Source: Hanstruepera ponticola
GTDB lineage: Bacteria; Bacteroidota; Bacteroidia; Flavobacteriales; Flavobacteriaceae
Assembly (NCBI RefSeq): GCF_012931685.1
Contig: NZ_JABANC010000001.1
Span: forward strand, 1 to 64,000
Length of the DNA stretch: 64,000 nucleotides
Direction: 5' to 3'
Notes under the pieces: generated by a model
Seen by the model: only the letters and a program-made list of their open reading frames with translations
Database searches by the model: none
Told to the model about the DNA's origin: nothing
Shown: piece by piece, positions 1-64,000 of the stretch
Layout of the letters: every line of letters begins with the position of its first letter
Numbering within the stretch: position 1 is the stretch's first letter
Program-made: the position numbers and the translations under genes

Positions 1-621
1 ACCTGCATTAACAATCACTAATCCTGATCCTTGTGTTAAGACATAAACTGTGTTGTATCCTGCTGGTACATTTGAGTTGCCATCTGGTGTCGCTGATAAC
101 GTAGCCATACCATTTACTAACTCTACTGAATCCATATCGGCTGTTAATGTACCTGCGTCTGCAAAACAATTATTAGTAATAGTAATTGTAAACATGGCAC
201 GATCACAGTTTCTACCTCTTCCTCTATCTCCAGCATGAATAGCTGTCATTACTTTGAACGTTCCAGTTCCTAAACTCCATGATGTGTCTCCATTTGGGAA
301 TGTATATTCTTCAGAGTTGTCAATAATTGCGATTCGTTCATTCGTTTCTAAATTTTCAGCAGAAATTCGAGCGCTTTCTGAATTACCTTGAACATCTAAT
401 TTCAAATAGAAGTTTGCAGGTAGTTCACTTAAATCGTACACGTTTCCATCTTCAATACTTATGGATTGAGAACCATTTGTGAATTGAACACTTTCAATTG
501 TTCCACAATCTCTATTTAACGAAGAAATAGATTGTTGCGCATGGAATTGAAATGAAAATAAAAATAGAAACAAAAGTAGCATGGTAGTTTTGGGGATCCG
601 AAAGGTAATGTTTTGTTTCAT
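1..621 (-). CDS. Secreted surface protein, N-terminal part (cut by left edge)
   Basis: The frame is open from an ATG at 619-621 to base 1 (207 codons), so the C-terminus lies outside the window. A signal peptide is visible (basic start, then a leucine/phenylalanine-rich core ending near FQFHAQ, about residue 35). The mature part is beta-rich and polar. Its last visible segment (ADAGTLTADMDSVELVNG, then PAGYNTVYVLTQGSG) is a repeat motif I know from large flavobacterial extracellular proteins, often T9SS substrates. The sorting domain would lie off-window, so T9SS export is inference. No enzyme signature is seen. A TATATTTGC promoter box lies 32-40 bases upstream. Confidence that it is real is high; its function is unknown. 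Confidence 0.85.
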   Translation of the reverse strand, partial: MKQNITFRIPKTTMLLLFLFLFSFQFHAQQSISSLNRDCGTIESVQFTNGSQSISIEDGNVYDLSELPANFYLKLDVQGNSESARISAENLETNERIAIIDNSEEYTFPNGDTSWSLGTGTFKVMTAIHAGDRGRGRNCDRAMFTITITNNCFADAGTLTADMDSVELVNGMATLSATPDGNSNVPAGYNTVYVLTQGSGLVIVNAG

Positions 622-652
622 CTTTTAAATATTTTTGTCTAATGTTTGTTAC

Positions 653-661
653 GCAAATATA
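653..661 (-). promoter_or_regulatory. Bacteroidota -7 promoter box for the left-edge secreted protein
   Basis: The minus strand reads TATATTTGC, a full match to the TANNTTTG(C) -7 consensus of Bacteroidota sigma-ABfr promoters. Transcription would begin near 648, giving a leader of about 27 bases before the ATG at 621. No clear -33 TTTG was found. Confidence 0.6.
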
Positions 662-795
662 GACAAAAATATATTATATGTCTAACTTTTTATATTTTTT
701 CTTGTACAAATAAAATAAAAAGATATGTACGTGTTTGATTTTCAACAACATATATAATTAAATAAAACTCAGATTATCAATTTATAGCTATCAGC

Positions 796-835
796 AAAAA
801 AAATTCCCTTCAGTGATAGGGATATGGAAGGGATT
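796..835 (-). terminator. Rho-independent terminator after the NUDIX gene
   Basis: Arms 802-811 and 827-835 pair (GAAGGG with CCCTTC at the core, one bulge). On the minus strand the stem is followed by eight T. It overlaps the last codon of the NUDIX gene and ends its transcript. Confidence 0.65.
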
Positions 836-1415
836 ATATCAAAGATTTGATATTGGCATAGCTGTTTTTAAGCGCTTTGTTAATTTCCGATTGATTCAAC
901 CAAGCTACTTCGGTAATACCTTCGTTTTCTTCAGGCTCTAATTTGCCAGTGTAAGTTGTAGTCATCTCAAACCAATGCGTAATCTTAATTTTATATTTTC
1001 CATTACGTTTGAAAATATGATAGGTAGTTTCTAATGGTTTTACAATTTTTAAATCACGTACTTTAGTTTCCTCTTCAACCTCCCGAATAGCAGTCTCCTC
1101 AATAGTTTCTTTACCATCAACTTTACCTTTAGGAAGATCCCATTTCCCATTTCGGAAAATAAAAAGTATTTCTTCTTTATTATTATAAACCTTACCTCCA
1201 CCTGCTACAACATTAGGAAGCTTTTTTAAAAATTTTTTAAGGAGTTTATCTTTGTCATCATGAATAAGTCTTACTTCTTTTATTGAAGAACGGTTTAACT
1301 CTTTGATAACTTTACTAATATTTACTGATTTTAGCAGATAGTTTTTAAAACCAGATTCTTTTTCAACTTCTGTCGTTAAGATAATAGGTTTATCATTAAC
1401 AAAAACTTTGTACAT
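834..1415 (-). CDS. NUDIX hydrolase with N-terminal extension
   Basis: Predicted pyrophosphohydrolase of nucleotide-type substrates; the exact substrate is unknown. The Nudix box is visible in the C-terminal half (GKVDGKE, seven residues, then REVEEETKV). It fits GX5EX7REUXEEXGU except that the late glycine is lysine; the catalytic REXXEE core is intact. About 75 residues precede the Nudix fold and look like the N-terminal region seen in many Bacteroidota homologues. I chose the start at 1415 (MYKVFVNDKPI...), giving 193 residues, because family members begin this way; an upstream in-frame ATG at 1454 would add 13 atypical residues. It is divergent from pyrE. Confidence 0.85.
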   Translation of the reverse strand: MYKVFVNDKPIILTTEVEKESGFKNYLLKSVNISKVIKELNRSSIKEVRLIHDDKDKLLKKFLKKLPNVVAGGGKVYNNKEEILFIFRNGKWDLPKGKVDGKETIEETAIREVEEETKVRDLKIVKPLETTYHIFKRNGKYKIKITHWFEMTTTYTGKLEPEENEGITEVAWLNQSEINKALKNSYANIKSLI

Positions 1416-1518
1416 ATGAACAATAGTTGTATTAGTGTCATGTAAAAATATCAAAATTTATATGATCACACTAGAATTAAAAAAATAATTTTAAAAACTT
1501 ACATTAACTAAAAAAGTG

Positions 1519-1527
1519 TAATTTTGC
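1519..1527 (+). promoter_or_regulatory. -7 promoter box of pyrE (leaderless start)
   Basis: TAATTTTGC matches TANNTTTGC exactly. The pyrE ATG at 1532 begins only five bases after the box G, so transcription should start at or next to the initiation codon. Confidence 0.65.
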
Positions 1528-1531
1528 GACT

Positions 1532-2176
1532 ATGATTTTCAATAAACATACCGCCAGAAAAACCGCAGAAGTTTTACTTCAAATTAATGCAATTAAACTT
1601 CAACCAAAAGATCCTTTTACATGGGCTTCAGGTTGGAAATCCCCTATATATTGTGATAATCGTATAGTATTATCTTACCCACATATACGTAATTACATAC
1701 GTGAAACTATGGCCAAACAAATTGAAAAACAATATGGACGACCAGATGTAATTGCAGGCGTTGCAACAGGTGCTATTGGTATAGGCATGTTGGTTGCTGA
1801 GTATTTAGGTTTACCCTTTATTTATGTTAGACCTGAAGCCAAAAGTCATGGTCGTAAAAACCAAATAGAAGGACATCTGGAAAGCGGTCAAAATGTAGTG
1901 GTTGTTGAAGATTTGATAAGTACCGGAAAAAGTAGTTTGAATGCCGTTAAGGCCATAAAAGCCAATAAAGGTGTCGTTAAAGGTATGGTTGCTATTTTTT
2001 CGTATGATTTTCAAGTTGCAAAGGATAACTTTGAAAAAGAAAATGTGCACCTTCTAACTTTGAGTGATTATGAATCACTTTTAGAGCAAGCACTTCATAC
2101 AAATTATATTTCCAGCAAAGAGCAAGACATTTTAACATCTTGGAACGCCAATCCTTCAGATTGGAATGCTAATTGA
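1532..2176 (+). CDS. pyrE: Orotate phosphoribosyltransferase
   Basis: Joins orotate and PRPP to form orotidine 5'-phosphate, the fifth step of de novo pyrimidine synthesis, in the cytosol. The 214 residues match the family length. The PRPP-binding loop VVVVEDLISTGKSS lies near residues 120-135, the RPEAKSHGRKNQIEG segment carries the catalytic loop lysines and arginine, and the N-terminal WASGWKSPIYCDNR motif is typical. The leaderless promoter box at 1519-1527 supports the start. A small SRPBCC gene follows after 28 bases on the same strand and may be co-transcribed. Confidence 0.97.
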   Translation: MIFNKHTARKTAEVLLQINAIKLQPKDPFTWASGWKSPIYCDNRIVLSYPHIRNYIRETMAKQIEKQYGRPDVIAGVATGAIGIGMLVAEYLGLPFIYVRPEAKSHGRKNQIEGHLESGQNVVVVEDLISTGKSSLNAVKAIKANKGVVKGMVAIFSYDFQVAKDNFEKENVHLLTLSDYESLLEQALHTNYISSKEQDILTSWNANPSDWNAN

Positions 2177-2204
2177 TATCTTCTTTACAGAAAAATAAAA
2201 AACC

Positions 2205-2600
2205 ATGAATTTAGAATCTCCAAAAACAATCGTAAATAAATCACCACAAGAGGTATTCAATTTTCTCTCCGATGTTAAAAACTTTGAAAAACTCATGCCT
2301 GAAAACATTAGTAAATTTGAAGTTTTAGATGAGGATAAATTTCTTTTTGCTTTGAAAGGTATGCCTGAAATTATCTTAAAGAAAAAAGAAGCTACATCTC
2401 CAAACAAAATTGTACTTGGAGCTGCAGGTGGAAAAATTGATTTTTCGTTAGTAGGTAACATTACTGAAATAGATTCAGATAAAAGTGAGGTTCAATTGGT
2501 ATTTAATGGTGATTTTAATCCCATGATGGCCATGATGATAAAGGGACCTATTACAAAATTTATTGAAACCCTTTCAACCAATATACCTAGCTCTATTTAA
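2205..2600 (+). CDS. SRPBCC-fold (START/PYR-like) protein
   Basis: A 131-residue protein with the helix-grip pattern: an N-terminal strand with the phrase SPQEVFNFLSDVKNFEKLMP, antiparallel strands, and a long amphipathic C-terminal helix (ITKFIETLSTNI). This is the SRPBCC / polyketide-cyclase-like superfamily, which binds hydrophobic ligands; the ligand is not predictable. It follows pyrE on the same strand, an arrangement I recall in Flavobacteriaceae. Its stop codon overlaps the stop of birA on the other strand (2597-2600). Confidence 0.85.
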   Translation: MNLESPKTIVNKSPQEVFNFLSDVKNFEKLMPENISKFEVLDEDKFLFALKGMPEIILKKKEATSPNKIVLGAAGGKIDFSLVGNITEIDSDKSEVQLVFNGDFNPMMAMMIKGPITKFIETLSTNIPSSI

Positions 2601-3328
2601 TAAAGGAGTGTAATTTCCTTTAGATTAAATTCTGCTAAAACATTATCTTCTAACAACAATTGCAGGCATCCTGAATCTGTCACCTGCTTAATGTAGCCTG
2701 AAAAGAGATTTCCTTCAGTATCACTAAAAGTTGAGGGTTTATCTTTTCTGAATAAATGAGACTCATATTCAGTTTTCAATTTATCGAAAGCTTTGGCTTT
2801 AAGAATTTTAAAATAATGCTTGATATTTGTAATAAGTCCAAATAGCACCTCATTGATATCATAATGCTGTCCACTTAACAACTTTAAAGATGATGCTCTG
2901 GGTAAATTATCAAATTGTGTTTGATTAACATTTAATCCAATTCCAATTATTGTGGCTCTTAATTGATCTTGTTTCACTACATTTTCGATAAGAACACCGC
3001 ACAACTTCTTATCTTCTGACAAAATGTCGTTCGGCCATTTTATACTTAATTTTGTAATTGAAAATTGCTGAAGAGTCTTAATTATGGCTAGAGAAACAAC
3101 CATACTGATATAAAAATGAGATTTTAATTCAAGAAAAGAAACATCTTTAAACATACTAACCATAAGGTTTTTACCTGATTCTGATTCCCAATTAGTCCCA
3201 ACTTGTCCCCTACCTTTTGTTTGATAATCACTCATTACAATGGTATAATCCTTCAACGGTTTTGTACTACTCAATTGCCGTAAATATGAATTGGTGGAAT
3301 CAATGGCATCAAGTTTGATTATATGCAT
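2597..3328 (-). CDS. birA: Biotin--[acetyl-CoA-carboxylase] ligase
   Basis: Attaches biotin via biotinyl-AMP to the carrier domain of acetyl-CoA carboxylase and other biotin enzymes. Visible motifs: the ATP/biotin loop GRGQVGTNWESE, KWPNDIL, and KLCGVLIEN, followed by GIGLNVNQ. At 243 residues it lacks the N-terminal winged-helix domain, so it is a class I ligase without the repressor function of E. coli BirA. It is divergent from rsfS and convergent with the SRPBCC gene. Confidence 0.95.
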   Translation of the reverse strand: MHIIKLDAIDSTNSYLRQLSSTKPLKDYTIVMSDYQTKGRGQVGTNWESESGKNLMVSMFKDVSFLELKSHFYISMVVSLAIIKTLQQFSITKLSIKWPNDILSEDKKLCGVLIENVVKQDQLRATIIGIGLNVNQTQFDNLPRASSLKLLSGQHYDINEVLFGLITNIKHYFKILKAKAFDKLKTEYESHLFRKDKPSTFSDTEGNLFSGYIKQVTDSGCLQLLLEDNVLAEFNLKEITLLY

Positions 3329-3396
3329 TCTGGTGGCGTAATTTTAAGAGGCTAAAATCTTATGATTTTTTTACACTATAAAGAACTAAAAAATAA

Positions 3397-3405
3397 TAAC
3401 TTTGC
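3397..3405 (+). promoter_or_regulatory. -7 promoter box of the rsfS-ftsH transcript
   Basis: TAACTTTGC fits TANNTTTGC. A start near 3410 gives a leader of about 14 bases before the rsfS ATG at 3424. It lies in the birA-rsfS divergent gap. Confidence 0.6.
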
Positions 3406-3423
3406 ACAAATTAAATCAAGTTA

Positions 3424-3795
3424 ATGGCGAAAAAACATTCTAATGCAGACCAATTAATAACTTCTATATTAGGCGGAATTGAAGATGTAAAAGGAAAGGA
3501 AATAAACATTCTAGATTTACGGGAAATTGAGAATACAGTTTGTGACTACTTCATTATTTGTGAAGGTACGTCCAACACCCAAGTAAATGCCATTGTTAAT
3601 TCCATACAAAAAAAAGTAAGCAAAGAGTTAAAGGATAAGCCTTGGCATATTGAAGGAGAAGATAATGCCGAATGGGTACTCATGGATTATGTCAACATTG
3701 TTGTTCACGTTTTTCAAAAACATATTCGTGAATACTACGACATTGAAAGCCTTTGGGGCGATGCCAAGACAACTGTAATTGAAACAAACTATTAA
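3424..3795 (+). CDS. rsfS: Ribosomal silencing factor RsfS
   Basis: Binds ribosomal protein uL14 and blocks subunit joining when nutrients are short (RsfS/Iojap/YbeB family). The 123 residues include the family core: ILDLREIENTVCDYFIICEGTSNTQVNAI in pieces, PWHIEGEDNAEWVLMDYVNIVVHVF, and the terminal YYDIESLWGDA. It precedes ftsH by 8 bases, the usual flavobacterial arrangement, so the two are probably co-transcribed from the box at 3397-3405. Confidence 0.95.
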   Translation: MAKKHSNADQLITSILGGIEDVKGKEINILDLREIENTVCDYFIICEGTSNTQVNAIVNSIQKKVSKELKDKPWHIEGEDNAEWVLMDYVNIVVHVFQKHIREYYDIESLWGDAKTTVIETNY

Positions 3796-3803
3796 AGAAA
3801 TTA

Positions 3804-5771
3804 ATGACAGATAATAAGAAATCAAATAATAAGAAACCTAAATTCAGTCCCTATTGGATTTATGCTGGAATCATAGCTATCTTTTTAGTTGTAAATATTC
3901 TAGGCGGTAGTAGCTTTAATGAAACCAATCCTACCACACCTTCTCAATTTATGAGTTATTTAAGAGATGGTGATATTGAGAAAGTTGAAATCGTAAATAG
4001 ACGCGAAGCTAAAGTTTACTTAACAAAGGAAGCTGAACAAAAGGATATACACAAAAAATCTAAACCAACTACATTTTTACCAACTGCAAGCCAATTACCA
4101 AATTACAAGTTTGAATTTGGTGATCTTCAGAATTTTGAAGATGATATGGCTCAAATAGTAAATTCGGAAAATTTAGATCCTAAACCTAAAATAGAATACA
4201 AAACAGAACAAAATCTTTGGGGTGACTTTTTAATTGGTTTGCTTCCATTTATTTTACTAATTGGTGTTTGGATTTTTATCATGAGACGCATGTCTGGTGG
4301 TGGTGGCGGTGGCGCTGGTGGACAGATTTTTAATATTGGAAAATCAAAAGCCAAACTATTTGATCAAAACACCGAAGTAAAAACCTCTTTCAAAGATGTT
4401 GCAGGTTTGGAAGGTGCAAAAGAAGAGGTTCAAGAAATTGTTGACTTTTTAAAGAATCCTGAAAAATACACCTCATTAGGAGGTAAGATACCAAAAGGAG
4501 CCCTACTAGTAGGCCCTCCAGGTACAGGTAAAACACTTTTAGCTAAAGCCGTTGCAGGTGAAGCTAAAGTACCTTTCTTTTCATTATCGGGTTCAGATTT
4601 TGTTGAAATGTTTGTTGGTGTTGGAGCGTCGCGAGTACGTGACTTATTTAAACAAGCTAAAGAAAAATCACCCGCTATTATATTTATTGACGAGATTGAT
4701 GCCATTGGCCGCGCCAGAGGAAAAAATGCTATGTCAGGTAGTAATGATGAACGTGAAAACACGCTCAATCAACTTCTAACTGAAATGGATGGTTTTGGAA
4801 CCAATACTAACGTCATTGTATTGGCTGCAACCAACCGAGCTGACATTCTAGATAAAGCCTTGATGCGTGCTGGTCGTTTTGACAGACAAATTTTTGTTGA
4901 CCTTCCAGATGTAAGAGAGCGTAAAGAAATTTTTGAAGTTCACCTAAGACCTCTTAAAAAATCTAAAAATTTAGATATTGATTTTCTATCTAAACAAACA
5001 CCTGGTTTTTCTGGTGCCGACATTGCAAATGTTTGTAACGAAGCTGCTTTGATTGCTGCTAGACAAGGCAAAAAGGAAGTTGATAAGCAAGATTTTTTAG
5101 ACGCTGTTGATAGAATTGTTGGTGGACTTGAAAAGAAGAATAAGATAATTACTCCAGACGAGAAAAAGGCTGTTGCTTATCATGAAGCTGGTCATGCAAC
5201 CGTTAGCTGGATGCTTGAGCACGCTGCACCACTTGTAAAAGTAACTATTGTACCAAGAGGAAGATCCCTTGGTGCTGCTTGGTACTTGCCAGAAGAGCGT
5301 CTTATTGTAAGACCAGAACAAATGCTTGATGAAATGTGTGCTGCTTTAGGTGGTCGTGCTGCTGAAAAAGTGATATTCAATAAAATTTCAACAGGAGCTT
5401 TAAGTGACTTGGAAAAAGTGACTAAACAAGCACGAGCTATGGTAACTATCTATGGGTTGAGTAATAAGGTTGGAAACCTTACCTATTATGATTCATCTGG
5501 TCAAAGTGAATATGGTTTTACAAAACCCTACAGCGAAAAAACAGCTGAACTCATTGACAAAGAAATTTCAGATATTATTGAAGAACAATATCAACGTGCT
5601 GTTAATCTGTTAGAAGCCAATAAAGATAAACTAACCCAGCTAGCAGAAGTACTGCTTGAAAAAGAAGTTATTTTTAAAGACAACCTTGAAAAAATATTCG
5701 GAGAGCGTCTATTTAAAACCAACGAGGTTATTGCAAAGCCAAACGATGTTGTAAAGGACGAAGAAGAATAA
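3804..5771 (+). CDS. ftsH: ATP-dependent zinc metalloprotease FtsH
   Basis: Membrane-anchored AAA+ protease that degrades misfolded membrane proteins and short-lived regulators. Order: N-terminal TM helix (residues ~16-36), periplasmic domain, second TM (~140-160) ending in a glycine-rich stretch, AAA domain with Walker A GPPGTGKT (~237-244), Walker [12 protein letters not shown] and second region of homology, then the M41 peptidase with HEAGH at ~460. 655 residues is normal. The last ~20 residues are acidic (DVVKDEEE). A hairpin terminator follows at 5798-5838. Confidence 0.97.
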
Positions 5772-5797
5772 TATCTTTTTTTCTGTTAACATTAACT

Positions 5798-5838
5798 AAA
5801 AATCTTAAATTAACCCAATGGTTCGTTTAAGATTTTTT
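5798..5838 (+). terminator. Terminator after ftsH
   Basis: A 12-base perfect stem (5798-5809 with 5826-5837), with an inner AACC/GGTT pairing and a T-rich 3' side. It separates rsfS-ftsH from the downstream lipid genes. Confidence 0.6.
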
Positions 5839-5884
5839 ATATTTGAAAAACACCTAAATCACACAGATTAATAGCAATTAACAC

Positions 5885-6493
5885 ATGAGTCTGTTTAGAA
5901 AAATTTTTGGTTCCAAATCTGAAGGCAAAGAGGAAGAATTGAAATCAGAAGATAGAGGCAAATACATGCCAGAGGTAAAGCTACCAATAGACGAAAGGTT
6001 TACTATAAACTTTAAGGCTAATGGCGGTAAATTTCTCTATTGTGAAAATTTAAGCGAAATTTTTGAGAGTTTTGAAAACATACTAATTGAAAATGACTGG
6101 CAGGATAAAAATGGATTTATTTTAGATAAAAACCTTAAAGATCGTTTTAGTGATATTGATATGACTAAAACCCAATCAGTTTCTGATGCCATGTATTTTT
6201 TAACAACTTGTGAAAATCTTATTGCCGATGATGGATCACTGTTAATTTCGTCAAATCAAATTGCTGAAAAAAAGCTAAAGGAATTTCCAGATAATTTTAT
6301 TGTTTTTGCCACAACCAGTCAAATTACTGCCAATATTGGCGAAGGACTTCGTGGTATCAAATCAAAAAACAGAAAAAAAATACCTACAAATATTACCACT
6401 ATCAAACATTTTAAATCGGTAGAAGAAAAAGATTTTATGACCTATGGTAGTAGTTCCAAAAATTTATACTTGCTTCTATTAGAAGATTTATAA
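5885..6493 (+). CDS. LUD domain protein (LutC/YkgG-like)
   Basis: A 202-residue cytosolic protein with the LUD (lactate utilisation) fold: SDAMYFLTTCENLIADDGSLLISSNQ and FIVFATTSQITANIGEGL are the recognisable segments. In LutABC the family acts in lactate oxidation, but lone flavobacterial copies next to cdsA are common and their role is not known. No LutA/LutB-type iron-sulfur partner is nearby. One base separates its stop from the cdsA start, so translation is probably coupled to phospholipid genes. Confidence 0.85.
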   Translation: MSLFRKIFGSKSEGKEEELKSEDRGKYMPEVKLPIDERFTINFKANGGKFLYCENLSEIFESFENILIENDWQDKNGFILDKNLKDRFSDIDMTKTQSVSDAMYFLTTCENLIADDGSLLISSNQIAEKKLKEFPDNFIVFATTSQITANIGEGLRGIKSKNRKKIPTNITTIKHFKSVEEKDFMTYGSSSKNLYLLLLEDL

Positions 6494-6494
6494 A

Positions 6495-7304
6495 ATGAAA
6501 GAGATTTTAACACGCTCATTTACTGGTTTATTATACATTTCCCTGTTAATGGTTTCTTTGTTAAACCAACATGCATTAATCATATTATTCTATGTTTTTG
6601 GTTTAATATGTCTGGCAGAGTTTAAAAAACTTATTGGTTATAAATCTATAATTCCTTTTATAATATTTACAGTACTATATTTAGTGTTTGGTTATTGGCA
6701 GTTTTTCATGAACTCCAACAACGGCCTGGACGAAGCCACGCGTATCTTACAGGTTATCACCATTTTTGTGCAACTCTTTTTAATTAAAGACTTGTTTACT
6801 GAAAAAACTATACCCTTATTTATCTCAAAACGCTTTATTATAACTACCTTTTACTTATCCAGTAGTTTTGTGTTTTTAATACTGATAGCTAATCCCAAAC
6901 ACACCTTTGAACCATTGGTACTTCTTGGGTCCTTCATATTAGTTTGGACCAATGATACCTTTGCCTTTTTGGTTGGTAAAAACTTTGGGAAACAAAAACT
7001 ATTCTCCAAAATATCACCCAAAAAAACAGTTGAAGGATTTTTAGGCGGTTTATTTTTTGCTTGTGTAGCAAGCTATTTTATTGCTACCTTTACAAAAACT
7101 TTAAATTTTAATCACTGGCTTATTTTGGCTATTATCATCAGTGTTTTTGGTACGCTTGGAGATTTAATTGAATCCAAATTTAAACGCCAAGCAAATGTAA
7201 AAGATAGTGGCATTATCATGCCAGGTCATGGCGGATTACTTGACCGTTTAGACAGCATCATATTTGCCTCACCATTTATTTATTTGTTTCTACAAATTAT
7301 ATAG
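6495..7304 (+). CDS. cdsA: Phosphatidate cytidylyltransferase
   Basis: Makes CDP-diacylglycerol from phosphatidate and CTP in the inner membrane, the branch point to phosphatidylserine/ethanolamine. The 269 residues contain several TM helices. The C-terminal family signature is present: SPKKTVEGFLGG, GDLIESKFKR and PGHGGLLDRLDS. The next gene (psd) starts one base after its stop, so the two are co-translated and act in the same pathway. Confidence 0.95.
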   Translation: MKEILTRSFTGLLYISLLMVSLLNQHALIILFYVFGLICLAEFKKLIGYKSIIPFIIFTVLYLVFGYWQFFMNSNNGLDEATRILQVITIFVQLFLIKDLFTEKTIPLFISKRFIITTFYLSSSFVFLILIANPKHTFEPLVLLGSFILVWTNDTFAFLVGKNFGKQKLFSKISPKKTVEGFLGGLFFACVASYFIATFTKTLNFNHWLILAIIISVFGTLGDLIESKFKRQANVKDSGIIMPGHGGLLDRLDSIIFASPFIYLFLQII

Positions 7305-7305
7305 T

Positions 7306-7956
7306 ATGTTTCATAAAGAAGGTCATAAAATCATTTTAATCACACTCATTTTTGTAGTGGGCTTATTCTTGCTTACAGATAGTTTTAATCTGGCCTATTG
7401 GCTAAAAACACTTATAATGGTTACATTATTGGTGTTTTTAATATTGATATTACAATTTTTTAGAAACCCTAAACGATTTATTCATATCAATGACGACAAT
7501 GTCGTATCACCTGTTGACGGAAAAGTTGTTGTGATAGAAGAAGTTTTTGAAAAAGAATATTTTCAGGATAAATGTATTCAGGTTAGTGTCTTTATGTCAC
7601 CTATTAATGTGCATGTGACGCGTTATCCTGTGGGAGGAAAAGTGTTATACAGTAAATATCATCCTGGAAAATACTTAGTTGCTTGGCATCCTAAAGCCAG
7701 TGAAGAAAATGAACGCACAACTGTTGTCATAGAAAACCATAGTTTTGGCAAAATATTATACAGGCAAATTGCAGGTGCTTTGGCAAAACGGATAGTGAAC
7801 TATGCAAAAGAAGGCGAAAACATCATCCAAGGTGCGGATTCCGGTTTTATTAAATTTGGGTCAAGAGTAGATTTATTTTTACCTTTAGACTCCAAAATCA
7901 AAGTAACATTGAACGAAAAAGTTCGTGGTGGTGAAAGTATTATAGCAGAAAAATGA
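7306..7956 (+). CDS. psd: Phosphatidylserine decarboxylase (short, PSD-B-like type)
   Basis: Decarboxylates phosphatidylserine to phosphatidylethanolamine at the inner membrane. At 216 residues it is the short archaeal/Bacteroidota-type enzyme. Two N-terminal TM helices, VSPVDGKVV, the conserved MSPINVHVTRYPV segment, and the self-cleavage site FGS within GFIKFGSRVDLFLP are visible; the serine becomes the pyruvoyl cofactor. I start at 7306, just after the cdsA stop. A longer frame from 7264 would overlap cdsA and add an unlikely 14 residues. Its last four bases overlap the ACBP start. Confidence 0.93.
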   Translation: MFHKEGHKIILITLIFVVGLFLLTDSFNLAYWLKTLIMVTLLVFLILILQFFRNPKRFIHINDDNVVSPVDGKVVVIEEVFEKEYFQDKCIQVSVFMSPINVHVTRYPVGGKVLYSKYHPGKYLVAWHPKASEENERTTVVIENHSFGKILYRQIAGALAKRIVNYAKEGENIIQGADSGFIKFGSRVDLFLPLDSKIKVTLNEKVRGGESIIAEK

Positions 7957-8219
7957 CTTCCGAAGAATTAAATATTGCATTTAACGAAGCCGTTGAAAGA
8001 ATTAATGCGCATAAAGAGCCATTTCCTGCAGATTTTCTTTTGAGACTTTATGCTTATTACAAAAAAGCCACTAATAACTACGGAAGACCAAGTAGTAGAA
8101 AGCCAATAATAAATGCTTTCAAAACCAATGCACTGTTTCAGGTTCAAGACATCACTCAAGATGAAGCCAAACAAACTTACATTGATCTAGTTAATAATTA
8201 TTTTCTGTATAGAAAGTAA
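7953..8219 (+). CDS. Acyl-CoA-binding protein
   Basis: An 88-residue four-helix ACBP-family protein that would carry long-chain acyl-CoA esters. Visible family features are LLRLYAYYKKATNNYG, a basic stretch, and DEAKQTYIDLVNNY at the C-terminus. The ATG overlaps the psd stop (ATGA), so it belongs to the cdsA-psd transcript, in keeping with a role in lipid synthesis. It is convergent with pafA six bases later. Confidence 0.85.
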   Translation: MTSEELNIAFNEAVERINAHKEPFPADFLLRLYAYYKKATNNYGRPSSRKPIINAFKTNALFQVQDITQDEAKQTYIDLVNNYFLYRK

Positions 8220-8224
8220 TTTAC

Positions 8225-9907
8225 CTAATTATCCTTAAGCACAAACTCTAAAGGCTTTCCTATAGATCCATTTGGGAAACTGATTTCCAACAACGCTGAA
8301 ATAGTGGGTGCAATATCAACAATTTCAGTACGGGTTATTGTACTGCCATTTTGAATTCCCTTACCAAAAAATAGCAGTGGCACGTGAGTATCATAATTTA
8401 AACCGGTATGGTGATCAGTTCCAGTTCTATTCCAAGGAGTATCCTTAAATACGGCTGGTTCGTAAACAAACAATATTTCGCCCGATCGCTTTTGATTATG
8501 ACCGTTTCTTAATAAACTCTCTAAATAGCCATCAGGTCCTTCAAAATGATTGAGTTCAGAAGTAATATAAACCTTATCAATAAGATTATAACTCAATAAC
8601 TTTTTGGCTAGTTCTGCTTTCACATCTTGTAAATTAAGATTGACTGCCTCAAGTTTCTCGTGATCTAAAAACAGCTGATTATTAGTTCTGCTTAAAATCA
8701 CATTATCTAAATTGTATTTCTGCAACAAATAATCATTCAACTCCTTTCGCATGCTACTTTCATCAAAAAGCCCTGAAGGTATTTTATTCGATTTCAAATA
8801 ACTAGGCACATTAGGAGCAGCGTGGTCAGAAGTTAAAAAAACCGTATACTCGCCTACCCCAACTTGCTCATCTAGTACTAAAAACAAACGCTCCAAATCC
8901 AAATCCAATCGTAAATATGTGTCCTCAACCTCAACTGAATTAGGTCCAAAATCATGTCCAACCTTATCGGTACTTGAATAGCTTATTGTCAAAACATCTG
9001 TAATGCTATCTTTTCCAAGTTCTTCGGCTTTAATGGCCTCTATTGCAAAATCTGTAGTTAAACTATTTCCAAAAGGTGATTCAGTTATAATTTTAAAATT
9101 ACCATTTTGAGTTTTTAAAAGTTCTAAATCATAAGGAAATGTAGCAGTTTCTTTGCCTTTAAACAGTCTTTCGAATGTGTTTAAATCACTGCCACTTTCA
9201 GTGTAAGTTGTAATATCATATAAGGTATTCCATACCTTAAAATAAGATTCAGTAATATCCGATTTATTAAAATCATCGACCCATTTGGGCAATGTGTTCA
9301 TATAAAATGTACTACTTATCCAATTACCATTACCATTATGATCATAATCAAGCCAATAGGCTGCATTGGCCGTGTGACCAGCAGGCAATATTGCGCCACG
9401 ATGCTTAATAGAAATCCCAATAGTCTTTCCACGCAATTGTGTAAATAATCTATTTTCATCAGCAAATGTAGTATTCAATAATCTTGCAGGTGATTTTTTC
9501 CCATCATTACTTGAAGTACCTAACGCATCTACTGTATCATCCTGAACACAATTAACTTGGGTATTTAAATTTTTATCAAACCAATTATTACCAATAATAC
9601 CATGGTATTTAGGTGTTGTCCCAGTGAAAATTGTTGCATGTCCTGGACCTGTTTTGGTTGGTATGTAATTGAAGTGATTGTTTTTACAGTTGTAACCTTC
9701 ACGCATCATTCTTTTAAAACCACCTTCACCATATCTGTTTGCAAATCGTGTTAGGTAATCATAACGCATCTGATCAACCACAATTCCAACAACTAATTTT
9801 GGTTTTGAATTTTCATTTTCTTCATTTTGAGCTTTAATATCTAAATTTTGGGCTTTGCAGGAAAAAAATAATGCTCCAAAAAATAACAACAAATAGGTTT
9901 TTTTCAT
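8225..9907 (-). CDS. pafA: PafA-type alkaline phosphatase, lipoprotein
   Basis: Broad phosphomonoesterase that frees phosphate from organic phosphate outside the inner membrane. The signal peptide ends in a lipobox (LFFSC, Cys-17). The catalytic domain has the first metal site VVDQMRYDY, the nucleophile threonine in TKTGPGHATIFTG (~Thr-86), NNW, the phosphate-binding pair in SIKHRGAILPAGH (Lys and Arg as in Elizabethkingia PafA), and later metal residues DKVGHDFGP, TSDHAAP and GTDHHTG. The K-x-R pair marks a monoesterase rather than a nucleotide pyrophosphatase. 560 residues is normal. A promoter box is at 9929-9936. Confidence 0.92.
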   Translation of the reverse strand: MKKTYLLLFFGALFFSCKAQNLDIKAQNEENENSKPKLVVGIVVDQMRYDYLTRFANRYGEGGFKRMMREGYNCKNNHFNYIPTKTGPGHATIFTGTTPKYHGIIGNNWFDKNLNTQVNCVQDDTVDALGTSSNDGKKSPARLLNTTFADENRLFTQLRGKTIGISIKHRGAILPAGHTANAAYWLDYDHNGNGNWISSTFYMNTLPKWVDDFNKSDITESYFKVWNTLYDITTYTESGSDLNTFERLFKGKETATFPYDLELLKTQNGNFKIITESPFGNSLTTDFAIEAIKAEELGKDSITDVLTISYSSTDKVGHDFGPNSVEVEDTYLRLDLDLERLFLVLDEQVGVGEYTVFLTSDHAAPNVPSYLKSNKIPSGLFDESSMRKELNDYLLQKYNLDNVILSRTNNQLFLDHEKLEAVNLNLQDVKAELAKKLLSYNLIDKVYITSELNHFEGPDGYLESLLRNGHNQKRSGEILFVYEPAVFKDTPWNRTGTDHHTGLNYDTHVPLLFFGKGIQNGSTITRTEIVDIAPTISALLEISFPNGSIGKPLEFVLKDN

Positions 9908-9928
9908 TTCTACTAATCAATTAAAAGC

Positions 9929-9936
9929 CAAAAATA
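9929..9936 (-). promoter_or_regulatory. -7 promoter box of pafA
   Basis: The minus strand reads TATTTTTG (TANNTTTG), 21 bases upstream of the pafA ATG at 9907. No convincing -33 element or Pho-type box is visible. Confidence 0.45.
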
Positions 9937-10014
9937 GTCATTTTTAAACATCGCTATTTAAAATTACGGTTAAATACATTTTAGTTTTTTATTTTAGCAT
10001 GAACAAAATAGTCT

Positions 10015-10755
10015 ATGACGTACCTGCATAATATTGGCGTTTATTTTTTAATGATTAAAGAAATGTTTCGTAAGCCTACCAAATGGTCGGTTATGAAAAC
10101 ATTAATTTTTAAAGATATTGATGATTTAATCATGGGGTCATTGGGCATTGTAGCTTTTATTTCCTTTTTTGTTGGTGGTGTAGTAACCATACAGACGGCC
10201 TTAAACATCAGTAACCCTCTAATACCAAAATATCTAGTTGGTTTTGCAACCAGACAATCGGTGATTTTGGAGTTTGCTCCTACCTTTATTTCCATCATTA
10301 TGGCTGGAAAAGTGGGTTCATTTATTACTTCTAGTATTGGTACCATGCGTGTTACCGAGCAAATTGATGCCCTCGAGGTTATGGGAATTAATACTATTAA
10401 TTACCTTGTATTTCCCAAATTTGTAGCCATGATGTTATATCCTTTTGTGATTTCAATTGCTATGTTTTTAGGTATTTTAGGCGGTATGGCGGCTTGTATA
10501 TATGGCGGTTTTAGCACATTGGAAGATTATATTATGGGTGTTCAAATGGATTTTATTCCTTTTCACATTACTTATGCTTTTATTAAGACTTTTGTTTTTG
10601 CCTTCCTCCTAGCTACTATTCCATCTTATTACGGCTACTATATGAAAGGTGGTGCATTGGAAGTTGGTAAAGCCAGTACAACATCCTTTGTTTGGACGAG
10701 TGTGATGATTATTCTTTTAAATTATATATTAACCCAAATGCTATTGAGCTCATGA
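10015..10755 (+). CDS. mlaE: ABC transporter permease, MlaE family
   Basis: Integral membrane permease of an MCE/Mla-type system that moves phospholipids between inner and outer membranes. 246 residues with about five to six TM helices. Family signatures: SLGIVAFISFFVGGVVTIQ, the RQSVILEFAPTF segment, GKVGSFITSSIGTMRVTEQIDALEVMGI in pieces, and YYGYYMKGGALEVG. Its stop overlaps the ATP-binding gene start (ATGA). No MlaD (MCE) substrate-binding gene follows in this window, so the third subunit must be encoded elsewhere. Confidence 0.93.
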   Translation: MTYLHNIGVYFLMIKEMFRKPTKWSVMKTLIFKDIDDLIMGSLGIVAFISFFVGGVVTIQTALNISNPLIPKYLVGFATRQSVILEFAPTFISIIMAGKVGSFITSSIGTMRVTEQIDALEVMGINTINYLVFPKFVAMMLYPFVISIAMFLGILGGMAACIYGGFSTLEDYIMGVQMDFIPFHITYAFIKTFVFAFLLATIPSYYGYYMKGGALEVGKASTTSFVWTSVMIILLNYILTQMLLSS

Positions 10756-11519
10756 TAGAAGTAAAAGATGTACATAAGTCGTTTGGAGAAGCACATATTT
10801 TAAAAGGTATATCCACATCGTTTGAAAAAGGTAAGACCAGCTTGGTTATTGGACAAAGTGGTTCAGGTAAAACGGTCTTTTTAAAATGCTTATTAGGTTT
10901 GTTTAGTCCAGAAAAGGGCACCATATCCTATGATGGTAAAGCTTATTCGGATTTATCTGATGATCAAAAACGTGATTTACGTGCCGAAATGGGCATGGTC
11001 TTTCAAGGAAGCGCTTTGTTTGACAGTATGACAATAGCTGAGAATGTTATGTTTCCTTTACGCATGTTTACTAAGCAGAGTAAAAGTGAAATGCAAGATC
11101 GTGTAAACTTTGTTTTAAAGCGTGTAAACCTAGAAGATGCTCATAACAAAAAGCCTAGTGAAGCATCTGGTGGTATGCAAAAACGTGTTGCCATTGCGCG
11201 AGCTATAGTAAACCGTCCTAAATATTTGTTTTGCGACGAACCCAATTCTGGTTTGGACCCCAAAACCGCTATTGTGATTGACAACCTGATACAAGAAATA
11301 ACAGAGGAATATAATATTACGACCATTATCAATTCACATGATATGAATTCGGTTATGGAAATTGGTCAAAAAATTGTGTTTTTAAAAGATGGTCATAAAG
11401 CTTGGGAAGGTTCCAACAAGACTATTTTTAAAACAGACAATGAAGCTGTAACAAACTTTGTTTATTCTTCAGAATTATTCAAGAAAGTCAGACAGATGTA
11501 TATAGAAGAAAGGGAATAG
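10752..11519 (+). CDS. mlaF: ABC transporter ATP-binding protein, MlaF family
   Basis: ATPase partner of the preceding permease. 255 residues from the ATG at 10752. Walker A GQSGSGKT at residues 34-41, the degenerate signature ASGGMQKRVAIARA (SGGMQ, typical of MlaF), Walker B YLFCDEPNSGLDP and the H-loop NSHD are all present. A longer frame from 10692 would overlap mlaE by 60 bases, so I reject it; the four-base overlap at 10752-10755 indicates coupled translation. It is convergent with the DUF6090 gene. Confidence 0.95.
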   Translation: MIEVKDVHKSFGEAHILKGISTSFEKGKTSLVIGQSGSGKTVFLKCLLGLFSPEKGTISYDGKAYSDLSDDQKRDLRAEMGMVFQGSALFDSMTIAENVMFPLRMFTKQSKSEMQDRVNFVLKRVNLEDAHNKKPSEASGGMQKRVAIARAIVNRPKYLFCDEPNSGLDPKTAIVIDNLIQEITEEYNITTIINSHDMNSVMEIGQKIVFLKDGHKAWEGSNKTIFKTDNEAVTNFVYSSELFKKVRQMYIEERE

Positions 11520-11529
11520 CTGGTTTTTT

Positions 11530-12273
11530 TTAATTATTTTTCAACGCTTCGGATATTTGCCTTTTCAGATTAATTATTTTTTCTTCCATAGTTTTTGCGC
11601 GCAGTCTAACAAACTTATTTTCAAAATCAATAGCTCTAATTAATTTAATGAATGAGTCATTGTTTTTCAATTTTAAATAATCGTCTTGAGTACAATTTAA
11701 AGTCGTTAGAAAATATTTATCTAAATCACTCATCCAACTAAAATATTTTAAGAAATATGGCTGAATCAGGTTTGATTTAAACATTATTCGCTCTTTCTCA
11801 TATTGATTATAATAAGGATAATAAGACTCATATAAATCTGAAATAGCTATACGTAAACTATCATTAACTACTATTTCGACACCTTTTGAACTTAATAATT
11901 CATAACCGCTTTTATTTGGATTAAAATGTGGCGCGACTTTCATTTTGGCTACGTTATAATTAAACTTTTCAGATGGTATTTCATGATTACTTATATAATC
12001 AACAATATCAATAGCTGCAAATTCAATACTATCCATTAATGAAATGTCCTCGCGAATTTCTTCTAGATCGAAACTTAAGTTAGTATTTATCTCTTTTAAT
12101 ATTTTTATCTCTAAATCTGACTTTTTATTCTGATCATTCCAATCGTTTATTTGTAGAGCAATTAAAATACCAATGACCACTAGTATGATTTCACCAATGG
12201 CATAAAGCATGTATTTATTAAAACGGTTTTGAGACAAAAGGTTTCGACGTATTTTTCTTAAAAGCGTTACCAT
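11530..12273 (-). CDS. DUF6090 family membrane protein (copy 1)
   Basis: A 247-residue protein of unknown function. It has a basic N-terminus (LLRKIRRNLLSQNRFNKYM), then one TM helix within YAIGEIILVVIGILIALQIN (the DUF6090 hallmark), then a long polar helical region, probably extracytoplasmic. It is the last gene of a tight operon (sprT-like, manC, DUF389, this gene); the DUF389 stop lies one base upstream. A second family member lies at 18984-19733. Confidence 0.88.
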   Translation of the reverse strand: MVTLLRKIRRNLLSQNRFNKYMLYAIGEIILVVIGILIALQINDWNDQNKKSDLEIKILKEINTNLSFDLEEIREDISLMDSIEFAAIDIVDYISNHEIPSEKFNYNVAKMKVAPHFNPNKSGYELLSSKGVEIVVNDSLRIAISDLYESYYPYYNQYEKERIMFKSNLIQPYFLKYFSWMSDLDKYFLTTLNCTQDDYLKLKNNDSFIKLIRAIDFENKFVRLRAKTMEEKIINLKRQISEALKNN

Positions 12274-12274
12274 T

Positions 12275-13759
12275 TTAGTTTTTTCGTCTGATGGCCAAGG
12301 TATCTAAACTCAATTTCACCTTTAACCAACGACCTAACTTATCAGTTTCTGATGGAATATTGGCTTCCTTAATTTTAGATTTATCCCATTTTACAGTAAA
12401 AACAGATAGTGTGTCTGATTTTTTAAAATCAGACGATATTTCATTGGCATAACTAAAACTTTCCAACGCGTCATAATTGATTTGTACTTCTTTTACAACC
12501 TGGTCAAACGGAATCATTTTTTCTTCCAATGCGGCTAACTTTTTTTCTCTATCTTCCAGATAAGCTATTTTTTGCGTTTGGTTAATTAAATCAATGGAGT
12601 CTCGATAACGCAATTGTTCCATATATTTTAAATTATCAAATTGCTCAACGCGGTTTTGGTTAAAAACAATTCTTGTATCTAATAAGGCTGGATAGGACGC
12701 TTTTCTATTTTTAAGCAAGTTTATTGTTGTTTCAGGAATTTCATCAAGGCCATAAGTGTTGAACGAAATAAACGAATTGCCATCATTAAAACTATAATTG
12801 GCGTTCTTCTTAATATATTCAAACTGTGGCAAGGCTTTCAATTCATTATCAATAAAGCTTTTTGCAGCTGTTTCAAAGTTACTCTCTTTAAGTACATTCC
12901 AAAAAGTCCACACGGCAGGCACCATTACTATAATGGCAAGAAAAGAGGCTATTCTGGCAATTCGCTTACGCTTTTTGGAATTAGCATATTTAAGCATGGG
13001 GAAGCGCAAGGCTTTTACAACTATAAATGTTGCTAGAGCTATAAAAATAGTATTGATTATAAAGAGGTACATAGCACCAAAAAAGTAAGGCCAATTGGCT
13101 TTAGCCAAACCATAACCAGCTGTACACAGAGGTGGCATTAAGGCTGTGGCGATTGCCACACCGAATATAACTGAAGCAATAGTCCCCTTTTTTGTTTTTG
13201 CAATTATTAATGCTGAACCACCAAAAAAGGCAATAAGCACATCACGAATATCTGGTTTTACACGACCCAATAATTCGGAGGTATCTTCACTTAATGGGAA
13301 TAACCAAAAGAATAAAAACGCTGTGAGTAAACTCAATACAATCATGATTGCCAGATTAATGAGTGACTTACGCATGGTATCAATATCATTAACTGCCACG
13401 GAAAGACCAATACCCAAAATAGGTCCCATAAGCGGCGAAATTAACATGGCACCAATAACAACAGCCGTGGAATTGGCATTTAAACCTATGGATGCCACAA
13501 AAATAGAACAGACCAAAATCCAAGCGGTAGCACCTTTAAAAGAAATATCTTTTTTTATGGCTTCAATAGTCTCATCTCTATCCGTATCTTCTCTAAAATC
13601 CAGTAACTCAACCAGAAATTTTTTAATGTTTTGAAAAAGCCCTTTAGCATCTTTCTTAACGGCTTTTTTTGATTCCTCTACTGCAGCATCTCTTGAAGCA
13701 TTACCATCTTCAGCGTGCGCTTTTTCTTCATCAGAAAAATTAAATTTATTTTCTTCCAT
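12275..13759 (-). CDS. DUF389 domain membrane protein
   Basis: A 494-residue protein. An acidic/lysine-rich cytosolic N-terminus (~1-45) leads to a DUF389 membrane domain (~70-290) with about six TM helices and GLNANSTAVVIGAMLISPLMGPILGIG, the family signature, then a periplasmic or cytosolic coiled-coil-rich tail. The biochemical role of DUF389 is unknown; transport has been suggested. Start spacing to manC is three bases. The N-terminal linker (13671-13690) weakly resembles the palindromic repeats of the paa region; this may be chance. Confidence 0.9.
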   Translation of the reverse strand: MEENKFNFSDEEKAHAEDGNASRDAAVEESKKAVKKDAKGLFQNIKKFLVELLDFREDTDRDETIEAIKKDISFKGATAWILVCSIFVASIGLNANSTAVVIGAMLISPLMGPILGIGLSVAVNDIDTMRKSLINLAIMIVLSLLTAFLFFWLFPLSEDTSELLGRVKPDIRDVLIAFFGGSALIIAKTKKGTIASVIFGVAIATALMPPLCTAGYGLAKANWPYFFGAMYLFIINTIFIALATFIVVKALRFPMLKYANSKKRKRIARIASFLAIIVMVPAVWTFWNVLKESNFETAAKSFIDNELKALPQFEYIKKNANYSFNDGNSFISFNTYGLDEIPETTINLLKNRKASYPALLDTRIVFNQNRVEQFDNLKYMEQLRYRDSIDLINQTQKIAYLEDREKKLAALEEKMIPFDQVVKEVQINYDALESFSYANEISSDFKKSDTLSVFTVKWDKSKIKEANIPSETDKLGRWLKVKLSLDTLAIRRKN

Positions 13760-13762
13760 ATA

Positions 13763-14842
13763 CTATCCTAGATTGTCTCCAAACTTATCTTTTACGCTTT
13801 GGAGTACCTTTTTAATATCTTGTTCTTTTGCTTTAGGAAAGATAAGCAAAACTTCTTTTTTGTCAACAATTATATAATCATCAATACCATCAATGATCAC
13901 CACCTTGTTTTTAGGTGTACGTATCACATTTCCCCTTGCGTCCTCAATAAGAGTTTGGGCATTTACTACGGCATTATTATTAGCGTCTTTATCCAATTTA
14001 TCATAAAGACTTCCCCATGTTCCCAAATCATTCCAATCAAATGTAGCGGGAAGGACATAGACATTTTTAGAGGTCTCCATAATGGCGTAATCTACTGATA
14101 TGTTTTCGGCCTTGGCATAATTCTCTTTAATGAAATCTTCCTCCATAGCTGTGTTATATGCAGCTATACCCTGTTTAAACAACTCAAACAATTCTGGTTG
14201 ATTATTCATAAAGGCTTCAATCACGCTTTTTACACTCCACATAAAAATACCAGCATTCCACAAGAAATTACCTTGCGCTATAAATTGCTTGGCCGTTTGA
14301 TAGTCTGGCTTTTCACGAAACTGTGCTACCGGCTTTATGGCTGCACGCTCGTTTTTATCATATTCTATATAACCATAACCTGTATTTGGGAACGTTGGCT
14401 GGATACCCAAGGTCATAAGGGCATTGTTTTGTGAGCAAAAATTAAAAGCGTCTCTAACATTTTGTTCAAAGGCTTTTTCGTCTTCTATCCAATGGTCACT
14501 TGGCGCTACAAGCATAAGAGCATTTGGGTTTTCTTTTTGTATTTTAAGCGAGGCATACAAAATACAAGGTGCCGTATTGCGCATGGCTGGTTCCAGAACT
14601 ACCTGACGCTGTGTAACATCGGGTAACTGCTCTAAAACCAACTGGTTATAACGCGCATTAGTGAGTATAAAAATGTTTTCTTTTGGAATAACGTTGGCAA
14701 GCCTGTTAAAGGTTTTTTGTATCAACGTATCTCCTGTTCCCAGCATGTCATGAAATTGCTTGGGAAATTCCTGCGTGCTTATAGGCCAAAAACGCGATCC
14801 TACACCTCCTGCCATGAGTATGGCATAATAGTTTTTATTCAT
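13763..14842 (-). CDS. manC: Mannose-1-phosphate guanylyltransferase
   Basis: Makes GDP-mannose from GTP and mannose-1-phosphate for surface glycans. 359 residues: nucleotidyltransferase motif ILMAGGVGSRFWPIS at the N-terminus, the catalytic region APSDHWIED, the sugar-binding FREKPDY, and WNAGIFMW. It lacks the C-terminal isomerase domain of bifunctional ManC/AlgA, so it is monofunctional. It sits between sprT-like and DUF389 genes with 2- and 3-base gaps. Confidence 0.95.
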   Translation of the reverse strand: MNKNYYAILMAGGVGSRFWPISTQEFPKQFHDMLGTGDTLIQKTFNRLANVIPKENIFILTNARYNQLVLEQLPDVTQRQVVLEPAMRNTAPCILYASLKIQKENPNALMLVAPSDHWIEDEKAFEQNVRDAFNFCSQNNALMTLGIQPTFPNTGYGYIEYDKNERAAIKPVAQFREKPDYQTAKQFIAQGNFLWNAGIFMWSVKSVIEAFMNNQPELFELFKQGIAAYNTAMEEDFIKENYAKAENISVDYAIMETSKNVYVLPATFDWNDLGTWGSLYDKLDKDANNNAVVNAQTLIEDARGNVIRTPKNKVVIIDGIDDYIIVDKKEVLLIFPKAKEQDIKKVLQSVKDKFGDNLG

Positions 14843-14844
14843 AA

Positions 14845-15441
14845 TTAATTAACTAATTCTACTTCTGCATTTGGGTTGAAAAGATACAATTTTCCTGATG
14901 CAACCTCAACACATTCATAGCGTTTTACACGTTTTTCACCTTTTTTAAAGACTTTACCATTGTATAACTTAAAGTTTTGTCCCAAAGGTACTTCAAACAC
15001 AAAGGTTTTATCATTGGGTTGATCAAACTGTTTTAATGCCCAAGCTAAAGCGGTATCAGTATCACTAGATGCTTTGGGATTTTTAAAATGTTTAGCCAAA
15101 AGTGGCAATAGAGCCATTGGAAACACTTGTGGATTTAGAAACGGAAGCATAAGGCGTTGAAAGGTGTGCTTCCACTCTTTGCCATGTGGTTTTATGTTTT
15201 TTCCAAAGGATTTATAAGCTTCAAAGTGCGCTATTTCATGAATAAGCGTTATTAAAAACCTATAGGTGTTTAGGTTAGCATTAATGGTTATTTGGTGTTT
15301 TCCGTTTGGGAGATTTCTATAATCGCCATGCCGCGTTTTACGTTCGCTTTTAACCTTTACGGTAAGTTGGTCATGATTTAACAAGCTTATGACTTGATTT
15401 ACCGCTTTTGGTGGAATGTGATTTAACAGAGTTTTATGCAT
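14845..15441 (-). CDS. SprT-like zinc metalloprotease domain protein
   Basis: A 198-residue SprT-family protein, possibly a DNA-protein crosslink protease as in eukaryotic SPRTN (inference). The metal motif HEIAHFE is followed by HGKEWKHTF, giving the three expected histidines. The C-terminal region (KRVKRYECVEVASGKLYLF) has one cysteine only, so the zinc-ribbon of other SprT proteins is reduced. I chose the start at 15441 because a TATGTTTG promoter box ends four bases upstream; the longer frame from 15489 would begin upstream of that box. First gene of the operon with manC, DUF389 and DUF6090. Confidence 0.88.
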   Translation of the reverse strand: MHKTLLNHIPPKAVNQVISLLNHDQLTVKVKSERKTRHGDYRNLPNGKHQITINANLNTYRFLITLIHEIAHFEAYKSFGKNIKPHGKEWKHTFQRLMLPFLNPQVFPMALLPLLAKHFKNPKASSDTDTALAWALKQFDQPNDKTFVFEVPLGQNFKLYNGKVFKKGEKRVKRYECVEVASGKLYLFNPNAEVELVN

Positions 15442-15445
15442 GACA

Positions 15446-15453
15446 CAAACATA
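15446..15453 (-). promoter_or_regulatory. -7 promoter box of the sprT-manC operon (leaderless)
   Basis: The minus strand reads TATGTTTG, ending four bases before the ATG at 15441. The start site should coincide with the initiation codon. Direct repeats lie upstream at 15505-15549. Confidence 0.55.
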
Positions 15454-15504
15454 ATATTTTTTAGGACTCAAAATTGTAAGAATTTTCACGGCTTGACCTG
15501 AAGG

Positions 15505-15549
15505 AGACCTTAAGGAGACCTGAATAAAACCTCACACAGACCTTAAGGA
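15505..15549. repeat. Direct repeat with CCTTAAGG core upstream of sprT operon
   Basis: AGACCTTAAGGA occurs twice, 33 bases apart start to start, with additional GGAGACCT/GACCTGAA variants between. Being about 50-100 bases upstream of the promoter box at 15446, it could bind a regulator; this is inference. Confidence 0.45.
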
Positions 15550-15694
15550 AATATTAACCAAAAATTACACATAACCACCTGTGGTTTTAGTGGTATAAAA
15601 TGATTAGATTTGGGTAGTGGTATAAACTCACTAGTAAACAATTACACCCAATTTTGCATGTAAAAGCACACTTATTTGGTGTATGTATAATAAA

Positions 15695-15718
15695 TATAAC
15701 ACTACTAGTAGTGTTATA
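15695..15718. repeat. 24-base perfect palindrome
   Basis: A perfect inverted repeat centred on CTAG (half-site TATAACACTACT). It lies 25 bases upstream of the 115-residue gene and abuts the element-like sequence ending near 15734. It could be an operator for that gene or part of a mobile-element hairpin. Confidence 0.55.
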
Positions 15719-15743
15719 CACATGTTGTGGTTAATTTAAGAAA

Positions 15744-16091
15744 ATGACGATAGAACAATTAAAATCGAACATAAAATGGTGGGAATCCAAAAGATGGATT
15801 TATAATGTTGCTGTTGGACTTTTCGGAATTTTTGGAATTTACGATGGACTTTCAAGAGGAGAATACTCTTGGACAGTAGACGACACAATCGGAATTTTGA
15901 TTTGGGGAATTGGAGCAAATATTTTTTATTCACTAGGAATTTTATTGGAATTATTTGACTGGTATTACCTGAAAAACAGAGTCGGAATTAAAAGGTTCCG
16001 AATGGTATTTTTCATAATCGGAATTTTATTCAGTTGCCTATGGACTTTATGGTGTAGTTGGATTTATTTTGCAAAACCACATTTATGGTAA
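15744..16091 (+). CDS. Unknown membrane protein, 115 residues
   Basis: I do not recognise this protein. It has a tryptophan-rich amphipathic N-terminus (IEQLKSNIKWWESKRWIYN), then three hydrophobic segments (about residues 20-36, 50-72 and 86-110), so it is a small inner-membrane protein. It lies in the accessory stretch between sprT and the YdeI-like gene and heads the putative cassette 15735-16663, together with the following gene. The repeated use of GGAATT (Gly-Ile) codons gives it a sequence texture unlike the neighbouring core genes, which suggests transfer. Confidence 0.65.
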   Translation: MTIEQLKSNIKWWESKRWIYNVAVGLFGIFGIYDGLSRGEYSWTVDDTIGILIWGIGANIFYSLGILLELFDWYYLKNRVGIKRFRMVFFIIGILFSCLWTLWCSWIYFAKPHLW

Positions 16092-16111
16092 AACAAATCA
16101 AGAAGTCTAAA

Positions 16112-16525
16112 ATGAACGAAATCTATTTATCAAAAATAAATGAAGAACAAAATCGAGAGGTCATTGTAGAAGGAGATGACCATTCTGTTTGGGCTTATGT
16201 CTTGAAACATTCGGAGGAAAGTATCGGAATTGAATTTGACGGATTTATATGTTCTCGTGGAACTCTTGTTGAGTCAAGTAAAGAAATAAAAAACTATATC
16301 AATAACGCTATTTCTGCGCCATTAATGAAAAGGTATTCGAATGAATTCTCTATCCAACGAGAAATTGAAAATAAGGACATAGAAATTGATTGGAACGGAA
16401 ACGAAATAAGTATAAAACTAAACGGAATTGATTTTCTGATTATGGATTTAAAAAACCGAAAATCTTACTCAAAATCAACATCTGAAAATGGTTCTTATGG
16501 AATTCCAATAACTGAAAAAAACTAA
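16112..16525 (+). CDS. Unknown cytosolic protein, 137 residues
   Basis: No family recognised. A soluble, charged protein (MNEIYLSKINEEQNREVIVE...) with mixed alpha/beta character and no signal peptide. The start at 16112 follows the upstream stop by 20 bases; the longer frame from 16058 overlaps the upstream gene and adds cysteine-containing residues of no family look. The size and position, immediately before the hairpin element at 16526, resemble cassette genes. An immunity-type role is possible but not supported by any motif. Confidence 0.65.
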   Translation: MNEIYLSKINEEQNREVIVEGDDHSVWAYVLKHSEESIGIEFDGFICSRGTLVESSKEIKNYINNAISAPLMKRYSNEFSIQREIENKDIEIDWNGNEISIKLNGIDFLIMDLKNRKSYSKSTSENGSYGIPITEKN

Positions 16526-16663
16526 CCACAACACCGTATATAATTTATTGCTTGGTTCTAGCCTACTTACGAAAATCCTCGCGGATTTTCTATTCGGTTT
16601 TTATTTGCTAAATTACGTGCTTAACCACGCAACAAACCATATACAAACACGTTGGGCAACAGA
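16526..16663. repeat. Long imperfect hairpin element, attC-like
   Basis: The two ends are imperfect inverted repeats of about 35 bases: the left end reads CAACACCGTATAT..TTTATTGCTTGGTT, and the reverse complement of the right end reads CAACGTGTTTGTATAT..TTTGTTGCGTGGTT. The centre carries a second hairpin, GAAAATCC-TCGC-GGATTTTC. The right end finishes CGTTGGGC, which contains GTTGGGC, a fit to the attC R' box GTTRRRY. The next gene begins two bases after the element, as cassette genes do. I recall similar sequences between small genes in other Bacteroidota genomes. Confidence 0.6.
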
Positions 16664-16665
16664 TT

Positions 16666-17226
16666 ATGAATCCTAATTCACAAGAAAACATAATAAAACT
16701 TAGTAAGCCTAAAATAGTTCTTTTGACACTTGGATCAATTGTATTTGTGTGTCTAGGAGTTTGGATTGGAAAATCTGTTGGTCTTAAGATTACTTCTAAT
16801 ACAATATTAGCTCAAACTATCAGCTTAATCACAATTGTTTTTTTTGGAATGACAGCTGTATATGGTTTATCAAAATTATTTGATTTTAAACCTGGTCTTA
16901 CAATTAATTCAATAGGGATTTTAGATAATTCAAGTGCTGTAGGTGGACAACTAATCAAATGGGAAGATATTAAAGGATTTGATATTATACAGATTAGAAG
17001 TACGAAATTCCTTTTAATCTATGTAAAAAATCCTAAAGATTATATTAATAAAGCAAATAGGTTTAAACGATTTTGGATGAGAATGAATGATAAAAAGTTT
17101 AGAACTCCTTTAAGCATTTCATCAAACTCGCTGGATTGTAATTTTGACGAATTAATTAAGATTATTGAAACTAAATTGAATGAATACATTGCCACACACG
17201 CTGGGCTTAATTATCACCAACACTAA
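16666..17226 (+). CDS. STM3941-like membrane protein, 186 residues
   Basis: Two N-terminal TM helices (about residues 17-38 and 48-68) precede a soluble PH-like domain (GLTINSIGILDNSSAVGGQLIKWEDIKGFDI in parts). This arrangement and the opening IIKLSKPKIVLLTLGS resemble the STM3941 family, whose function is unknown. The last codons (THAGLNYHQH) are encoded by CACACGCTGGGC..., similar to the tail of the hairpin element upstream, as though the gene reads into a decayed copy. Start ATG lies two bases past the element at 16526-16663. Confidence 0.75.
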   Translation: MNPNSQENIIKLSKPKIVLLTLGSIVFVCLGVWIGKSVGLKITSNTILAQTISLITIVFFGMTAVYGLSKLFDFKPGLTINSIGILDNSSAVGGQLIKWEDIKGFDIIQIRSTKFLLIYVKNPKDYINKANRFKRFWMRMNDKKFRTPLSISSNSLDCNFDELIKIIETKLNEYIATHAGLNYHQH

Positions 17227-17236
17227 ATGTTAAACT

Positions 17237-17818
17237 ATGAATCCAAAGGTAGATTGGTTTTTTGAAAAAGATACGACTTGGAAAACAGAGTATCAAAAGT
17301 TAAGAGAGATCGTACTCGATTGCACTTTGGTTGAAGCATTAAAATGGGGAGTTCCTTGTTATACTTTTAATAAAAACAATATTGTTTTAATTCATGGGTT
17401 TAAAAATTATTGCGCATTGCTATTTCATAAAGGGGTATTGCTTAAAGACACTAATAATATCTTAATTCAGCAAACTGAAAATGTTCAAGCGGCTAGACAG
17501 ATTCGGTTTACCAATTTAAAAGAAATAATAGATTTACAGCCTATTATAAAAGCCTATATTTTTGAAGCTATTGAAGTGGAAAAGGCAGGATTAGAAGTAA
17601 AAATGAAAAAGACTTCAGAATTTGAAATGCCTGAAGAACTTAAAATAGCATTTAAAAACAATACTGAATTGGAAACTGCCTTCTATAACTTGACACCAGG
17701 ACGGCAAAGAGGCTATCTTCTACATTTTTCGCAAGCCAAGCAATCTAAAACTCGAGAATCGAGAATTGAAAAATGTACTGATAAAATTCTTAATGGCATG
17801 GGATTGAATGACAGATAG
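17237..17818 (+). CDS. YdeI/OmpD-associated family protein (DUF1801-type)
   Basis: A 193-residue soluble protein with the YdhG/YdeI core: LREIVLDCTLVEALKWGVPCYTF, ALLFHKGVLLKD, and a C-terminal helical YdeI extension ending in FYNLTPGRQRGYLLHFSQAKQSKTRESRIEKC (shown in part). Such proteins bind hydrophobic or peptide ligands in other bacteria; the role here is unknown. It starts 10 bases after the STM3941-like gene on the same strand. Confidence 0.9.
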   Translation: MNPKVDWFFEKDTTWKTEYQKLREIVLDCTLVEALKWGVPCYTFNKNNIVLIHGFKNYCALLFHKGVLLKDTNNILIQQTENVQAARQIRFTNLKEIIDLQPIIKAYIFEAIEVEKAGLEVKMKKTSEFEMPEELKIAFKNNTELETAFYNLTPGRQRGYLLHFSQAKQSKTRESRIEKCTDKILNGMGLNDR

Positions 17819-18023
17819 CGTAAATAACAGTGTGAAAAGCCAGTTGTTAACAGTGACCTACCTGTCCTGCAAGCGAGTAAGTAATTACTTGTACTCACCT
17901 GTTTAAAAAAAATTCCGTTAGACTTTACAAAATCTTTTTCTCACTTTATTCATATAGAATTTATTATCTTTTCAATCTCCAATCAGCACTATATCTAACC
18001 TGCAACTTGAGTCATTATAAAAA

Positions 18024-18911
18024 ATGAATCGCATACTTATAACTGGAGCAACAGGAAATATTGGGACAGAAGTAGTTCACTACCTTTCTGAATTGGACAA
18101 TAAATCTGAATTAATTGTAGCTGTCAGAAATGTGGAAGGTGCAAAGATAAAGTTTTCCTATCTATCCAATTTATCCTACAGGTTATTTGACATTGGGAAG
18201 CAAAACTCTTTTGATGCTGCATTTAAAGATGTTGACATTTTATTCTTGCTTCGGCCACCACACATTTCAGAGGTCGATAAATATTTTCAGCCTTTATTAC
18301 AATCAGGGAAAAATAATGGCATTGAGAAAGTGGTTTTTCTTTCGGTACAAGGTGCAGAGAAAAGCAAAGCTATTCCTCATAATAAAATTGAGCGGTTAAT
18401 TAAGTCTATTGGTTTCAAATACATTTTTGTGCGTCCTAGCTACTTTATGCAAAACTTAACAACTACATTACTACCTGAACTACAAAAAAACCAAACCATT
18501 ACGCTTCCTTCAGGACAGGCAAAATTCAATTGGATAGATGTAAAAAATATTGGAGAAGTATCAGCCGTATTAATAAAATCATTTGATAAATATCAAAATA
18601 AAGCCTACGACATTACAGGATTGGAAAACAAAAATTTTCAAGAAGTGACAGAATTAATGAGCGAAATAATAGGGACTAAATTCAATTTTAAAAGTATTAA
18701 CCCAATTAGTTTCTACTTCAAAAAGAAAAAAAGTGGCGTTAAAAGTGAATTTGCTTTTGTTATGACAATGCTTCACTTCTTACCAAGATTTCAAAAAGAA
18801 CCTGATATTTCAGATAACTTTAATAGAATTACAGGAAAGAAACCAACAACACTAAAAGCGTTTATAAACAGGAAAAAAATAGTTATAACAACACCTAAAC
18901 TATGTATATAA
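18024..18911 (+). CDS. NAD(P)-binding NmrA-family protein
   Basis: An atypical short-chain dehydrogenase of 295 residues. The dinucleotide fold opens with LITGATGNIGTEVVHYL (GxxGxxG). VVFLSVQGAEKS and FVRPSYFMQNL are typical of the NmrA/TMR group (quinone oxidoreductase or redox-sensing proteins). The classic YxxxK catalytic pair is not evident, fitting a sensor or an NmrA-like reductase. The ~200-bp gap upstream carries only a weak hairpin (17875-17896). Confidence 0.85.
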   Translation: MNRILITGATGNIGTEVVHYLSELDNKSELIVAVRNVEGAKIKFSYLSNLSYRLFDIGKQNSFDAAFKDVDILFLLRPPHISEVDKYFQPLLQSGKNNGIEKVVFLSVQGAEKSKAIPHNKIERLIKSIGFKYIFVRPSYFMQNLTTTLLPELQKNQTITLPSGQAKFNWIDVKNIGEVSAVLIKSFDKYQNKAYDITGLENKNFQEVTELMSEIIGTKFNFKSINPISFYFKKKKSGVKSEFAFVMTMLHFLPRFQKEPDISDNFNRITGKKPTTLKAFINRKKIVITTPKLCI

Positions 18912-18983
18912 AATTGTTGAGATAGATTTTAGGCACTCATTATGAATAATCAATAAGATTCCCGCTTTCTCTGGAAATAGCAT

Positions 18984-19733
18984 ATGATAAAATTCTTTAG
19001 ACACATTAGGCAGCAATTACTTTCAGAAGGCAAAACTGGAAAGTATTTTAAATATGCCATTGGCGAAATAGTTCTTGTAGTGATTGGAATTTTGATTGCA
19101 TTACAAATTAATACTGTCAAAAATAAAAATGACAAAAGATCTGAAGAAATTACTCATCTTGAAAATATTTTATCAGACTTAAAACAAGACAAATCAGAAT
19201 TAATTAAGATAATTGACAGAAGGCAATCCAAAACAGAGTCTGCAACGATTATGGAAAGCTACTATCATACAAAAAAAGTAGATAGTCTTAACCGCTATTA
19301 TTTTCACTGGACAAATGTCCTTATGTGGGAAACACATAATCCAAGTTTAGTTACTTTTAAAGAACTTATTAATTCTGGCAAACTTTCAACTTTAACAAAT
19401 GAAAACGTTAAGCAGTTATTACTTCAAATAGATTATAATTACAACCAGATGTTTGAACTCAGAAATCATTTGTATCATGATTATACTGATTATTTTTATA
19501 AACCATTTGGAGATTTTATTGATTACGAAAATGGTCTTAAAGCATTTTTAGAACCAAATGCGAAAATTGAATTATCAAGAGAAGATGTTGAAATAGCACT
19601 CAAAAGTAAACGTATTAAAAACGGATTTACATTGGCAAGACTCAATAATCAGCTTTTGTCCCAGCAATTAACCGACATATTAACTAAAGTTGATTCAACC
19701 ATTGTGCTAGTTGAGCAAGAGATAAAAAAATAA
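18984..19733 (+). CDS. DUF6090 family membrane protein (copy 2)
   Basis: 249 residues: basic start (FFRHIRQQLLSEGKTGKYF), one TM helix in YAIGEIVLVVIGILIALQIN, then a long helical extracytoplasmic region. It shares the N-terminal 50 residues closely with the protein at 11530-12273, while the remainder has diverged, so the two are paralogues. Function unknown. It stands alone between the NmrA gene and the RidA gene. Confidence 0.88.
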   Translation: MIKFFRHIRQQLLSEGKTGKYFKYAIGEIVLVVIGILIALQINTVKNKNDKRSEEITHLENILSDLKQDKSELIKIIDRRQSKTESATIMESYYHTKKVDSLNRYYFHWTNVLMWETHNPSLVTFKELINSGKLSTLTNENVKQLLLQIDYNYNQMFELRNHLYHDYTDYFYKPFGDFIDYENGLKAFLEPNAKIELSREDVEIALKSKRIKNGFTLARLNNQLLSQQLTDILTKVDSTIVLVEQEIKK

Positions 19734-19809
19734 CAACAACTAAAAAAAACACTCAAAATAAACGGGATAGCCGAAAACCGACCATAGTAGGCAATTAACA
19801 ATCTAATTT

Positions 19810-20328
19810 ATGAAAACACAAACTTACCAATTAACTTTATTCACATTACTTTTTACTTTGGTTTTTGGAATCCAAAGTTGTGAACAAAAACAAAACGAGG
19901 AAACTAAAGAAGTGGAAAAAGAAATAGTTGTTGAACCTGAAAAACCCGAATACTTTTCGCTAAGACCAGAAGTGGAAAAAGCATATGGTTATTCACACGC
20001 TGTAAAAATTGGTAATGCCATTAAAGTTTCTGGTGCTGTAAGTATGGATAATGAAGGAAATCCAACAGCCATTGGTGATTTGGGACAACAAATGAAAAAC
20101 TGCTATGCCGATTTGGAAAAAATTCTAAAGCATTACGGTTGTACATTTGATGATGTTGTCGTTGAAAATATTTTCACAACCAATATGCCTTTATTTCTTG
20201 AAAATGCAGCTTATCGCTCTGAAATTTATAAAAACCATTTCCCTACAGGATCTTGGCTTGGTGTAAAGGAATTGGCAATTCCAGAATTTATGATTGAAAT
20301 TGAATTGGAGGTTCATAAGAGTGAATAA
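19810..20328 (+). CDS. RidA-family protein with lipoprotein signal
   Basis: 172 residues. The N-terminus is a signal peptide ending in GIQSC (Cys-24), a plausible Bacteroidota lipobox, then an acidic linker (EETKEVEKEIVVEPEKPEY). The rest is a RidA/YjgF domain (HAVKIGNAIKVSGAVSMDNEG, DVVVENIFTT, FPTGSWLGVKELAIPEFMIEIE). RidA enzymes are usually cytosolic enamine/imine deaminases; the usual RidA arginine that binds the substrate carboxylate is not obvious here (FPTGSWLGV in place of PxRxxVxV), so catalysis is uncertain. Confidence 0.88.
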   Translation: MKTQTYQLTLFTLLFTLVFGIQSCEQKQNEETKEVEKEIVVEPEKPEYFSLRPEVEKAYGYSHAVKIGNAIKVSGAVSMDNEGNPTAIGDLGQQMKNCYADLEKILKHYGCTFDDVVVENIFTTNMPLFLENAAYRSEIYKNHFPTGSWLGVKELAIPEFMIEIELEVHKSE

Positions 20329-20367
20329 TTGTTAAAACGTATCATAGCATCATTACATACGCTATTA

Positions 20368-20411
20368 AAAAATCTGGTTCACAACCGCTAGAACTTGTGA
20401 ATCAGATTTTT
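20368..20411 (+). terminator. Terminator after the RidA gene
   Basis: A 17-pair stem with one G/T mismatch: 20368-20384 with 20395-20411. The 3' side ends in five T. It lies 40 bases after the RidA stop and upstream of the cytochrome gene. Confidence 0.7.
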
Positions 20412-20479
20412 ACCGATTTTTTTTATTTTGATTGAATGAAAATTGTTATTTTCACAGTCAGAAAAAATTCGAGTCTCTC

Positions 20480-21718
20480 ATGAAATCCTATTTATTTGCA
20501 GCGTGTATGCTGTTTTTGGTTATGTCTTGTTCTAGTGATGATGATGTAACGGTTCCGCAATGTGCAAAACCCACCAATGTTTCAGCTAGTGCTGTCACCT
20601 TTGAAAGTGCTACCATATCATGGAATGATAACAATGCTAGTTCTTACACTGTTGAATTTGGTTTATCTGGTTTTACTATAGGTTCAGGAACAACTTCAAA
20701 CACTAATGAAAATAGCATAATGCTTTCAGGCTTAACAGCCAATACAAGCTATGATGTTTATATAAAATCTAATTGCAGTAGTACCAACACAAGTATGTAC
20801 ACCAATACATTTACGGTTACAACTGCTGCACCTTTGGTAGTACCTCAATTTATGCCAAACCTTTCGGAGTTGAATTTATTTACTGGTGACCTAGAAAATC
20901 TAACCCCTAGCCCATATGCTTTTGTATATGACTTAAACACACCACTGTTTACAGATTATGCATACAAGCATCGTGTAATTGCTTTGCCGCCAGGAACAAC
21001 TATGGATTATGTTGACAATGGCTTTCCTGATTTTCCAGACAACACCGTTATTGCAAAATCATTCTATTACTTCAATGATGAGCGTAATGAATCATTAGGA
21101 AAAAAACTTATTGAAACGCGCATATTAATAAAAGTTGCTGGCGAATGGGAATTAGGAAACTACAAATGGAACGAAGCTCAAACTGATGCCGTGTTGGATA
21201 ACACCACTGGTACCGTTCCTGTAACTTATATTAATGCGTCTGGTAATACACAAAACGTGAATTATGTTATTCCATCAGCCAACCAGTGTTTTGACTGTCA
21301 TAATAACGAAAATATTGTAACACCAATTGGTCCAAAGTTACGAACTATGAACTTTGATAATCAATTACAAGATTTTATTGATGCTGGACATTTGAGCAAT
21401 TTGACTGACCCGAATACGGTTACTGTTTTACCTAATTGGGAAGATGACTCCTATACTTTAGAGCAACGTGCAAGAGCTTATTTTGATGTAAACTGTGCGC
21501 ATTGTCATTCAGATGGTGGGTTTTGTCAGTTCCAAACCTTGTTGCGTTTAACCTATGAAACACCATTTGAAGATTCTTATATTTTTGAGTCTAAAGATGA
21601 AATAGATACCAGAATGGAAACTTTTAATCCGCCTTATACCATGCCGCTAATTGGCACCACCATGGTTCACGATGAAGGCTATGCTTTAATACGTTCTTAC
21701 TTAAGTACGTTAGAATAA
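20480..21718 (+). CDS. Diheme c-type cytochrome (SO2930-like) lipoprotein with FN3 domain
   Basis: 412 residues from the ATG at 20480. The lipobox MSC (LFLVMSCSSDDD) is followed by an acidic exporter-type tail, an FN3 domain (~25-115), and a cytochrome domain with PYAFVYDLNTPLFTDYAYKHR, as in the SO2930 family. Two heme c sites are visible: CFDCH (~270) and CAHCH (~339). Electron-transfer role at the outer membrane surface is inferred. The partner beta-helix protein often found beside SO2930 is absent. A frame from 20432 adds 16 residues ahead of the signal peptide and is rejected. Confidence 0.88.
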   Translation: MKSYLFAACMLFLVMSCSSDDDVTVPQCAKPTNVSASAVTFESATISWNDNNASSYTVEFGLSGFTIGSGTTSNTNENSIMLSGLTANTSYDVYIKSNCSSTNTSMYTNTFTVTTAAPLVVPQFMPNLSELNLFTGDLENLTPSPYAFVYDLNTPLFTDYAYKHRVIALPPGTTMDYVDNGFPDFPDNTVIAKSFYYFNDERNESLGKKLIETRILIKVAGEWELGNYKWNEAQTDAVLDNTTGTVPVTYINASGNTQNVNYVIPSANQCFDCHNNENIVTPIGPKLRTMNFDNQLQDFIDAGHLSNLTDPNTVTVLPNWEDDSYTLEQRARAYFDVNCAHCHSDGGFCQFQTLLRLTYETPFEDSYIFESKDEIDTRMETFNPPYTMPLIGTTMVHDEGYALIRSYLSTLE

Positions 21719-21722
21719 AAAC

Positions 21723-21752
21723 AAACCCTTGATTTAATTAAATCAAGGGTTT
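21723..21752. terminator. Bidirectional terminator, cytochrome / 136-residue gene
   Basis: A 30-base perfect palindrome (half AAACCCTTGATTTAA) between convergent genes, with A-rich and T-rich flanks. Confidence 0.75.
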
Positions 21753-21784
21753 TACTTTTCTACCTTTTTCATAAAATTATTTTT

Positions 21785-22195
21785 CTATTTATTACATCTC
21801 GCATGTTTATACATGCCCTTGTATGGGTTAAAGCCTTTTGGCAAATAATCTTTAGTATCAAAACCAAGATTAACTTCCTCATCAAGCTCTACCAAATCAA
21901 TTTTGCTCCAATCCAAATCATGCTTTCCTTTTAATGGATTGAAATTAGATGGCAAATATTTACTGGTATCAAAACCATAACAAACCTCCTCTTCTAATTC
22001 TAACACGTGAATATCCTCAATGGCAATAGGTTCTGCATCGGGATTGTGAAATAATAGAGTTTCAAGGTGCGCTTTTTCACTTAAAACAGATTCTGTTTTA
22101 TATGACGATAAATCGTCAGGTTCTTCATTTGGGGAATCGGTCACAACTGTACTTGCTGCAAGTATCAAGCTGCTCATTAAAAATACAAGTTTCAT
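21785..22195 (-). CDS. Exported protein with an internal tandem duplication
   Basis: 136 residues, no family recognised. A short signal peptide (LVFLMSSLILAAST) is followed by an acidic region. The C-terminal half contains two copies of a ~33-residue unit: ELEEEVCYGFDTSKYLPSNF then NPLKGK, and ELDEEVNLGFDTKDYLPKGF then NPYKGM. The shared core is GFDTxxYLPxxFNPxKG. The unit could bind a ligand or form a small repeat fold. Upstream 140 bp shows nothing notable. Confidence 0.75.
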   Translation of the reverse strand: MKLVFLMSSLILAASTVVTDSPNEEPDDLSSYKTESVLSEKAHLETLLFHNPDAEPIAIEDIHVLELEEEVCYGFDTSKYLPSNFNPLKGKHDLDWSKIDLVELDEEVNLGFDTKDYLPKGFNPYKGMYKHARCNK

Positions 22196-22337
22196 TTTGG
22201 TAAAGATTTAATTGTTTACATGAAGTGACAAAATTTTACTGAAATTGTTACATAACTTTTGAAATCTTTAACACTAAAAATCAATACTTTATATTTTAAT
22301 TAAGAATCACAACGCGATACGTTAAGAATTTTAATAT

Positions 22338-23162
22338 TTATTGTAGTTGATTTTTTATAGCTTCATGGTACGCTTCATAATCAATAAGGTTGTTATGATT
22401 AGCACCTTCTACTTCTACAAAAATAGTCTGTTCAGGGTTTGAAATGTCACGAAGCTTCTTTCCTGAAGCAAGTGGCACAACCTGATCATTGGTGCCATGA
22501 AGAATTAAAACAGGACAGTTTACTTTTTTCATAAACTTAAAAGAAGGAAACTCATAGCGCATTAATTGTCTAACTGGAAATATAGGAAACCGTCTTTGAG
22601 CCACATCTACCAAACTATAATAAGGTGTTTCTAAAATGAGGTTTTTTGGAGTATTTTCAGAGGCTAAATAGGTTGCAACTCCTGTTCCTAATGAACGACC
22701 ATACAGCACAATATCTTGCTCCTCATAATTCTCTCTTAAATAATCATAACAAAACTGTGCGTCATGATAAAAGGCTTTTTCATTTAACGGTCCAGTACTC
22801 TTTCCGTAGGTTCTGTAATCTATAACAAAAACGTCGTAATTATATTGCGTGAAATATTGAGCTGTTGCTCCCCATCGGCTCAAATCACTTGCATTACCAT
22901 GGAAATAAAGTATCACCCCTTTGGGCTGCTTTGCTTTAAAATGAATAGCGTTGATTATGGTTTCATCGTCTGTATTCAGAAAAATTTCTTCAAAATCTCT
23001 TTTGAAATTATAGGTATAATTCTGATCTAGAGCCGTTGGTAAAAAAATTAGCTTTTCCTGAAACATATATAGTAAGGCTCCTATCATCACATATAGTCCA
23101 AGAATTATCAGTAGGATTTTTTTGACTTTACTTTTTTGACTTTTTTGATGTGTGTATGACAT
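22338..23162 (-). CDS. Alpha/beta hydrolase (copy 2 of a tandem pair)
   Basis: 274 residues: N-terminal TM anchor (~17-34), then an alpha/beta hydrolase of the BEM46/YqiK type. Oxyanion motif LYFHGNASD, nucleophile elbow GRSLGTG, acid in LHGTNDQVVP, histidine in GANHNNLID. Substrate unknown. Its start overlaps the last 35 bases of the upstream hydrolase gene, so the pair is translationally coupled. Confidence 0.88.
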   Translation of the reverse strand: MSYTHQKSQKSKVKKILLIILGLYVMIGALLYMFQEKLIFLPTALDQNYTYNFKRDFEEIFLNTDDETIINAIHFKAKQPKGVILYFHGNASDLSRWGATAQYFTQYNYDVFVIDYRTYGKSTGPLNEKAFYHDAQFCYDYLRENYEEQDIVLYGRSLGTGVATYLASENTPKNLILETPYYSLVDVAQRRFPIFPVRQLMRYEFPSFKFMKKVNCPVLILHGTNDQVVPLASGKKLRDISNPEQTIFVEVEGANHNNLIDYEAYHEAIKNQLQ

Positions 23163-24000
23163 TAATGCTGGTTGTTTCTAAATCTAATTCTTTAGGTTTT
23201 GTATTGAGGATTTCATCTAACATTACATGATAGGATTCAAAATTATTGAGATTTTTATGGCCACCTCCAATTACTGTATGTAATTTGGTCAATTTGGGAT
23301 TAATTTTAGACAACTTTACACTGGTTTTATAAGGTATGAGCTTATCATTGGTACCGTGAATTATATGTATTGGGCATTGAACATACTTCAACCATTTATA
23401 GGTAGGTAATGGATATTTCATTAATAATGAAAATGGCATAAATGGTGCATATCGTGCTGTAACTTTGGTTAAACTATAATAAGGCGCATCAAGAATGAGC
23501 ATTCTAGGGTGATTCATAGAAGCTAACTTTGTAGCAAAACCAGAACCCAATGAGCGACCATAAAGAATAATATATTTTTCAGGCACAAGCTCTTTGAGTT
23601 TATTATAGATTACTTGTAAGTCTCTTTTTATTGCTTTCTGCGATCGTCTTCCGGTACTTTTACCAAACCCTCTGTAATCAACCATAAAGACATTAAACCC
23701 ATGTCTGGTAAAATCTACTGCAAATTTACCCCAGCCTTTTATGCTTTTTGAATTTCCTTTGAGGTATAAAACAATGCCACGTGGTTTTTCTTTTGATTTA
23801 AACAAAACACCATTAAGTTCAGCGCCATCTCTGGTTTCCATATTAAACTCCTCAATGTCTTGATTTTCATAGTAAAACTGAAAATCTTTTGGTAATTTCT
23901 CTGGCTTAAACAACATGTAGTCCTGAAGAAAATACAATGCTAAACTTATAACTACATAAGCTATAATTACAATTATTATGATGGACCACCAATATGTCAT
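23128..24000 (-). CDS. Alpha/beta hydrolase (copy 1 of a tandem pair)
   Basis: 290 residues, paralogous to the downstream gene: N-terminal TM (~4-25), nucleophile GRSLGSG, acid in IHGTNDKLIP, histidine in GGGHKNLNN. The usual HG oxyanion motif reads LYLKGNSKS, so the conserved histidine is lysine. The catalytic triad itself is intact. The C-terminus extends about 20 residues beyond the fold (ETTSINVIHTSKKSKK) and overlaps the next gene. Confidence 0.87.
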   Translation of the reverse strand: MTYWWSIIIIVIIAYVVISLALYFLQDYMLFKPEKLPKDFQFYYENQDIEEFNMETRDGAELNGVLFKSKEKPRGIVLYLKGNSKSIKGWGKFAVDFTRHGFNVFMVDYRGFGKSTGRRSQKAIKRDLQVIYNKLKELVPEKYIILYGRSLGSGFATKLASMNHPRMLILDAPYYSLTKVTARYAPFMPFSLLMKYPLPTYKWLKYVQCPIHIIHGTNDKLIPYKTSVKLSKINPKLTKLHTVIGGGHKNLNNFESYHVMLDEILNTKPKELDLETTSINVIHTSKKSKK

Positions 24001-24154
24001 TTTATAGAAATTACGTTCTTACAATATATGAAAATCAATAATGAATACTGTTGTGAGTAGTCATAATGTTAATATCAGGTTAAAATACCATGAAGGATTA
24101 AACTTAAATCAAGTTTCATAGTCAAAGCAGTACATTAACAAAAAACGGTATAAA

Positions 24155-24616
24155 ATGAAAAAACTATTTTTAATTGCGTTGGCTTTAGTAACACTACAAG
24201 TTTCCGCACAGCACATAAGAGAAGGAAACAAAAAGGGCGAGAAAATGGAGCGCATGAACGACTACACACCAGAACAAATAGCCGAACTTCAGACAAAAAA
24301 AATGACTTTACATTTAGATTTGAATGAAGCCCAGCAACAAAAAGTTATGGCATTGAATCTCCAGAATGCCACTGACAGAAAAGCCATGATTGAGGCTAAA
24401 AAACAGATGGCGAAAAAAAGTGATGATCAAGAAATGTCAAAAGAAGACAAATTGAAAATGAAAAATGATATGCTAGACATGCAAATTGCCATGAAGCAAA
24501 AAATGAAAGATACTCTAGACGAAAAACAATATGCTAAATGGGAAGAAATGATGTCTAAACGAGGAGAAAGAGGTCGTGCCTATCAAAAGAAAAAAATGCA
24601 CAAAAAGAACGATTAA
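24155..24616 (+). CDS. Periplasmic LTxxQ/Spy-like helical protein
   Basis: 153 residues. A signal peptide (FLIALALVTLQVSAQ) precedes an all-helical, lysine/methionine-rich domain (LQTKKMTLHLDLNEAQQQKV, MIEAKKQMAKK, DEKQYAKWEEMM). This is the pattern of the Spy/CpxP-like DUF4890 group, thought to be periplasmic chaperones or metal sensors. A clear terminator follows. Confidence 0.8.
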   Translation: MKKLFLIALALVTLQVSAQHIREGNKKGEKMERMNDYTPEQIAELQTKKMTLHLDLNEAQQQKVMALNLQNATDRKAMIEAKKQMAKKSDDQEMSKEDKLKMKNDMLDMQIAMKQKMKDTLDEKQYAKWEEMMSKRGERGRAYQKKKMHKKND

Positions 24617-24649
24617 TATTTGAATTAGTTTAATTGGTTAGTTAGTTAA

Positions 24650-24681
24650 AATGGGCAATTCTATTATTGGAATTGCCCATT
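24650..24681. terminator. Bidirectional terminator, Spy-like gene / hemL
   Basis: A 12-pair perfect stem (24650-24661 with 24670-24681, AATGGGCAATTC) and 8-base loop, followed by T on the plus strand. It lies six bases before the hemL stop. Confidence 0.75.
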
Positions 24682-24686
24682 TTTAT

Positions 24687-25973
24687 TTATAAACTTTTAC
24701 TAACCGTGTTAACCGCTTCAATAGTTTTATCTAAATCGTCATAAGTTAAGGCTTCAGTAACAAACCATGTCTCAAACGCACTTGGTGCTATATAAACCCC
24801 TTCATTCAACATACCGTGAAAGAACTTTTTAAAACTTTCATTATTTCCAGTTGCTGATGATTGAAAATCTACAATTTCGATATCTGAAAAATGTACAGAA
24901 ATCATTGAACCTACCCTATTGATAGTATGTGTAATATTATTTTCTATCAATACTTTTTGGATACCTTCGTGTAGATATTTGGTTTTATTTTCAAGTCTAT
25001 CGTAAATGTCACTATCTTTATTTAATTCCTCAAGCATAGCCAAACCGGCTGCCATTGCTAACGGATTACCACTCAATGTTCCTGCTTGATAAACTGGTCC
25101 TACAGGAGCCAAATAATTCATAATTTCATTTCTTGCTGCAAAGGCGCCAACTGGCAAACCTCCGCCTATAACCTTTCCGAAGCAAACAATATCAGCCTTG
25201 ATATTGTAACGTTCTTGAGCACCACCTTTGGCCAAACGAAAACCAGTCATAACCTCATCAAATACCAAAAGAATATCATTAGCATCACATAAAGCTCTTA
25301 AATCTTCCAAAAAACCGCTCTTTGGCGGAATGCAACCCATGTTGCCTGCAACTGGCTCTAAAATAATACATGCAATTTCATTCCTATTTGCATTAATAAT
25401 GTCCTTTACATTTTCAATATCATTATATGTAGCCAATAAGGTATCTTTAGCAGTGCCTTGGGTCACACCCGGACTATTTGGTGTTCCAAAAGTTACAGCA
25501 CCACTTCCAGCTTGAATCAAAAAGCTATCACTATGACCGTGATAACATCCTGCAAATTTTATAATCTTTTCCTTTCCAGTAAACCCTCTAGCCAATCGCA
25601 CAGCACTCATACAAGCTTCTGTCCCTGAATTGACAAAACGAATTTTATCAATATTGGGCACCATGGATATAGCTAACTCGGCAATTCTGGTTTCTATTTC
25701 TGTAGGTGTTCCAAATGATGTACCTTTTTTTGCTTTTTCCACAACAGCATCAACTACAGGTTTGTAAGCATGACCCAATATCATAGGTCCCCAGGAATTA
25801 ATGTAATCAATATATGTGTTGCCATCAGCGTCATACAAATAAGCACCTTGAGCTTTTTCAATAAAAATTGGTGTCCCTCCTACAGCTTTAAATGCGCGTA
25901 CTGGAGAATTGACACCGCCAGGAATAACGCTTTCTGCTTCAGCAAACAAAGCACTACTTCTTTGATAGTTCAT
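24687..25973 (-). CDS. hemL: Glutamate-1-semialdehyde 2,1-aminomutase
   Basis: Converts glutamate-1-semialdehyde to 5-aminolevulinate for heme synthesis by the C5 route. 428 residues; class III aminotransferase fold with [28 protein letters not shown], the aspartate in [10 protein letters not shown], and the PLP lysine in [15 protein letters not shown] (~267). It is the third gene of an operon with the glucosaminidase and the PLP-dependent deaminase, 10 bases after the former. Confidence 0.97.
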
Positions 25974-25983
25974 GTTGTTTTGA

Positions 25984-26796
25984 TTATTTGGATTTAACGA
26001 TTAACACATTGCCAATGGTTAAATCATTTGATTTTAGATTGTTTAGCCTTTTAATTTCTTCAACTGTGGTATTGTAGCGTTTAGATAGTGAATACAACGT
26101 ATCTCCTTTCATAATTTGATGAGTAAGTCCAATGCCTACCGAATTGATTTCCGAAGTTTTTCCAAGCACTGCCTCATCATATTTGTACAATTGATAACGC
26201 TCAATTAAACTAATCAACTTGTCTGGATATTTTCTATCGGTTGCATAGCCAGCCGCACGCAATTCTTTTGCCCAGCCTCTATAATCATCTAGTTGTAATT
26301 CAAATAATTTATAATAGCGTTTTCGTTCTTTTAGAAACAACGAATGATCACGAAACGAATACCTAGCGTCGTTATATTTTCTAAAACACTCTTGTCGGGC
26401 ATCATCATCATGATAAATTTTTGCGCCAGTCCACTCATGACATTTTATACCAAAATGGTTGTTGGCTTCAACAGATAAACGTCCTTTCCCTGAACCCGAT
26501 TCTAAAATCCCTTGAGCCAATGTAATACTGGCAGGAATACCATATAATCGCATTTCATTTTGAGCAATAGGACTGTATAACTGGATGTATTGTTCAGTAG
26601 GTGTGCCTGTCAATTCAATTGTGTTTGCCGTTCTTGTAGGTTCTGAAACCGCATTATTTTGCTTATTTTCAGGTTGTTTAACCACACGTTCCGTTTTGGG
26701 TTTACTTCTATTTGTTTTACTAACAGCTCTTTTTTTTGAGCCACAGCTAAAAATTAATATAGTTAAACCTATAATACATACAATCCTTTTCATCAT
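25984..26796 (-). CDS. Glucosaminidase-LysM lipoprotein
   Basis: 270 residues, peptidoglycan hydrolase at the envelope. A lipobox (LIFSC) is followed by a low-complexity basic linker, a glucosaminidase (FlgJ/LytG-like) domain ([36 protein letters not shown] in part, catalytic glutamate in LES; ~75-205), and one C-terminal LysM ([24 protein letters not shown]). The start overlaps the stop of the upstream gene (ATGA). Initiation could also be at the second methionine (26793). Confidence 0.93.
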
Positions 26797-27698
26797 TTCA
26801 ATAAGGGCATTTTTTTTCGTTCTAAATATTGATTCATTCCAGATATTCCCTGAAGGCCACCTGTGTGAATTGCTAGAATTTTTGATCCTTTCTCAAAAAA
26901 TTCTTTCTCAATTAAATCCATGATTCCAAAAAGCATTTTTCCAGTATAAATTGGATCTAATTGAATATCATATTCCATTTTGAAATCATTTATAAAACTG
27001 ATTAATGCTTCATTTATTTTAGCATAGCCGCCAAAATGATAATCAGTAATCAAGTCCCAATTAGATTTATTGGCAAATTTACTAATATCTTTCTTTAAAA
27101 AATCACCTTTTAAGGCTGGAAAACCTAAAATTTTTTGATTCTCAAAACTAGCATTAATTATTCCTGAAATAGTACCTCCTGTCCCAACAGGGCAACATAT
27201 ATAATCAAACGCTTTATCGGTTTTTGTTACTATTTCTTCACAGCCCTTAACTGCTAGGCTATTTGTTCCTCCTTCGGGTATGAGGTAAAAATCTCCGAAT
27301 TCCATTTTTAGGGATTCTATAAAATCTGTTTCCGATTTCCTTCGATATACTTCACGCGACACAAACTTAAATTGCATACCATTATCCCGTGCCAAAGACA
27401 ACGTTGGATTTTCATCCACTTTGTCCATTAACTCCTCCCCTCTAATAACCCCAACAGTATTAAAGCCAAACTTCTTACCTGCCATGGCAACAGCTGCAAT
27501 ATGGTTTGAATAGGCACCTCCAAAGGTTAATAAAGTGGTTTTATTTGCTTTTTGAGCTGCTATTAAATTGTATTTCAGCTTTCTGTATTTATTTCCTGAA
27601 ACTAATGGATGGATGGAATCTTCTCGCTTAATTTTTAGAGAAATTATGCCTTTATTCAAAATGGTATCATTAAGTACTTCTACAGACTCAAAAAACAT
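26793..27698 (-). CDS. PLP-dependent deaminase (ACC deaminase / D-cysteine desulfhydrase family)
   Basis: 301 residues, fold type II PLP enzyme. The cofactor lysine region SGNKYRKLKYN, the serine-rich FGGAYSNHIAAVA, and the phosphate loop PVGTGGTISG are visible. Substrate assignment between 1-aminocyclopropane-1-carboxylate, D-cysteine or another D-amino acid cannot be made by eye. First gene of the operon leading to hemL. Confidence 0.88.
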   Translation of the reverse strand: MFFESVEVLNDTILNKGIISLKIKREDSIHPLVSGNKYRKLKYNLIAAQKANKTTLLTFGGAYSNHIAAVAMAGKKFGFNTVGVIRGEELMDKVDENPTLSLARDNGMQFKFVSREVYRRKSETDFIESLKMEFGDFYLIPEGGTNSLAVKGCEEIVTKTDKAFDYICCPVGTGGTISGIINASFENQKILGFPALKGDFLKKDISKFANKSNWDLITDYHFGGYAKINEALISFINDFKMEYDIQLDPIYTGKMLFGIMDLIEKEFFEKGSKILAIHTGGLQGISGMNQYLERKKMPLLK

Positions 27699-28135
27699 AA
27701 AATAACAAGTTCAAAACAAGGGTTAAAATTACAAAATAAACTGGTGAAACGTCAAAAACAGCAGAGTAATATTATGACTACATTATACCGATAATAAATT
27801 GATTTCCACGATGTAATGAGGGTATTCAACTTATAAAACAAACTTTTTATCGATTTTGGTACTCAATATTATTTTTCTTAACTTAAGAATGATATTTTTA
27901 TGTTAATAATTTTTAAAAAAAACACGTTTCTAAAGTTAATTATTTATTACTAAATTCTTAATTTTCAACACTTTTAATAAAAAGATTGCTGTTTCTTTTA
28001 AAATTTAAGATTTTCCCCAAAAATCTACATAGGTCTTGACCCATTTTGTTATTTAAACATGATACAATTTCGTATTATGTTTTGAATTAATTTTTAGCAA
28101 CCTAAAAACGATATCCGTTTTTTAATCATAACATA
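27699..28135. other. 437-bp AT-rich intergenic region before the giant surface proteins
   Basis: No gene or RNA recognised. It separates the divergent deaminase and giant surface-protein genes. A small hairpin AGATTTT-CCCCA-AAAATCT lies at 28008-28026 and a weaker AAAACG/CGTTTT stem near 28103-28121. No exact TANNTTTG box was found for the plus-strand gene; TATGTTTTG near 28076 is one base longer than the consensus. Confidence 0.5.
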
Positions 28136-31100
28136 ATGAGGCACCTATACAAGCTTATTTCGTTTTCAAAAAACAATTTATTATTCAATTTTACTTTAGC
28201 GTCAGTTTTCATTTTACTATTTTCAATAAATGGTTATGGACAAGGTGCTACTTGTGCTACTGCAGAGTCATTGCCTATTGGTTCATGTGACATAAACACA
28301 ACTATTTCAGATGCTACTCTAGAAGCAGGGACTCCAACAACAACTTGTGCAACAAACTTTAATAGAGAAGGCTGGTACACTTTCACGGTAACAGGAGGGC
28401 CTCTAGACGTAACCATTGAGGGTATTCAAAATGCAGCTTCAACTAGAAACCTTGTTCTACAAGTTTTATCTGGTACTTGCGGTGCTTTATCACAGGTTAC
28501 TGGTGGTTGTCGAAATGCAACAGGAAATGGAGGTGCTGAAACCCTCAGTCTCACTAATTTAGCAAATGGAACATATTTTTTAAGAGTGGTCAACTCAAGA
28601 AACAATGCAGTAATGGACATGGATAGCATTTGTATTACTTCGCCATGTAACGCACCCACTGTTACTGCAGCAACAGCAATAACCAATTCAACAGCAACCA
28701 TTAACTGGACTGCGGCTAGCCCTGCGCCTAGTAATGGTTATCAATATGTAGTGTCCACATCTAATACAACACCAGCTGGTGCTGGAACACCTGACGCTGG
28801 ATCACCTGCAAATGTGACTGGTTTAACTGCTGGAACTACATATTATGTATTTGTAAGAAGTGATTGTGGTAGTGGCTTCAGCTCATGGTCTGGCCCAGTA
28901 TCCTTTACAACCACTTCAGGCCCTGCTAACGATGAACCATGTGGTGCAACCAATTTAACTGGAGGAGCTACTTGTACTGTAACCAATGATACAACTGTTG
29001 GAGCAACATATACAACTGGAATTCCAAATCCTGGCTGTGGTTTTTACCAGAGTACTGAACCAGATTTATGGTTTACTACAACGGTTAGTGCATCTGGCGC
29101 CTTACAAATTGACGCCTTTGATATTGGGGTGATGGATCCAGTAATAGCAGCTTATTCAGCTACTAGTTGCTCTGGACCTTTTACACTTATTGATTGTGAT
29201 GACGATGGTGGCAATCTATTGGATTCTCAATTAGTCTTGACAGGGCGCACTCCTGGTGAAGTGATTTATATTCGTGTTTGGGAATATCAAGGAAACAATA
29301 ATGGTCCTTTTGATATTTGTGTAACGAATCTTGTTGACCCATGTTCTTCAATTACCAACATTCCTGCTTGTGGTTCTACTACAATTAACGCAACTATTGC
29401 CTCTGGAAATGGATTATTCAACGATTCCTGCTTTGGCACACCTGGTGATGAACAAATCTATTCTTTTACACCAAGTGTTACTGGAAATTACAACATTACG
29501 CAAATATCATCAAATGTTGGTCATGTTAATTATGGTTACAACACAACATGTGGCCCTTCTGGTTGGACTTGTATCGATGATATGACTACTAATGGCGATA
29601 CTAGTTTTTTCAATTTTACTGCCGGAACAACATACTATATTATGTTAGACACAGAAGACTCCACAGGAGGCACTGTGAGTTTTACACTAAACTGTCCACC
29701 ACCTGTTCCACCAAATGATGTTTGCACCACATCTACAACTTTAAATTGTGGAGATGCTGACGTTCCAGGTACAACTAACGGATCTACTAACGTAGCCCAC
29801 GGTACTGGATGCGGTTCTATTAGTAATTATGGTGTATGGTACACTTTTATTGGTGACGGTAATCAAACCACTATTTTCACAGATGCTGACCCTGGTTTTG
29901 ATCACGAAATGGCTATAGTTTCTGGTAATTGTGGAACATTAACAAACATTGCCTGTGTTAATGCAAGCGGTGCTGGAGGAACAGAATCTTATACCTTTAT
30001 TACAACTAACAGCACTCGTTATTTTGTTTATATTGCTGACGATGTCAATGGCTCAACCGATACTGGAAATTTCACTATTTCAAGAAGTTGCACACCAGTT
30101 ACTCCACCACCTAATGATGACTGTCCTGGCGCTATAGATCTTACTGTTAATGCTAGTTGTGTACCAACTTCTGCTACCAATGAATTCGCAAGTAACTCTA
30201 CTGGTGTTGCTAACCCTTCATGTGCCAACTATCAAGGAGGTGATGTTTGGTTTACAGTAACAGTGCCTCCAAGCCCAGGCAACTCAATCACAATAGATAC
30301 TCAAGCGGGTGGTATTACTGATACTGGTATGGCGGTTTACACTGGAACCTGTGCAGGTGGTTTAACAGAAATTGCATGTGATGATGACAGTGGTTCAGGT
30401 GCTATGTCAAACATTACACTTAATAATGCCAATGATGGAATAACAACTGGACAAGTTTTATATATTAGAGTATGGGAATATGGTAACAACAATTTTGGCT
30501 CCTTTGGTATTTGCGTAACTGCCCCTACTCCTTTTAATTTTGATGTTGAAATTTGCCAAGGTGATCCTAGTCAAGCAATGGCTACTGATTTATTTTGTTT
30601 TGATGGTGGTACAAACCCTCCCTCTATTACAGGCACTATAGGTTCAGGTAGTTTTCAAACATTTAGCCAACCTTGGTTTACGGTTAGTACAGACCCTTGT
30701 CAGTTTTCTACAACCTTATTTAGAAGATATGATGTACAAACGTTTACAGTATCAGCTGATGCTACCTATGTGTTTTCAATAGTTCCCTCTGGCACAACCA
30801 TTGGCGATACTATGGGATACATTTATGACACATCTGGAACAACTGTTCCTGGTACTTGTGGCACTGGGTTTATAGCAGGTGATGATGATAGTGGGCCTGG
30901 TTTACTATCCGAAATAACAGCATTTTTACAAACTGGTGTCACATATGCGCTTGTTACGACAAACGCATTGGGTGGAAGTACAGATGCTGGAACCTACGAA
31001 TGGGAAACAGGCTCTGTCGCTACATCAGCGGAGTGGTTTGATGTACAAACTGGTGGAACAGCAATTGGATCTGGTTCTTATTTTGACCCAGTAACTTCTG

Positions 31101-33304
31101 GTTATTTTGCCGATACTGAAACGCCAGGTACTTATTCATTCTGGGTGGGATGTCCTAACAGCACAGACCCTAGGATAGAAACGTTCTACACAATAAACCC
31201 TAGACCAGCAGGTGTTATTTCAGGTACTAGTACGGGTGCCTGCGGTTCCTATGAAATCACAATTACCATTAATGACCCTTCTGCTACGCAATGGGACATA
31301 GAATATTCAACTGATGGAGGTACAACTACAACAGCTGTATATGGTATAAGTTCACCTTACACCTTTACAGCAACAGAACCAGTTGGAACAACCTATACAT
31401 TAGAATCTATTTTAAATTACTCTGGTTTCTGTTATGCGGATCCGGCTGATATGACTGGTAGTGCCACTGTTACTTCTGCTGCTAAAACGTGGAATGGTAC
31501 AGTAAGTACTGCATGGACGAATCCTAACAATTGGTCTCCTAGTGGCGTACCAACCTTATCTGACTGTGTTATTATTCCTAATGCAGGAGCCAATTTTGAC
31601 CCTATAATTGATGGTACTAACGACAATGCTCAAGCTGGTTCATTAACTGTACAAAATGGTGGCTACTTATTAGTGTTAGCAGGTGGAACCATCACTGTGC
31701 AAAATGAAGTAACTGTTGTAGGTGGTGGAACATTTGAATTGGAAGGTGCAAATGGAGGAGCAGGTGGTTCATCATCAAGTATAAGTGCTAATTTAATTCA
31801 GATAAGCGATTCAGCTGTAAACTCCGGGGTAATCACTCAAGACAGAGCGACTTATGTACGTATTCAAGATTATGCCTACTGGTCTTCACCTGTAGAAAAT
31901 TATAATAGTTCTTCTATTTCAGGTACACAATATATTTATGAGTGGATTCCTACCATTTATGTAAATGCCTCAACCCAATTTGGAAATTGGAGCTCTGCAA
32001 CCAATACTATTATGGAGGCTGGAAAAGGCTATATTGTGCGTGGTCCTAGTGGTAATGGTAACACTAATGACCAAGCCGAATGGAATATGATAACATTCAA
32101 TGGCACACCTCATAATGGTGTTTATCAGTCAACAATAGAGCGTGGCGATTATACAGGAGGACCTAATGCAGGAAATGGTGGGCCTGGAGGCGATCAATAC
32201 ACTAATCAAGATGATAATTGGAACTTATTAGGTAATCCTTATCCGTCAAATTTAGATGCTGATGCTTTTTTACTTGAAAATGCTGTAAATAACACGAGAA
32301 TCGATGGAGTTGTTTATTTATGGACACATGGCACAAAAATAAGACGTGGTAACAGTCCGTTTTTTGGTGATTATACCTTAAGCTATGATGAAGCAGATTA
32401 TTTAGCTTATAACTATACAGGTTCAACTGGTGGGTTTAATGGCATTATCGGTTCAGGACAAGGTTTCTTCGTTTTTATGGAAGATAGTTACGGAACAGCT
32501 AATGGAAATTTATTTGAAGGTACTGCAACCTTCAATAACAGTATGAGATTAGGTACAGATGAACAATTTTTCAGAGAATCAAATTCATCGAGAAGGCCTT
32601 CAGAGCTTGAACGCCATAGGATATGGTTGGGTCTAGTACAACCTTCTAACAATGTAAGCACCATTTTAACTGGATATATTGAAGGTGCCACCATGGGTAA
32701 AGATCGCTTATTTGATGCAGGGTTAATGAGTGGTAGCAGTAGAAAACTATACACTCTAATTGATAATGACGATAGAAAGTATGTTATTCAAGGTAGAGCT
32801 TTACCTTTTGATGATTCTGACATTATCCCGTTAGGAGTCATCATTGATCAAGAAGGTGAATACGCTATTTATCTAGAAGATGTTGATGGAATTTTTAACA
32901 TGGATGCAACGCAAGATATTTTTATTGAAGACGTCGCACTAGGAACAATTCATAACCTTAAAGAATCTCCTTATTTCTTTACCCCTACAGAAATGGGCGA
33001 ATTCAATGATCGTTTTAGAATTAGATTTACAAGTAATTCTCTCGGAGTTGATGAGTTTAGTACAGATTCTAATATTACGATTATGGCACCCAACAGTGAA
33101 TACGTAAAAATAAATACAACATTTGATGTTATTGATTCTGTGGTGGTTTATGATATTTTAGGCCGTAATCTCATGAGTTTTGATAAAGTCAATGAGCAAG
33201 AACTCATTATTGAGAATACTGTTTTGAGTGATGGTGTCCTAATGGTGAAAGTAACTTTAGCAAATGGCGCTCAAAAAATTCAAAAAGTAGTATTAAGAGA
33301 TTGA
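28136..33304 (+). CDS. Giant T9SS-secreted surface protein with repeated beta domains
   Basis: 1722 residues. Signal peptide to ~36 (ends GYGQ). Then about five related cysteine-containing pre-peptidase-C-like units (~37-168, 265-400, 400-525, 525-655, 655-800), recognised by openings such as PPNDDCPGAIDL and the repeated YIRVWEYG and CDDD motifs, with one FN3 domain (~170-262). After ~950: KTWNGTVSTAWTNPNNWSPS (a frequent module before T9SS tails), a conserved ~350-residue block including WTHGTKIRRGNSPFFGDY, and a C-terminal type A sorting domain (last ~80 residues, DVIDSVVVYDILGRNL..., QKIQKVVLRD). Likely adhesin or matrix protein; no enzyme site seen. Confidence 0.93.
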   Translation: MRHLYKLISFSKNNLLFNFTLASVFILLFSINGYGQGATCATAESLPIGSCDINTTISDATLEAGTPTTTCATNFNREGWYTFTVTGGPLDVTIEGIQNAASTRNLVLQVLSGTCGALSQVTGGCRNATGNGGAETLSLTNLANGTYFLRVVNSRNNAVMDMDSICITSPCNAPTVTAATAITNSTATINWTAASPAPSNGYQYVVSTSNTTPAGAGTPDAGSPANVTGLTAGTTYYVFVRSDCGSGFSSWSGPVSFTTTSGPANDEPCGATNLTGGATCTVTNDTTVGATYTTGIPNPGCGFYQSTEPDLWFTTTVSASGALQIDAFDIGVMDPVIAAYSATSCSGPFTLIDCDDDGGNLLDSQLVLTGRTPGEVIYIRVWEYQGNNNGPFDICVTNLVDPCSSITNIPACGSTTINATIASGNGLFNDSCFGTPGDEQIYSFTPSVTGNYNITQISSNVGHVNYGYNTTCGPSGWTCIDDMTTNGDTSFFNFTAGTTYYIMLDTEDSTGGTVSFTLNCPPPVPPNDVCTTSTTLNCGDADVPGTTNGSTNVAHGTGCGSISNYGVWYTFIGDGNQTTIFTDADPGFDHEMAIVSGNCGTLTNIACVNASGAGGTESYTFITTNSTRYFVYIADDVNGSTDTGNFTISRSCTPVTPPPNDDCPGAIDLTVNASCVPTSATNEFASNSTGVANPSCANYQGGDVWFTVTVPPSPGNSITIDTQAGGITDTGMAVYTGTCAGGLTEIACDDDSGSGAMSNITLNNANDGITTGQVLYIRVWEYGNNNFGSFGICVTAPTPFNFDVEICQGDPSQAMATDLFCFDGGTNPPSITGTIGSGSFQTFSQPWFTVSTDPCQFSTTLFRRYDVQTFTVSADATYVFSIVPSGTTIGDTMGYIYDTSGTTVPGTCGTGFIAGDDDSGPGLLSEITAFLQTGVTYALVTTNALGGSTDAGTYEWETGSVATSAEWFDVQTGGTAIGSGSYFDPVTSGYFADTETPGTYSFWVGCPNSTDPRIETFYTINPRPAGVISGTSTGACGSYEITITINDPSATQWDIEYSTDGGTTTTAVYGISSPYTFTATEPVGTTYTLESILNYSGFCYADPADMTGSATVTSAAKTWNGTVSTAWTNPNNWSPSGVPTLSDCVIIPNAGANFDPIIDGTNDNAQAGSLTVQNGGYLLVLAGGTITVQNEVTVVGGGTFELEGANGGAGGSSSSISANLIQISDSAVNSGVITQDRATYVRIQDYAYWSSPVENYNSSSISGTQYIYEWIPTIYVNASTQFGNWSSATNTIMEAGKGYIVRGPSGNGNTNDQAEWNMITFNGTPHNGVYQSTIERGDYTGGPNAGNGGPGGDQYTNQDDNWNLLGNPYPSNLDADAFLLENAVNNTRIDGVVYLWTHGTKIRRGNSPFFGDYTLSYDEADYLAYNYTGSTGGFNGIIGSGQGFFVFMEDSYGTANGNLFEGTATFNNSMRLGTDEQFFRESNSSRRPSELERHRIWLGLVQPSNNVSTILTGYIEGATMGKDRLFDAGLMSGSSRKLYTLIDNDDRKYVIQGRALPFDDSDIIPLGVIIDQEGEYAIYLEDVDGIFNMDATQDIFIEDVALGTIHNLKESPYFFTPTEMGEFNDRFRIRFTSNSLGVDEFSTDSNITIMAPNSEYVKINTTFDVIDSVVVYDILGRNLMSFDKVNEQELIIENTVLSDGVLMVKVTLANGAQKIQKVVLRD

Positions 33305-33331
33305 TATCCTGATTAATCCTCAAAATCCCTC

Positions 33332-33364
33332 AAAAAGGTCTTGGTATATTCAAGGCCTTTTTTT
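33332..33364 (+). terminator. Terminator after the first giant surface gene
   Basis: An 11-pair stem (33333-33343 with 33351-33361, one G-T wobble) and T-run to 33364. It suggests the two giant genes are transcribed separately. Confidence 0.7.
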
Positions 33365-33535
33365 ATTAACATAAACACCTGAATATCAAATCAAACAGTG
33401 TTTTAAATGAAATTTAAGTCGTTCATCGATTTTGATTTTAAATTGATCTTAAATTCCCTAAACTTGTTAACAAAATTAGCTTAAATACTTAATTTTTAGT
33501 ATTTTAACTATAGCTATTATCAAATTCAGGATGTT

Positions 33536-36500
33536 ATGAAGAAAATTACTTTTAATATTAGATGGGTAATTCCGTTTAATTCAAAACAACCAACCAAAAA
33601 CTTAAAGCATCTTTCAATTATATTACTTGTTTTTTGCTTTTTCAATCAAAATACCTTTGCCCAAATCTTTACTGAAGATTTTGAAGCAGCTTCATCGACT
33701 GCCCCAATACAAGCTGAACATGAATTGAGTGCAACTGCTTACTTGAATTGGGAGAGCGCTCAATTTACTGCACAAACAAATGACAATTATTGGTGGATTT
33801 TTGATAATACTAGGTGTAATGTTATAACTGGTAATTATTCAATGGCTGTTAGCCAAAATAATCCTGTAACTTCTGGTGCTTTACCACAATATGCTACTAA
33901 TAGAAGAGCATATACTTTAGGCTATCATACTGTTGCTATCGATGCAACAAACTATATGAATATTACATTAGATTTTAATTGGATTGCTGGAGGTGAAGCA
34001 GGAGAAGATTATGGAAATGTTGTTTATTCTACTGATGGAGGAAATACATGGTTTACAATTCCAGGAGATTACTTGAATCAAAATACTACACAATCGGTTA
34101 CAAATTTAGACTTATCTGTTGTTGATGGGCAAATTTTTCATTTAGGATTTAGTTGGATTACAGATAATAATGGCGGTGATAATCTTGGATTTGTAGTTGA
34201 TGATATTGTGGTGAATGGAACGCTTTTAACTCCTTGTACTACCCCCAATCAACCAACAACTTTATCCTTAACACCAACTGGTGATACCATAAATGGATCT
34301 TTTAACGTTCCAGGTGCCAACCAGCCTGATAATTATTTAGTGGTAATTAGCACCTCTGCTACAGCACCTACTCCTACTAATGGAACAGTCTACAATATTG
34401 GAGATACTATAGGGGCTGGATATACTGTAGTTGACAATGATTCAGATACTCTTTTTACAGCAACTGGTTTAAATCCCTCCACAACCTATTACATTTATAT
34501 ATTTTCATTTAATACAGGTTGTTTAGGAGAACCAACCTATAATGCTACAAATCCATTGACAGGTTCAACAACAACAACAAACTCTACATATTGTACACCA
34601 GCCACAAGTAATAATGTCAACACACGTTACATCAATGATGTTGAATTTATTGGAACGTTAAATGATATTACTAATAATGGAAATGGATCATCATCTACTT
34701 CTAATGGTTATTCTGACTACACAGGGTTGACTAATTGCATTCAGGCTCAAGGTGAAGGAGTAAATATTTATGTTGGCAGCAATTCTGGAAGAGGTCATTT
34801 TAAGGCTTGGGTTGATTGGAATAAAGACGGTATATTCAACAATGATGCTTCTGAAATAGTATATGATTCCGCAGGAATAGCCACTTCAACAACAACATTT
34901 GGCTTTGTAATTCCAGCTGGTCAACAAATTGGCGATTACCGAATAAGAATCCGCTTTTTTAACAGCTTTCGTTCTCAAGGTCCAAATGTTTATGAATATT
35001 ATGCTTATGATTTCAACGCTTGTGAAACATTCTCAACACTTGCATATGCAGGTAGAACTTATACTGCATATGGAGAAGCAGAAGATTATTTATTTACAGT
35101 AGTTCAAAGTTGCCCAGCTAAAATCACTAGTCTTACTGAAGGCACAACTTGTGGTCCAGGTTCAGTAACCCTGTCTGTTACAGGTTCTGCTGGTGTAACA
35201 GGCTTTAACTGGTATGACTCTGAAACGGGCGGTAATTTAATAACCACCACTAATAGTGGTAATTTTACACCTATAGTATCTCAAACAACAACTTATTGGG
35301 TAACTGCTACTAATGGAAGTTGTGAGTCACTTGTAAGAACAAAAATTGTTGCAACCGTTAATCCTGTCTCCGAGCTAACTATTAATTCGGCAAATAGTAT
35401 TTGTGGAGAAGATAACATCATTGAAATTTCTGCAACTGGCGATACTGAGCTAGCCTATTTAATAGATGAAGATTTTGAAGGCGGTGGGTTAGGTGTTTTT
35501 ACTGGAGTTAACTACGATCTAAACGGCACTGCAATTGACGATTTATCTGAATGGCAAAATGAGACAAGTACTTACGTTCCTTCAAATCTTGTATGGTTTC
35601 CTGCAATTTCATCTGGGTTTGGCACAAATAATTTTGCGATGTCAACATCAGACGTAAATCCAACTTATTACGTTGAAAATTCTTTAGAATCACCAACAGT
35701 TGACACCTCTAGCTTTAATGATTTAACGTTGGATTTTGACATGTATTTTTCTAGATATGTTTTTGACAATTCTAATCCGGGATTATATGAGTTTGTTTAC
35801 ATAGATGTTTCTACAGATGGCGGAACTAATTGGACGAATATTCAAGTGTATGACAATGATATTGGTTATGGTACTAGTTTTGAAAGTAGATCATTAGATT
35901 TGTCTGCCTATGTTGATGAGCCTAATTTTAAAATTAGAGTATATTATTTTGCAGCTTGGTGTGATGGTGTTGCAATAGATAATATTCAACTATATGGCAC
36001 TAGAGACTTGATACCTTCTTTTACTTGGACTAGCGCGACAACTATAGATGCCTATACAAACCCAGCTGCAACAATACCTTATGTTTCAGGCACAGCTACT
36101 TTAGGTACTATTTACATCAAACCCTCAATCACTCAATTGGAAGATCCTAATTTCACTTTTACTGCTAATGCCACTTTAACCAATGGGTGTATTATTAATA
36201 AAGACATAACCATTCAAAATAAAACTAAAGTATGGCAAGGATTGTCATCTAATTGGAATGACCCTAGTAACTGGAAACCTTCTGGTATTCCAGATAATAC
36301 CAATTGTGTAATCATACCTGATAAACCCATTGACCCAATAATAACAAGTGGTATTGATGGTGATGCTTTTAGCCTATCGGTCAAAGATGATGCCTTATTA
36401 ACAATTAACGCTGGTGCAACGCTAACGGTAGTTGATTTAGTGAATATTGACACACTTGGAGAAATTATTTTGGAAGGAATTAATGGTGCCGTTGATGGCA

Positions 36501-38020
36501 GTAGTTCTAGTGTTAGTGGTAGCCTAATTCAAGTAGATGATAGTGCCGTAAACACTGGTACAGGAAAATTAACACTCAATCGAAATACATTTGTTAGAAG
36601 TCGAGATTATGTATATTGGTCTTCTCCAGTTGAAAATTATGCAGTGACAAGCATACTAAATACACCTAATATTTTTAAATGGATTCCTACAATATTTGTT
36701 GATAGTGCAACCCAATTTGGAAACTGGACAGCTACAACAGAAAATATGTTAGCTGGTAAAGGATACATAGTAAGAGGTGGCCCAGAAGGAAATGGAACTA
36801 ATGATACAGCAGCATGGAATACTGCTACTTTTGAAGGTGTTCCTAACAATGGTATTATCACAATTCCTATTTTAAGAGGTACCTGTATGGGTAATGGATG
36901 CGGAGGCACAGGTAATGGAGGAACCAATGGCACAGATTTCACTGAAGATGATGATAATTGGAATTTAGTAGGTAACCCATATCCTTCAGCTTTAAGTGCT
37001 CTTGAATTTTTACAAGAAAATTCCGAAGACAATGACCGAATTGAAGGAACCGTTTACTTATGGACGCACGGTACTAAAATTAGAAGAGGTAATAGTCCTT
37101 TCTTTGGCGAGTTTGTTTTTAATTATGATATTGACGACTATACCGAATTTAATTACACTGGCTCAACTGGTGGTTTTAATGGTTTTATTGGCTCTGGTCA
37201 AGGATTCTTCGTATTAATGGACGATGCTAGTCCTTCTGGAACAAATTTAGTTTTTAATAACAGTATGCGTGATAGATCTTACGAATCTGGAGTTCAGTTT
37301 TTTAGAAATTCTAGTGAAACAGCTAATAATAGAGAACGTCATAGAATTTGGTTAGATTTAATTCCACCGTCAAGAAATGTGAGCACTACACTTATAGGTT
37401 ATGTTGATGGAGCCAGTAATACTAAAGATAAACTTTTTGATGCAAAGTTGATGAATGGCAGTACTAAAAAACTTTACTCTATAATAGAGGGAAGTGACAA
37501 AAAATTTAGTATTCAAGGCCGCGGATTACCTTTTGATCAAAATGACAAAATTAAACTAGGTATTATTTTAGAGGAAGAGGGTGAATACGCCATAAATATT
37601 CAAGAAATTGATGGCCTATTTGAAACCGAAAACCAAACCATCTTTTTAGAAGATTTAGAATTAGATATTGTGCATAATCTATCAATATCACCATATTTCT
37701 TTAATGCTTCTGAAATCGGTGAATTCACAAACCGTTTCCAAATAAGTTTCACAAATAACGCCCTATCAATTGATGAATTGGACAATGATTCTGGCATTAG
37801 TATTTCAGCACCAAACAATGAATATATAAAAGTGAAATCATATTTGGTGGCTATAAACAGTATTACAATTTATGATCTTTTAGGCAGAAAATTAGTTGAT
37901 AAAAAACAATTAAATCGCAATGAATTAGAAATTCAAAATATTGCTAGAGGCAACGTATTTATGGTAAAAGTTACTTTGACCAATGGTAGCCAAAAAATTC
38001 AAAAAGTAGTCTTGAAATAA
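33536..38020 (+). CDS. Giant T9SS-secreted protein with GEVED domain
   Basis: 1494 residues. Long signal peptide (cleavage near NTFAQ, ~43). Then an immunoglobulin/MAM-like segment (~45-235), an FN3-like domain (~240-350), a GEVED domain (~355-525; FKAWVDWNKDGIFNN and YGEAEDYLFTV), an Ig-like repeat (CPAKITSLTEGTTCGPGSV...), a second MAM-like region (~640-830), the KVWQGLSSNWNDPSNWKPSG module (~895), a ~350-residue block nearly parallel to that of the preceding protein (WTHGTKIRRGNSPFFGEF), and a T9SS type A sorting domain (last ~80). Function unknown; surface display is inferred. Confidence 0.93.
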   Translation: MKKITFNIRWVIPFNSKQPTKNLKHLSIILLVFCFFNQNTFAQIFTEDFEAASSTAPIQAEHELSATAYLNWESAQFTAQTNDNYWWIFDNTRCNVITGNYSMAVSQNNPVTSGALPQYATNRRAYTLGYHTVAIDATNYMNITLDFNWIAGGEAGEDYGNVVYSTDGGNTWFTIPGDYLNQNTTQSVTNLDLSVVDGQIFHLGFSWITDNNGGDNLGFVVDDIVVNGTLLTPCTTPNQPTTLSLTPTGDTINGSFNVPGANQPDNYLVVISTSATAPTPTNGTVYNIGDTIGAGYTVVDNDSDTLFTATGLNPSTTYYIYIFSFNTGCLGEPTYNATNPLTGSTTTTNSTYCTPATSNNVNTRYINDVEFIGTLNDITNNGNGSSSTSNGYSDYTGLTNCIQAQGEGVNIYVGSNSGRGHFKAWVDWNKDGIFNNDASEIVYDSAGIATSTTTFGFVIPAGQQIGDYRIRIRFFNSFRSQGPNVYEYYAYDFNACETFSTLAYAGRTYTAYGEAEDYLFTVVQSCPAKITSLTEGTTCGPGSVTLSVTGSAGVTGFNWYDSETGGNLITTTNSGNFTPIVSQTTTYWVTATNGSCESLVRTKIVATVNPVSELTINSANSICGEDNIIEISATGDTELAYLIDEDFEGGGLGVFTGVNYDLNGTAIDDLSEWQNETSTYVPSNLVWFPAISSGFGTNNFAMSTSDVNPTYYVENSLESPTVDTSSFNDLTLDFDMYFSRYVFDNSNPGLYEFVYIDVSTDGGTNWTNIQVYDNDIGYGTSFESRSLDLSAYVDEPNFKIRVYYFAAWCDGVAIDNIQLYGTRDLIPSFTWTSATTIDAYTNPAATIPYVSGTATLGTIYIKPSITQLEDPNFTFTANATLTNGCIINKDITIQNKTKVWQGLSSNWNDPSNWKPSGIPDNTNCVIIPDKPIDPIITSGIDGDAFSLSVKDDALLTINAGATLTVVDLVNIDTLGEIILEGINGAVDGSSSSVSGSLIQVDDSAVNTGTGKLTLNRNTFVRSRDYVYWSSPVENYAVTSILNTPNIFKWIPTIFVDSATQFGNWTATTENMLAGKGYIVRGGPEGNGTNDTAAWNTATFEGVPNNGIITIPILRGTCMGNGCGGTGNGGTNGTDFTEDDDNWNLVGNPYPSALSALEFLQENSEDNDRIEGTVYLWTHGTKIRRGNSPFFGEFVFNYDIDDYTEFNYTGSTGGFNGFIGSGQGFFVLMDDASPSGTNLVFNNSMRDRSYESGVQFFRNSSETANNRERHRIWLDLIPPSRNVSTTLIGYVDGASNTKDKLFDAKLMNGSTKKLYSIIEGSDKKFSIQGRGLPFDQNDKIKLGIILEEEGEYAINIQEIDGLFETENQTIFLEDLELDIVHNLSISPYFFNASEIGEFTNRFQISFTNNALSIDELDNDSGISISAPNNEYIKVKSYLVAINSITIYDLLGRKLVDKKQLNRNELEIQNIARGNVFMVKVTLTNGSQKIQKVVLK

Positions 38021-38028
38021 TTTAAAAA

Positions 38029-38352
38029 TTATAAATATCTAATAAATGAGAAAAAAGATCTTGATTTTAAATAATCAAGGTCTTTTTCATTTGTATAAGC
38101 TTCTCGTTCAAAGGAGATATTCTGGTATGCTAAACACCATTTCTTATATTGTAATAACCTAATAATAAATTCAATAAAATACCAGATAAAAAAGGGAATA
38201 ATGAGCATTTCTAACTGTTGTTTTAGATGAATTCTTTCATGATTAACCAAAACATTATCTTTTTTACTACTCCGGTATTTCAAAAAAACGAATGGAAATA
38301 CGGTTATCCCCAAATAACCGTTAGGCACTAAATATTTAGAAATTAAAATCAT
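38029..38352 (-). CDS. Small membrane protein with HExxH motif
   Basis: 107 residues. It contains VNHERIHLKQQLEM, an HExxH metal motif, then a TM helix (IIPFFIWYFIEFIIRLLQY) and FEREAYTNE, whose glutamate could be the third ligand. This resembles a small integral-membrane peptidase relic common in flavobacteria. It is too short for a known peptidase family and activity is not established. The 3' end (38052-38087) also forms the terminator hairpin of the convergent surface-protein gene, so its last ~15 codons are shaped by that stem. Confidence 0.75.
   Translation of the reverse strand: MILISKYLVPNGYLGITVFPFVFLKYRSSKKDNVLVNHERIHLKQQLEMLIIPFFIWYFIEFIIRLLQYKKWCLAYQNISFEREAYTNEKDLDYLKSRSFFSFIRYL
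38052..38087 (+). terminator. Terminator of the second giant gene, inside the convergent ORF
   Basis: A 15-pair stem with one wobble (38052-38066 with 38073-38087), 6-base loop and T-run. It lies within the 3' coding end of the minus-strand HExxH gene. Confidence 0.7.
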
Positions 38353-38387
38353 GCTTTATCACAATCAAAAATCTATCCAATTTACAT

Positions 38388-38395
38388 TATCTTTG
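38388..38395 (+). promoter_or_regulatory. -7 promoter box of the DUF5522 gene (leaderless)
   Basis: TATCTTTG fits TANNTTTG and ends four bases before the ATG at 38400, predicting a leaderless mRNA. Confidence 0.6.
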
Positions 38396-38399
38396 TAAC

Positions 38400-38561
38400 A
38401 TGAAAAAGATAATCCCTATTGAAAAGGGTGATTTTTATTGGACCCCTGAAGGTTATCGCTGTTTCACCGAGCAATACCACCTTAAGCGTGGTTATTGTTG
38501 CGAAAGCGGTTGTAGACATTGCCCTTATGGGTATAATATTAAAACGCAATCTCAAAAATAA
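38400..38561 (+). CDS. DUF5522 small cysteine-rich protein
   Basis: A 53-residue protein, recognised as DUF5522 from DFYWTPEGYRCFTEQYHLKRG followed by YCCESGCRHCPYGY. Four or five cysteines in CCxxxCxxC form a probable metal site (iron-sulfur or zinc; inference). Function unknown. A promoter box four bases upstream supports both the gene and its start. Confidence 0.88.
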   Translation: MKKIIPIEKGDFYWTPEGYRCFTEQYHLKRGYCCESGCRHCPYGYNIKTQSQK

Positions 38562-38651
38562 ACACCTCATCATTGGATATACTTTTAATGACATATCGCA
38601 TAAAAGTTGCTAACACACACCATCGTGTTGATATTCGTTATCCTTAGTGCG

Positions 38652-38678
38652 AATCTAAAAATTCCGCATTTTTAGATT
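38652..38678 (+). terminator. Hairpin between DUF5522 and hutU
   Basis: A 10-pair perfect stem (38652-38661 with 38669-38678, AATCTAAAAA), 7-base loop TTCCGCA. It lies 21 bases before the hutU ATG, so it may be a terminator of DUF5522 or a control hairpin in the hutU leader. Confidence 0.5.
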
Positions 38679-38698
38679 AATAATAAAACCATTACAAG

Positions 38699-40693
38699 AT
38701 GACATTCCAAGAAGCTATATTACAAGGTATTCCAGATATATTACCTAAACCCAAAGTATTTGAACCCCAAATTAATCACGCACCAAAGCGTAAAGAAATT
38801 CTTTCTGATCAAGAAAAAAAACTTGCATTGCAAAATGCATTGCGATACTTTGAGCCTAAACATCATAAAATCTTATTACCAGAATTTAAATCAGAACTAG
38901 AACGCTACGGTAGAATTTACATGTATCGTTTTCGCCCTGATTATAAAATGTATGCTAGGCCAATTGATGATTATCCTGCAAAAAGCAAACAAGCCGCAGC
39001 AATCATGCTTATGATTCAAAACAATTTGGATTATGCGGTTGCACAACATCCTCACGAACTCATTACCTATGGCGGAAATGGAGCTGTGTTTTCTAACTGG
39101 GCACAATACTTATTGACCATGCAATACTTGGCAACCATGTCAGATGAACAGACTTTAGTTATGTATTCTGGGCATCCAATGGGCTTGTTTCCATCGCATA
39201 AAGACGCGCCACGAGTCGTGGTCACTAATGGCATGATGATTCCTAATTATTCCAAACCAGACGATTGGGAAAAATTTAATGCTCTTGGTGTTACTCAATA
39301 TGGACAAATGACAGCAGGAAGCTATATGTATATTGGTCCGCAAGGTATTGTGCATGGTACTACAATCACTGTATTAAATGGCTTTAGGAAAATAAAGAAA
39401 GAACCTAAAGGTAATTTATTTGTAACGTCAGGATTAGGCGGCATGAGTGGCGCTCAACCAAAAGCTGGTAATATTGCTGGATGTATTACTGTTTGTGCCG
39501 AAGTTAACCCTAAAATAACACAAGTAAGATTAGACCAAGGTTGGATAGATGAAAAAATCACTAATCTAGATGAATTAGTAAACAGAGTCAACATTGCCAA
39601 AGAAAAAAATGAAACTGTTTCTATAGCATATTTAGGAAATGTGGTTGACGTATGGGAAAAATTTGACCAAGAAAATATCCATATTGATTTAGGAAGTGAT
39701 CAAACATCACTTCACAATCCTTGGGCAGGCGGTTATTATCCTGTAGATATTTCGTTTGAAGATGCTAACGAAATGATGGCTAATAAACCTGAATTATTCA
39801 AAAATAAAGTACAAGAGACGTTACGCAGACATGCTGATGCTATAAATAAACACACAGCAAAAGGGACTTATTTCTTTGATTATGGAAATGCCTTTTTATT
39901 AGAGGCTTCACGTGCTGGTGCCAATGTGATGTCAGATAACCCAACCATAGGAAGAGAATTTAAATATCCTAGTTATGTACAGGACATTATGGGTCCTATG
40001 TGTTTTGATTACGGTTTTGGACCATTTCGCTGGGTTTGTGCTTCTGGGAAACCCGAAGATTTGGCCAAAACGGATGCAATAGCTTGCGAAGTTTTGGAAG
40101 ACATTATGAAAAATTCTCCGCATGAAATTCAGCAACAAATGGCTGATAATATACAGTGGATAAAAGGTGCTCAAGAAAATAATTTGGTTGTTGGATCACA
40201 AGCCAGAATTCTATATGCAGACGCTGAAGGGCGAATGAAAATCGCTAATGCATTTAACGATGCTATTGCAAAAGGTGACATCGGTTATGTTGTTTTAGGT
40301 CGTGATCATCATGATGTTTCGGGTACAGACTCGCCATATAGAGAAACCAGTAATATATATGACGGCTCTCGATTTACTGCAGATATGGCTATACACAATG
40401 TTATTGGTGATAGTTTTAGAGGAGCCACTTGGGTCAGTATACACAATGGCGGTGGCGTTGGTTGGGGAGAAGTTATTAATGGAGGATTCGGCATGGTTCT
40501 TGATGGCACTAAAGATGCTGAAAGGCGTTTAAAATCAATGCTTTTCTGGGATGTTAATAATGGGATTTCTCGTCGTAGTTGGGCAAGAAATGAAGGTGCC
40601 ATTTTTGCTATAAAGCGTGCTATGGAAGTTGAACCAAATTTAAAAGTAACTATCCCAAACATAGTAGATGATAATATACTAGACTCGTTATAA
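38699..40693 (+). CDS. hutU: Urocanate hydratase
   Basis: Hydrates urocanate to 4-imidazolone-5-propionate in histidine breakdown, with tightly bound NAD+. 664 residues, about 100 longer than the classical enzyme but normal for the long Bacteroidota form. Seen: TYGGNGAVFSNWAQYLLTMQ, MYSGHPMGLFPSH, GLGGMSGAQPKAG (NAD-binding) and VSIHNGGGVGWGEVINGGFG. No hutH, hutI or hutG lies in the window, so the pathway is split in this genome. Confidence 0.96.
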   Translation: MTFQEAILQGIPDILPKPKVFEPQINHAPKRKEILSDQEKKLALQNALRYFEPKHHKILLPEFKSELERYGRIYMYRFRPDYKMYARPIDDYPAKSKQAAAIMLMIQNNLDYAVAQHPHELITYGGNGAVFSNWAQYLLTMQYLATMSDEQTLVMYSGHPMGLFPSHKDAPRVVVTNGMMIPNYSKPDDWEKFNALGVTQYGQMTAGSYMYIGPQGIVHGTTITVLNGFRKIKKEPKGNLFVTSGLGGMSGAQPKAGNIAGCITVCAEVNPKITQVRLDQGWIDEKITNLDELVNRVNIAKEKNETVSIAYLGNVVDVWEKFDQENIHIDLGSDQTSLHNPWAGGYYPVDISFEDANEMMANKPELFKNKVQETLRRHADAINKHTAKGTYFFDYGNAFLLEASRAGANVMSDNPTIGREFKYPSYVQDIMGPMCFDYGFGPFRWVCASGKPEDLAKTDAIACEVLEDIMKNSPHEIQQQMADNIQWIKGAQENNLVVGSQARILYADAEGRMKIANAFNDAIAKGDIGYVVLGRDHHDVSGTDSPYRETSNIYDGSRFTADMAIHNVIGDSFRGATWVSIHNGGGVGWGEVINGGFGMVLDGTKDAERRLKSMLFWDVNNGISRRSWARNEGAIFAIKRAMEVEPNLKVTIPNIVDDNILDSL

Positions 40694-40712
40694 CTAATTA
40701 AAAACAATTGCT

Positions 40713-41252
40713 ATGAAAAAATTAATTTTTAAATCGCTACCGCTACTTATATTAGCACTAGCGTTCTCTTCTTGCAGCTCTGTGAAAGTGGTTGCAGATT
40801 ATGATAAACAAGTAAACTTTAATGAATTTAAAACATTTGCTTTTTACAAACCTGGTATTGACAAAGCAGAAATTAGTGATTTAGATAAACGTAGAATTTT
40901 AAGAGCAATTGAGAGTGAATTAATTGCTAAAGGTTTTATTAAATCTGAAGATCCTGACTTACTGGTAAGTATTATAGCTTCATCTAGAGAAAAAATTGAT
41001 GTTTATAATAATTTTTATGGAGCTGGCTGGGGCTGGGGCTGGAACCCTTATTTCTACGGAAACTATAACACAGTTTCTACATCAACGGAGGGTGTTCTAT
41101 ATATAGATTTAATAAATGCTAAAAACAAAGAACTTGTTTGGCAAGGACAGGGTATCGGTTATTTAAATGTATCAAGTAATATTGATAAAAAAGAAGCTAG
41201 AATTAAAGAGTTTGTAAAAACAATTTTAGAAAAATATCCACCTGAAATGTAA
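40713..41252 (+). CDS. DUF4136 lipoprotein
   Basis: 179 residues with lipobox FSSCSS and the DUF4136 domain (VVADYDKQVNFNEFKTFAFYKPG, YIDLINAKNKELVWQGQGIG). A glycine/tryptophan/tyrosine-rich stretch (GAGWGWGWNPYFYGNYN) sits in the middle. Outer-membrane-associated, function unknown. It follows hutU by 20 bases but is probably unrelated to it in function. Confidence 0.9.
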   Translation: MKKLIFKSLPLLILALAFSSCSSVKVVADYDKQVNFNEFKTFAFYKPGIDKAEISDLDKRRILRAIESELIAKGFIKSEDPDLLVSIIASSREKIDVYNNFYGAGWGWGWNPYFYGNYNTVSTSTEGVLYIDLINAKNKELVWQGQGIGYLNVSSNIDKKEARIKEFVKTILEKYPPEM

Positions 41253-41260
41253 TTTTTAAA

Positions 41261-41298
41261 ATAAAAAAATAGCGGTCAATTGACCGCTATTTTTTTAT
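41261..41298. terminator. Strong bidirectional terminator
   Basis: A 38-base perfect palindrome with GC core AGCGGTCA/TGACCGCT and A/T runs on both sides. It lies between the convergent DUF4136 and LTxxQ-like genes. Confidence 0.85.
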
Positions 41299-41316
41299 CT
41301 ATAAAGCAAATGTTAT

Positions 41317-41667
41317 TTATTTCTTTTCTTCTTTTTCCAAAGACCTCATGTAAATTGCATATTGTTCTGGATTTAGAATAGCTTTAATTCTTGTATTAGT
41401 GTTATCCATAACAGCAGCTCTAGTTTTTTGACTAGATTCAATATTTTGACTTGTAGATCCAATTGCTGATAAATTACTTTCAGCATCAACTAATAACTTG
41501 AATATTTCTCTTTGCTGATCACCAGTTAAACCAACTAATTCATGAATTTCGTGAGTTTTTTGTTTAGCAATAGCTTCTGGACTTTGTTTCTTTTCTTGCG
41601 CATTTGAATTTTGCATTCCTACAAAAAACAAGGCAATAATACTAAATAATGTAATGTATCTTTTCAT
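41317..41667 (-). CDS. Small periplasmic helical protein (LTxxQ-like)
   Basis: 116 residues: signal peptide ending NSNAQ, then helices with LVGLTGDQQREIFKLLVDAE and ILNPEQYAIYMRSLEKEEKK. The spacing resembles Spy-like proteins, as for the gene at 24155. No partner is indicated by context. Upstream 130 bp is AT-rich with a near-consensus TATATTTTG. Confidence 0.8.
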   Translation of the reverse strand: MKRYITLFSIIALFFVGMQNSNAQEKKQSPEAIAKQKTHEIHELVGLTGDQQREIFKLLVDAESNLSAIGSTSQNIESSQKTRAAVMDNTNTRIKAILNPEQYAIYMRSLEKEEKK

Positions 41668-41797
41668 AATTATACTATATTAATTGTAATTTAAGAGGTT
41701 GAATATACAAAATATATCATTATATTTTTTAGAACTTATTCAATATTCCTTATACTACCTAAATATCGGTTTAATTACATTCAAACCCTTTAAAACC

Positions 41798-42859
41798 TTA
41801 CATTTGAACGTCATGTTCTTCTGGAAATTGTTGAGGAATATCTTCTAAACTCTCATCTAGCATTTGTCTTAAATCAATTTCTATTCCTCTAGCTATTGTT
41901 GAAATTGGCACATCATTAGAAGTACCCTCAAATGGATTCTCACCTACTCTTGCCATACGCTCCATAATATGAAATGCCCAAGAAACCGCAGCACAAAATG
42001 GAATTCCTAACCAAATAAAGTTTTTACCAATATGCCAGAAGTCATCGACCATTGTAGCTCCAATTTCCGCAAATTCCGGAATTATTCCAAAAGGTAGTAG
42101 TAAAGCAAACAAACGAGTTAAATACAAAGCTAAACTGGCATATTGTCTGGGGTAAGGGAAGTTTTTTATACGTTCACTTTTGCCTTGATGCGTAAATAAC
42201 TCTTCTAAAACATTCTCCAATTCTAGAAACGCAAACTCCCAAATAAGTCCCTTATCTTTTAACTCCTTAATATGTTTGGATTGTAAATAGAGGATTGCAG
42301 TTTGTTTATTAGATTTACTTAAAACATAAGCTTCCTCTTCAGGCGACAAATATAACATCAAGTTATCTTCTAAATCGGATACTCGCTCTGGAATATGAAT
42401 CATTCTAGACCATTCCTGATTGGTTTTAGCGGTATGTTGCGTTTCCCAAGACTTCCGTTGTCGCATAGCGTATCGTAAAGCTGTCAGCCAAGCAATATGT
42501 CTATAAATGAGCGTTTTTTTATGTTCTTGAATTTCGGATTCAGGAACTATGACTTTACCAATAGGGTTGGAAACCATATCCTGAACTTTCATGCCCCAAG
42601 TACGTGAGGAGTTTACAATGGCTCCCCAAATTTTACGTGCTTCCCATATTCTGCCATAAGCCGAATTGTTCTGAAAACCAACCATAAAGGCTACAGCTGT
42701 ACCAATTAAAGCAACTGGTGTCCATGGAACATTTAAAAATGTAAAATCAAAAACCCTATATAAAACAGTAATAAAACCTGCATAAAAAAAGTAAATAAGA
42801 GTTTCCCATCGTGACCATAATACGATGTCTTTTACGGAATAGCGTTTTTTAGTTAACAT
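41798..42859 (-). CDS. Bestrophin family membrane channel
   Basis: 353 residues. It has the bestrophin/UPF0187 signature at the N-terminus (LWSRWETLIYFFYAGFITVLY, GFQNNSAYGRIWEARKIWG) and four hydrophobic segments. Bacterial bestrophins are anion or cation channels; selectivity cannot be read here. The gene is 42 bases downstream of the E1 gene on the same strand but has no obvious link to it. Confidence 0.92.
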   Translation of the reverse strand: MLTKKRYSVKDIVLWSRWETLIYFFYAGFITVLYRVFDFTFLNVPWTPVALIGTAVAFMVGFQNNSAYGRIWEARKIWGAIVNSSRTWGMKVQDMVSNPIGKVIVPESEIQEHKKTLIYRHIAWLTALRYAMRQRKSWETQHTAKTNQEWSRMIHIPERVSDLEDNLMLYLSPEEEAYVLSKSNKQTAILYLQSKHIKELKDKGLIWEFAFLELENVLEELFTHQGKSERIKNFPYPRQYASLALYLTRLFALLLPFGIIPEFAEIGATMVDDFWHIGKNFIWLGIPFCAAVSWAFHIMERMARVGENPFEGTSNDVPISTIARGIEIDLRQMLDESLEDIPQQFPEEHDVQM

Positions 42860-42901
42860 GTATCACACAATTTGTTCGAAGATACAGATTAAAGCTAGAA
42901 A

Positions 42902-44980
42902 TTAATAATTCAATAAATCTTCTATTTTCTTTTTCACTTTTTCAGTAGAAGGAATCATGGTTTGTTCTAGAGTTGAATTTAACGGAATTGCAGGCATATT
43001 TTCACTCCCAATAGTCATAACAGGTGCATCTAAATACTGAAAGCATTCTTCCTGAATTTTTCCAGCTAAAGCTCTTGCAAAGCTATTATTTGAAGGCTCT
43101 TCAGTAACTACTAAACATTTACCGGTTTTCTTAACCGATTTCATTATAGTTTCTTCATCTAATGGGAAAAGCGTTCGTAAATCAATAATCTCAATTTGAT
43201 CACGCATATCTAATTCACCAGAGGCATTATAAGCCCAATGAACGCCCATTCCATAGGTCACTACGGTTAAGGTTTCAACATCCTCTTGCTTCCAAATTTC
43301 TTGTAAAACCCAGGCCTTTCCAAAAGGCAATACATAATCCTCTGAAGGCTCCACAGATGTTGCTGTTAAGGTTCCTGGTACTTTTGACCAATATAAACCT
43401 TTGTGCTCTAAAATTATCACAGGATTTGGATCGTGATAAGCAGCTTTTATCAAACCTTTTAAATCCGCTCCATTACTTGGATAGGCTATTTTAATGCCTC
43501 GAATGTTAGTAATAACACTTTCTACCGAAGATGAATGATAAGGGCCTCCACTTCCGTATGCTCCAATGGGTACTCTTAAAATCATACTAACTGGCCATTT
43601 CCCATTAGACAAATAGCAACTGCGGCTCACTTCTGTGAATAATTGATTGAGTCCTGGCCAAATATAATCGGCAAACTGAACCTCAACAATGGGTTTTAGT
43701 CCTACAGCACTCATACCCACTGTTGACCCAACGATAAACGCTTCTTGGATTGGTGTGTTGAATACACGATCGTCGCCAAATTTTTGAGCCAAGGTTGCCG
43801 CTTCACGAAAAACACCACCAAGCCTTCCACCTACATCCTGCCCATACAGCAAACACGTTTTGTCTTCTTTCATGAGCTCCTCCACCGCAAATAAAGCACA
43901 ATCTACCATTACCACTTTATCTGCACCTTCTGGCGAACGCTCTCCTTTTTCTTCAGTAATTGGAGTTGGTACAAAATCATTTGTAAATAAATCTTCTGGT
44001 TTTGGATCTTCAGCTTTTAAGGCTTTTTTGAAATCGGCCTCAACTTTTTTCTTCGCTTTAACCTCTAAATCCTTGACTTCTTTTTCTGTAAAACCATTAT
44101 CCACTAATTGTTTTTTCAAAACCGGATAAGGATCTCTTGAACGTGCTTCATCTAAATCGTCACGATACCACTCCATTCTAACTCCAGATGTATGGTGATT
44201 TAAAAGTGGAACTCGAGCATGCACTAAAAAGGGTCGTCTTTCTTTTCTGATTTTTGCGATTACCTTTTCTAGGGCATCATAGCTCTCCATAAAATTAGCA
44301 CCATCAATACTTATGGCTTCCAAACCATTGAAACCTTGTGCATATTCATATGCATTTTGTGCTCTAGTTTCTTCAGCATTTGCAGAAATATCCCAACCGT
44401 TATCTTGAACTAAATACAGAATTGGCATTTGTTTTAAAGCTGCCATTTGAAAGGCTTCAGCGATTTCGCCTTCAGTAACTGAAGCATCACCTAAAGAGCA
44501 AACCGTAATTGGCTTAATATCTCTCGATTGCGCTCGAGATGACATATCTAAAACAGTGTTCTCTAAATTTTGCTTTTCTAAATATTGCATACCCATGGCA
44601 ACTCCTGTGGCAGGAATAGCCTGCATACCTGTTGCAGAAGATTGATGCGGAACTTTAGGTTTATCATCATCTTTTAAACTTGGGTGCGAATAATAGGTTC
44701 TACCACCTGAAAATGGGTCATTTTTTTTAGCTAATAACTGAAGCATTAAATCATAAGGTTGCATACCAAATGCTAAAAGCATAGCATCATCACGATAATA
44801 TGGAAACGCATAATCTTGAGGTAACAATTGCAAACCTAAAGCCGTTTGAATGGCTTCATGACCTCGAGATGTAGCATGCACATATTTTGAAACCTGTTTA
44901 AAATTTGCTTCGTATAGTTCAGCCATAGATTTGGCTGTACATAAATTTAAAAATCCTTTTTTTAAAATTTCTTTTTTCAT
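42902..44980 (-). CDS. 2-oxoacid dehydrogenase E1, fused alpha-beta subunits (branched-chain type)
   Basis: 692 residues, thiamine-diphosphate E1 that decarboxylates branched-chain (or related) 2-oxoacids. Alpha part ~1-330 with TSRGHEAIQTALG and the ThDP motif SLGDASVTEGEIAEAF; charged linker ~330-355; beta part ~355-692 with LYGQDVGGRLGGVFR, GAYGSGGPYHSSSVE and VTEEPSNN. Alpha-beta fusion is usual in flavobacteria. Residues ~145-154 (DMSSRAQSRD) are encoded by an inserted palindromic repeat just before the ThDP motif. The ATG overlaps the E2 stop. Confidence 0.93.
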   Translation of the reverse strand: MKKEILKKGFLNLCTAKSMAELYEANFKQVSKYVHATSRGHEAIQTALGLQLLPQDYAFPYYRDDAMLLAFGMQPYDLMLQLLAKKNDPFSGGRTYYSHPSLKDDDKPKVPHQSSATGMQAIPATGVAMGMQYLEKQNLENTVLDMSSRAQSRDIKPITVCSLGDASVTEGEIAEAFQMAALKQMPILYLVQDNGWDISANAEETRAQNAYEYAQGFNGLEAISIDGANFMESYDALEKVIAKIRKERRPFLVHARVPLLNHHTSGVRMEWYRDDLDEARSRDPYPVLKKQLVDNGFTEKEVKDLEVKAKKKVEADFKKALKAEDPKPEDLFTNDFVPTPITEEKGERSPEGADKVVMVDCALFAVEELMKEDKTCLLYGQDVGGRLGGVFREAATLAQKFGDDRVFNTPIQEAFIVGSTVGMSAVGLKPIVEVQFADYIWPGLNQLFTEVSRSCYLSNGKWPVSMILRVPIGAYGSGGPYHSSSVESVITNIRGIKIAYPSNGADLKGLIKAAYHDPNPVIILEHKGLYWSKVPGTLTATSVEPSEDYVLPFGKAWVLQEIWKQEDVETLTVVTYGMGVHWAYNASGELDMRDQIEIIDLRTLFPLDEETIMKSVKKTGKCLVVTEEPSNNSFARALAGKIQEECFQYLDAPVMTIGSENMPAIPLNSTLEQTMIPSTEKVKKKIEDLLNY
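44517..44544. repeat. Palindromic repeat copy inside E1
   Basis: CTCTCGATTGCGCTCGAGAT followed by GACA. It differs at two or three positions from the intergenic copies at 47767 and 53523, keeps the E1 frame open and encodes about ten extra residues. Confidence 0.8.
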
Positions 44981-46323
44981 ATCGTTCTTTCCACATCAAA
45001 TTGTTCAAAATAATCAGCAACTCGACGTACAAAACTGCCGCCTAAAAAGCCATCAACAACACGATGGTCAAAAGATAAAGACAAATACATCATACTACGT
45101 ATAGCGATGTCGTCACCATTTTCTGTTTCAATGACTTCTGGCCTTTTCTTTATTATTCCTAACGCTAGAATGGCCACTTCCGGCTGATTTATTATAGGTG
45201 TTCCCATAACACTCCCAAAAGTTCCCACATTTGAAATGGTGAAAGAACTTCCTTGGATATCATCTGCTTTTAAATTGTTTTCTCTTGCTTTCTCGGCTAG
45301 CGCGTTAACATCAGTTGCCAGTGATACTAAATCTTTGGTATCGGCATTTTTTACTACTGGTACAATTAGATTTCCACTAGGAAGTGCGGTAGCCATACCA
45401 ATATTAATATCGTCTTTCACAATAATGTTTTTACCATCAACCGACGCATTAATATTTGGGAAGTCTTTAACAGCTTTAGCGACAGCTTCTACAAATAGAG
45501 GTGTGAATGTTAATCGCTCGCCATACTTCTCTTCAAATGCTTTTTTGTTGGCATTTCGCCATTTTACCATGTTTGTCAAATCGGCTTCAACATATGCCGT
45601 AACATGAGGTGAGGTGTGTTTTGAATACACCATATGATCTGCAATCATTTGGCGCATACGATCCATTTCTATGACTTTACCTTTCCCTTTGTCAAAAGTT
45701 AATTGTGGAATACGGTAAGCCGTTGGATCTTTCGTAACAGGCTGGGCAAACTTAAATGGTCGCCCTTCTTCTATATACTGGAATACATCGCTTTTTCGCA
45801 ATCGCCCTTCTTTACCTGTTGCTGGAATTCTAGCTAATTCTTCAAAACTGATATGGTGTTTTTTTGCAATAGAAACGACTAATGGTGAAAAAAACTGATT
45901 TGAATTTGATACAGAAAATGACTGTGCTTGAGATTCCTCAACTGCGTCTGGAATAATTTGACGCTTCTTTTTAGTTTTTTGTTTTTGTGAGGCCTCAACT
46001 GCGCTCGACGTGACAGCAGATTTATTTGATGCCTTTTTTGAAGTTGACACGTTACCATCAGTTTTAATAATGGCAATGGTCTCTCCTATTTTAATAACAT
46101 CGTTTGCTTTAAAACGTATTTCTTCAACAACACCTGAAACCGTAGATGGCACTTCAGAGTCAACTTTATCTGTAGCCACCTCTAAGAGCATTTCATCTTG
46201 TTCAATGGTATCACCCACGTTCTTAAACCACGTAATAATGGCTGCTTCTGTTATACTTTCACCCAGTTTGGGCATTTTAAATTCATAACTTCCTGCGTAG
46301 GCAGAAATCTGTTTATCTTTCAT
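44977..46323 (-). CDS. 2-oxoacid dehydrogenase E2 (dihydrolipoyl acyltransferase)
   Basis: 448 residues. Lipoyl domain ~13-88 with the lipoyl lysine in EVATDKVDSEV; a long linker ~90-140; peripheral subunit-binding domain ~143-185 (SIAKKHHISFEELARIPATGK in part, GRLRKSDV); catalytic domain ~215-448 with SFDHRVVDG. The linker contains two copies of the palindromic repeat (residues ~102-111 and ~122-131). It forms the complex with E1 downstream; E3 is not in the window. Confidence 0.94.
   Translation of the reverse strand: MKDKQISAYAGSYEFKMPKLGESITEAAIITWFKNVGDTIEQDEMLLEVATDKVDSEVPSTVSGVVEEIRFKANDVIKIGETIAIIKTDGNVSTSKKASNKSAVTSSAVEASQKQKTKKKRQIIPDAVEESQAQSFSVSNSNQFFSPLVVSIAKKHHISFEELARIPATGKEGRLRKSDVFQYIEEGRPFKFAQPVTKDPTAYRIPQLTFDKGKGKVIEMDRMRQMIADHMVYSKHTSPHVTAYVEADLTNMVKWRNANKKAFEEKYGERLTFTPLFVEAVAKAVKDFPNINASVDGKNIIVKDDINIGMATALPSGNLIVPVVKNADTKDLVSLATDVNALAEKARENNLKADDIQGSSFTISNVGTFGSVMGTPIINQPEVAILALGIIKKRPEVIETENGDDIAIRSMMYLSLSFDHRVVDGFLGGSFVRRVADYFEQFDVERTI
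45930..45956. repeat. Degenerate palindromic repeat in the E2 linker
   Basis: GAGATTCCTCAACTGCGTCT then GGAATAA, close to the intergenic copy at 57095-57122 (AGATTCCTCGACTGCGCTCG...). It encodes PDAVEESQ in frame. Confidence 0.65.
45988..46015. repeat. Palindromic repeat in the E2 linker
   Basis: GCCTCAACTGCGCTCGACG followed by TGACA, related to the copies at 47767, 52581 and 53523. It encodes VTSSAVEAS, the same frame and peptide type as the PaaH insertion (VTSSAVERS). Confidence 0.75.
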
Positions 46324-46364
46324 TTCTAAACTTGTTATCGTTTAAACTCGAGTTCTTTTATTTT

Positions 46365-46390
46365 GGATTCCTGCCTTCGCAGGAATGACA
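46365..46390. repeat. Palindromic repeat, CCTGC-CTTC-GCAGG type
   Basis: GGATTCCTGCCTTCGCAGGA followed by ATGACA, in the paaY-E2 gap. The stem is ATTCCTGC/GCAGGAAT. Confidence 0.85.
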
Positions 46391-46394
46391 AATT

Positions 46395-46991
46395 TTATTT
46401 CTTCATAAAATCACGAAGTGTATCGTAAATACCTTCTTGTATTTTCATTTTCGCTGGAACCTCTCTTAATGGTTCTACCTCCTTTAAACTTTCATGGCAA
46501 TCTTTTGGTAATTGTTGATAGAGTTGCGTGCCTTTGGTTTTCCATGCTAACATCTCATCACTAACTTGTTTTAAAACTTTTGCTGGATTACCTACTACTA
46601 AACTCCGATTTGGAATTTTGGTTTCAGCTTTTATAAAAGCCATAGCACCAACTATACTTTCATCACCAATTTCGGCATCATCCATAATAACAGTGTTCAT
46701 GCCTATTAAACAATTTTTACCCAAGTTTGCTCCATGAATAATTGCACCATGACCTACATGAGCACTCTCTTTTAGCGTTATTGATTTACCAGGAAACATA
46801 TGGACTGTGCAATTTTCTTGAACATTAACACCATCTTCTAAAATGATTTGTCCCCAATCACCTCGAATAGCCGCTCCTGGACCTATGTAGCAGTTTTTAC
46901 CAATAATTACATTCCCAGTAACAGCAGCTAAAGGATGTACGAAACTGCTTTCGTGAACCACTGGAGTAAAGCCTTTGAAACTGTAAATCAT
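46395..46991 (-). CDS. paaY: PaaY-type hexapeptide-repeat thioesterase
   Basis: 198 residues, left-handed beta-helix of the gamma carbonic anhydrase-like family (VIIGKNCYIGPGAAIRGDWG, GHGAIIHGANLGKNCLIGMN in part). PaaY hydrolyses dead-end hydroxylated CoA esters of the phenylacetate pathway. Metal histidines occur in HMFPG, HVGHG and HGANL. Its ATG overlaps the last base of the upstream hydratase stop, so it is part of the paa operon. Confidence 0.9.
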   Translation of the reverse strand: MIYSFKGFTPVVHESSFVHPLAAVTGNVIIGKNCYIGPGAAIRGDWGQIILEDGVNVQENCTVHMFPGKSITLKESAHVGHGAIIHGANLGKNCLIGMNTVIMDDAEIGDESIVGAMAFIKAETKIPNRSLVVGNPAKVLKQVSDEMLAWKTKGTQLYQQLPKDCHESLKEVEPLREVPAKMKIQEGIYDTLRDFMKK

Positions 46992-47743
46992 TATTTAAAT
47001 CCTTTTAACTTTTCTTTTGTAAAATCGCTTAACACCAATCTACCACTTGTCTGCGCACGTTCTGCCAATAGTTCATCCCAATGGTCTGTGCCTTTCCAAA
47101 ACACTTTTTTCATCTCCATCATGGCTTCTGTATTATAGGTACATAAATGTTCTGCTGTTGCTTTTACGGCTTCGTCTAACGCTTCTGTACTCTCATAGAC
47201 ATGTGTAAATAAACCTTTTTGTTTAGCCCATTCTGCTGGATAAAACGAATTGGCATCTATAGCAATTTGAGACATGGCACTTAATCCCATTTTACGCTCA
47301 ATGGCTGGTCCGACAACAAATGGTCCAATACCAATATTCAATTCACTTAACTTAATTGCAGCAAATTTAGTTCCCATACAATAATCGGTTGAAGCTGCTA
47401 AACCTACTCCACCACCAACTGTTTTACCCTGAATACGACCAATAATAAATTTGGGACATTTACGCATGGCGTTTATCACATTTGCAAACCCAGAAAAGAA
47501 AACTTTTCCAGTTGCCGCATCATTAATATTTATAAGCTCTTTAAAACTAGCGCCAGCACAGAAGGTTCGGTCTCCTCCACTTTTTAGAACAATAACTTTA
47601 ATAGCATCGTTATGTCCAGCATCAGTAATAGTTTGTGCTAATTTTGCCAACACATCTCCTGGCAATGAGTTATGAGCAGGATGAAAAAATTCAATATAGC
47701 CTACTTCATTTTCTATTTCTAACTTAACATAAGGGTCACTCAT
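46991..47743 (-). CDS. Enoyl-CoA hydratase/isomerase (PaaF-like)
   Basis: 250-residue crotonase-fold enzyme. The oxyanion segments FCAGASFKEL and GKTVGGGVGLAASTDYC are present, with a glutamate in KLSELNIGIGP. By position it should hydrate 2,3-dehydroadipyl-CoA (PaaF step), but the family contains many activities. It lies between paaZ and paaY in the operon. Confidence 0.85.
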   Translation of the reverse strand: MSDPYVKLEIENEVGYIEFFHPAHNSLPGDVLAKLAQTITDAGHNDAIKVIVLKSGGDRTFCAGASFKELININDAATGKVFFSGFANVINAMRKCPKFIIGRIQGKTVGGGVGLAASTDYCMGTKFAAIKLSELNIGIGPFVVGPAIERKMGLSAMSQIAIDANSFYPAEWAKQKGLFTHVYESTEALDEAVKATAEHLCTYNTEAMMEMKKVFWKGTDHWDELLAERAQTSGRLVLSDFTKEKLKGFK

Positions 47744-47766
47744 ATTGTTTTATTTTATCTTTTTGT

Positions 47767-47795
47767 GAGACCTCTCGACTGCGCTCGAGGTGACA
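47767..47795. repeat. Palindromic repeat, CTCGACTGCGCTCGAG type
   Basis: GAGACC-TCTCGACTGCGCTCGAGG-TGACA in the paaZ-hydratase gap. The stem is CCTCTCGA/TCGAGG with a short loop. Confidence 0.85.
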
Positions 47796-47806
47796 TTAGT
47801 TTTAAT

Positions 47807-50344
47807 TTATATTAATCCAAATTGTTCAAAATGGTGATTTAAATGTTTACGTTCTAATAAATACCACTCGTATCTATTTAATTCACCAAAAACCATATTT
47901 TTTAATGTCGTATCAGGATGTTCTTTAAAAAATTCTAGATATTTTTCACGCTGCGACTTAAAATTTTCAATTGCTGCTGCTAAATTTTCATACTTTAAAT
48001 TATCTAGTGTGTCTTTCTCTAATAATGGAAATTGAGAATTTTGAGGAAACTTTTTATAATTATACAATGAATGATGAACTTTCTCTAATATCTTTTCTGG
48101 AGTTGAAATTTCAAAGTCTTGAATCTCTCCAGCAGCAATTTTATATGTATATTCCAAATGTTCAATCATATGTTGTGGTGTCATGATTCCCCATTTTGGT
48201 TTTGTATCCTCATTCAGTTTTAAAAGACATTCATTAATCTTTTCATCTGTCATTTCAACAAAGGTTTCTTGCTTTTTTTGAACCATTGTAAGTATAGTAG
48301 CAACAGCTACTAAAGGACTATCTTTTTCGTTTTTTTGACTTTCAGGTCTATTTTCAAAATTAGCATCAAATACCTCAACATGCCATTTAACAATCCCACT
48401 TGGATGTTCAGCTGAAGCTACATCGCGATCTACTTTCTCCTTACACGTTAAACGCACATAAATTGTGTCATTATGATACAATGGCCTTAAAAAGCGAATA
48501 CTATCTAAACCATAATTTGCCGCTACAGGACCTTTGTTTGGATACACAAATAATCCAGCTGCAGCTGAAATTATGAAATAGCCATGAGCCGTACGTTTTT
48601 CAAATATGCTTCCGTCTAATGACGTAATATCTGTATGCGCATAGAAATGATCCCAAGTTAAATTGGCAAAGTTTTGAATGTCAGTATCTGTAATTGTTCG
48701 CTTATGAGTTTTAAGTGACATTCCTGGTTGAATATCTTCCCAATGGTATTGAAACGGATGTTGTTCAGCATTTTTATATTTTGCATTTTGCTGATAAATG
48801 CCTGTTATTTCAGTAAGTGTTGTTGGTGTTCCTTGAATTGCTGTACGTTGTAAATAGTGTTTTATTCCACGCATACCTCCCATTTCTTCTCCTCCACCTG
48901 CTCGTCCAGGACCACCATGTACTAATGTGGGTAATGGCGAACCATGTCCAGTACTTTCTTTTGCCATTTCACGATTAATAACTAAAATACGTCCGTGATG
49001 ACTAGCCGCATTCACTACATATTCTTTAGCAATATTATCATCATAAGTAGCTATAGAAGACACTAATGAGCCTTTACCCATTTGTGAAAGTTGAACTGCT
49101 TCATCTAACGATTTGTATGGCATAATTGTACTCACCGGACCGAATGCTTCACGTTCGTGAACAATGGTGTTTTCGAGTGGGTTATCTGTTCTAAAAACAA
49201 CAGGACTAATAAAAGCGCCCTTATCAGCATCAGCTCCAATAGTTTCAATCCTGTCTAGGTTTCCATATACAATTTCAGCTTCTTTGGCTATATCGGCTAT
49301 AGAATTTCTTACAGCTTCAACTTGTTGCTTACTCACTAAAGATCCCATTCTAACTTCTTTGAGTCTTGGGTCACCAATAGTTATTTTATCTAAAGCCTTA
49401 CCTAATGCAATTTGAACATCTTCAACTCGGTCTTCAGGCACAATAATTCGCCTAATTGCTGTACATTTCTGCCCAGCCTTAACGGTCATTTCTTTGCGAA
49501 CTTCTTTGATAAATAAATCGAATTCAGGTGTTCCCGGCTTTGCATCTTCTCCTAAAATGGATGCATTCAATGAGTCCGCTTCCATAGTAAAAGGCACAGA
49601 CTCTTGTATTAATCTTGGATGTGCTTTAAGTAATCTTCCAGTGGATGCAGACCCAGTAAAGGTCACCACATCTTGAGATTCTACGGTATCTAAAATAGAT
49701 TTTACTGTCCCATTAATAATTTGCAACGCACCTTCTGGTAAAATTCCGGAATTGATAATTTCTTTAGCAACAGCTTCTGCTAAATACGATGAAGAAGGTG
49801 CTGGTAATACCACAGCCGGAACTCCAGCCATCCAATTAACAGCACATTTTTCAAGCATGCCCCAAACTGGGAAATTAAAGGCATTAATATGAACGGCTAC
49901 ACCTTTTTTAGGCACCATAATATGATGTGCCATAAAACGTCCACCACGTGATAAATCAACAGGATCGCCTTCTACATGATACGGTTGATTTGGAAATAAT
50001 TTCCTTAATGATGCATTGGCGAATAAATTTCCAAAACCACCTTCAATGTCAATCCAACTATCAATTTTTGTAGCTCCAGTTCTATAGCTTAATTCATAGA
50101 ATGCGTCTTTTCGTTTGGTTAAATAGAAAGCAAGCTTCTTAAGCATATTACCACGCTCTTGAAAGGTCATTTTACGGAGGACCTCACCACCTTTGGTTCT
50201 TCCATATTGCAGAATTTCTGGAATATCTAATCCTTCAATTGCGACACTAGTAAATGCTTCACCAGTAACAGCATCAAGGATTGGTGTACCTTCTTCTTTT
50301 CCTGTAGTCCATTGACCTTGGACGTAATGTTGTATTTTGTTCAT
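47807..50344 (-). CDS. paaZ: PaaZ bifunctional oxepin-CoA hydrolase / aldehyde dehydrogenase, with C-terminal DinB-like domain
   Basis: 845 residues. N-terminal aldehyde dehydrogenase (~1-510; catalytic cysteine in [10 protein letters not shown]) oxidises 3-oxo-5,6-dehydrosuberyl-CoA semialdehyde; MaoC-like hydratase domain (~535-680; [24 protein letters not shown]) opens oxepin-CoA. Beyond ~690, where E. coli PaaZ ends, is an extra ~150-residue region ([20 protein letters not shown] ... [14 protein letters not shown]) with spaced histidines like DinB-superfamily metal proteins. I believe other flavobacterial PaaZ proteins carry this extension; its role is unknown. Confidence 0.93.
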
Positions 50345-50361
50345 ATTCTATAAAATAAAAT

Positions 50362-50387
50362 GGATTCCTTCCTTCGCAGGAATTACA
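50362..50387. repeat. Palindromic repeat, CCTGC type, mutated
   Basis: GGATTCCTTCCTTCGCAGGA then ATTACA, between the thiolase and paaZ. One stem mismatch compared with 46365-46390. Confidence 0.75.
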
Positions 50388-50392
50388 TACCT

Positions 50393-51607
50393 CTATAAAT
50401 TCACATTTTCAATAATGGCTGCATAGCCCTGACCAACACCCACACACATCGTTATTAAAGCATAGCGCTTGTTTTGTTCTTGCAATTCTATTGCTGCTGA
50501 TAAAGCAATTCGTGCTCCCGTAACTCCTAATGGGTGTCCTATGGCAATAGAACCACCATTTGGGTTTACTCTTGGATCATCATCAGCTAATCCCCAAGCT
50601 CTTGTGCAAGCCAATGCTTGAGCCGCAAAGGCTTCGTTAAGCTCAATGATATCTATGTCGTCCATGGTAAGACCTGCTTTTGCCATTGCTTTATTTGAAG
50701 CTTCAACGGGCCCAATACCCATGATTCTTGGCTCTACACCAACCACAGCAGAACTTACAATTCTTGCTAATGGTTTTAAGTTATATTTTTTAACGGCATC
50801 TTCTGATGCCACGATAGTTGCTGCTGCACCATCATTTAAACCAGAAGAATTGCCAGCAGTAACACTGCCTCCTTCCTTTTTAAACGCTGGACGAAGTTTA
50901 GCTAAAACTTCTAAAGATGTTGTTGGTTTTACAAACTCATCTTTTGAAAATCGGATGGAGTCATTTTTTCGTTGTGGAATTTCAACGGTTACTATTTCTT
51001 TATCTAAACGTCCATTTTCTTGTGCTTTTGAGGCTTTCATTTGGCTCCAATACGCAAACTTATCTTGATCTTCACGGGAAATATTGTATTTCTCGACCAA
51101 ATTTTCAGCCGTATTACCCATTCCATCGGTTCCATACATATCCTGCATTTTCGGATTGATAAAACGCCATCCGAAGGTTGAATCATACATTTTAGAATCA
51201 CCACCAAAACCTGTTGAAGGCTTAGCAATAACATATGGTCCGCGCGTCATATTTTCAACACCTCCAGAAATAAACAGGTCACCATCTCCAGCCTTAATAG
51301 CACGATTAGCATGAATAATTGCTGACAAACCAGAGCTACACAATCGGTTTACCGTTTCACCAGGAACCGAATACGGTAATCCTGCTAACAATGAACACAT
51401 GCGTGCCACGTTACGATTATCTTCTCCAGCTTGATTTGCACAACCCATTATCACATCATCATAAGCTTCTTTTGGGATATTTGGATTTCGTTTTACAACT
51501 TCTGAAATTACTAAAGCCCCCAAATCGTCTGTACGAACAGCTGATAATGTTCCTTTGTAATTTCCTATTGGTGTTCTTATGCCATCTATTATATATGCTT
51601 CTTTCAT
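50393..51607 (-). CDS. paaJ: 3-oxoadipyl-CoA / acetyl-CoA thiolase
   Basis: 404 residues; thiolase fold. Catalytic cysteine in RLCSSGLSAI, GGVENMTRGPY, the histidine in NPNGGSIAIGHPLGVTGAR and the second cysteine in TMCVGVGQG are all present. In this cluster it cleaves 3-oxoadipyl-CoA to acetyl-CoA and succinyl-CoA, the end of the pathway (established for PaaJ/PcaF). Confidence 0.94.
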   Translation of the reverse strand: MKEAYIIDGIRTPIGNYKGTLSAVRTDDLGALVISEVVKRNPNIPKEAYDDVIMGCANQAGEDNRNVARMCSLLAGLPYSVPGETVNRLCSSGLSAIIHANRAIKAGDGDLFISGGVENMTRGPYVIAKPSTGFGGDSKMYDSTFGWRFINPKMQDMYGTDGMGNTAENLVEKYNISREDQDKFAYWSQMKASKAQENGRLDKEIVTVEIPQRKNDSIRFSKDEFVKPTTSLEVLAKLRPAFKKEGGSVTAGNSSGLNDGAAATIVASEDAVKKYNLKPLARIVSSAVVGVEPRIMGIGPVEASNKAMAKAGLTMDDIDIIELNEAFAAQALACTRAWGLADDDPRVNPNGGSIAIGHPLGVTGARIALSAAIELQEQNKRYALITMCVGVGQGYAAIIENVNL

Positions 51608-51612
51608 AATTA

Positions 51613-51633
51613 ATGCCCACGAAAGTGGGTTTC
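51613..51633. repeat. Small hairpin CCCAC-GAAA-GTGGG
   Basis: A five-pair stem with GAAA loop, flanked by AATG and TTTCT. Read on the minus strand it has the same plan (AGAAA-stem-TTTC-stem-CATT) as the paa-region palindromes. It lies just upstream of the thiolase ATG. Confidence 0.55.
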
Positions 51634-51660
51634 TATAATTGTTACTATTATTATTTTTTA

Positions 51661-51734
51661 GCGTTACCTAAAGGTCGGGCTTTCCTTTATATCTTTTGCA
51701 AAAAGCAAAAGGATGTCACTTAAATCCCTAACGC
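51661..51734. repeat. 74-base element with GCGTTA/TAACGC ends
   Basis: It begins GCGTTACCTAAAGGTCGGGC and ends TAAATCCCTAACGC; the termini pair. The middle has CTTTTGC-AAAAA-GCAAAAG, a seven-pair hairpin. I recall closely similar intergenic elements in many Flavobacteriia, so it is likely a dispersed repeat. It lies in the 200-bp paaI-thiolase gap. Confidence 0.6.
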
Positions 51735-51784
51735 ACTTACTTGCTATGTTTTTTCTTAACCAAAATTTATCATCTATTTGTTAA

Positions 51785-51807
51785 GAGATTCCTGCCTTCG
51801 CAGGAAT
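51785..51807. repeat. Palindromic repeat, CCTGC type
   Basis: GAGATTCCTGCCTTCGCAGG then AAT, ending one base before the paaI stop codon (51809-51811). It could serve as a transcript-stabilising or terminating hairpin. Confidence 0.8.
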
Positions 51808-51808
51808 T

Positions 51809-52213
51809 CTATTCCCAATCCTTTTGAGTTCTATAGACAACACCTTTAAAAAGTGCTACTAATTCATCGCCTCGTTTCACTTCGACGATATTAAACCCTA
51901 ATTTATTGTTTACTTTTTCGATAACTGATTCAGCCACTAGATAATCACCTTCCTCTAATGCTTCAATATGATTAATACTAGTTTCAATAGACACGGCATA
52001 TTTGCCATGCGTATTTGCTGTAAAACCAAATGCTGTATCAGCCAATGAATAACTTATACCACCATGTGCATAATTCATACTGTTAAGCATATCTTTTCGT
52101 ATGGTCATACCAACCTTACAACGCCCAATCTCACATTCTAATATCTCAATACCTAGCCATTGACTAAAAGCATCTTGACTTAACATTTTATATGGAATTA
52201 ATTCTCCTTTCAT
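51809..52213 (-). CDS. paaI: Hydroxyphenylacetyl-CoA thioesterase
   Basis: 134-residue hotdog-fold thioesterase that clears dead-end CoA esters. LGIEILECEIGRCKVGM and MNYAHGGISYSLADTAFGFTAN in part (with HGG and the catalytic aspartate) are typical of PaaI. I place the start at 52213; the open frame continues upstream to 52294 but only through the repeat at 52226-52304, giving a serine/arginine-rich peptide unlike the family. Confidence 0.9.
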   Translation of the reverse strand: MKGELIPYKMLSQDAFSQWLGIEILECEIGRCKVGMTIRKDMLNSMNYAHGGISYSLADTAFGFTANTHGKYAVSIETSINHIEALEEGDYLVAESVIEKVNNKLGFNIVEVKRGDELVALFKGVVYRTQKDWE

Positions 52214-52225
52214 ATTTACTATTTT

Positions 52226-52304
52226 GTCACTTCGAGTGATTTTCGTCAGAAAATTGTATCGAGAAGTCTCGCTTGTTCTCGATAAGCTTCGCACTCGAAC
52301 TGAC
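52226..52304. repeat. ~80-base compound hairpin repeat
   Basis: The outer ends GTCACTTCGAGTG and CACTCGAACTGAC pair with one mismatch. An inner hairpin TATCGAGAA/TTCTCGATA has loop GTCTCGCTTG. It fills the paaH-paaI gap. I recall sequences of this type dispersed in flavobacterial genomes. Confidence 0.7.
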
Positions 52305-52305
52305 G

Positions 52306-53502
52306 CTAGTTAAAAAATGTTTTTTGCTCTCTATTCATTTTACGTAACAGAGGACTACAACGGTAACGATCTTCATGATATTCGTTATACAATTCATCCA
52401 TTTTATTGACGCACCAATCAATTCCTTTTTCATCTGCCCAAGCCAATAAGCCCTTTGGGTAGTTAACGCCTTTGGTCATGGCATTATCAATGTCTTCTGC
52501 CGATGCAATGTTTAAAAACAAAGCATCTGCTGCTTCGTTGATTAGCATGGCTAATACGCGTTCGAATATGCTCTCTGCTAGAGACCTCTCGACTGCGCTC
52601 GAGGTGACATCTAGACTTCCTTTAATCTTTCCGTTTTCATCATAATCATAATAGCCTTTACCGGTTTTACGACCTAAATATCCTGCTTCAGCAAAGCGTT
52701 TCTGTGTAAATGCAGGTTTGTATCTTGGGTCGAAATAAAATTCCTTAAATACAGTTTCTGTAACGGTATAATTGACGTCATTCCCGATAAAATCCATTAA
52801 TTCGAATGGTCCCATACGGAAACCTCCTAGCGTTTTTAAACTCCAATCTATTGTTGCGAAACCCGCTTCGCCGTCGGGCAGGTCTGCAATGCCTTCTTCG
52901 TAAATACGCAAAGCTTCACCATAAAATGGTCTTGCCACACGATTCACTATAAATCCTGGTGTGTCTTTTGCAACTGCCACCACTTTTTTCCAATCCTTAA
53001 TAGTTTGTACAGATTTATCTAATACGTCTTTTGAAGTTTGAATCGCTGGAATAACCTCAACTAACTTCATTAAAGGTGCTGGATTAAAAAAATGAATCCC
53101 AACACAACGTTCTGGTTTCTGTAATGAAGCCGCTATTGATGCTATAGATAAACTAGATGTATTGGATGCAATGATACAATTGTCAGAAACATAAGTTTCT
53201 AATTCTGAAAACACCTTTTTCTTAATATCCAGATTTTCAACAATAGCTTCTATGGTTAAATGAGAATCTGCTAAATCCTTTAAATTATCTACATATGATA
53301 TATTAGACTGAATTCTATTTTTCTCATTTGAATCGATTCGGCCTTTTTCAATAAGTCTATTTAATATTTTTTCAAGGCTTGCTTTAGCTTTATCTAAAGC
53401 CGCTTGGTTGGTATCGTATAATTTTACATTACAACCAGAAGTAGCTGCAACCTGCGCAATGCCGCTTCCCATTGTTCCACTTCCTATTATTCCTATGTTC
53501 AT
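52306..53502 (-). CDS. paaH: 3-hydroxyadipyl-CoA dehydrogenase
   Basis: 398 residues, NAD+-dependent oxidation of 3-hydroxyadipyl-CoA to 3-oxoadipyl-CoA. Rossmann motif GIIGSGTMGSGIAQVAA at residues ~3-19; CVGIHFFNPAPLMKLVEVI; catalytic domain with RPFYGEALRIYEEG and GPFELMDFIGNDVN; then a second C-terminal domain. Two insertions are visible relative to the expected family pattern: LPDGEAG at ~208-214 splitting IADFATIDW, and DVTSSAVERS at ~298-307 between the two C-terminal domains. Both coincide with palindromic repeat DNA. The conserved motifs are intact, so the protein is probably active. Confidence 0.92.
   Translation of the reverse strand: MNIGIIGSGTMGSGIAQVAATSGCNVKLYDTNQAALDKAKASLEKILNRLIEKGRIDSNEKNRIQSNISYVDNLKDLADSHLTIEAIVENLDIKKKVFSELETYVSDNCIIASNTSSLSIASIAASLQKPERCVGIHFFNPAPLMKLVEVIPAIQTSKDVLDKSVQTIKDWKKVVAVAKDTPGFIVNRVARPFYGEALRIYEEGIADLPDGEAGFATIDWSLKTLGGFRMGPFELMDFIGNDVNYTVTETVFKEFYFDPRYKPAFTQKRFAEAGYLGRKTGKGYYDYDENGKIKGSLDVTSSAVERSLAESIFERVLAMLINEAADALFLNIASAEDIDNAMTKGVNYPKGLLAWADEKGIDWCVNKMDELYNEYHEDRYRCSPLLRKMNREQKTFFN
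52581..52609. repeat. Palindromic repeat inside paaH (copy 1)
   Basis: Identical over its length to the intergenic copy at 47767-47795 (GAGACCTCTCGACTGCGCTC then GAGGTGACA). It encodes VTSSAVERS in frame, in the linker between the C-terminal domains. Confidence 0.9.
52861..52881. repeat. Possible repeat insertion inside paaH (copy 2)
   Basis: ACCCGCTTCGCCGTCGGGCA (plus one G) contains CCCG/CGGG arms and is GC-rich against an AT-rich background. It encodes LPDGEAG, seven residues that interrupt IADFATIDW, a sequence normally continuous in the family (from memory). Confidence 0.6.
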
Positions 53503-53522
53503 AATTCTGTTTATCTTTCAAT

Positions 53523-53550
53523 GCGACCTCTCGACTGCGCTCGAGGTGAC
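53523..53550. repeat. Palindromic repeat, CTCGACTGCGCTCGAG type
   Basis: GCGACC-TCTCGACTGCGCTCGAGG-TGAC in the paaG-paaH gap, the same core as at 47767 and 52581. Confidence 0.85.
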
Positions 53551-53559
53551 CACTTTAAA

Positions 53560-54345
53560 TTATTTTCCTTTAAAAGTTGGTTTACGTTTTTCAACAAAGG
53601 CTGCAACACCTTCCCGGTAGTCCTCGCTTTGTGCTGCTTCTATTTGTAATTTAGACTCTAATGCTAATTGCTCTTCTAAACTATTTGTCATAGATTGATT
53701 AAACAATTCTTTAATCATACCTAGTGCTTTAGTTGGCATATTAGCCAATTTTAAAGCAAGTTTACTAACCTCATCTTCAAAGTTTTCTAAAGGAATCATT
53801 TTGTAAATCATTCCTAATCGTTCTGCTTCTTCAGCTGAAATCTTGTCTCCTAACATGGCTAATGCAGTTGCTTTTTGGAATCCAATAAGTCTTGGCAAAA
53901 AGAATGTCCCAGCACTATCTGGAATTAAACCAATTAGGCTAAATGCTTGAATAAAACTTACTTTTTCATGAGCAACAACAATATCGCAAGCCAGTGCAAT
54001 ATTTGCTCCTGCACCAGCTGCTACTCCATTTATTGCACCAATAATTGGTTTTTTGATAGAACGAATTCGAGTGATTATTGGATTGTAATGTTCTTCGAGT
54101 ATTTTTTTAAATCCTGGGTTTAAGTCTGGATTTGTGACTTCTTTTAAATCTTGACCTGCACAAAAGGCTTTTCCGCTTCCAGTAAGGACAATTGCTCTTA
54201 CATCAGTATTGGCTTCACAGTCATCCATAATAGACTGGAGACTTAAAGCCATTTCACGATTGAAACTATTAAATACTTCTGCTCTGTTTAGCGTTATATA
54301 CGCTACTTGGTTTTCAATTTTTAAAAGAATTGAATTGTTGCTCAT
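53560..54345 (-). CDS. paaG: 1,2-epoxyphenylacetyl-CoA isomerase
   Basis: 261-residue crotonase-fold enzyme that turns the ring epoxide into oxepin-CoA. FCAGQDLKEV, GAINGVAAGAGANIALACD and the aspartate in GLIPDSAGTFFLPRLIG (PaaG-type PDSG/A) support PaaG over a generic hydratase. 18 bases separate it from paaD. Confidence 0.92.
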   Translation of the reverse strand: MSNNSILLKIENQVAYITLNRAEVFNSFNREMALSLQSIMDDCEANTDVRAIVLTGSGKAFCAGQDLKEVTNPDLNPGFKKILEEHYNPIITRIRSIKKPIIGAINGVAAGAGANIALACDIVVAHEKVSFIQAFSLIGLIPDSAGTFFLPRLIGFQKATALAMLGDKISAEEAERLGMIYKMIPLENFEDEVSKLALKLANMPTKALGMIKELFNQSMTNSLEEQLALESKLQIEAAQSEDYREGVAAFVEKRKPTFKGK

Positions 54346-54363
54346 ACCTATGTTTCTTGTTGT

Positions 54364-54864
54364 CTATTTAAGACATTTAAAATAGTCGAATGGCTCTTGA
54401 CATTCATCACACTGAAATTGTGCTTTGCATGCTGTTGAACCAAACTGACTTACTAATTTTGTGTTTTTGGATCCACACTGTGGACATTTTACCAATCGTT
54501 TACCATTTAGCAAAACATCTTTATCTGCCTCTGCCTCTAAAGGAGCCGCAATGCCATATTTCTCCAGTGCTTTTCTACCTCGTTCTGTAATCCAATCCGT
54601 TGTCCAAGCGGGATGGAGAATGAGTTCAATTTTAGATTTATAACCTGCATTTTTAAGTGCTGCCATAATATCATCTCCTATCACATCCATGGCTGGGCAG
54701 CCGCTATATGTTGGTGTAATTTCTACTTTTACAATATCATTTTCAATAATTGCAGAACGCACAACACCCATATCCATAATGGATAAAACAGGAATTTCAG
54801 GATCTGAAACCTGCTCTAGAATTGGGATTAAGATTTTATCTATATGTTGTTCCGTTGTTGTCAT
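54364..54864 (-). CDS. paaD: Phenylacetyl-CoA epoxidase subunit PaaD
   Basis: 166 residues. A DUF59/MIP18-like domain (QVSDPEIPVLSIMDMGVVRS, TPTYSGCPAMDVI) is followed by a C-terminal four-cysteine metal site (CPQCGSKNTKLVS, CKAQFQCDECQEPFDYFKC). PaaD is thought to mature the iron-sulfur centre of PaaE. Usual length. Confidence 0.94.
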   Translation of the reverse strand: MTTTEQHIDKILIPILEQVSDPEIPVLSIMDMGVVRSAIIENDIVKVEITPTYSGCPAMDVIGDDIMAALKNAGYKSKIELILHPAWTTDWITERGRKALEKYGIAAPLEAEADKDVLLNGKRLVKCPQCGSKNTKLVSQFGSTACKAQFQCDECQEPFDYFKCLK

Positions 54865-54877
54865 AATTATATTTAAT

Positions 54878-54905
54878 GAGATCCTGAAACAAGTTCAGGA
54901 TGACA
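54878..54905. repeat. Palindromic repeat, ATCCTGAA-CTTCAGGAT type
   Basis: GAG-ATCCTGAAACAAGTTCAGGAT-GACA in the paaC-paaD gap. Arms ATCCTGAA/TTCAGGAT pair perfectly; the boundaries (GAG, TGACA) match the other palindromes while the stem is different. Confidence 0.85.
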
Positions 54906-54918
54906 AATCATAGATTTA

Positions 54919-55671
54919 TCACCATTCCATATTGGGATAGGCACGTTGCATATATTGTAATTCAGCCAACAAATAACCCATATGTTCTGTATGAATACCT
55001 TGTTTACCTCCTTTTTGAAAATATTTTAATTCTGGCACTTGAATTGTTGCCTCTGTTAAAACTTCTGCAACATTATTATAATATGTGTCCTTGAGTTTAG
55101 TAACATCAACTCCTATCCCTTCTGAAACCATCTGTTTATCGGCATCAGTTTGGTGAAATAACTCATCTGTATAAGTCCATAAACCATCAATGGCATCTTG
55201 CATTTTGGCGTGACTTTCTTCAGTACCGTCACCTAATCGTTTCACCCAATCTGAAGAAAAACGCAAATGGTAACTCACTTCCTTTAAGGATTTTGTTGCT
55301 ATAGCTGATAGCGTTAAATCCTTACTCTTTTGTAATTCAGTTAAAAATAGATAATGGTACACGTCAAATAAAAATTGACGTCCGATGATATATGCAAAAT
55401 CTCTATTTGGTTGTTCTACCAATAACACATTTATATAGTCACGCTCTTTGCGCAACATCGCAATATCGTCTTCAGTTCTATCGTCTCCAGCAATTTTTGC
55501 AGCGTATTGATAATAACTACGTACTTGACCAAATAAATCTAAAGATAAATTTGTACATGCAATATCAGTTTCCAAACTTGGCCCATGACCACATAACTCA
55601 CCTATTCTTTGACCAAGGATAAGACTATTGTCCGCTATTCCTAAAATATATTTGTATAAATTATTTTTCAT
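54919..55671 (-). CDS. paaC: Phenylacetyl-CoA epoxidase subunit PaaC
   Basis: 250 residues, ferritin-like helical structural subunit that pairs with PaaA. NNLYKYILGIADNSLILGQR, ELCGHGPSLETDIACTNLSLD in part, and HLRFSSDWVKRLGDGTEESH in part are family landmarks. The start at 55671 excludes ten residues (MKAGISLRET) that are translated repeat DNA. Confidence 0.93.
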   Translation of the reverse strand: MKNNLYKYILGIADNSLILGQRIGELCGHGPSLETDIACTNLSLDLFGQVRSYYQYAAKIAGDDRTEDDIAMLRKERDYINVLLVEQPNRDFAYIIGRQFLFDVYHYLFLTELQKSKDLTLSAIATKSLKEVSYHLRFSSDWVKRLGDGTEESHAKMQDAIDGLWTYTDELFHQTDADKQMVSEGIGVDVTKLKDTYYNNVAEVLTEATIQVPELKYFQKGGKQGIHTEHMGYLLAELQYMQRAYPNMEW

Positions 55672-55684
55672 AGTTTCTCTTAAT

Positions 55685-55735
55685 GAGATTCCTGCCTTCA
55701 TTTCGACAAGCTCAATGTGACACGCAGGAATGACA
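55685..55735. repeat. Nested palindromic repeats
   Basis: An outer copy of the CCTGCCTTCGCAGG type (left 55685-55699, right 55723-55735) is split in its loop by ATTTCGACAAGCTCAATGTG plus ACA (55700-55722), a different repeat ending in the same TGACA. It lies in the paaB-paaC gap. Confidence 0.85.
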
Positions 55736-55739
55736 ATTA

Positions 55740-56027
55740 TTACATGTGTTTTATTTCATCAGGCAAATCATAAAATGTTGGATGACGATACACCTTATCT
55801 TGAGCAGGCTCAAACATTTCACCATTATGTTCTGGATTAGATGCTGTTATGTGTTTAGATTCTACCACCCAAATACTTACACCTTCATTTCTACGCGTAT
55901 AAACATCTCTTGCATTTTCTAGAGCCATTTCTGCATCTGCTGCGTGCAGACTTCCAAAATGCCTATGCTCTAATCCATTTTTACTTCTTACGAAGATTTC
56001 CCAAAGTGGCCAGTTTTTTGTTGACAT
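55740..56027 (-). CDS. paaB: Phenylacetyl-CoA epoxidase subunit PaaB
   Basis: 95 residues (WPLWEIFVRSKNGLEHRHFG, HAADAEMALENARDVYTRRNEG in part, SIWVVES). PaaB bridges PaaAC dimers in the epoxidase complex. The start at 56027 gives the standard length; the upstream extension to 56090 is intergenic sequence. Confidence 0.94.
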   Translation of the reverse strand: MSTKNWPLWEIFVRSKNGLEHRHFGSLHAADAEMALENARDVYTRRNEGVSIWVVESKHITASNPEHNGEMFEPAQDKVYRHPTFYDLPDEIKHM

Positions 56028-56103
56028 AATATTATTTATTGATTCATCATTTATTATTGATTCGAAATTCCTCAAAAGAATTTCTCTCAAATTGATGATA
56101 ATT

Positions 56104-57060
56104 TTAAACTACTTGTTTTGCTTTTCTTTCTCCTTGCTTTTCGGCATAAGCCATAGCCGCATCGCGAACCCATTCGCCACGTTCCCAGGCACCAACTCGT
56201 GCTTTCATACGTTCTTTATTCATTGGACCGTGACCTTTAACTACTTGCCAAAATTCATCCCAATCAATTTCACCAAAATCGTAACAACCGCGTTCTTCAT
56301 TCCATTTTAAATCTGGATCCGGAATGGTTAATCCAAGAATATCTGCTTGAGGCACAGTTTGATCTATAAACTGTTGACGTAAGTCGTCATTTGATTTTCG
56401 CTTTAATTTCCATTTCATGGATTGCTCTGTATGTATAGATTCTGCATCTGTTGGCCCTAACATCATTAAACTTGGCCACCACCAACGATTCAATGCATCT
56501 TGCGCCATCTCTTTTTGTTCTGGTGTTCCATTACACAATTTGAGCATGATTTCATAACCTTGTCTCTGGTGAAAACTTTCTTCTTTACAAACGCGAATCA
56601 TGGCTCGTGCATAAGGTCCGAAAGACGTGTTACACAATGGCACTTGATTGATGATAGCTGCACCATCTACCAACCATCCAATAGCTCCCATATCTGCCCA
56701 AGTAAGTGCAGGATAATTAAAAATGGACGAATATTTGGCTTTTCCTGTATGTAATTGCTCATACATTTCATCACGTGAAATACCTAAAGTCTCGGTTGCG
56801 GAATATAAGTATAGTCCATGACCTGCTTCGTCCTGAACTTTGGCTAACAATGCAACTTTACGCCTTAATGACGGTGCTCTAGTAATCCAATTTCCTTCAG
56901 GCAACATGCCAACAATTTCGGAGTGTGCATGTTGAGACATCTGACGAATATGTGTTTGACGATACTTTTCTGGCATCCAATCTTTTGGTTCAATTTTTTC
57001 GTCGCGCGCTATTCGCGCTTCAAATTGCTCTTCTAGGTTTTTTATTTGTTCTTCACTCAT
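56104..57060 (-). CDS. paaA: Phenylacetyl-CoA epoxidase catalytic subunit PaaA
   Basis: 318 residues, di-iron monooxygenase that epoxidises the aromatic ring of phenylacetyl-CoA. Iron-ligand helices are visible: [16 protein letters not shown] (E and H) and [14 protein letters not shown] (E and H), with [19 protein letters not shown]. The usual length and first in line after paaE. Confidence 0.96.
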
Positions 57061-57094
57061 AATTTAGTATTTAGTGAATAATTCTATTTATAAT

Positions 57095-57122
57095 AGATTC
57101 CTCGACTGCGCTCGGAATGACA
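57095..57122. repeat. Palindromic repeat, hybrid type
   Basis: AGATTCC-TCGACTGCGCTCG-GAATGACA in the paaE-paaA gap. The outer arms ATTCC/GGAAT match the CCTGC type and the inner core matches the CTCGACTGCGCTCGAG type. Confidence 0.85.
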
Positions 57123-57129
57123 TATCTTT

Positions 57130-58203
57130 TTAAACATCAAAATCCACAACAACTTTTTCTGTTGTTGGTACGGCCTGACAGCTTAATACATAGTTTTGTG
57201 CGACTTCTTTATCTTCTAATGCGTAATTAATCTTCATTTCGACTTTACCTTCTTTTATCTGACACTTGCAGGTACTACAAACACCACCTTTACATGCAAA
57301 CGGCAAATCGGCACCAGCACCTAAAGCGGCATCTAAAATATTATCGTATTCTTTGGTCATGGTGAATTGGAATTCTTTCCCACCATCAACAATAGTGACT
57401 TGTGTGCCTTCTACTTTTTGCTGTGCCAATCGTTCAGCTCGTTTAATATCTTCTTCTGAAAGACCGGTAACAAACAATTCAAAATGCACCAACTCTTTTG
57501 GCAAACCTTTATTTATCAAATATTGGCTTACATACTTAACCATTTGTTCTGGTCCGCACAGAAACACTTCACTCGTATCTGGAATATCAATAAATATTTC
57601 TGTAAGCACCTTCATTTTCTCATCATCAAATCGGCCATTAAACAAGTCTATATCACGTCTTTCTTTGGTTAAAAAATAATAGATTTCTAGTCTTCCAAAA
57701 TACGTGTTTCTCAACTGTTCCAAGTCTTCTTTAAAGATAATGGATTTTGCCGTTTTATTCACATAAAACAATTTACAAGTTGAGTTTGGCTCTTCAGCCA
57801 AATGCGTTTTTATCATAGACAGTATAGGCGTTATACCACTACCTGCTGCAAAAAACAAATAATTCTTGTTTTTTTCTTTATTACAATTAACTCCAAATGT
57901 TCCGCTAGGTGTCATTACTTCTAGTGTATCTCCTGCTTTCAATTCTTCATTAACATAAGTTGAAAATTTTCCTCCCGGAATGAGTTTTACAGCTACTTTC
58001 CATTGGTTCTCCAAAGGGCTTGAACATAATGAATAGGAACGTCGTACGTCTTCATCGTTAATAATAGCTTTTAAAGTCAAATGCTGACCTTGTCTAAATT
58101 TAAAAGCATCTTGAGATGATTCAGGAATCTCAAAAGTGATAACCGATGTATCTTCGGTTTCTTTATAAATATCTGCAACTTTTAAGTTGTGAAATTCTGC
58201 CAT
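57130..58203 (-). CDS. paaE: Phenylacetyl-CoA epoxidase reductase PaaE
   Basis: 357 residues. FAD-binding domain (~1-105; RRSYSLCSSP), NAD(P)H-binding domain (~110-235; FFAAGSGITPILSMI), C-terminal plant-type [2Fe-2S] domain (~265-357) with CKGGVCSTCKC and a fourth cysteine in VLSCQAVP. It passes electrons from NADPH to PaaA. As first gene of the operon it follows the operator at 58219-58244. Confidence 0.96.
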   Translation of the reverse strand: MAEFHNLKVADIYKETEDTSVITFEIPESSQDAFKFRQGQHLTLKAIINDEDVRRSYSLCSSPLENQWKVAVKLIPGGKFSTYVNEELKAGDTLEVMTPSGTFGVNCNKEKNKNYLFFAAGSGITPILSMIKTHLAEEPNSTCKLFYVNKTAKSIIFKEDLEQLRNTYFGRLEIYYFLTKERRDIDLFNGRFDDEKMKVLTEIFIDIPDTSEVFLCGPEQMVKYVSQYLINKGLPKELVHFELFVTGLSEEDIKRAERLAQQKVEGTQVTIVDGGKEFQFTMTKEYDNILDAALGAGADLPFACKGGVCSTCKCQIKEGKVEMKINYALEDKEVAQNYVLSCQAVPTTEKVVVDFDV

Positions 58204-58218
58204 ATTATTCTTTTGAAC

Positions 58219-58244
58219 ATCTAACTAACACTTGTTAGTTAGAT
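58219..58244. promoter_or_regulatory. Likely TetR operator of the paa operon
   Basis: A perfect inverted repeat with 11-base arms ATCTAACTAAC / GTTAGTTAGAT and a 4-base centre ACTT. It lies between the TetR gene and paaE, overlapping the predicted start site set by the box at 58248-58255, so a bound repressor would block transcription. Confidence 0.7.
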
Positions 58245-58247
58245 TTA

Positions 58248-58255
58248 CAAATTTA
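58248..58255 (-). promoter_or_regulatory. -7 promoter box of the paa operon
   Basis: The minus strand reads TAAATTTG (TANNTTTG). The start would fall at about 58242, inside the palindrome, with a leader of ~40 bases to the paaE ATG. No clear -33 box. Confidence 0.55.
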
Positions 58256-58272
58256 CAAAAAAATTCTATTAA

Positions 58273-58842
58273 CTATTTGTTAATTCCACTAATTAGGATT
58301 GTACTCAAATTTTTTGATAACTCCTCAAAATTTAAATCTTCTTTTTTAGGTATCCAGAGATATAAAGAGCGTAATGTAGATAATAGCGAAAACAACATAG
58401 TTTCTATATCCGAATCAATAATTTCATTTTTACTAACACCATCAATTAAAATGTTTCTAAAGTCATTTTCATAGTTAGTTCGTAATTCTAGATAATACTG
58501 CAATTGGCCCTCAAGATGCATCCAATCATTATTCAATGATGCCATACCATAAGTATTCTTGCTGGTAATGTTGATATGCAATGCAATGATGTCCTTTAAC
58601 TTTTGAATTGAAGATTGGTTAGAATTATTGATTTGCTCCATACCATTAGTAAATTCTTCAGCCAACGAAATGATTATTTCTTTTAATATCTCTTGTTTAG
58701 AACTTATGTGGTTATAAAGACTTGCAGCTTTCATACCCATGGTAGTTGCCAAATCGCGCATGGTCACAGCACTAAATCCTTTTTCTTTAAATAATTGTGC
58801 AGCTGTTTGAATTATCTCCTCTCGTCGTGTTTCAGATTTCAA
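58273..58842 (-). CDS. TetR/AcrR family regulator of the paa cluster
   Basis: 189 residues. N-terminal helix-turn-helix (EEIIQTAAQLFKEKGFSAVT, MRDLATTMGMKAASLYNHI) and an all-helical ligand domain. Position before paaE and the palindrome in the gap suggest it represses the paa operon and releases on phenylacetyl-CoA, as PaaR-type TetR proteins do elsewhere (inference). Confidence 0.9.
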   Translation of the reverse strand: MKSETRREEIIQTAAQLFKEKGFSAVTMRDLATTMGMKAASLYNHISSKQEILKEIIISLAEEFTNGMEQINNSNQSSIQKLKDIIALHINITSKNTYGMASLNNDWMHLEGQLQYYLELRTNYENDFRNILIDGVSKNEIIDSDIETMLFSLLSTLRSLYLWIPKKEDLNFEELSKNLSTILISGINK

Positions 58843-58885
58843 TTGTAGATTTTAATTATTTATTTGTAAATTTAAATAAAATGAA

Positions 58886-59197
58886 ATGACTATGGGATTC
58901 TTAGATTTTTTATTTGGAGCAAAGAAAAGGCAGATTCAATATTTTTTAGAAAATGGGGCTGTAATTCTAGATGTTAGAACAAAAAAGGAATGGGATAATG
59001 GTCATATTGAAAATGCTGTACATATTCCTTTAAACGAATTACAAAATCATGTTGAAGAACTAAAAGCAATGAATAAACCTTTTGTAGTATGTTGTGAAAG
59101 TGGTGTACGGTCGGCTAAAGCTGCGAAATTCTTGAATCTAAAACGTATAGAAGCTACTAATGGAGGTGGCTGGGTAAGTTTGAGAAAGAGATTATAA
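58886..59197 (+). CDS. Rhodanese-like sulfurtransferase
   Basis: 103 residues, single rhodanese domain: VILDVRTKKEWDNGHIENAVHIPL and the active loop CCESGVRSAKA with the catalytic cysteine (second of the CC pair). The N-terminus (MGFLDFLFGAKK) is a short amphipathic helix. Initiation at the second methionine (58892) is equally possible. Divergent from the TetR gene; its end overlaps the convergent DUF4230 gene by six bases. Confidence 0.9.
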   Translation: MTMGFLDFLFGAKKRQIQYFLENGAVILDVRTKKEWDNGHIENAVHIPLNELQNHVEELKAMNKPFVVCCESGVRSAKAAKFLNLKRIEATNGGGWVSLRKRL

Positions 59198-59806
59198 TTT
59201 TAATCCCGTAAGTTCATTTATATTATCAATAGGTTTTTCATTATACTTTAAAGTCCATCCCATTGAATTTGTTAAAATATGAAATTTTGCCAATTCGCTA
59301 ATCAATCTGTTTTTGGCATTTAATTTTATATCTGAAGCCTCTACCTTTTGCATGAGTGATTTCTTTACAGTCTCTTTAATATTGTTGTAGTCTTTGGCTT
59401 CAAAAGGGTTTAAATAATCCGCTTGAACATCATAATATTCAAAATCAGGATTTATTTTTATTTCTTCCTTTGGCACACCAGTAATATGAAGCGTTTTGTT
59501 TTTTTCATCAATACTGTAAGTTATTTTACTTAAATCATATGCTATAGTCACATCGGCATTGACCACAACTAGAGCTTTTTTTTCAACGTTGACTAAATCG
59601 GCAAAAATGGCTTTTGAATTTTTATAAGTAAACACTTCACTAAAATGACCTTCAGTTACCACTAACTTACCAACGTTTTTAATTTGTTCCTGTATTAATG
59701 TGGAATTTTCCTTTAGCAGAGTTTCTTCTTTTTGTTTATCGCCACAATACTTGAATGACAACAAAACCACCAACGTAATTATTACACCAAATAAAATTTT
59801 TCGCAT
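59192..59806 (-). CDS. DUF4230 membrane-anchored protein
   Basis: 204 residues. N-terminal TM anchor (ILFGVIITLVVLLSFKYCG) then an extracytoplasmic DUF4230 domain (GKLVVTEGHFSEVFTYK, ALVVVNADVTIAYDLSKI, GVPKEEIKINPDFEYYD). Function unknown. The start at 59806 is supported by the terminator immediately upstream (59822-59870), which the longer frame would have to read through. Confidence 0.87.
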   Translation of the reverse strand: MRKILFGVIITLVVLLSFKYCGDKQKEETLLKENSTLIQEQIKNVGKLVVTEGHFSEVFTYKNSKAIFADLVNVEKKALVVVNADVTIAYDLSKITYSIDEKNKTLHITGVPKEEIKINPDFEYYDVQADYLNPFEAKDYNNIKETVKKSLMQKVEASDIKLNAKNRLISELAKFHILTNSMGWTLKYNEKPIDNINELTGLKL

Positions 59807-59821
59807 ATTACTAAAATACAT

Positions 59822-59870
59822 AAAAAAACAAAGCACTGATATCTTCGACAATGAAGTCTTATCAATGCTT
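59822..59870 (-). terminator. Terminator after the response regulator
   Basis: An 11-pair stem with one wobble (59831-59841 with 59860-59870) and an inner CTTC/GAAG pairing, followed on the minus strand by a T-rich run (59822-59830). Confidence 0.7.
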
Positions 59871-59948
59871 GCGTTCTTCCTTGATTAATAGCAATTCAAA
59901 AATACGTTAATAGAAAAAATCAAATGTTCTCTATCGATTAAATTATTG

Positions 59949-60602
59949 TTAAATTAAATTATTGTTTTTTGCTTTTTGAACGGCTTCAATCTTATTATGG
60001 ACTTGCAATTTTTTGTAGATGTTTTCTATATGTTTTCGAACGGTACCTGTGGATAGTATAAGATTTTTTGCTATTAAATTATAACTCAATCCTTTGCTTA
60101 ACTGCTCCAAAACCTCAACTTCTCTTGGAGTTAATTTTATATCTTCCTTATCAGACTCATTTTCAATATTTAGTGGATTTCTTAATAACCTAAGAGTTTT
60201 CATAGCAATAGAAGGATTCATAGCTGCACCACCATTTAATGTTTCAACTATGCCATCATGCAGATCTTTGGCATTGACATCTTTTAACAAATAACCATCT
60301 GCTCCAGCTTTTATGGCATTAAAAATGTTTTCGTCATTATCAAAAACTGTGAGCATAATAATTTTGATATGCGGATATTTTTGCTTCACTATTTCTGTAG
60401 CTTCTATACCATTTAAAACTGGCATTTCAATATCCATTAATATTAAGTCAATATTGTGATTGGACTCCAATTTCACTAGTAGGTCAGATCCGTTAAGTGC
60501 TGAAAATTTAAAATCTAAATCCTCAAAAAAAGACAGTTTTTCATTTACTGAAGTAATTAAAAAAGAATTATCATCTACTATAGCTATTTTAATTTTCATC
60601 AT
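59949..60602 (-). CDS. Response regulator, NarL/LuxR type
   Basis: 217 residues. Receiver domain with acidic pocket IVDDN, phosphoacceptor aspartate in LILMDIEMP, and conserved lysine in YLLKDVN; C-terminal LuxR helix-turn-helix (LTPREVEVLEQLSKGLSYNL, STGTVRKHIENIYKKL). It acts with the histidine kinase encoded 41 bases upstream. Starts MM, so either methionine may initiate. Targets unknown. Confidence 0.95.
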   Translation of the reverse strand: MMKIKIAIVDDNSFLITSVNEKLSFFEDLDFKFSALNGSDLLVKLESNHNIDLILMDIEMPVLNGIEATEIVKQKYPHIKIIMLTVFDNDENIFNAIKAGADGYLLKDVNAKDLHDGIVETLNGGAAMNPSIAMKTLRLLRNPLNIENESDKEDIKLTPREVEVLEQLSKGLSYNLIAKNLILSTGTVRKHIENIYKKLQVHNKIEAVQKAKNNNLI

Positions 60603-60643
60603 TCTAGTTTTTACAAAACGAATTTACTAAACAATATAAAGCC

Positions 60644-62527
60644 TTACTTATTTATAGCCTTTTTCACAATTATTGAAGTGCCACGTTTAGGGTAGGAGTT
60701 TATTTCTATCTCTGCCTCCAATTCATGTGCTCGCTTTTTCATATTGTTAAGACCATTTCCAAATTCGACCGTTTCTATATCAAAACCTTTTCCATTATCA
60801 ATTACTTGTATGACTACAGCATTGTTAATCTCTTGAATTTTTACAGTAATTTCAGTTGGGTTTGCATATTTTAAAGCGTTATGAATGGCCTCTTGGATAA
60901 TCCTATAAATATTCATGCCTTCAACAGAAGTAAATTTTATAGTATCATTTACATTTTCTGTGTGAAATGAAAACGTTATTTTTTCAGAGACTCTATCTGC
61001 CTTTTCAATAAAATTTGAAATTCTGGCTTGTAAATCATCAATAGTAATCTCATTTTTATTCATTGCCCAAATGGTATCTCGCAATTCATGAATAGTGGAG
61101 GTTGTAAAGCGACCTATAGAATCTAATTTATTACTCAACTTTTCTGGTAATTGAAACCCGTACTTCAAATTATCTAAAGACGAAATTATAAAGGTTAATT
61201 GCGCGCCTATGTTATCATGCAAATCCCTTGAAATTTCAAGGCGTTGTTCTTGAAGTTTATTTTGTGTTTCAATCTTCACCAATGCTTCTTTCAATTCACT
61301 TTCTCGCTGTAATTGTTTGTTTTTTAGTTTTTGCTGACTGTAAAACAGATAGCCCAAAATAAATAAAAGCACAGCCAAAATTATCAAGCCAATTACTTGT
61401 GTGTTTTTCCTGTTTAAATCAAGTTCCTTTTCAGCCAAATCAGCTCTTTGAGCAAGAATTTCCTTTTCTTTTTTTTCGGTTTGATATTCAATTTCCAATT
61501 CAGCAATTTTGTTTTTAGTATTTTGATTATGAATACTGTCTTTAAAAGCGGTGAAATCTTTGTAGTAAATTAATGCTTTTTCAGGTTGACTATTGGCTGA
61601 ATAATAAGTCGAATAATTTTCTAAAGCCATTTCAATATCTGTAGCGACTTTATATTTTTTAGCAGTAGTATAAGCACTATCAATATACTTTTTAGCTTGT
61701 GGTACTCTGTTATATTCCAATAACACTTGAGCGATATTGTTGTAACTAGCTCCAAGACCTGCAAAATTTCCGATTTCTTTTTCTAATGTGGCGGATTTTT
61801 CAAAATAGACAAGAGCAGAATCAATTTCACTCATATAATAATAAACAGCTCCCACATTATTTGCCGATTCAGCAATGCCTTTTTTATCGTTTAAGATTTG
61901 TTCTATTTTTAAAGAGTATTGAAAATATTCCAATGCTTTTGTTAGATTTCCTTCATTGGCATAAATAATAGCAATGTTATTATATACTTCCGAAATTCCT
62001 TTTTTATCATCCAATTTTTCAAAATCAGCTTTAGCTTTCAAATGGTATTCTATAGCTTTATCATATATATTGTTGAAACTGTAAACTATTCCAATATTGT
62101 TATGAGTAGTTGCAGATTCACGACGCATATTTTTTGCTTCATAGATACTCAATGCTTTTATAAGGTATTCAATTGCTTCATCATACAACCCTAAATTTCT
62201 GTTGACTACGCCAATATTATTATAAGCTGAAGCACTTATTATGGAATCATTAGTATAATTTAAGGCTTCAAGCGAAAGTGTTTTTGCTTTATCAAAAGTT
62301 CCCAAATCTCTATAAACAACGCCCAAACTGTTTTTTAAACGTCCTATTTCTTTTTTATCATTATCCTTTTGAGCTATTACCAAACCATCTTCTAAAATTG
62401 AAATGGCTTTTTGGTGATCATCCTTATAAATATCTAAAGCTGAATCATTAAGAACTTGTGCTCGGTTTTGGGAATATGAAAATAATAGGGTAAAAAAAAG
62501 TAAGACAAAATAAATACATTGTTTCAT
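60644..62527 (-). CDS. TPR-containing sensor histidine kinase
   Basis: 627 residues from 62527. Signal peptide (FVLLFFTLLFSYSQ), then ~seven TPR units (~35-330) on the periplasmic side, a coiled coil, one TM helix (VIGLIILAVLLFILGYLFY), and a HisKA_3 domain with the phosphoacceptor histidine in EISRDLHDNIGAQLTF and an ATPase domain (NALKYANP, DNGKGFD, FGNGLNNMKKRA). It signals to the LuxR regulator downstream. The input ligand or protein bound by the TPRs is unknown. Confidence 0.94.
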   Translation of the reverse strand: MKQCIYFVLLFFTLLFSYSQNRAQVLNDSALDIYKDDHQKAISILEDGLVIAQKDNDKKEIGRLKNSLGVVYRDLGTFDKAKTLSLEALNYTNDSIISASAYNNIGVVNRNLGLYDEAIEYLIKALSIYEAKNMRRESATTHNNIGIVYSFNNIYDKAIEYHLKAKADFEKLDDKKGISEVYNNIAIIYANEGNLTKALEYFQYSLKIEQILNDKKGIAESANNVGAVYYYMSEIDSALVYFEKSATLEKEIGNFAGLGASYNNIAQVLLEYNRVPQAKKYIDSAYTTAKKYKVATDIEMALENYSTYYSANSQPEKALIYYKDFTAFKDSIHNQNTKNKIAELEIEYQTEKKEKEILAQRADLAEKELDLNRKNTQVIGLIILAVLLFILGYLFYSQQKLKNKQLQRESELKEALVKIETQNKLQEQRLEISRDLHDNIGAQLTFIISSLDNLKYGFQLPEKLSNKLDSIGRFTTSTIHELRDTIWAMNKNEITIDDLQARISNFIEKADRVSEKITFSFHTENVNDTIKFTSVEGMNIYRIIQEAIHNALKYANPTEITVKIQEINNAVVIQVIDNGKGFDIETVEFGNGLNNMKKRAHELEAEIEINSYPKRGTSIIVKKAINK

Positions 62528-62575
62528 GTGGTTAGCTTTTACATATTTAATAATAAACAAAAAATGTTTATTGAC

Positions 62576-62881
62576 TTAAAAGTTATTGGATAATAAACTC
62601 TTTTGCACATCCATCAATTCTTTCAATATAAATGAAACTTGCTTAAACATAAATACGTTTAAACTATCCAATAATTTTACTCTATGTTTAAGCGAACTTT
62701 GTAATTGAATTTGATCAGATAGTTTATTTGTTAAAACATTAAAACTCTGATTTCTTGTATTGACATCTTTAAGAATTTCAAAAAATTTAAATATTGAAGT
62801 AATTACCAGAAAGATTACAAGCGTAATAATAATAACATTGAAGTACATCTTGATGAAGGTATTAAACAAAAAAAACACCAA
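62576..62881 (-). CDS. Small membrane protein with coiled coil
   Basis: Up to 101 residues, more likely 90 from 62848 (MYFNVIIITLVIFLVITSIF). One N-terminal TM helix, then a helical region with heptad-like spacing (LTNKLSDQIQLQSSLKHRV, LLDSLNVFMFKQVSFIL). No family recognised. It is 48 bases upstream of the kinase on the same strand and could be an accessory subunit of that two-component system (inference). Confidence 0.5.
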   Translation of the reverse strand: MVFFLFNTFIKMYFNVIIITLVIFLVITSIFKFFEILKDVNTRNQSFNVLTNKLSDQIQLQSSLKHRVKLLDSLNVFMFKQVSFILKELMDVQKSLLSNNF

Positions 62882-62998
62882 TTATAAACTGTTTTTACAC
62901 AGTCTATTAAATTGATGTTTCTTTATATATTGATTAATAGCATAATAAATTTACGATTTAAAGTGACATGAAAATTAATTTTTCGATAAACTGCCTTT

Positions 62999-63042
62999 AA
63001 AAAAGATTAAGCGTAATAACTGTCTGGTCATCACGCCTAATC
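62999..63042 (-). terminator. Terminator after the DUF6252 gene
   Basis: A 13-base stem with two wobble-type mismatches (63005-63017 with 63030-63042), followed on the minus strand by six T. Confidence 0.55.
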
Positions 63043-63115
63043 AACAAATCTCAACAACAAGATTTAATTATTGCTTGTTAAGATTTTCAAGTATTGCGTA
63101 CAAACTCAGACTGAT

Positions 63116-63643
63116 TTAGGTTGTTTGTAATGTTAGGTTAAACGAACCATCTGTTATATTTTTTACAGAACCGTCGTTACTGTTTTTGCATTCGTAATTA
63201 AAGGTTCCTTTAACCTTTGTTTCTGTTTGTTCTGAAATATTTATTTCACCAATAACTCCCGAATCTTGAAAAGGTGCTGACCACGTTTGTGTATTTGAAG
63301 GATCACTGATGTTAGGCTCAATGTAAGAAGCTACAATAAACACATTGTCATCTGAAATTTCATAAGATCCAACACCTTCATAACCATTGATTATAATATT
63401 AATAGCTTGAGATTGTGTGTTCCCTTGAAGAATTAATGTTGTTTGACCACCTCCTGAAGACATATTAGCAAATGATGTGATTTCTAAAGATGTAAATTGG
63501 TTTCCGTTAATTTTAGCTGAAATAGTACCTGAAGCAGCTCCAACGCTACCTGGATCTCCACCATCATCATCACTTTTACATGATGTTAATGACACCATTG
63601 AAGTTACTACTACTAATAACATAAATTGTTTTAAAGTTCTCAT
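63116..63643 (-). CDS. DUF6252-like lipoprotein
   Basis: 175 residues: signal and lipobox (VSLTSCKSDDDGGD, with acid residues after cysteine that resemble the lipoprotein surface-export signal), a glycine-rich linker, then a beta-rich domain (ISAKINGNQFTSLEI, TLILQGNTQSQAINIIINGY, GTFNYECKN). The pattern fits DUF6252, common in flavobacteria and of unknown function. Confidence 0.82.
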   Translation of the reverse strand: MRTLKQFMLLVVVTSMVSLTSCKSDDDGGDPGSVGAASGTISAKINGNQFTSLEITSFANMSSGGGQTTLILQGNTQSQAINIIINGYEGVGSYEISDDNVFIVASYIEPNISDPSNTQTWSAPFQDSGVIGEINISEQTETKVKGTFNYECKNSNDGSVKNITDGSFNLTLQTT

Positions 63644-63724
63644 TGTTGATAATATTTTATTGTTAATAATGGTTCAAAATTGCAACAATATGAAAATGAA
63701 AACAATACGATGAATTACGTATTT

Positions 63725-64000
63725 TTAAAATACGATATGGGGAAAATCCTTTTGTAGATGGATCTGTTTCTGCTTTAAATCCTCTAGAAATCTTTGATGT
63801 TCTTCAGAATTAGGATTAAATGGCTTATGTAAAAGCCGTTTTTGGATAGCATCAATATTTTGAAGAGTTTCTGTAGCTTGATTAGAAACCCAAACATTTT
63901 GAAACTTTTCCCAAATATAGTTCACGGCAAGCGTATTAGGATGCAACATGTCCTCCTTATAAAAACGGTAATCACGTAATTCGTCTAACATGATTTCATA
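63725..64000 (-). CDS. GSCFA domain protein, C-terminal part (cut by right edge)
   Basis: The frame is open from base 64000 to the stop at 63725 (91 codons visible). IMLDELRDYRFYKEDMLHPN and YIWEKFQNVWVS are the C-terminal GSCFA motif (SGNH-hydrolase-related, with the DxxH-like end DMLHPN). The N-terminal catalytic block lies off-window. GSCFA proteins are putative acyl-esterases of unclear substrate. Confidence 0.85.
   Translation of the reverse strand, partial: YEIMLDELRDYRFYKEDMLHPNTLAVNYIWEKFQNVWVSNQATETLQNIDAIQKRLLHKPFNPNSEEHQRFLEDLKQKQIHLQKDFPHIVF

Follow-up and report, generated by a model that had tools for sequence, protein, structure and literature searches.

The window analysed here, the first 64,000 nt of a contig of the Hanstruepera ponticola genome (3.18 Mb, 14 contigs), carries on its reverse strand an open and intact reading frame of 398 aa for a paaH-like 3-hydroxyacyl-CoA dehydrogenase (52306-53502). 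Pfam assigned 3HCDH_N and two 3HCDH stretches to the product, the NCBIfam models NF006124 and TIGR02279 (PaaH) were its two best matches, both under the cut-off, and 3mog was the nearest solved structure. Two inserts lie within this gene, both read on its strand. Site B (52581-52610, reverse strand), in the linker that joins the C-terminal domains, is a hairpin repeat about 30 nt long with a TGTCA tag. A preliminary description of this DNA had placed VTSSAVERS in frame here; the translation (SLD-VTSSAVERS-LAES) bears this out, and the stretch read across the site includes SLDVTSSAVERSLAE. Site A (52862-52882, reverse strand) is by alignment a 21-bp GC-rich insertion that adds LPDGEAG (encoded by 52861-52881). 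The AlphaFold model of PaaH was middling (pLDDT 71, pTM 0.57) and was used solely to place the two inserts: site A falls in a predicted loop that joins helix 182-202 to helix 214-226, and site B in a linker modelled with low confidence. The same description had found the enzyme motifs intact, and the reading frame is intact as well.

Further copies of the site B repeat are spread over the window, all on the reverse strand. The match reported earlier between 52581-52609 and the intergenic stretch 47767-47795 is letter for letter and extends by one base, to 52610 and 47796. The exact 26-mer occurs at 47769-47794, 52583-52608 and 53525-53550, with two further exact copies outside the window, and the 25-nt core had four matches in the window at ≤3 mismatches versus 0.00 in 100 window shuffles. 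Besides the identical intergenic copy (47767-47796), there is one directly upstream of paaH (53523-53552) and a divergent intergenic copy with a TCGACTGCGCTCGGAATGAC core (57100-57123). In-frame copies lie in the linker of an E2 acyltransferase (45993-46016, with VTSSAVEAS at 45995-46014) and in a fused E1 dehydrogenase (44522-44545, with MSSRAQSR at 44524-44543). The SSAVE peptide thus recurs in E2 in the orientation and frame of PaaH, as had been noted; the E1 copy, the third intragenic one in the window, differs in frame from the other two.

A genome-wide search with the repeat returned 12 matches, and a degenerate core returned 29 at ≤3 mismatches and 25 at ≤2; the reversed controls gave none. 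The four copies dropped were all 3-mismatch matches (L040, two in L041 and one in L027). The L040 match (RGRERSRD) is probably an ordinary MiaB protein motif, matched by chance, which is how weak matches can mislead. Read on the strand of PaaH, the unit is TGTCA followed by 20 nt and TCTCT. The TGTC tag was present in 23/25 copies (12/13 genic and 11/12 others). The right end is soft, with TC after the stem in 15/25 (11 of them among the 13 genic copies) and TCTC in 6/25 (5 genic), so a unit length of about 30 nt holds for part of the copies only. The stem has 3 + 4 bp and a 2-nt bulge, and closes a loop of 6 nt. Its outermost pair is A-T in 17/25 copies, and its second pair is C-G, G-C or U-A in 23/25.

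The hairpin shows covariation. Two stem pairs vary on both sides (C-G, G-C, U-A in one; C-G, G-C, U-A, A-U in the other). Across the 25 copies, 92.6% of cells were paired versus 79.2% in shuffles, and there were 22 two-sided changes versus 5.8; 0/500 shuffles reached either value. The covariation score was 0.373 versus at most 0.122 for slid versions. Two of the five covariation measures were no better than shuffled or slid versions, namely the number of pairs with two-sided changes (2 vs 2.2) and further pair types (7 vs 7.4). Rfam matched nothing in window positions 42000-60000. The core is widespread, with matches at ≤2 mismatches in 120 of the 199 family genomes sampled and only isolated control matches, and the five genus genomes hold 25 (own), 30, 10, 20 and 34 copies.

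Of the 25 copies, 13 stand within long ORFs and keep the reading frame. Their hosts are E1, E2, PaaH, RecJ, PyrD, IcmF, ValS, a Vps10/sortilin-like protein, CusA/CzcA, a KMO-like FAD enzyme, PurL, a SucB-like E2 and RNase R. For 12 of the 13 the name was backed by Pfam or NCBIfam, and RecJ, ValS, PurL and RNase R passed a curated NCBIfam cut-off; KMO is a putative label, Pfam giving an FAD-binding domain. Of the 12 copies classed as non-genic, four (53531, L025 1529, L027 1556, L029 1561) overlap ORFs of at most 129 codons that we judged spurious. Nine of the genic copies are read as VTSSAVE, three as MSPRAESR and one, in the KMO-like gene, from the opposite strand. Under five equally open frames, finding nine of the 13 copies in a single frame has P = 1.7e-4, a rough figure since four of the six frames of the 30-mer are free of stops.

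We compared these sites with orthologues in the four congeners (G001 to G004; three species aligned for E2, Vps10-like and CusA). PaaH in all four lacks both the site B repeat and LPDGEAG by alignment, and its linker is 26 aa in our genome versus 20 aa in the congeners. Each of the 12 other hosts has at least one congener without the repeat at the site or with another one. PyrD, ValS, the Vps10-like and the KMO-like sites are filled in our genome only, G001 possibly holding a decayed copy in the last. The repeat is shared by two of four congeners in RecJ, by three of four in IcmF and RNase R, and by G001 in E2, and the SucB-like copy is shared with some congeners in more or less decayed form. 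At the E1 site, another family (VIQNTSEE, VVQNDSKES) occupies G002 and G004, this family and the other stand in tandem in G001, and none is evident in G003. All three congeners aligned have other repeat-like readings at the CusA site. The PurL site is empty in three congeners, and in G004 the same outer repeat has a second repeat nested in its loop. Past residue 477 of the IcmF-like protein (L028), we observed a second repeat-like peptide of another family (EILNQVQDD); G001, G002 and G004 have related residues at its place, and G003 is without both peptides.

The congeners in turn hold copies that our genome lacks, in genes that are putatively HemW-, MvaD-, 2-hydroxyacid dehydrogenase- and LeuS-like. 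One loop of the MvaD-like gene has three repeat readings across four species and none in ours. The LeuS-like gene has two tandem repeats in G001 and G003, another in G002, yet another in G004 and none in ours. In an A2M-like protein, VTSSAVETS of G003 stands exactly at the place of VVQNDSEAS (G001, G002), VVQNDIEES (G004) and VIQNYREAS (own), an in-place exchange of nine codons at unchanged length. Another place in the A2M-like protein, site 1 (L231/L270), was left out of the insertions, the lengths being similar in 4/5 species. The sequences of a glycosyltransferase-like protein (L241, L257, L238, L250) were so scrambled that no call as a repeat site was made. Between genes, the copy at 47767-47796 is near-identical in G001, absent from G003 and replaced by another repeat in G002, the three species aligned; the region of the G004 paa cluster (L230) matching window 47744-47806 is longer by about 1.5 kb, between the same pair of genes. 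The G001 counterpart of the 53523-53552 copy carries about 45 nt within the hairpin loop.

Where a site could be measured, the net gain was 18 nt at 5/11, namely PaaH, ValS, PyrD, the Vps10-like gene and the KMO-like gene (the latter against three of four congeners). IcmF also gained 18 nt, from alignment only. Other net gains were 15 nt in RecJ, 12 in E2, 36 in PurL, 39 in RNase R and about 6 in the SucB-like gene. Gains other than 30 nt imply that target bases were often lost or trimmed. A property of the reaction and selection on loop length are inseparable here as sources of the recurring 18 nt. In a PrmC-like gene, repeat-bearing and other versions are equally long, which makes its net gain unreadable.

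To follow the PaaH linker across the family, we compared 81 genes, our own and the best 80 of at least 424 confirmed relatives. By text pattern, 16 of these 81 linkers belong to the family of site B, 15 are of the SDSEES/SNDSEKS type and five of the HxELxxxS type; 36/81 therefore fit one of three repeat types. A further 33/81 are 18-20 aa long with no recognised repeat, and the remaining 12 are long and unlabelled, several being visibly decayed members. By eye only, an 8-bp stem and a 5-nt loop can be made out in the HSELDSES-type element of the L089 and L095 PaaH genes. A label-free test compared linker 22-mers (≤2 mismatches) with 494 kb of DNA flanking the genes, which were themselves excised. 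Within the same own-plus-best-80 set, linkers longer than 22 aa had flank matches in 27/46 (≥3 matches in 20), versus 3/35 of the shorter ones (≥3 in none; two of the 35 are SDSE-labelled) and 17/405 random control stretches of the same genes (≥3 in one).

In a DNA tree of the PaaH genes, built with linker and site A removed and with a bootstrap that had not settled, sister rows had unlike linkers (L060/L081, L095/L096, L085/L092, L063/L121), as did L057 against L059 and L074, and L089 against the Hanstruepera rows. The protein tree was weakly supported and poorly resolved, and its 38 and 23 changes are likely overcounts. An xY-xx-NG start was found in 37/46 long linkers and 0/35 short ones of the own-plus-best-80 set. 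Such a shared start is what a few old insertions followed by swaps would leave, and repeated insertion could thus be mimicked by alleles passing between species. To judge from these comparisons, the PaaH linker appears to be a revolving-door site for repeats. The preliminary description had called site B a recent insertion. A repeat-derived peptide in PaaH that is absent from 4/4 congeners is supported, but recent insertion is too simple an account, since other genera hold repeat-encoded linkers of the same and other families there and the linker has been hit or exchanged repeatedly. Exact identity with the intergenic copy would fit either recent arrival or homogenisation.

Site A had also been described as probably repeat-derived, splitting an expected IAD/FATID. 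The split is evident from the congeners, in which the stretch is uninterrupted (IADFATID in three, LADFETID in one), and 3mog, 6aa8 and 4kug have a gap at this position. Two of the 81 PaaH genes (own plus best 80 of at least 424) contain the peptide, ours and that of Winogradskyella ouciana (L044, LPDGQAG), and 79 are without; the two inserts share 18/21 bases. Exact and degenerate searches of our genome (≤3 mismatches) found no second copy of the 21-bp block and returned only site A itself, and the candidate was rejected as a repeat of this genome. The 494-kb flank pool likewise gave 0 matches. The W. ouciana insert is palindromic (9/10 pairs, reached by 0.28% of shuffles), and our insert pairs at 6/10 positions (15% of shuffles), which is not significant. 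Apart from copies in our own DNA, a scan of 231 sequences at ≤5 mismatches matched just L044 and L147, the latter being a PF01797 locus from family genome G161. The L147 match (1081-1101) has 18/21 bases of the W. ouciana insert and a similar GGGTTT edge, and with 3 mismatches allowed 0/200 shuffled queries matched anywhere in the DNA scanned. It lies within a short-chain-dehydrogenase-like frame of 307 codons on the opposite strand, a gene that could possibly be a second protein host of the element. A relation to repeats elsewhere in the genome, which the description had named as its test, was not found; a hairpin origin is nevertheless likely, because the W. ouciana palindrome and the L147 match go beyond chance. 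We regard site A as probably an independent insertion of hairpin type and of another class than site B.

For site B, the evidence argues strongly for a non-autonomous mobile element, a TGTC-tagged REP-like palindrome of about 30 nt that very probably entered the paaH frame and would be carried as a tolerated passenger by a still active enzyme. This reading draws on exact family copies, covariation, presence and absence within the genus, several families per loop, nested and tandem arrangements, and in-frame reading. Chance or a composition artefact is a negligible alternative. The L040 match at 3 mismatches, which looks like a plain protein motif, is a reminder of it, but for site B it is refuted by a 29-nt identity, 0 expected matches in shuffles, an empty reversed control and covariation. 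Nor is the peptide likely to be a selected, functional part of PaaH whose likeness to intergenic repeats is secondary. Its SAVE-type form does occur in 16 of the 81 genes (by text pattern, own plus best 80 of at least 424) and in several genera; yet 33 of the same 81 have a short linker with no recognised repeat, other genes hold SDSEES, SNDSEKS, HSELDSES or HPELVEGS, and sister species differ. Linker DNA also matches flanking repeats, and 12 more protein genes of our genome carry the site B repeat, making a functional linker highly improbable.

The most serious of the alternatives, though still unlikely, is that a repeat-bearing paaH segment came by horizontal transfer or recombination from another genus instead of being filled by insertion in this lineage. 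PaaH is 89% identical to that of W. ouciana versus 83-85% to the congeners, the mean of the neighbouring genes is not in favour of W. ouciana (87.3 vs 84.6-90.6), and LPDG[EQ]AG is common to the two. Against this, sliding identity revealed no block in which W. ouciana was consistently best, one PaaH clade of our genome and the four congeners was not rejected (p-AU 0.48), the site B DNA equals our own intergenic copies and not the W. ouciana variant, and the identity excess stems partly from the shared insertion itself. As for how the repeats move, a system in which REPs depend on a Y1 (REP-associated tyrosine) transposase, a RAYT, would suit a hairpin with an unpaired tetranucleotide tag, which is the REP layout, and PF01797 (IS200-type included) occurs in 72/199 sampled family genomes. 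However, PF01797 is found in 0/5 genus genomes despite 10 to 34 copies in each, and 5/7 sampled genomes with at least 50 copies have no match to it. Twenty loci in other genera had mostly weak PF01797 matches, and 12 of these loci held ORFs (15 in all) that passed a motif filter. The hairpins listed beside those ORFs were of other classes, often TACCRCACGA...TCGTGTGGTA, by a finder blind to bulged stems, and a direct scan of the 20 loci (55 kb, ≤3 mismatches) gave 0 copies of the repeat. We rejected a RAYT-driven system as very unlikely after this search of our own genome, the genus, the family sample and the 20 loci. At one PF01797 locus (L158), a RAYT-like gene lies between long palindromes, ACACCTCACAGGTTTT..AAAACCTGTGAGGTGT, unlike the hairpins of the other loci. 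Two genomes of the family sample, G135 and G183, hold 147 and 131 copies of the same core without a PF01797 match.

If site B is a mobile palindrome, as we favour, copies would reach many sites, and the survivors would be those that sit in a surface loop or a linker between domains and leave the frame unbroken, helped by the four of six repeat frames without a stop. VTSSAVERS would then be a passenger on a still active PaaH. Copy number, identity and interspecies presence and absence lead us to infer that the non-autonomous hairpin is mobile in trans. A loop that holds one element may tend to gain others, by insertion into or beside the resident hairpin or, alternatively, by a swap of elements whose ends are alike. 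The nested insertions in PurL (G004) and at the 53525 copy (G001) break the hairpin loop, which points to extruded hairpins as the target, with only two cases. No target-site duplication was evident in the site alignments, viewed by inspection. Our guess, tentative and at somewhat less than even chance, is that the mover could be a hairpin-recognising nuclease, or that template switching occurs at extruded hairpins. A bolder and rather doubtful proposal is that loops of Flavobacteriaceae proteins might serve as docking ports, in which families swap in place with the frame kept, via the TGTC end or loop of the resident hairpin and free of RAYTs. Were it true, the six-codon gain at unrelated loops would be a property of the reaction and not just of selection.

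The nearest relatives described to date appear to be the CGTC/TGTC REPs and the repeat elements (RPEs) of Rickettsia. According to Di Nocera et al. (2013, PMC3733652), CGTC-tagged REPs are short palindromes with an unpaired CGTC tag, TGTC in many, that occur in Bacteroidetes (G. forsetii is named), form inverted pairs, include units inside genes and have no linked transposase. The same text describes different REPs at roughly one site of recB in two Xanthomonas species and states as an open question how REPs move without a linked transposase. Our repeat shares the TGTC tag, the genic units and the lack of a linked Y1 transposase (Y1 alone tested). It differs in having a bulged 7-bp stem and a 6-nt loop where the stem of CGTC REPs is 8-9 bp and the loop 4-5 nt, and in a second pair that is not AT and a tail that is not CCA where theirs have A-T first and second pairs and a CCA tail (PMC3733652). 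As the strict stem, loop and tail features are lacking, we call it a variant that would work like CGTC REPs. In-place family exchange across several enzymes of one genus does not figure in the consulted part of that account (PMC3733652).

For enzymes decorated in frame, the nearest counterpart is the RPEs, palindromic repeats in frame within unrelated protein genes (PMC10969869, PMC3733652). They are about 150 bp long and belong to obligately intracellular Rickettsia (PMC10969869), whereas the repeats here are about 30 nt, belong to Flavobacteriaceae and alternate as several families per site. RPE-4 and RPE-6 have been equated with short CGTC repeats (PMC3733652), which brings part of the RPEs close to ours. 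GT[AG]G REPs with RAYTs are likewise tagged hairpin repeats, with in-frame insertions reported inside subclass 2.4 tnpA genes (PMC6006769), but the tag here is TGTC and no Y1 transposase was found in the five genus genomes. MITEs (PMC10969869) share small size, non-autonomy and possible in-frame fusion; neither long terminal inverted repeats nor target duplication was evident in our alignments. In the portion of the open-access literature covered, with subscription journals outside it, neither such elements in Flavobacteriaceae proteins nor in-place family exchange was found.

Proteins act here as landing sites for mobile DNA, and from one related species to the next a given enzyme loop may carry an unlike repeat or no repeat at all. 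One genus with five species offers presence and absence, empty sites, swaps and nested copies in core genes, and searches of it turned up no Y1 transposase. The reaction can therefore be sought in free-living bacteria with named strains. The same sites amount to a natural experiment that reveals where protein loops put up with insertions. Caution is also due, as what looks like conserved protein in the linkers of PaaH, ValS, RNase R, PurL and others in the family can instead be mobile DNA.

Two further intervals of the window contain inverted repeats. Between paaH and a thioesterase-like gene (52225-52320) there is a long composite inverted repeat (GTCACTTCGAGTGATTTTCG...CGAACTGAC) that is absent from G004, similar in G003 and replaced by another composite in G001 and G002. 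At 50345-50392, one intergenic place holds different hairpins in our genome, G002 and G003 (TTCCTTCC..GGAATTACA, TTCCGCATCAAGTGCGGAATGACA, TCCACATCAAACGTGGAATGACA), differences that, going by the alignments, would represent repeat turnover between genes too.
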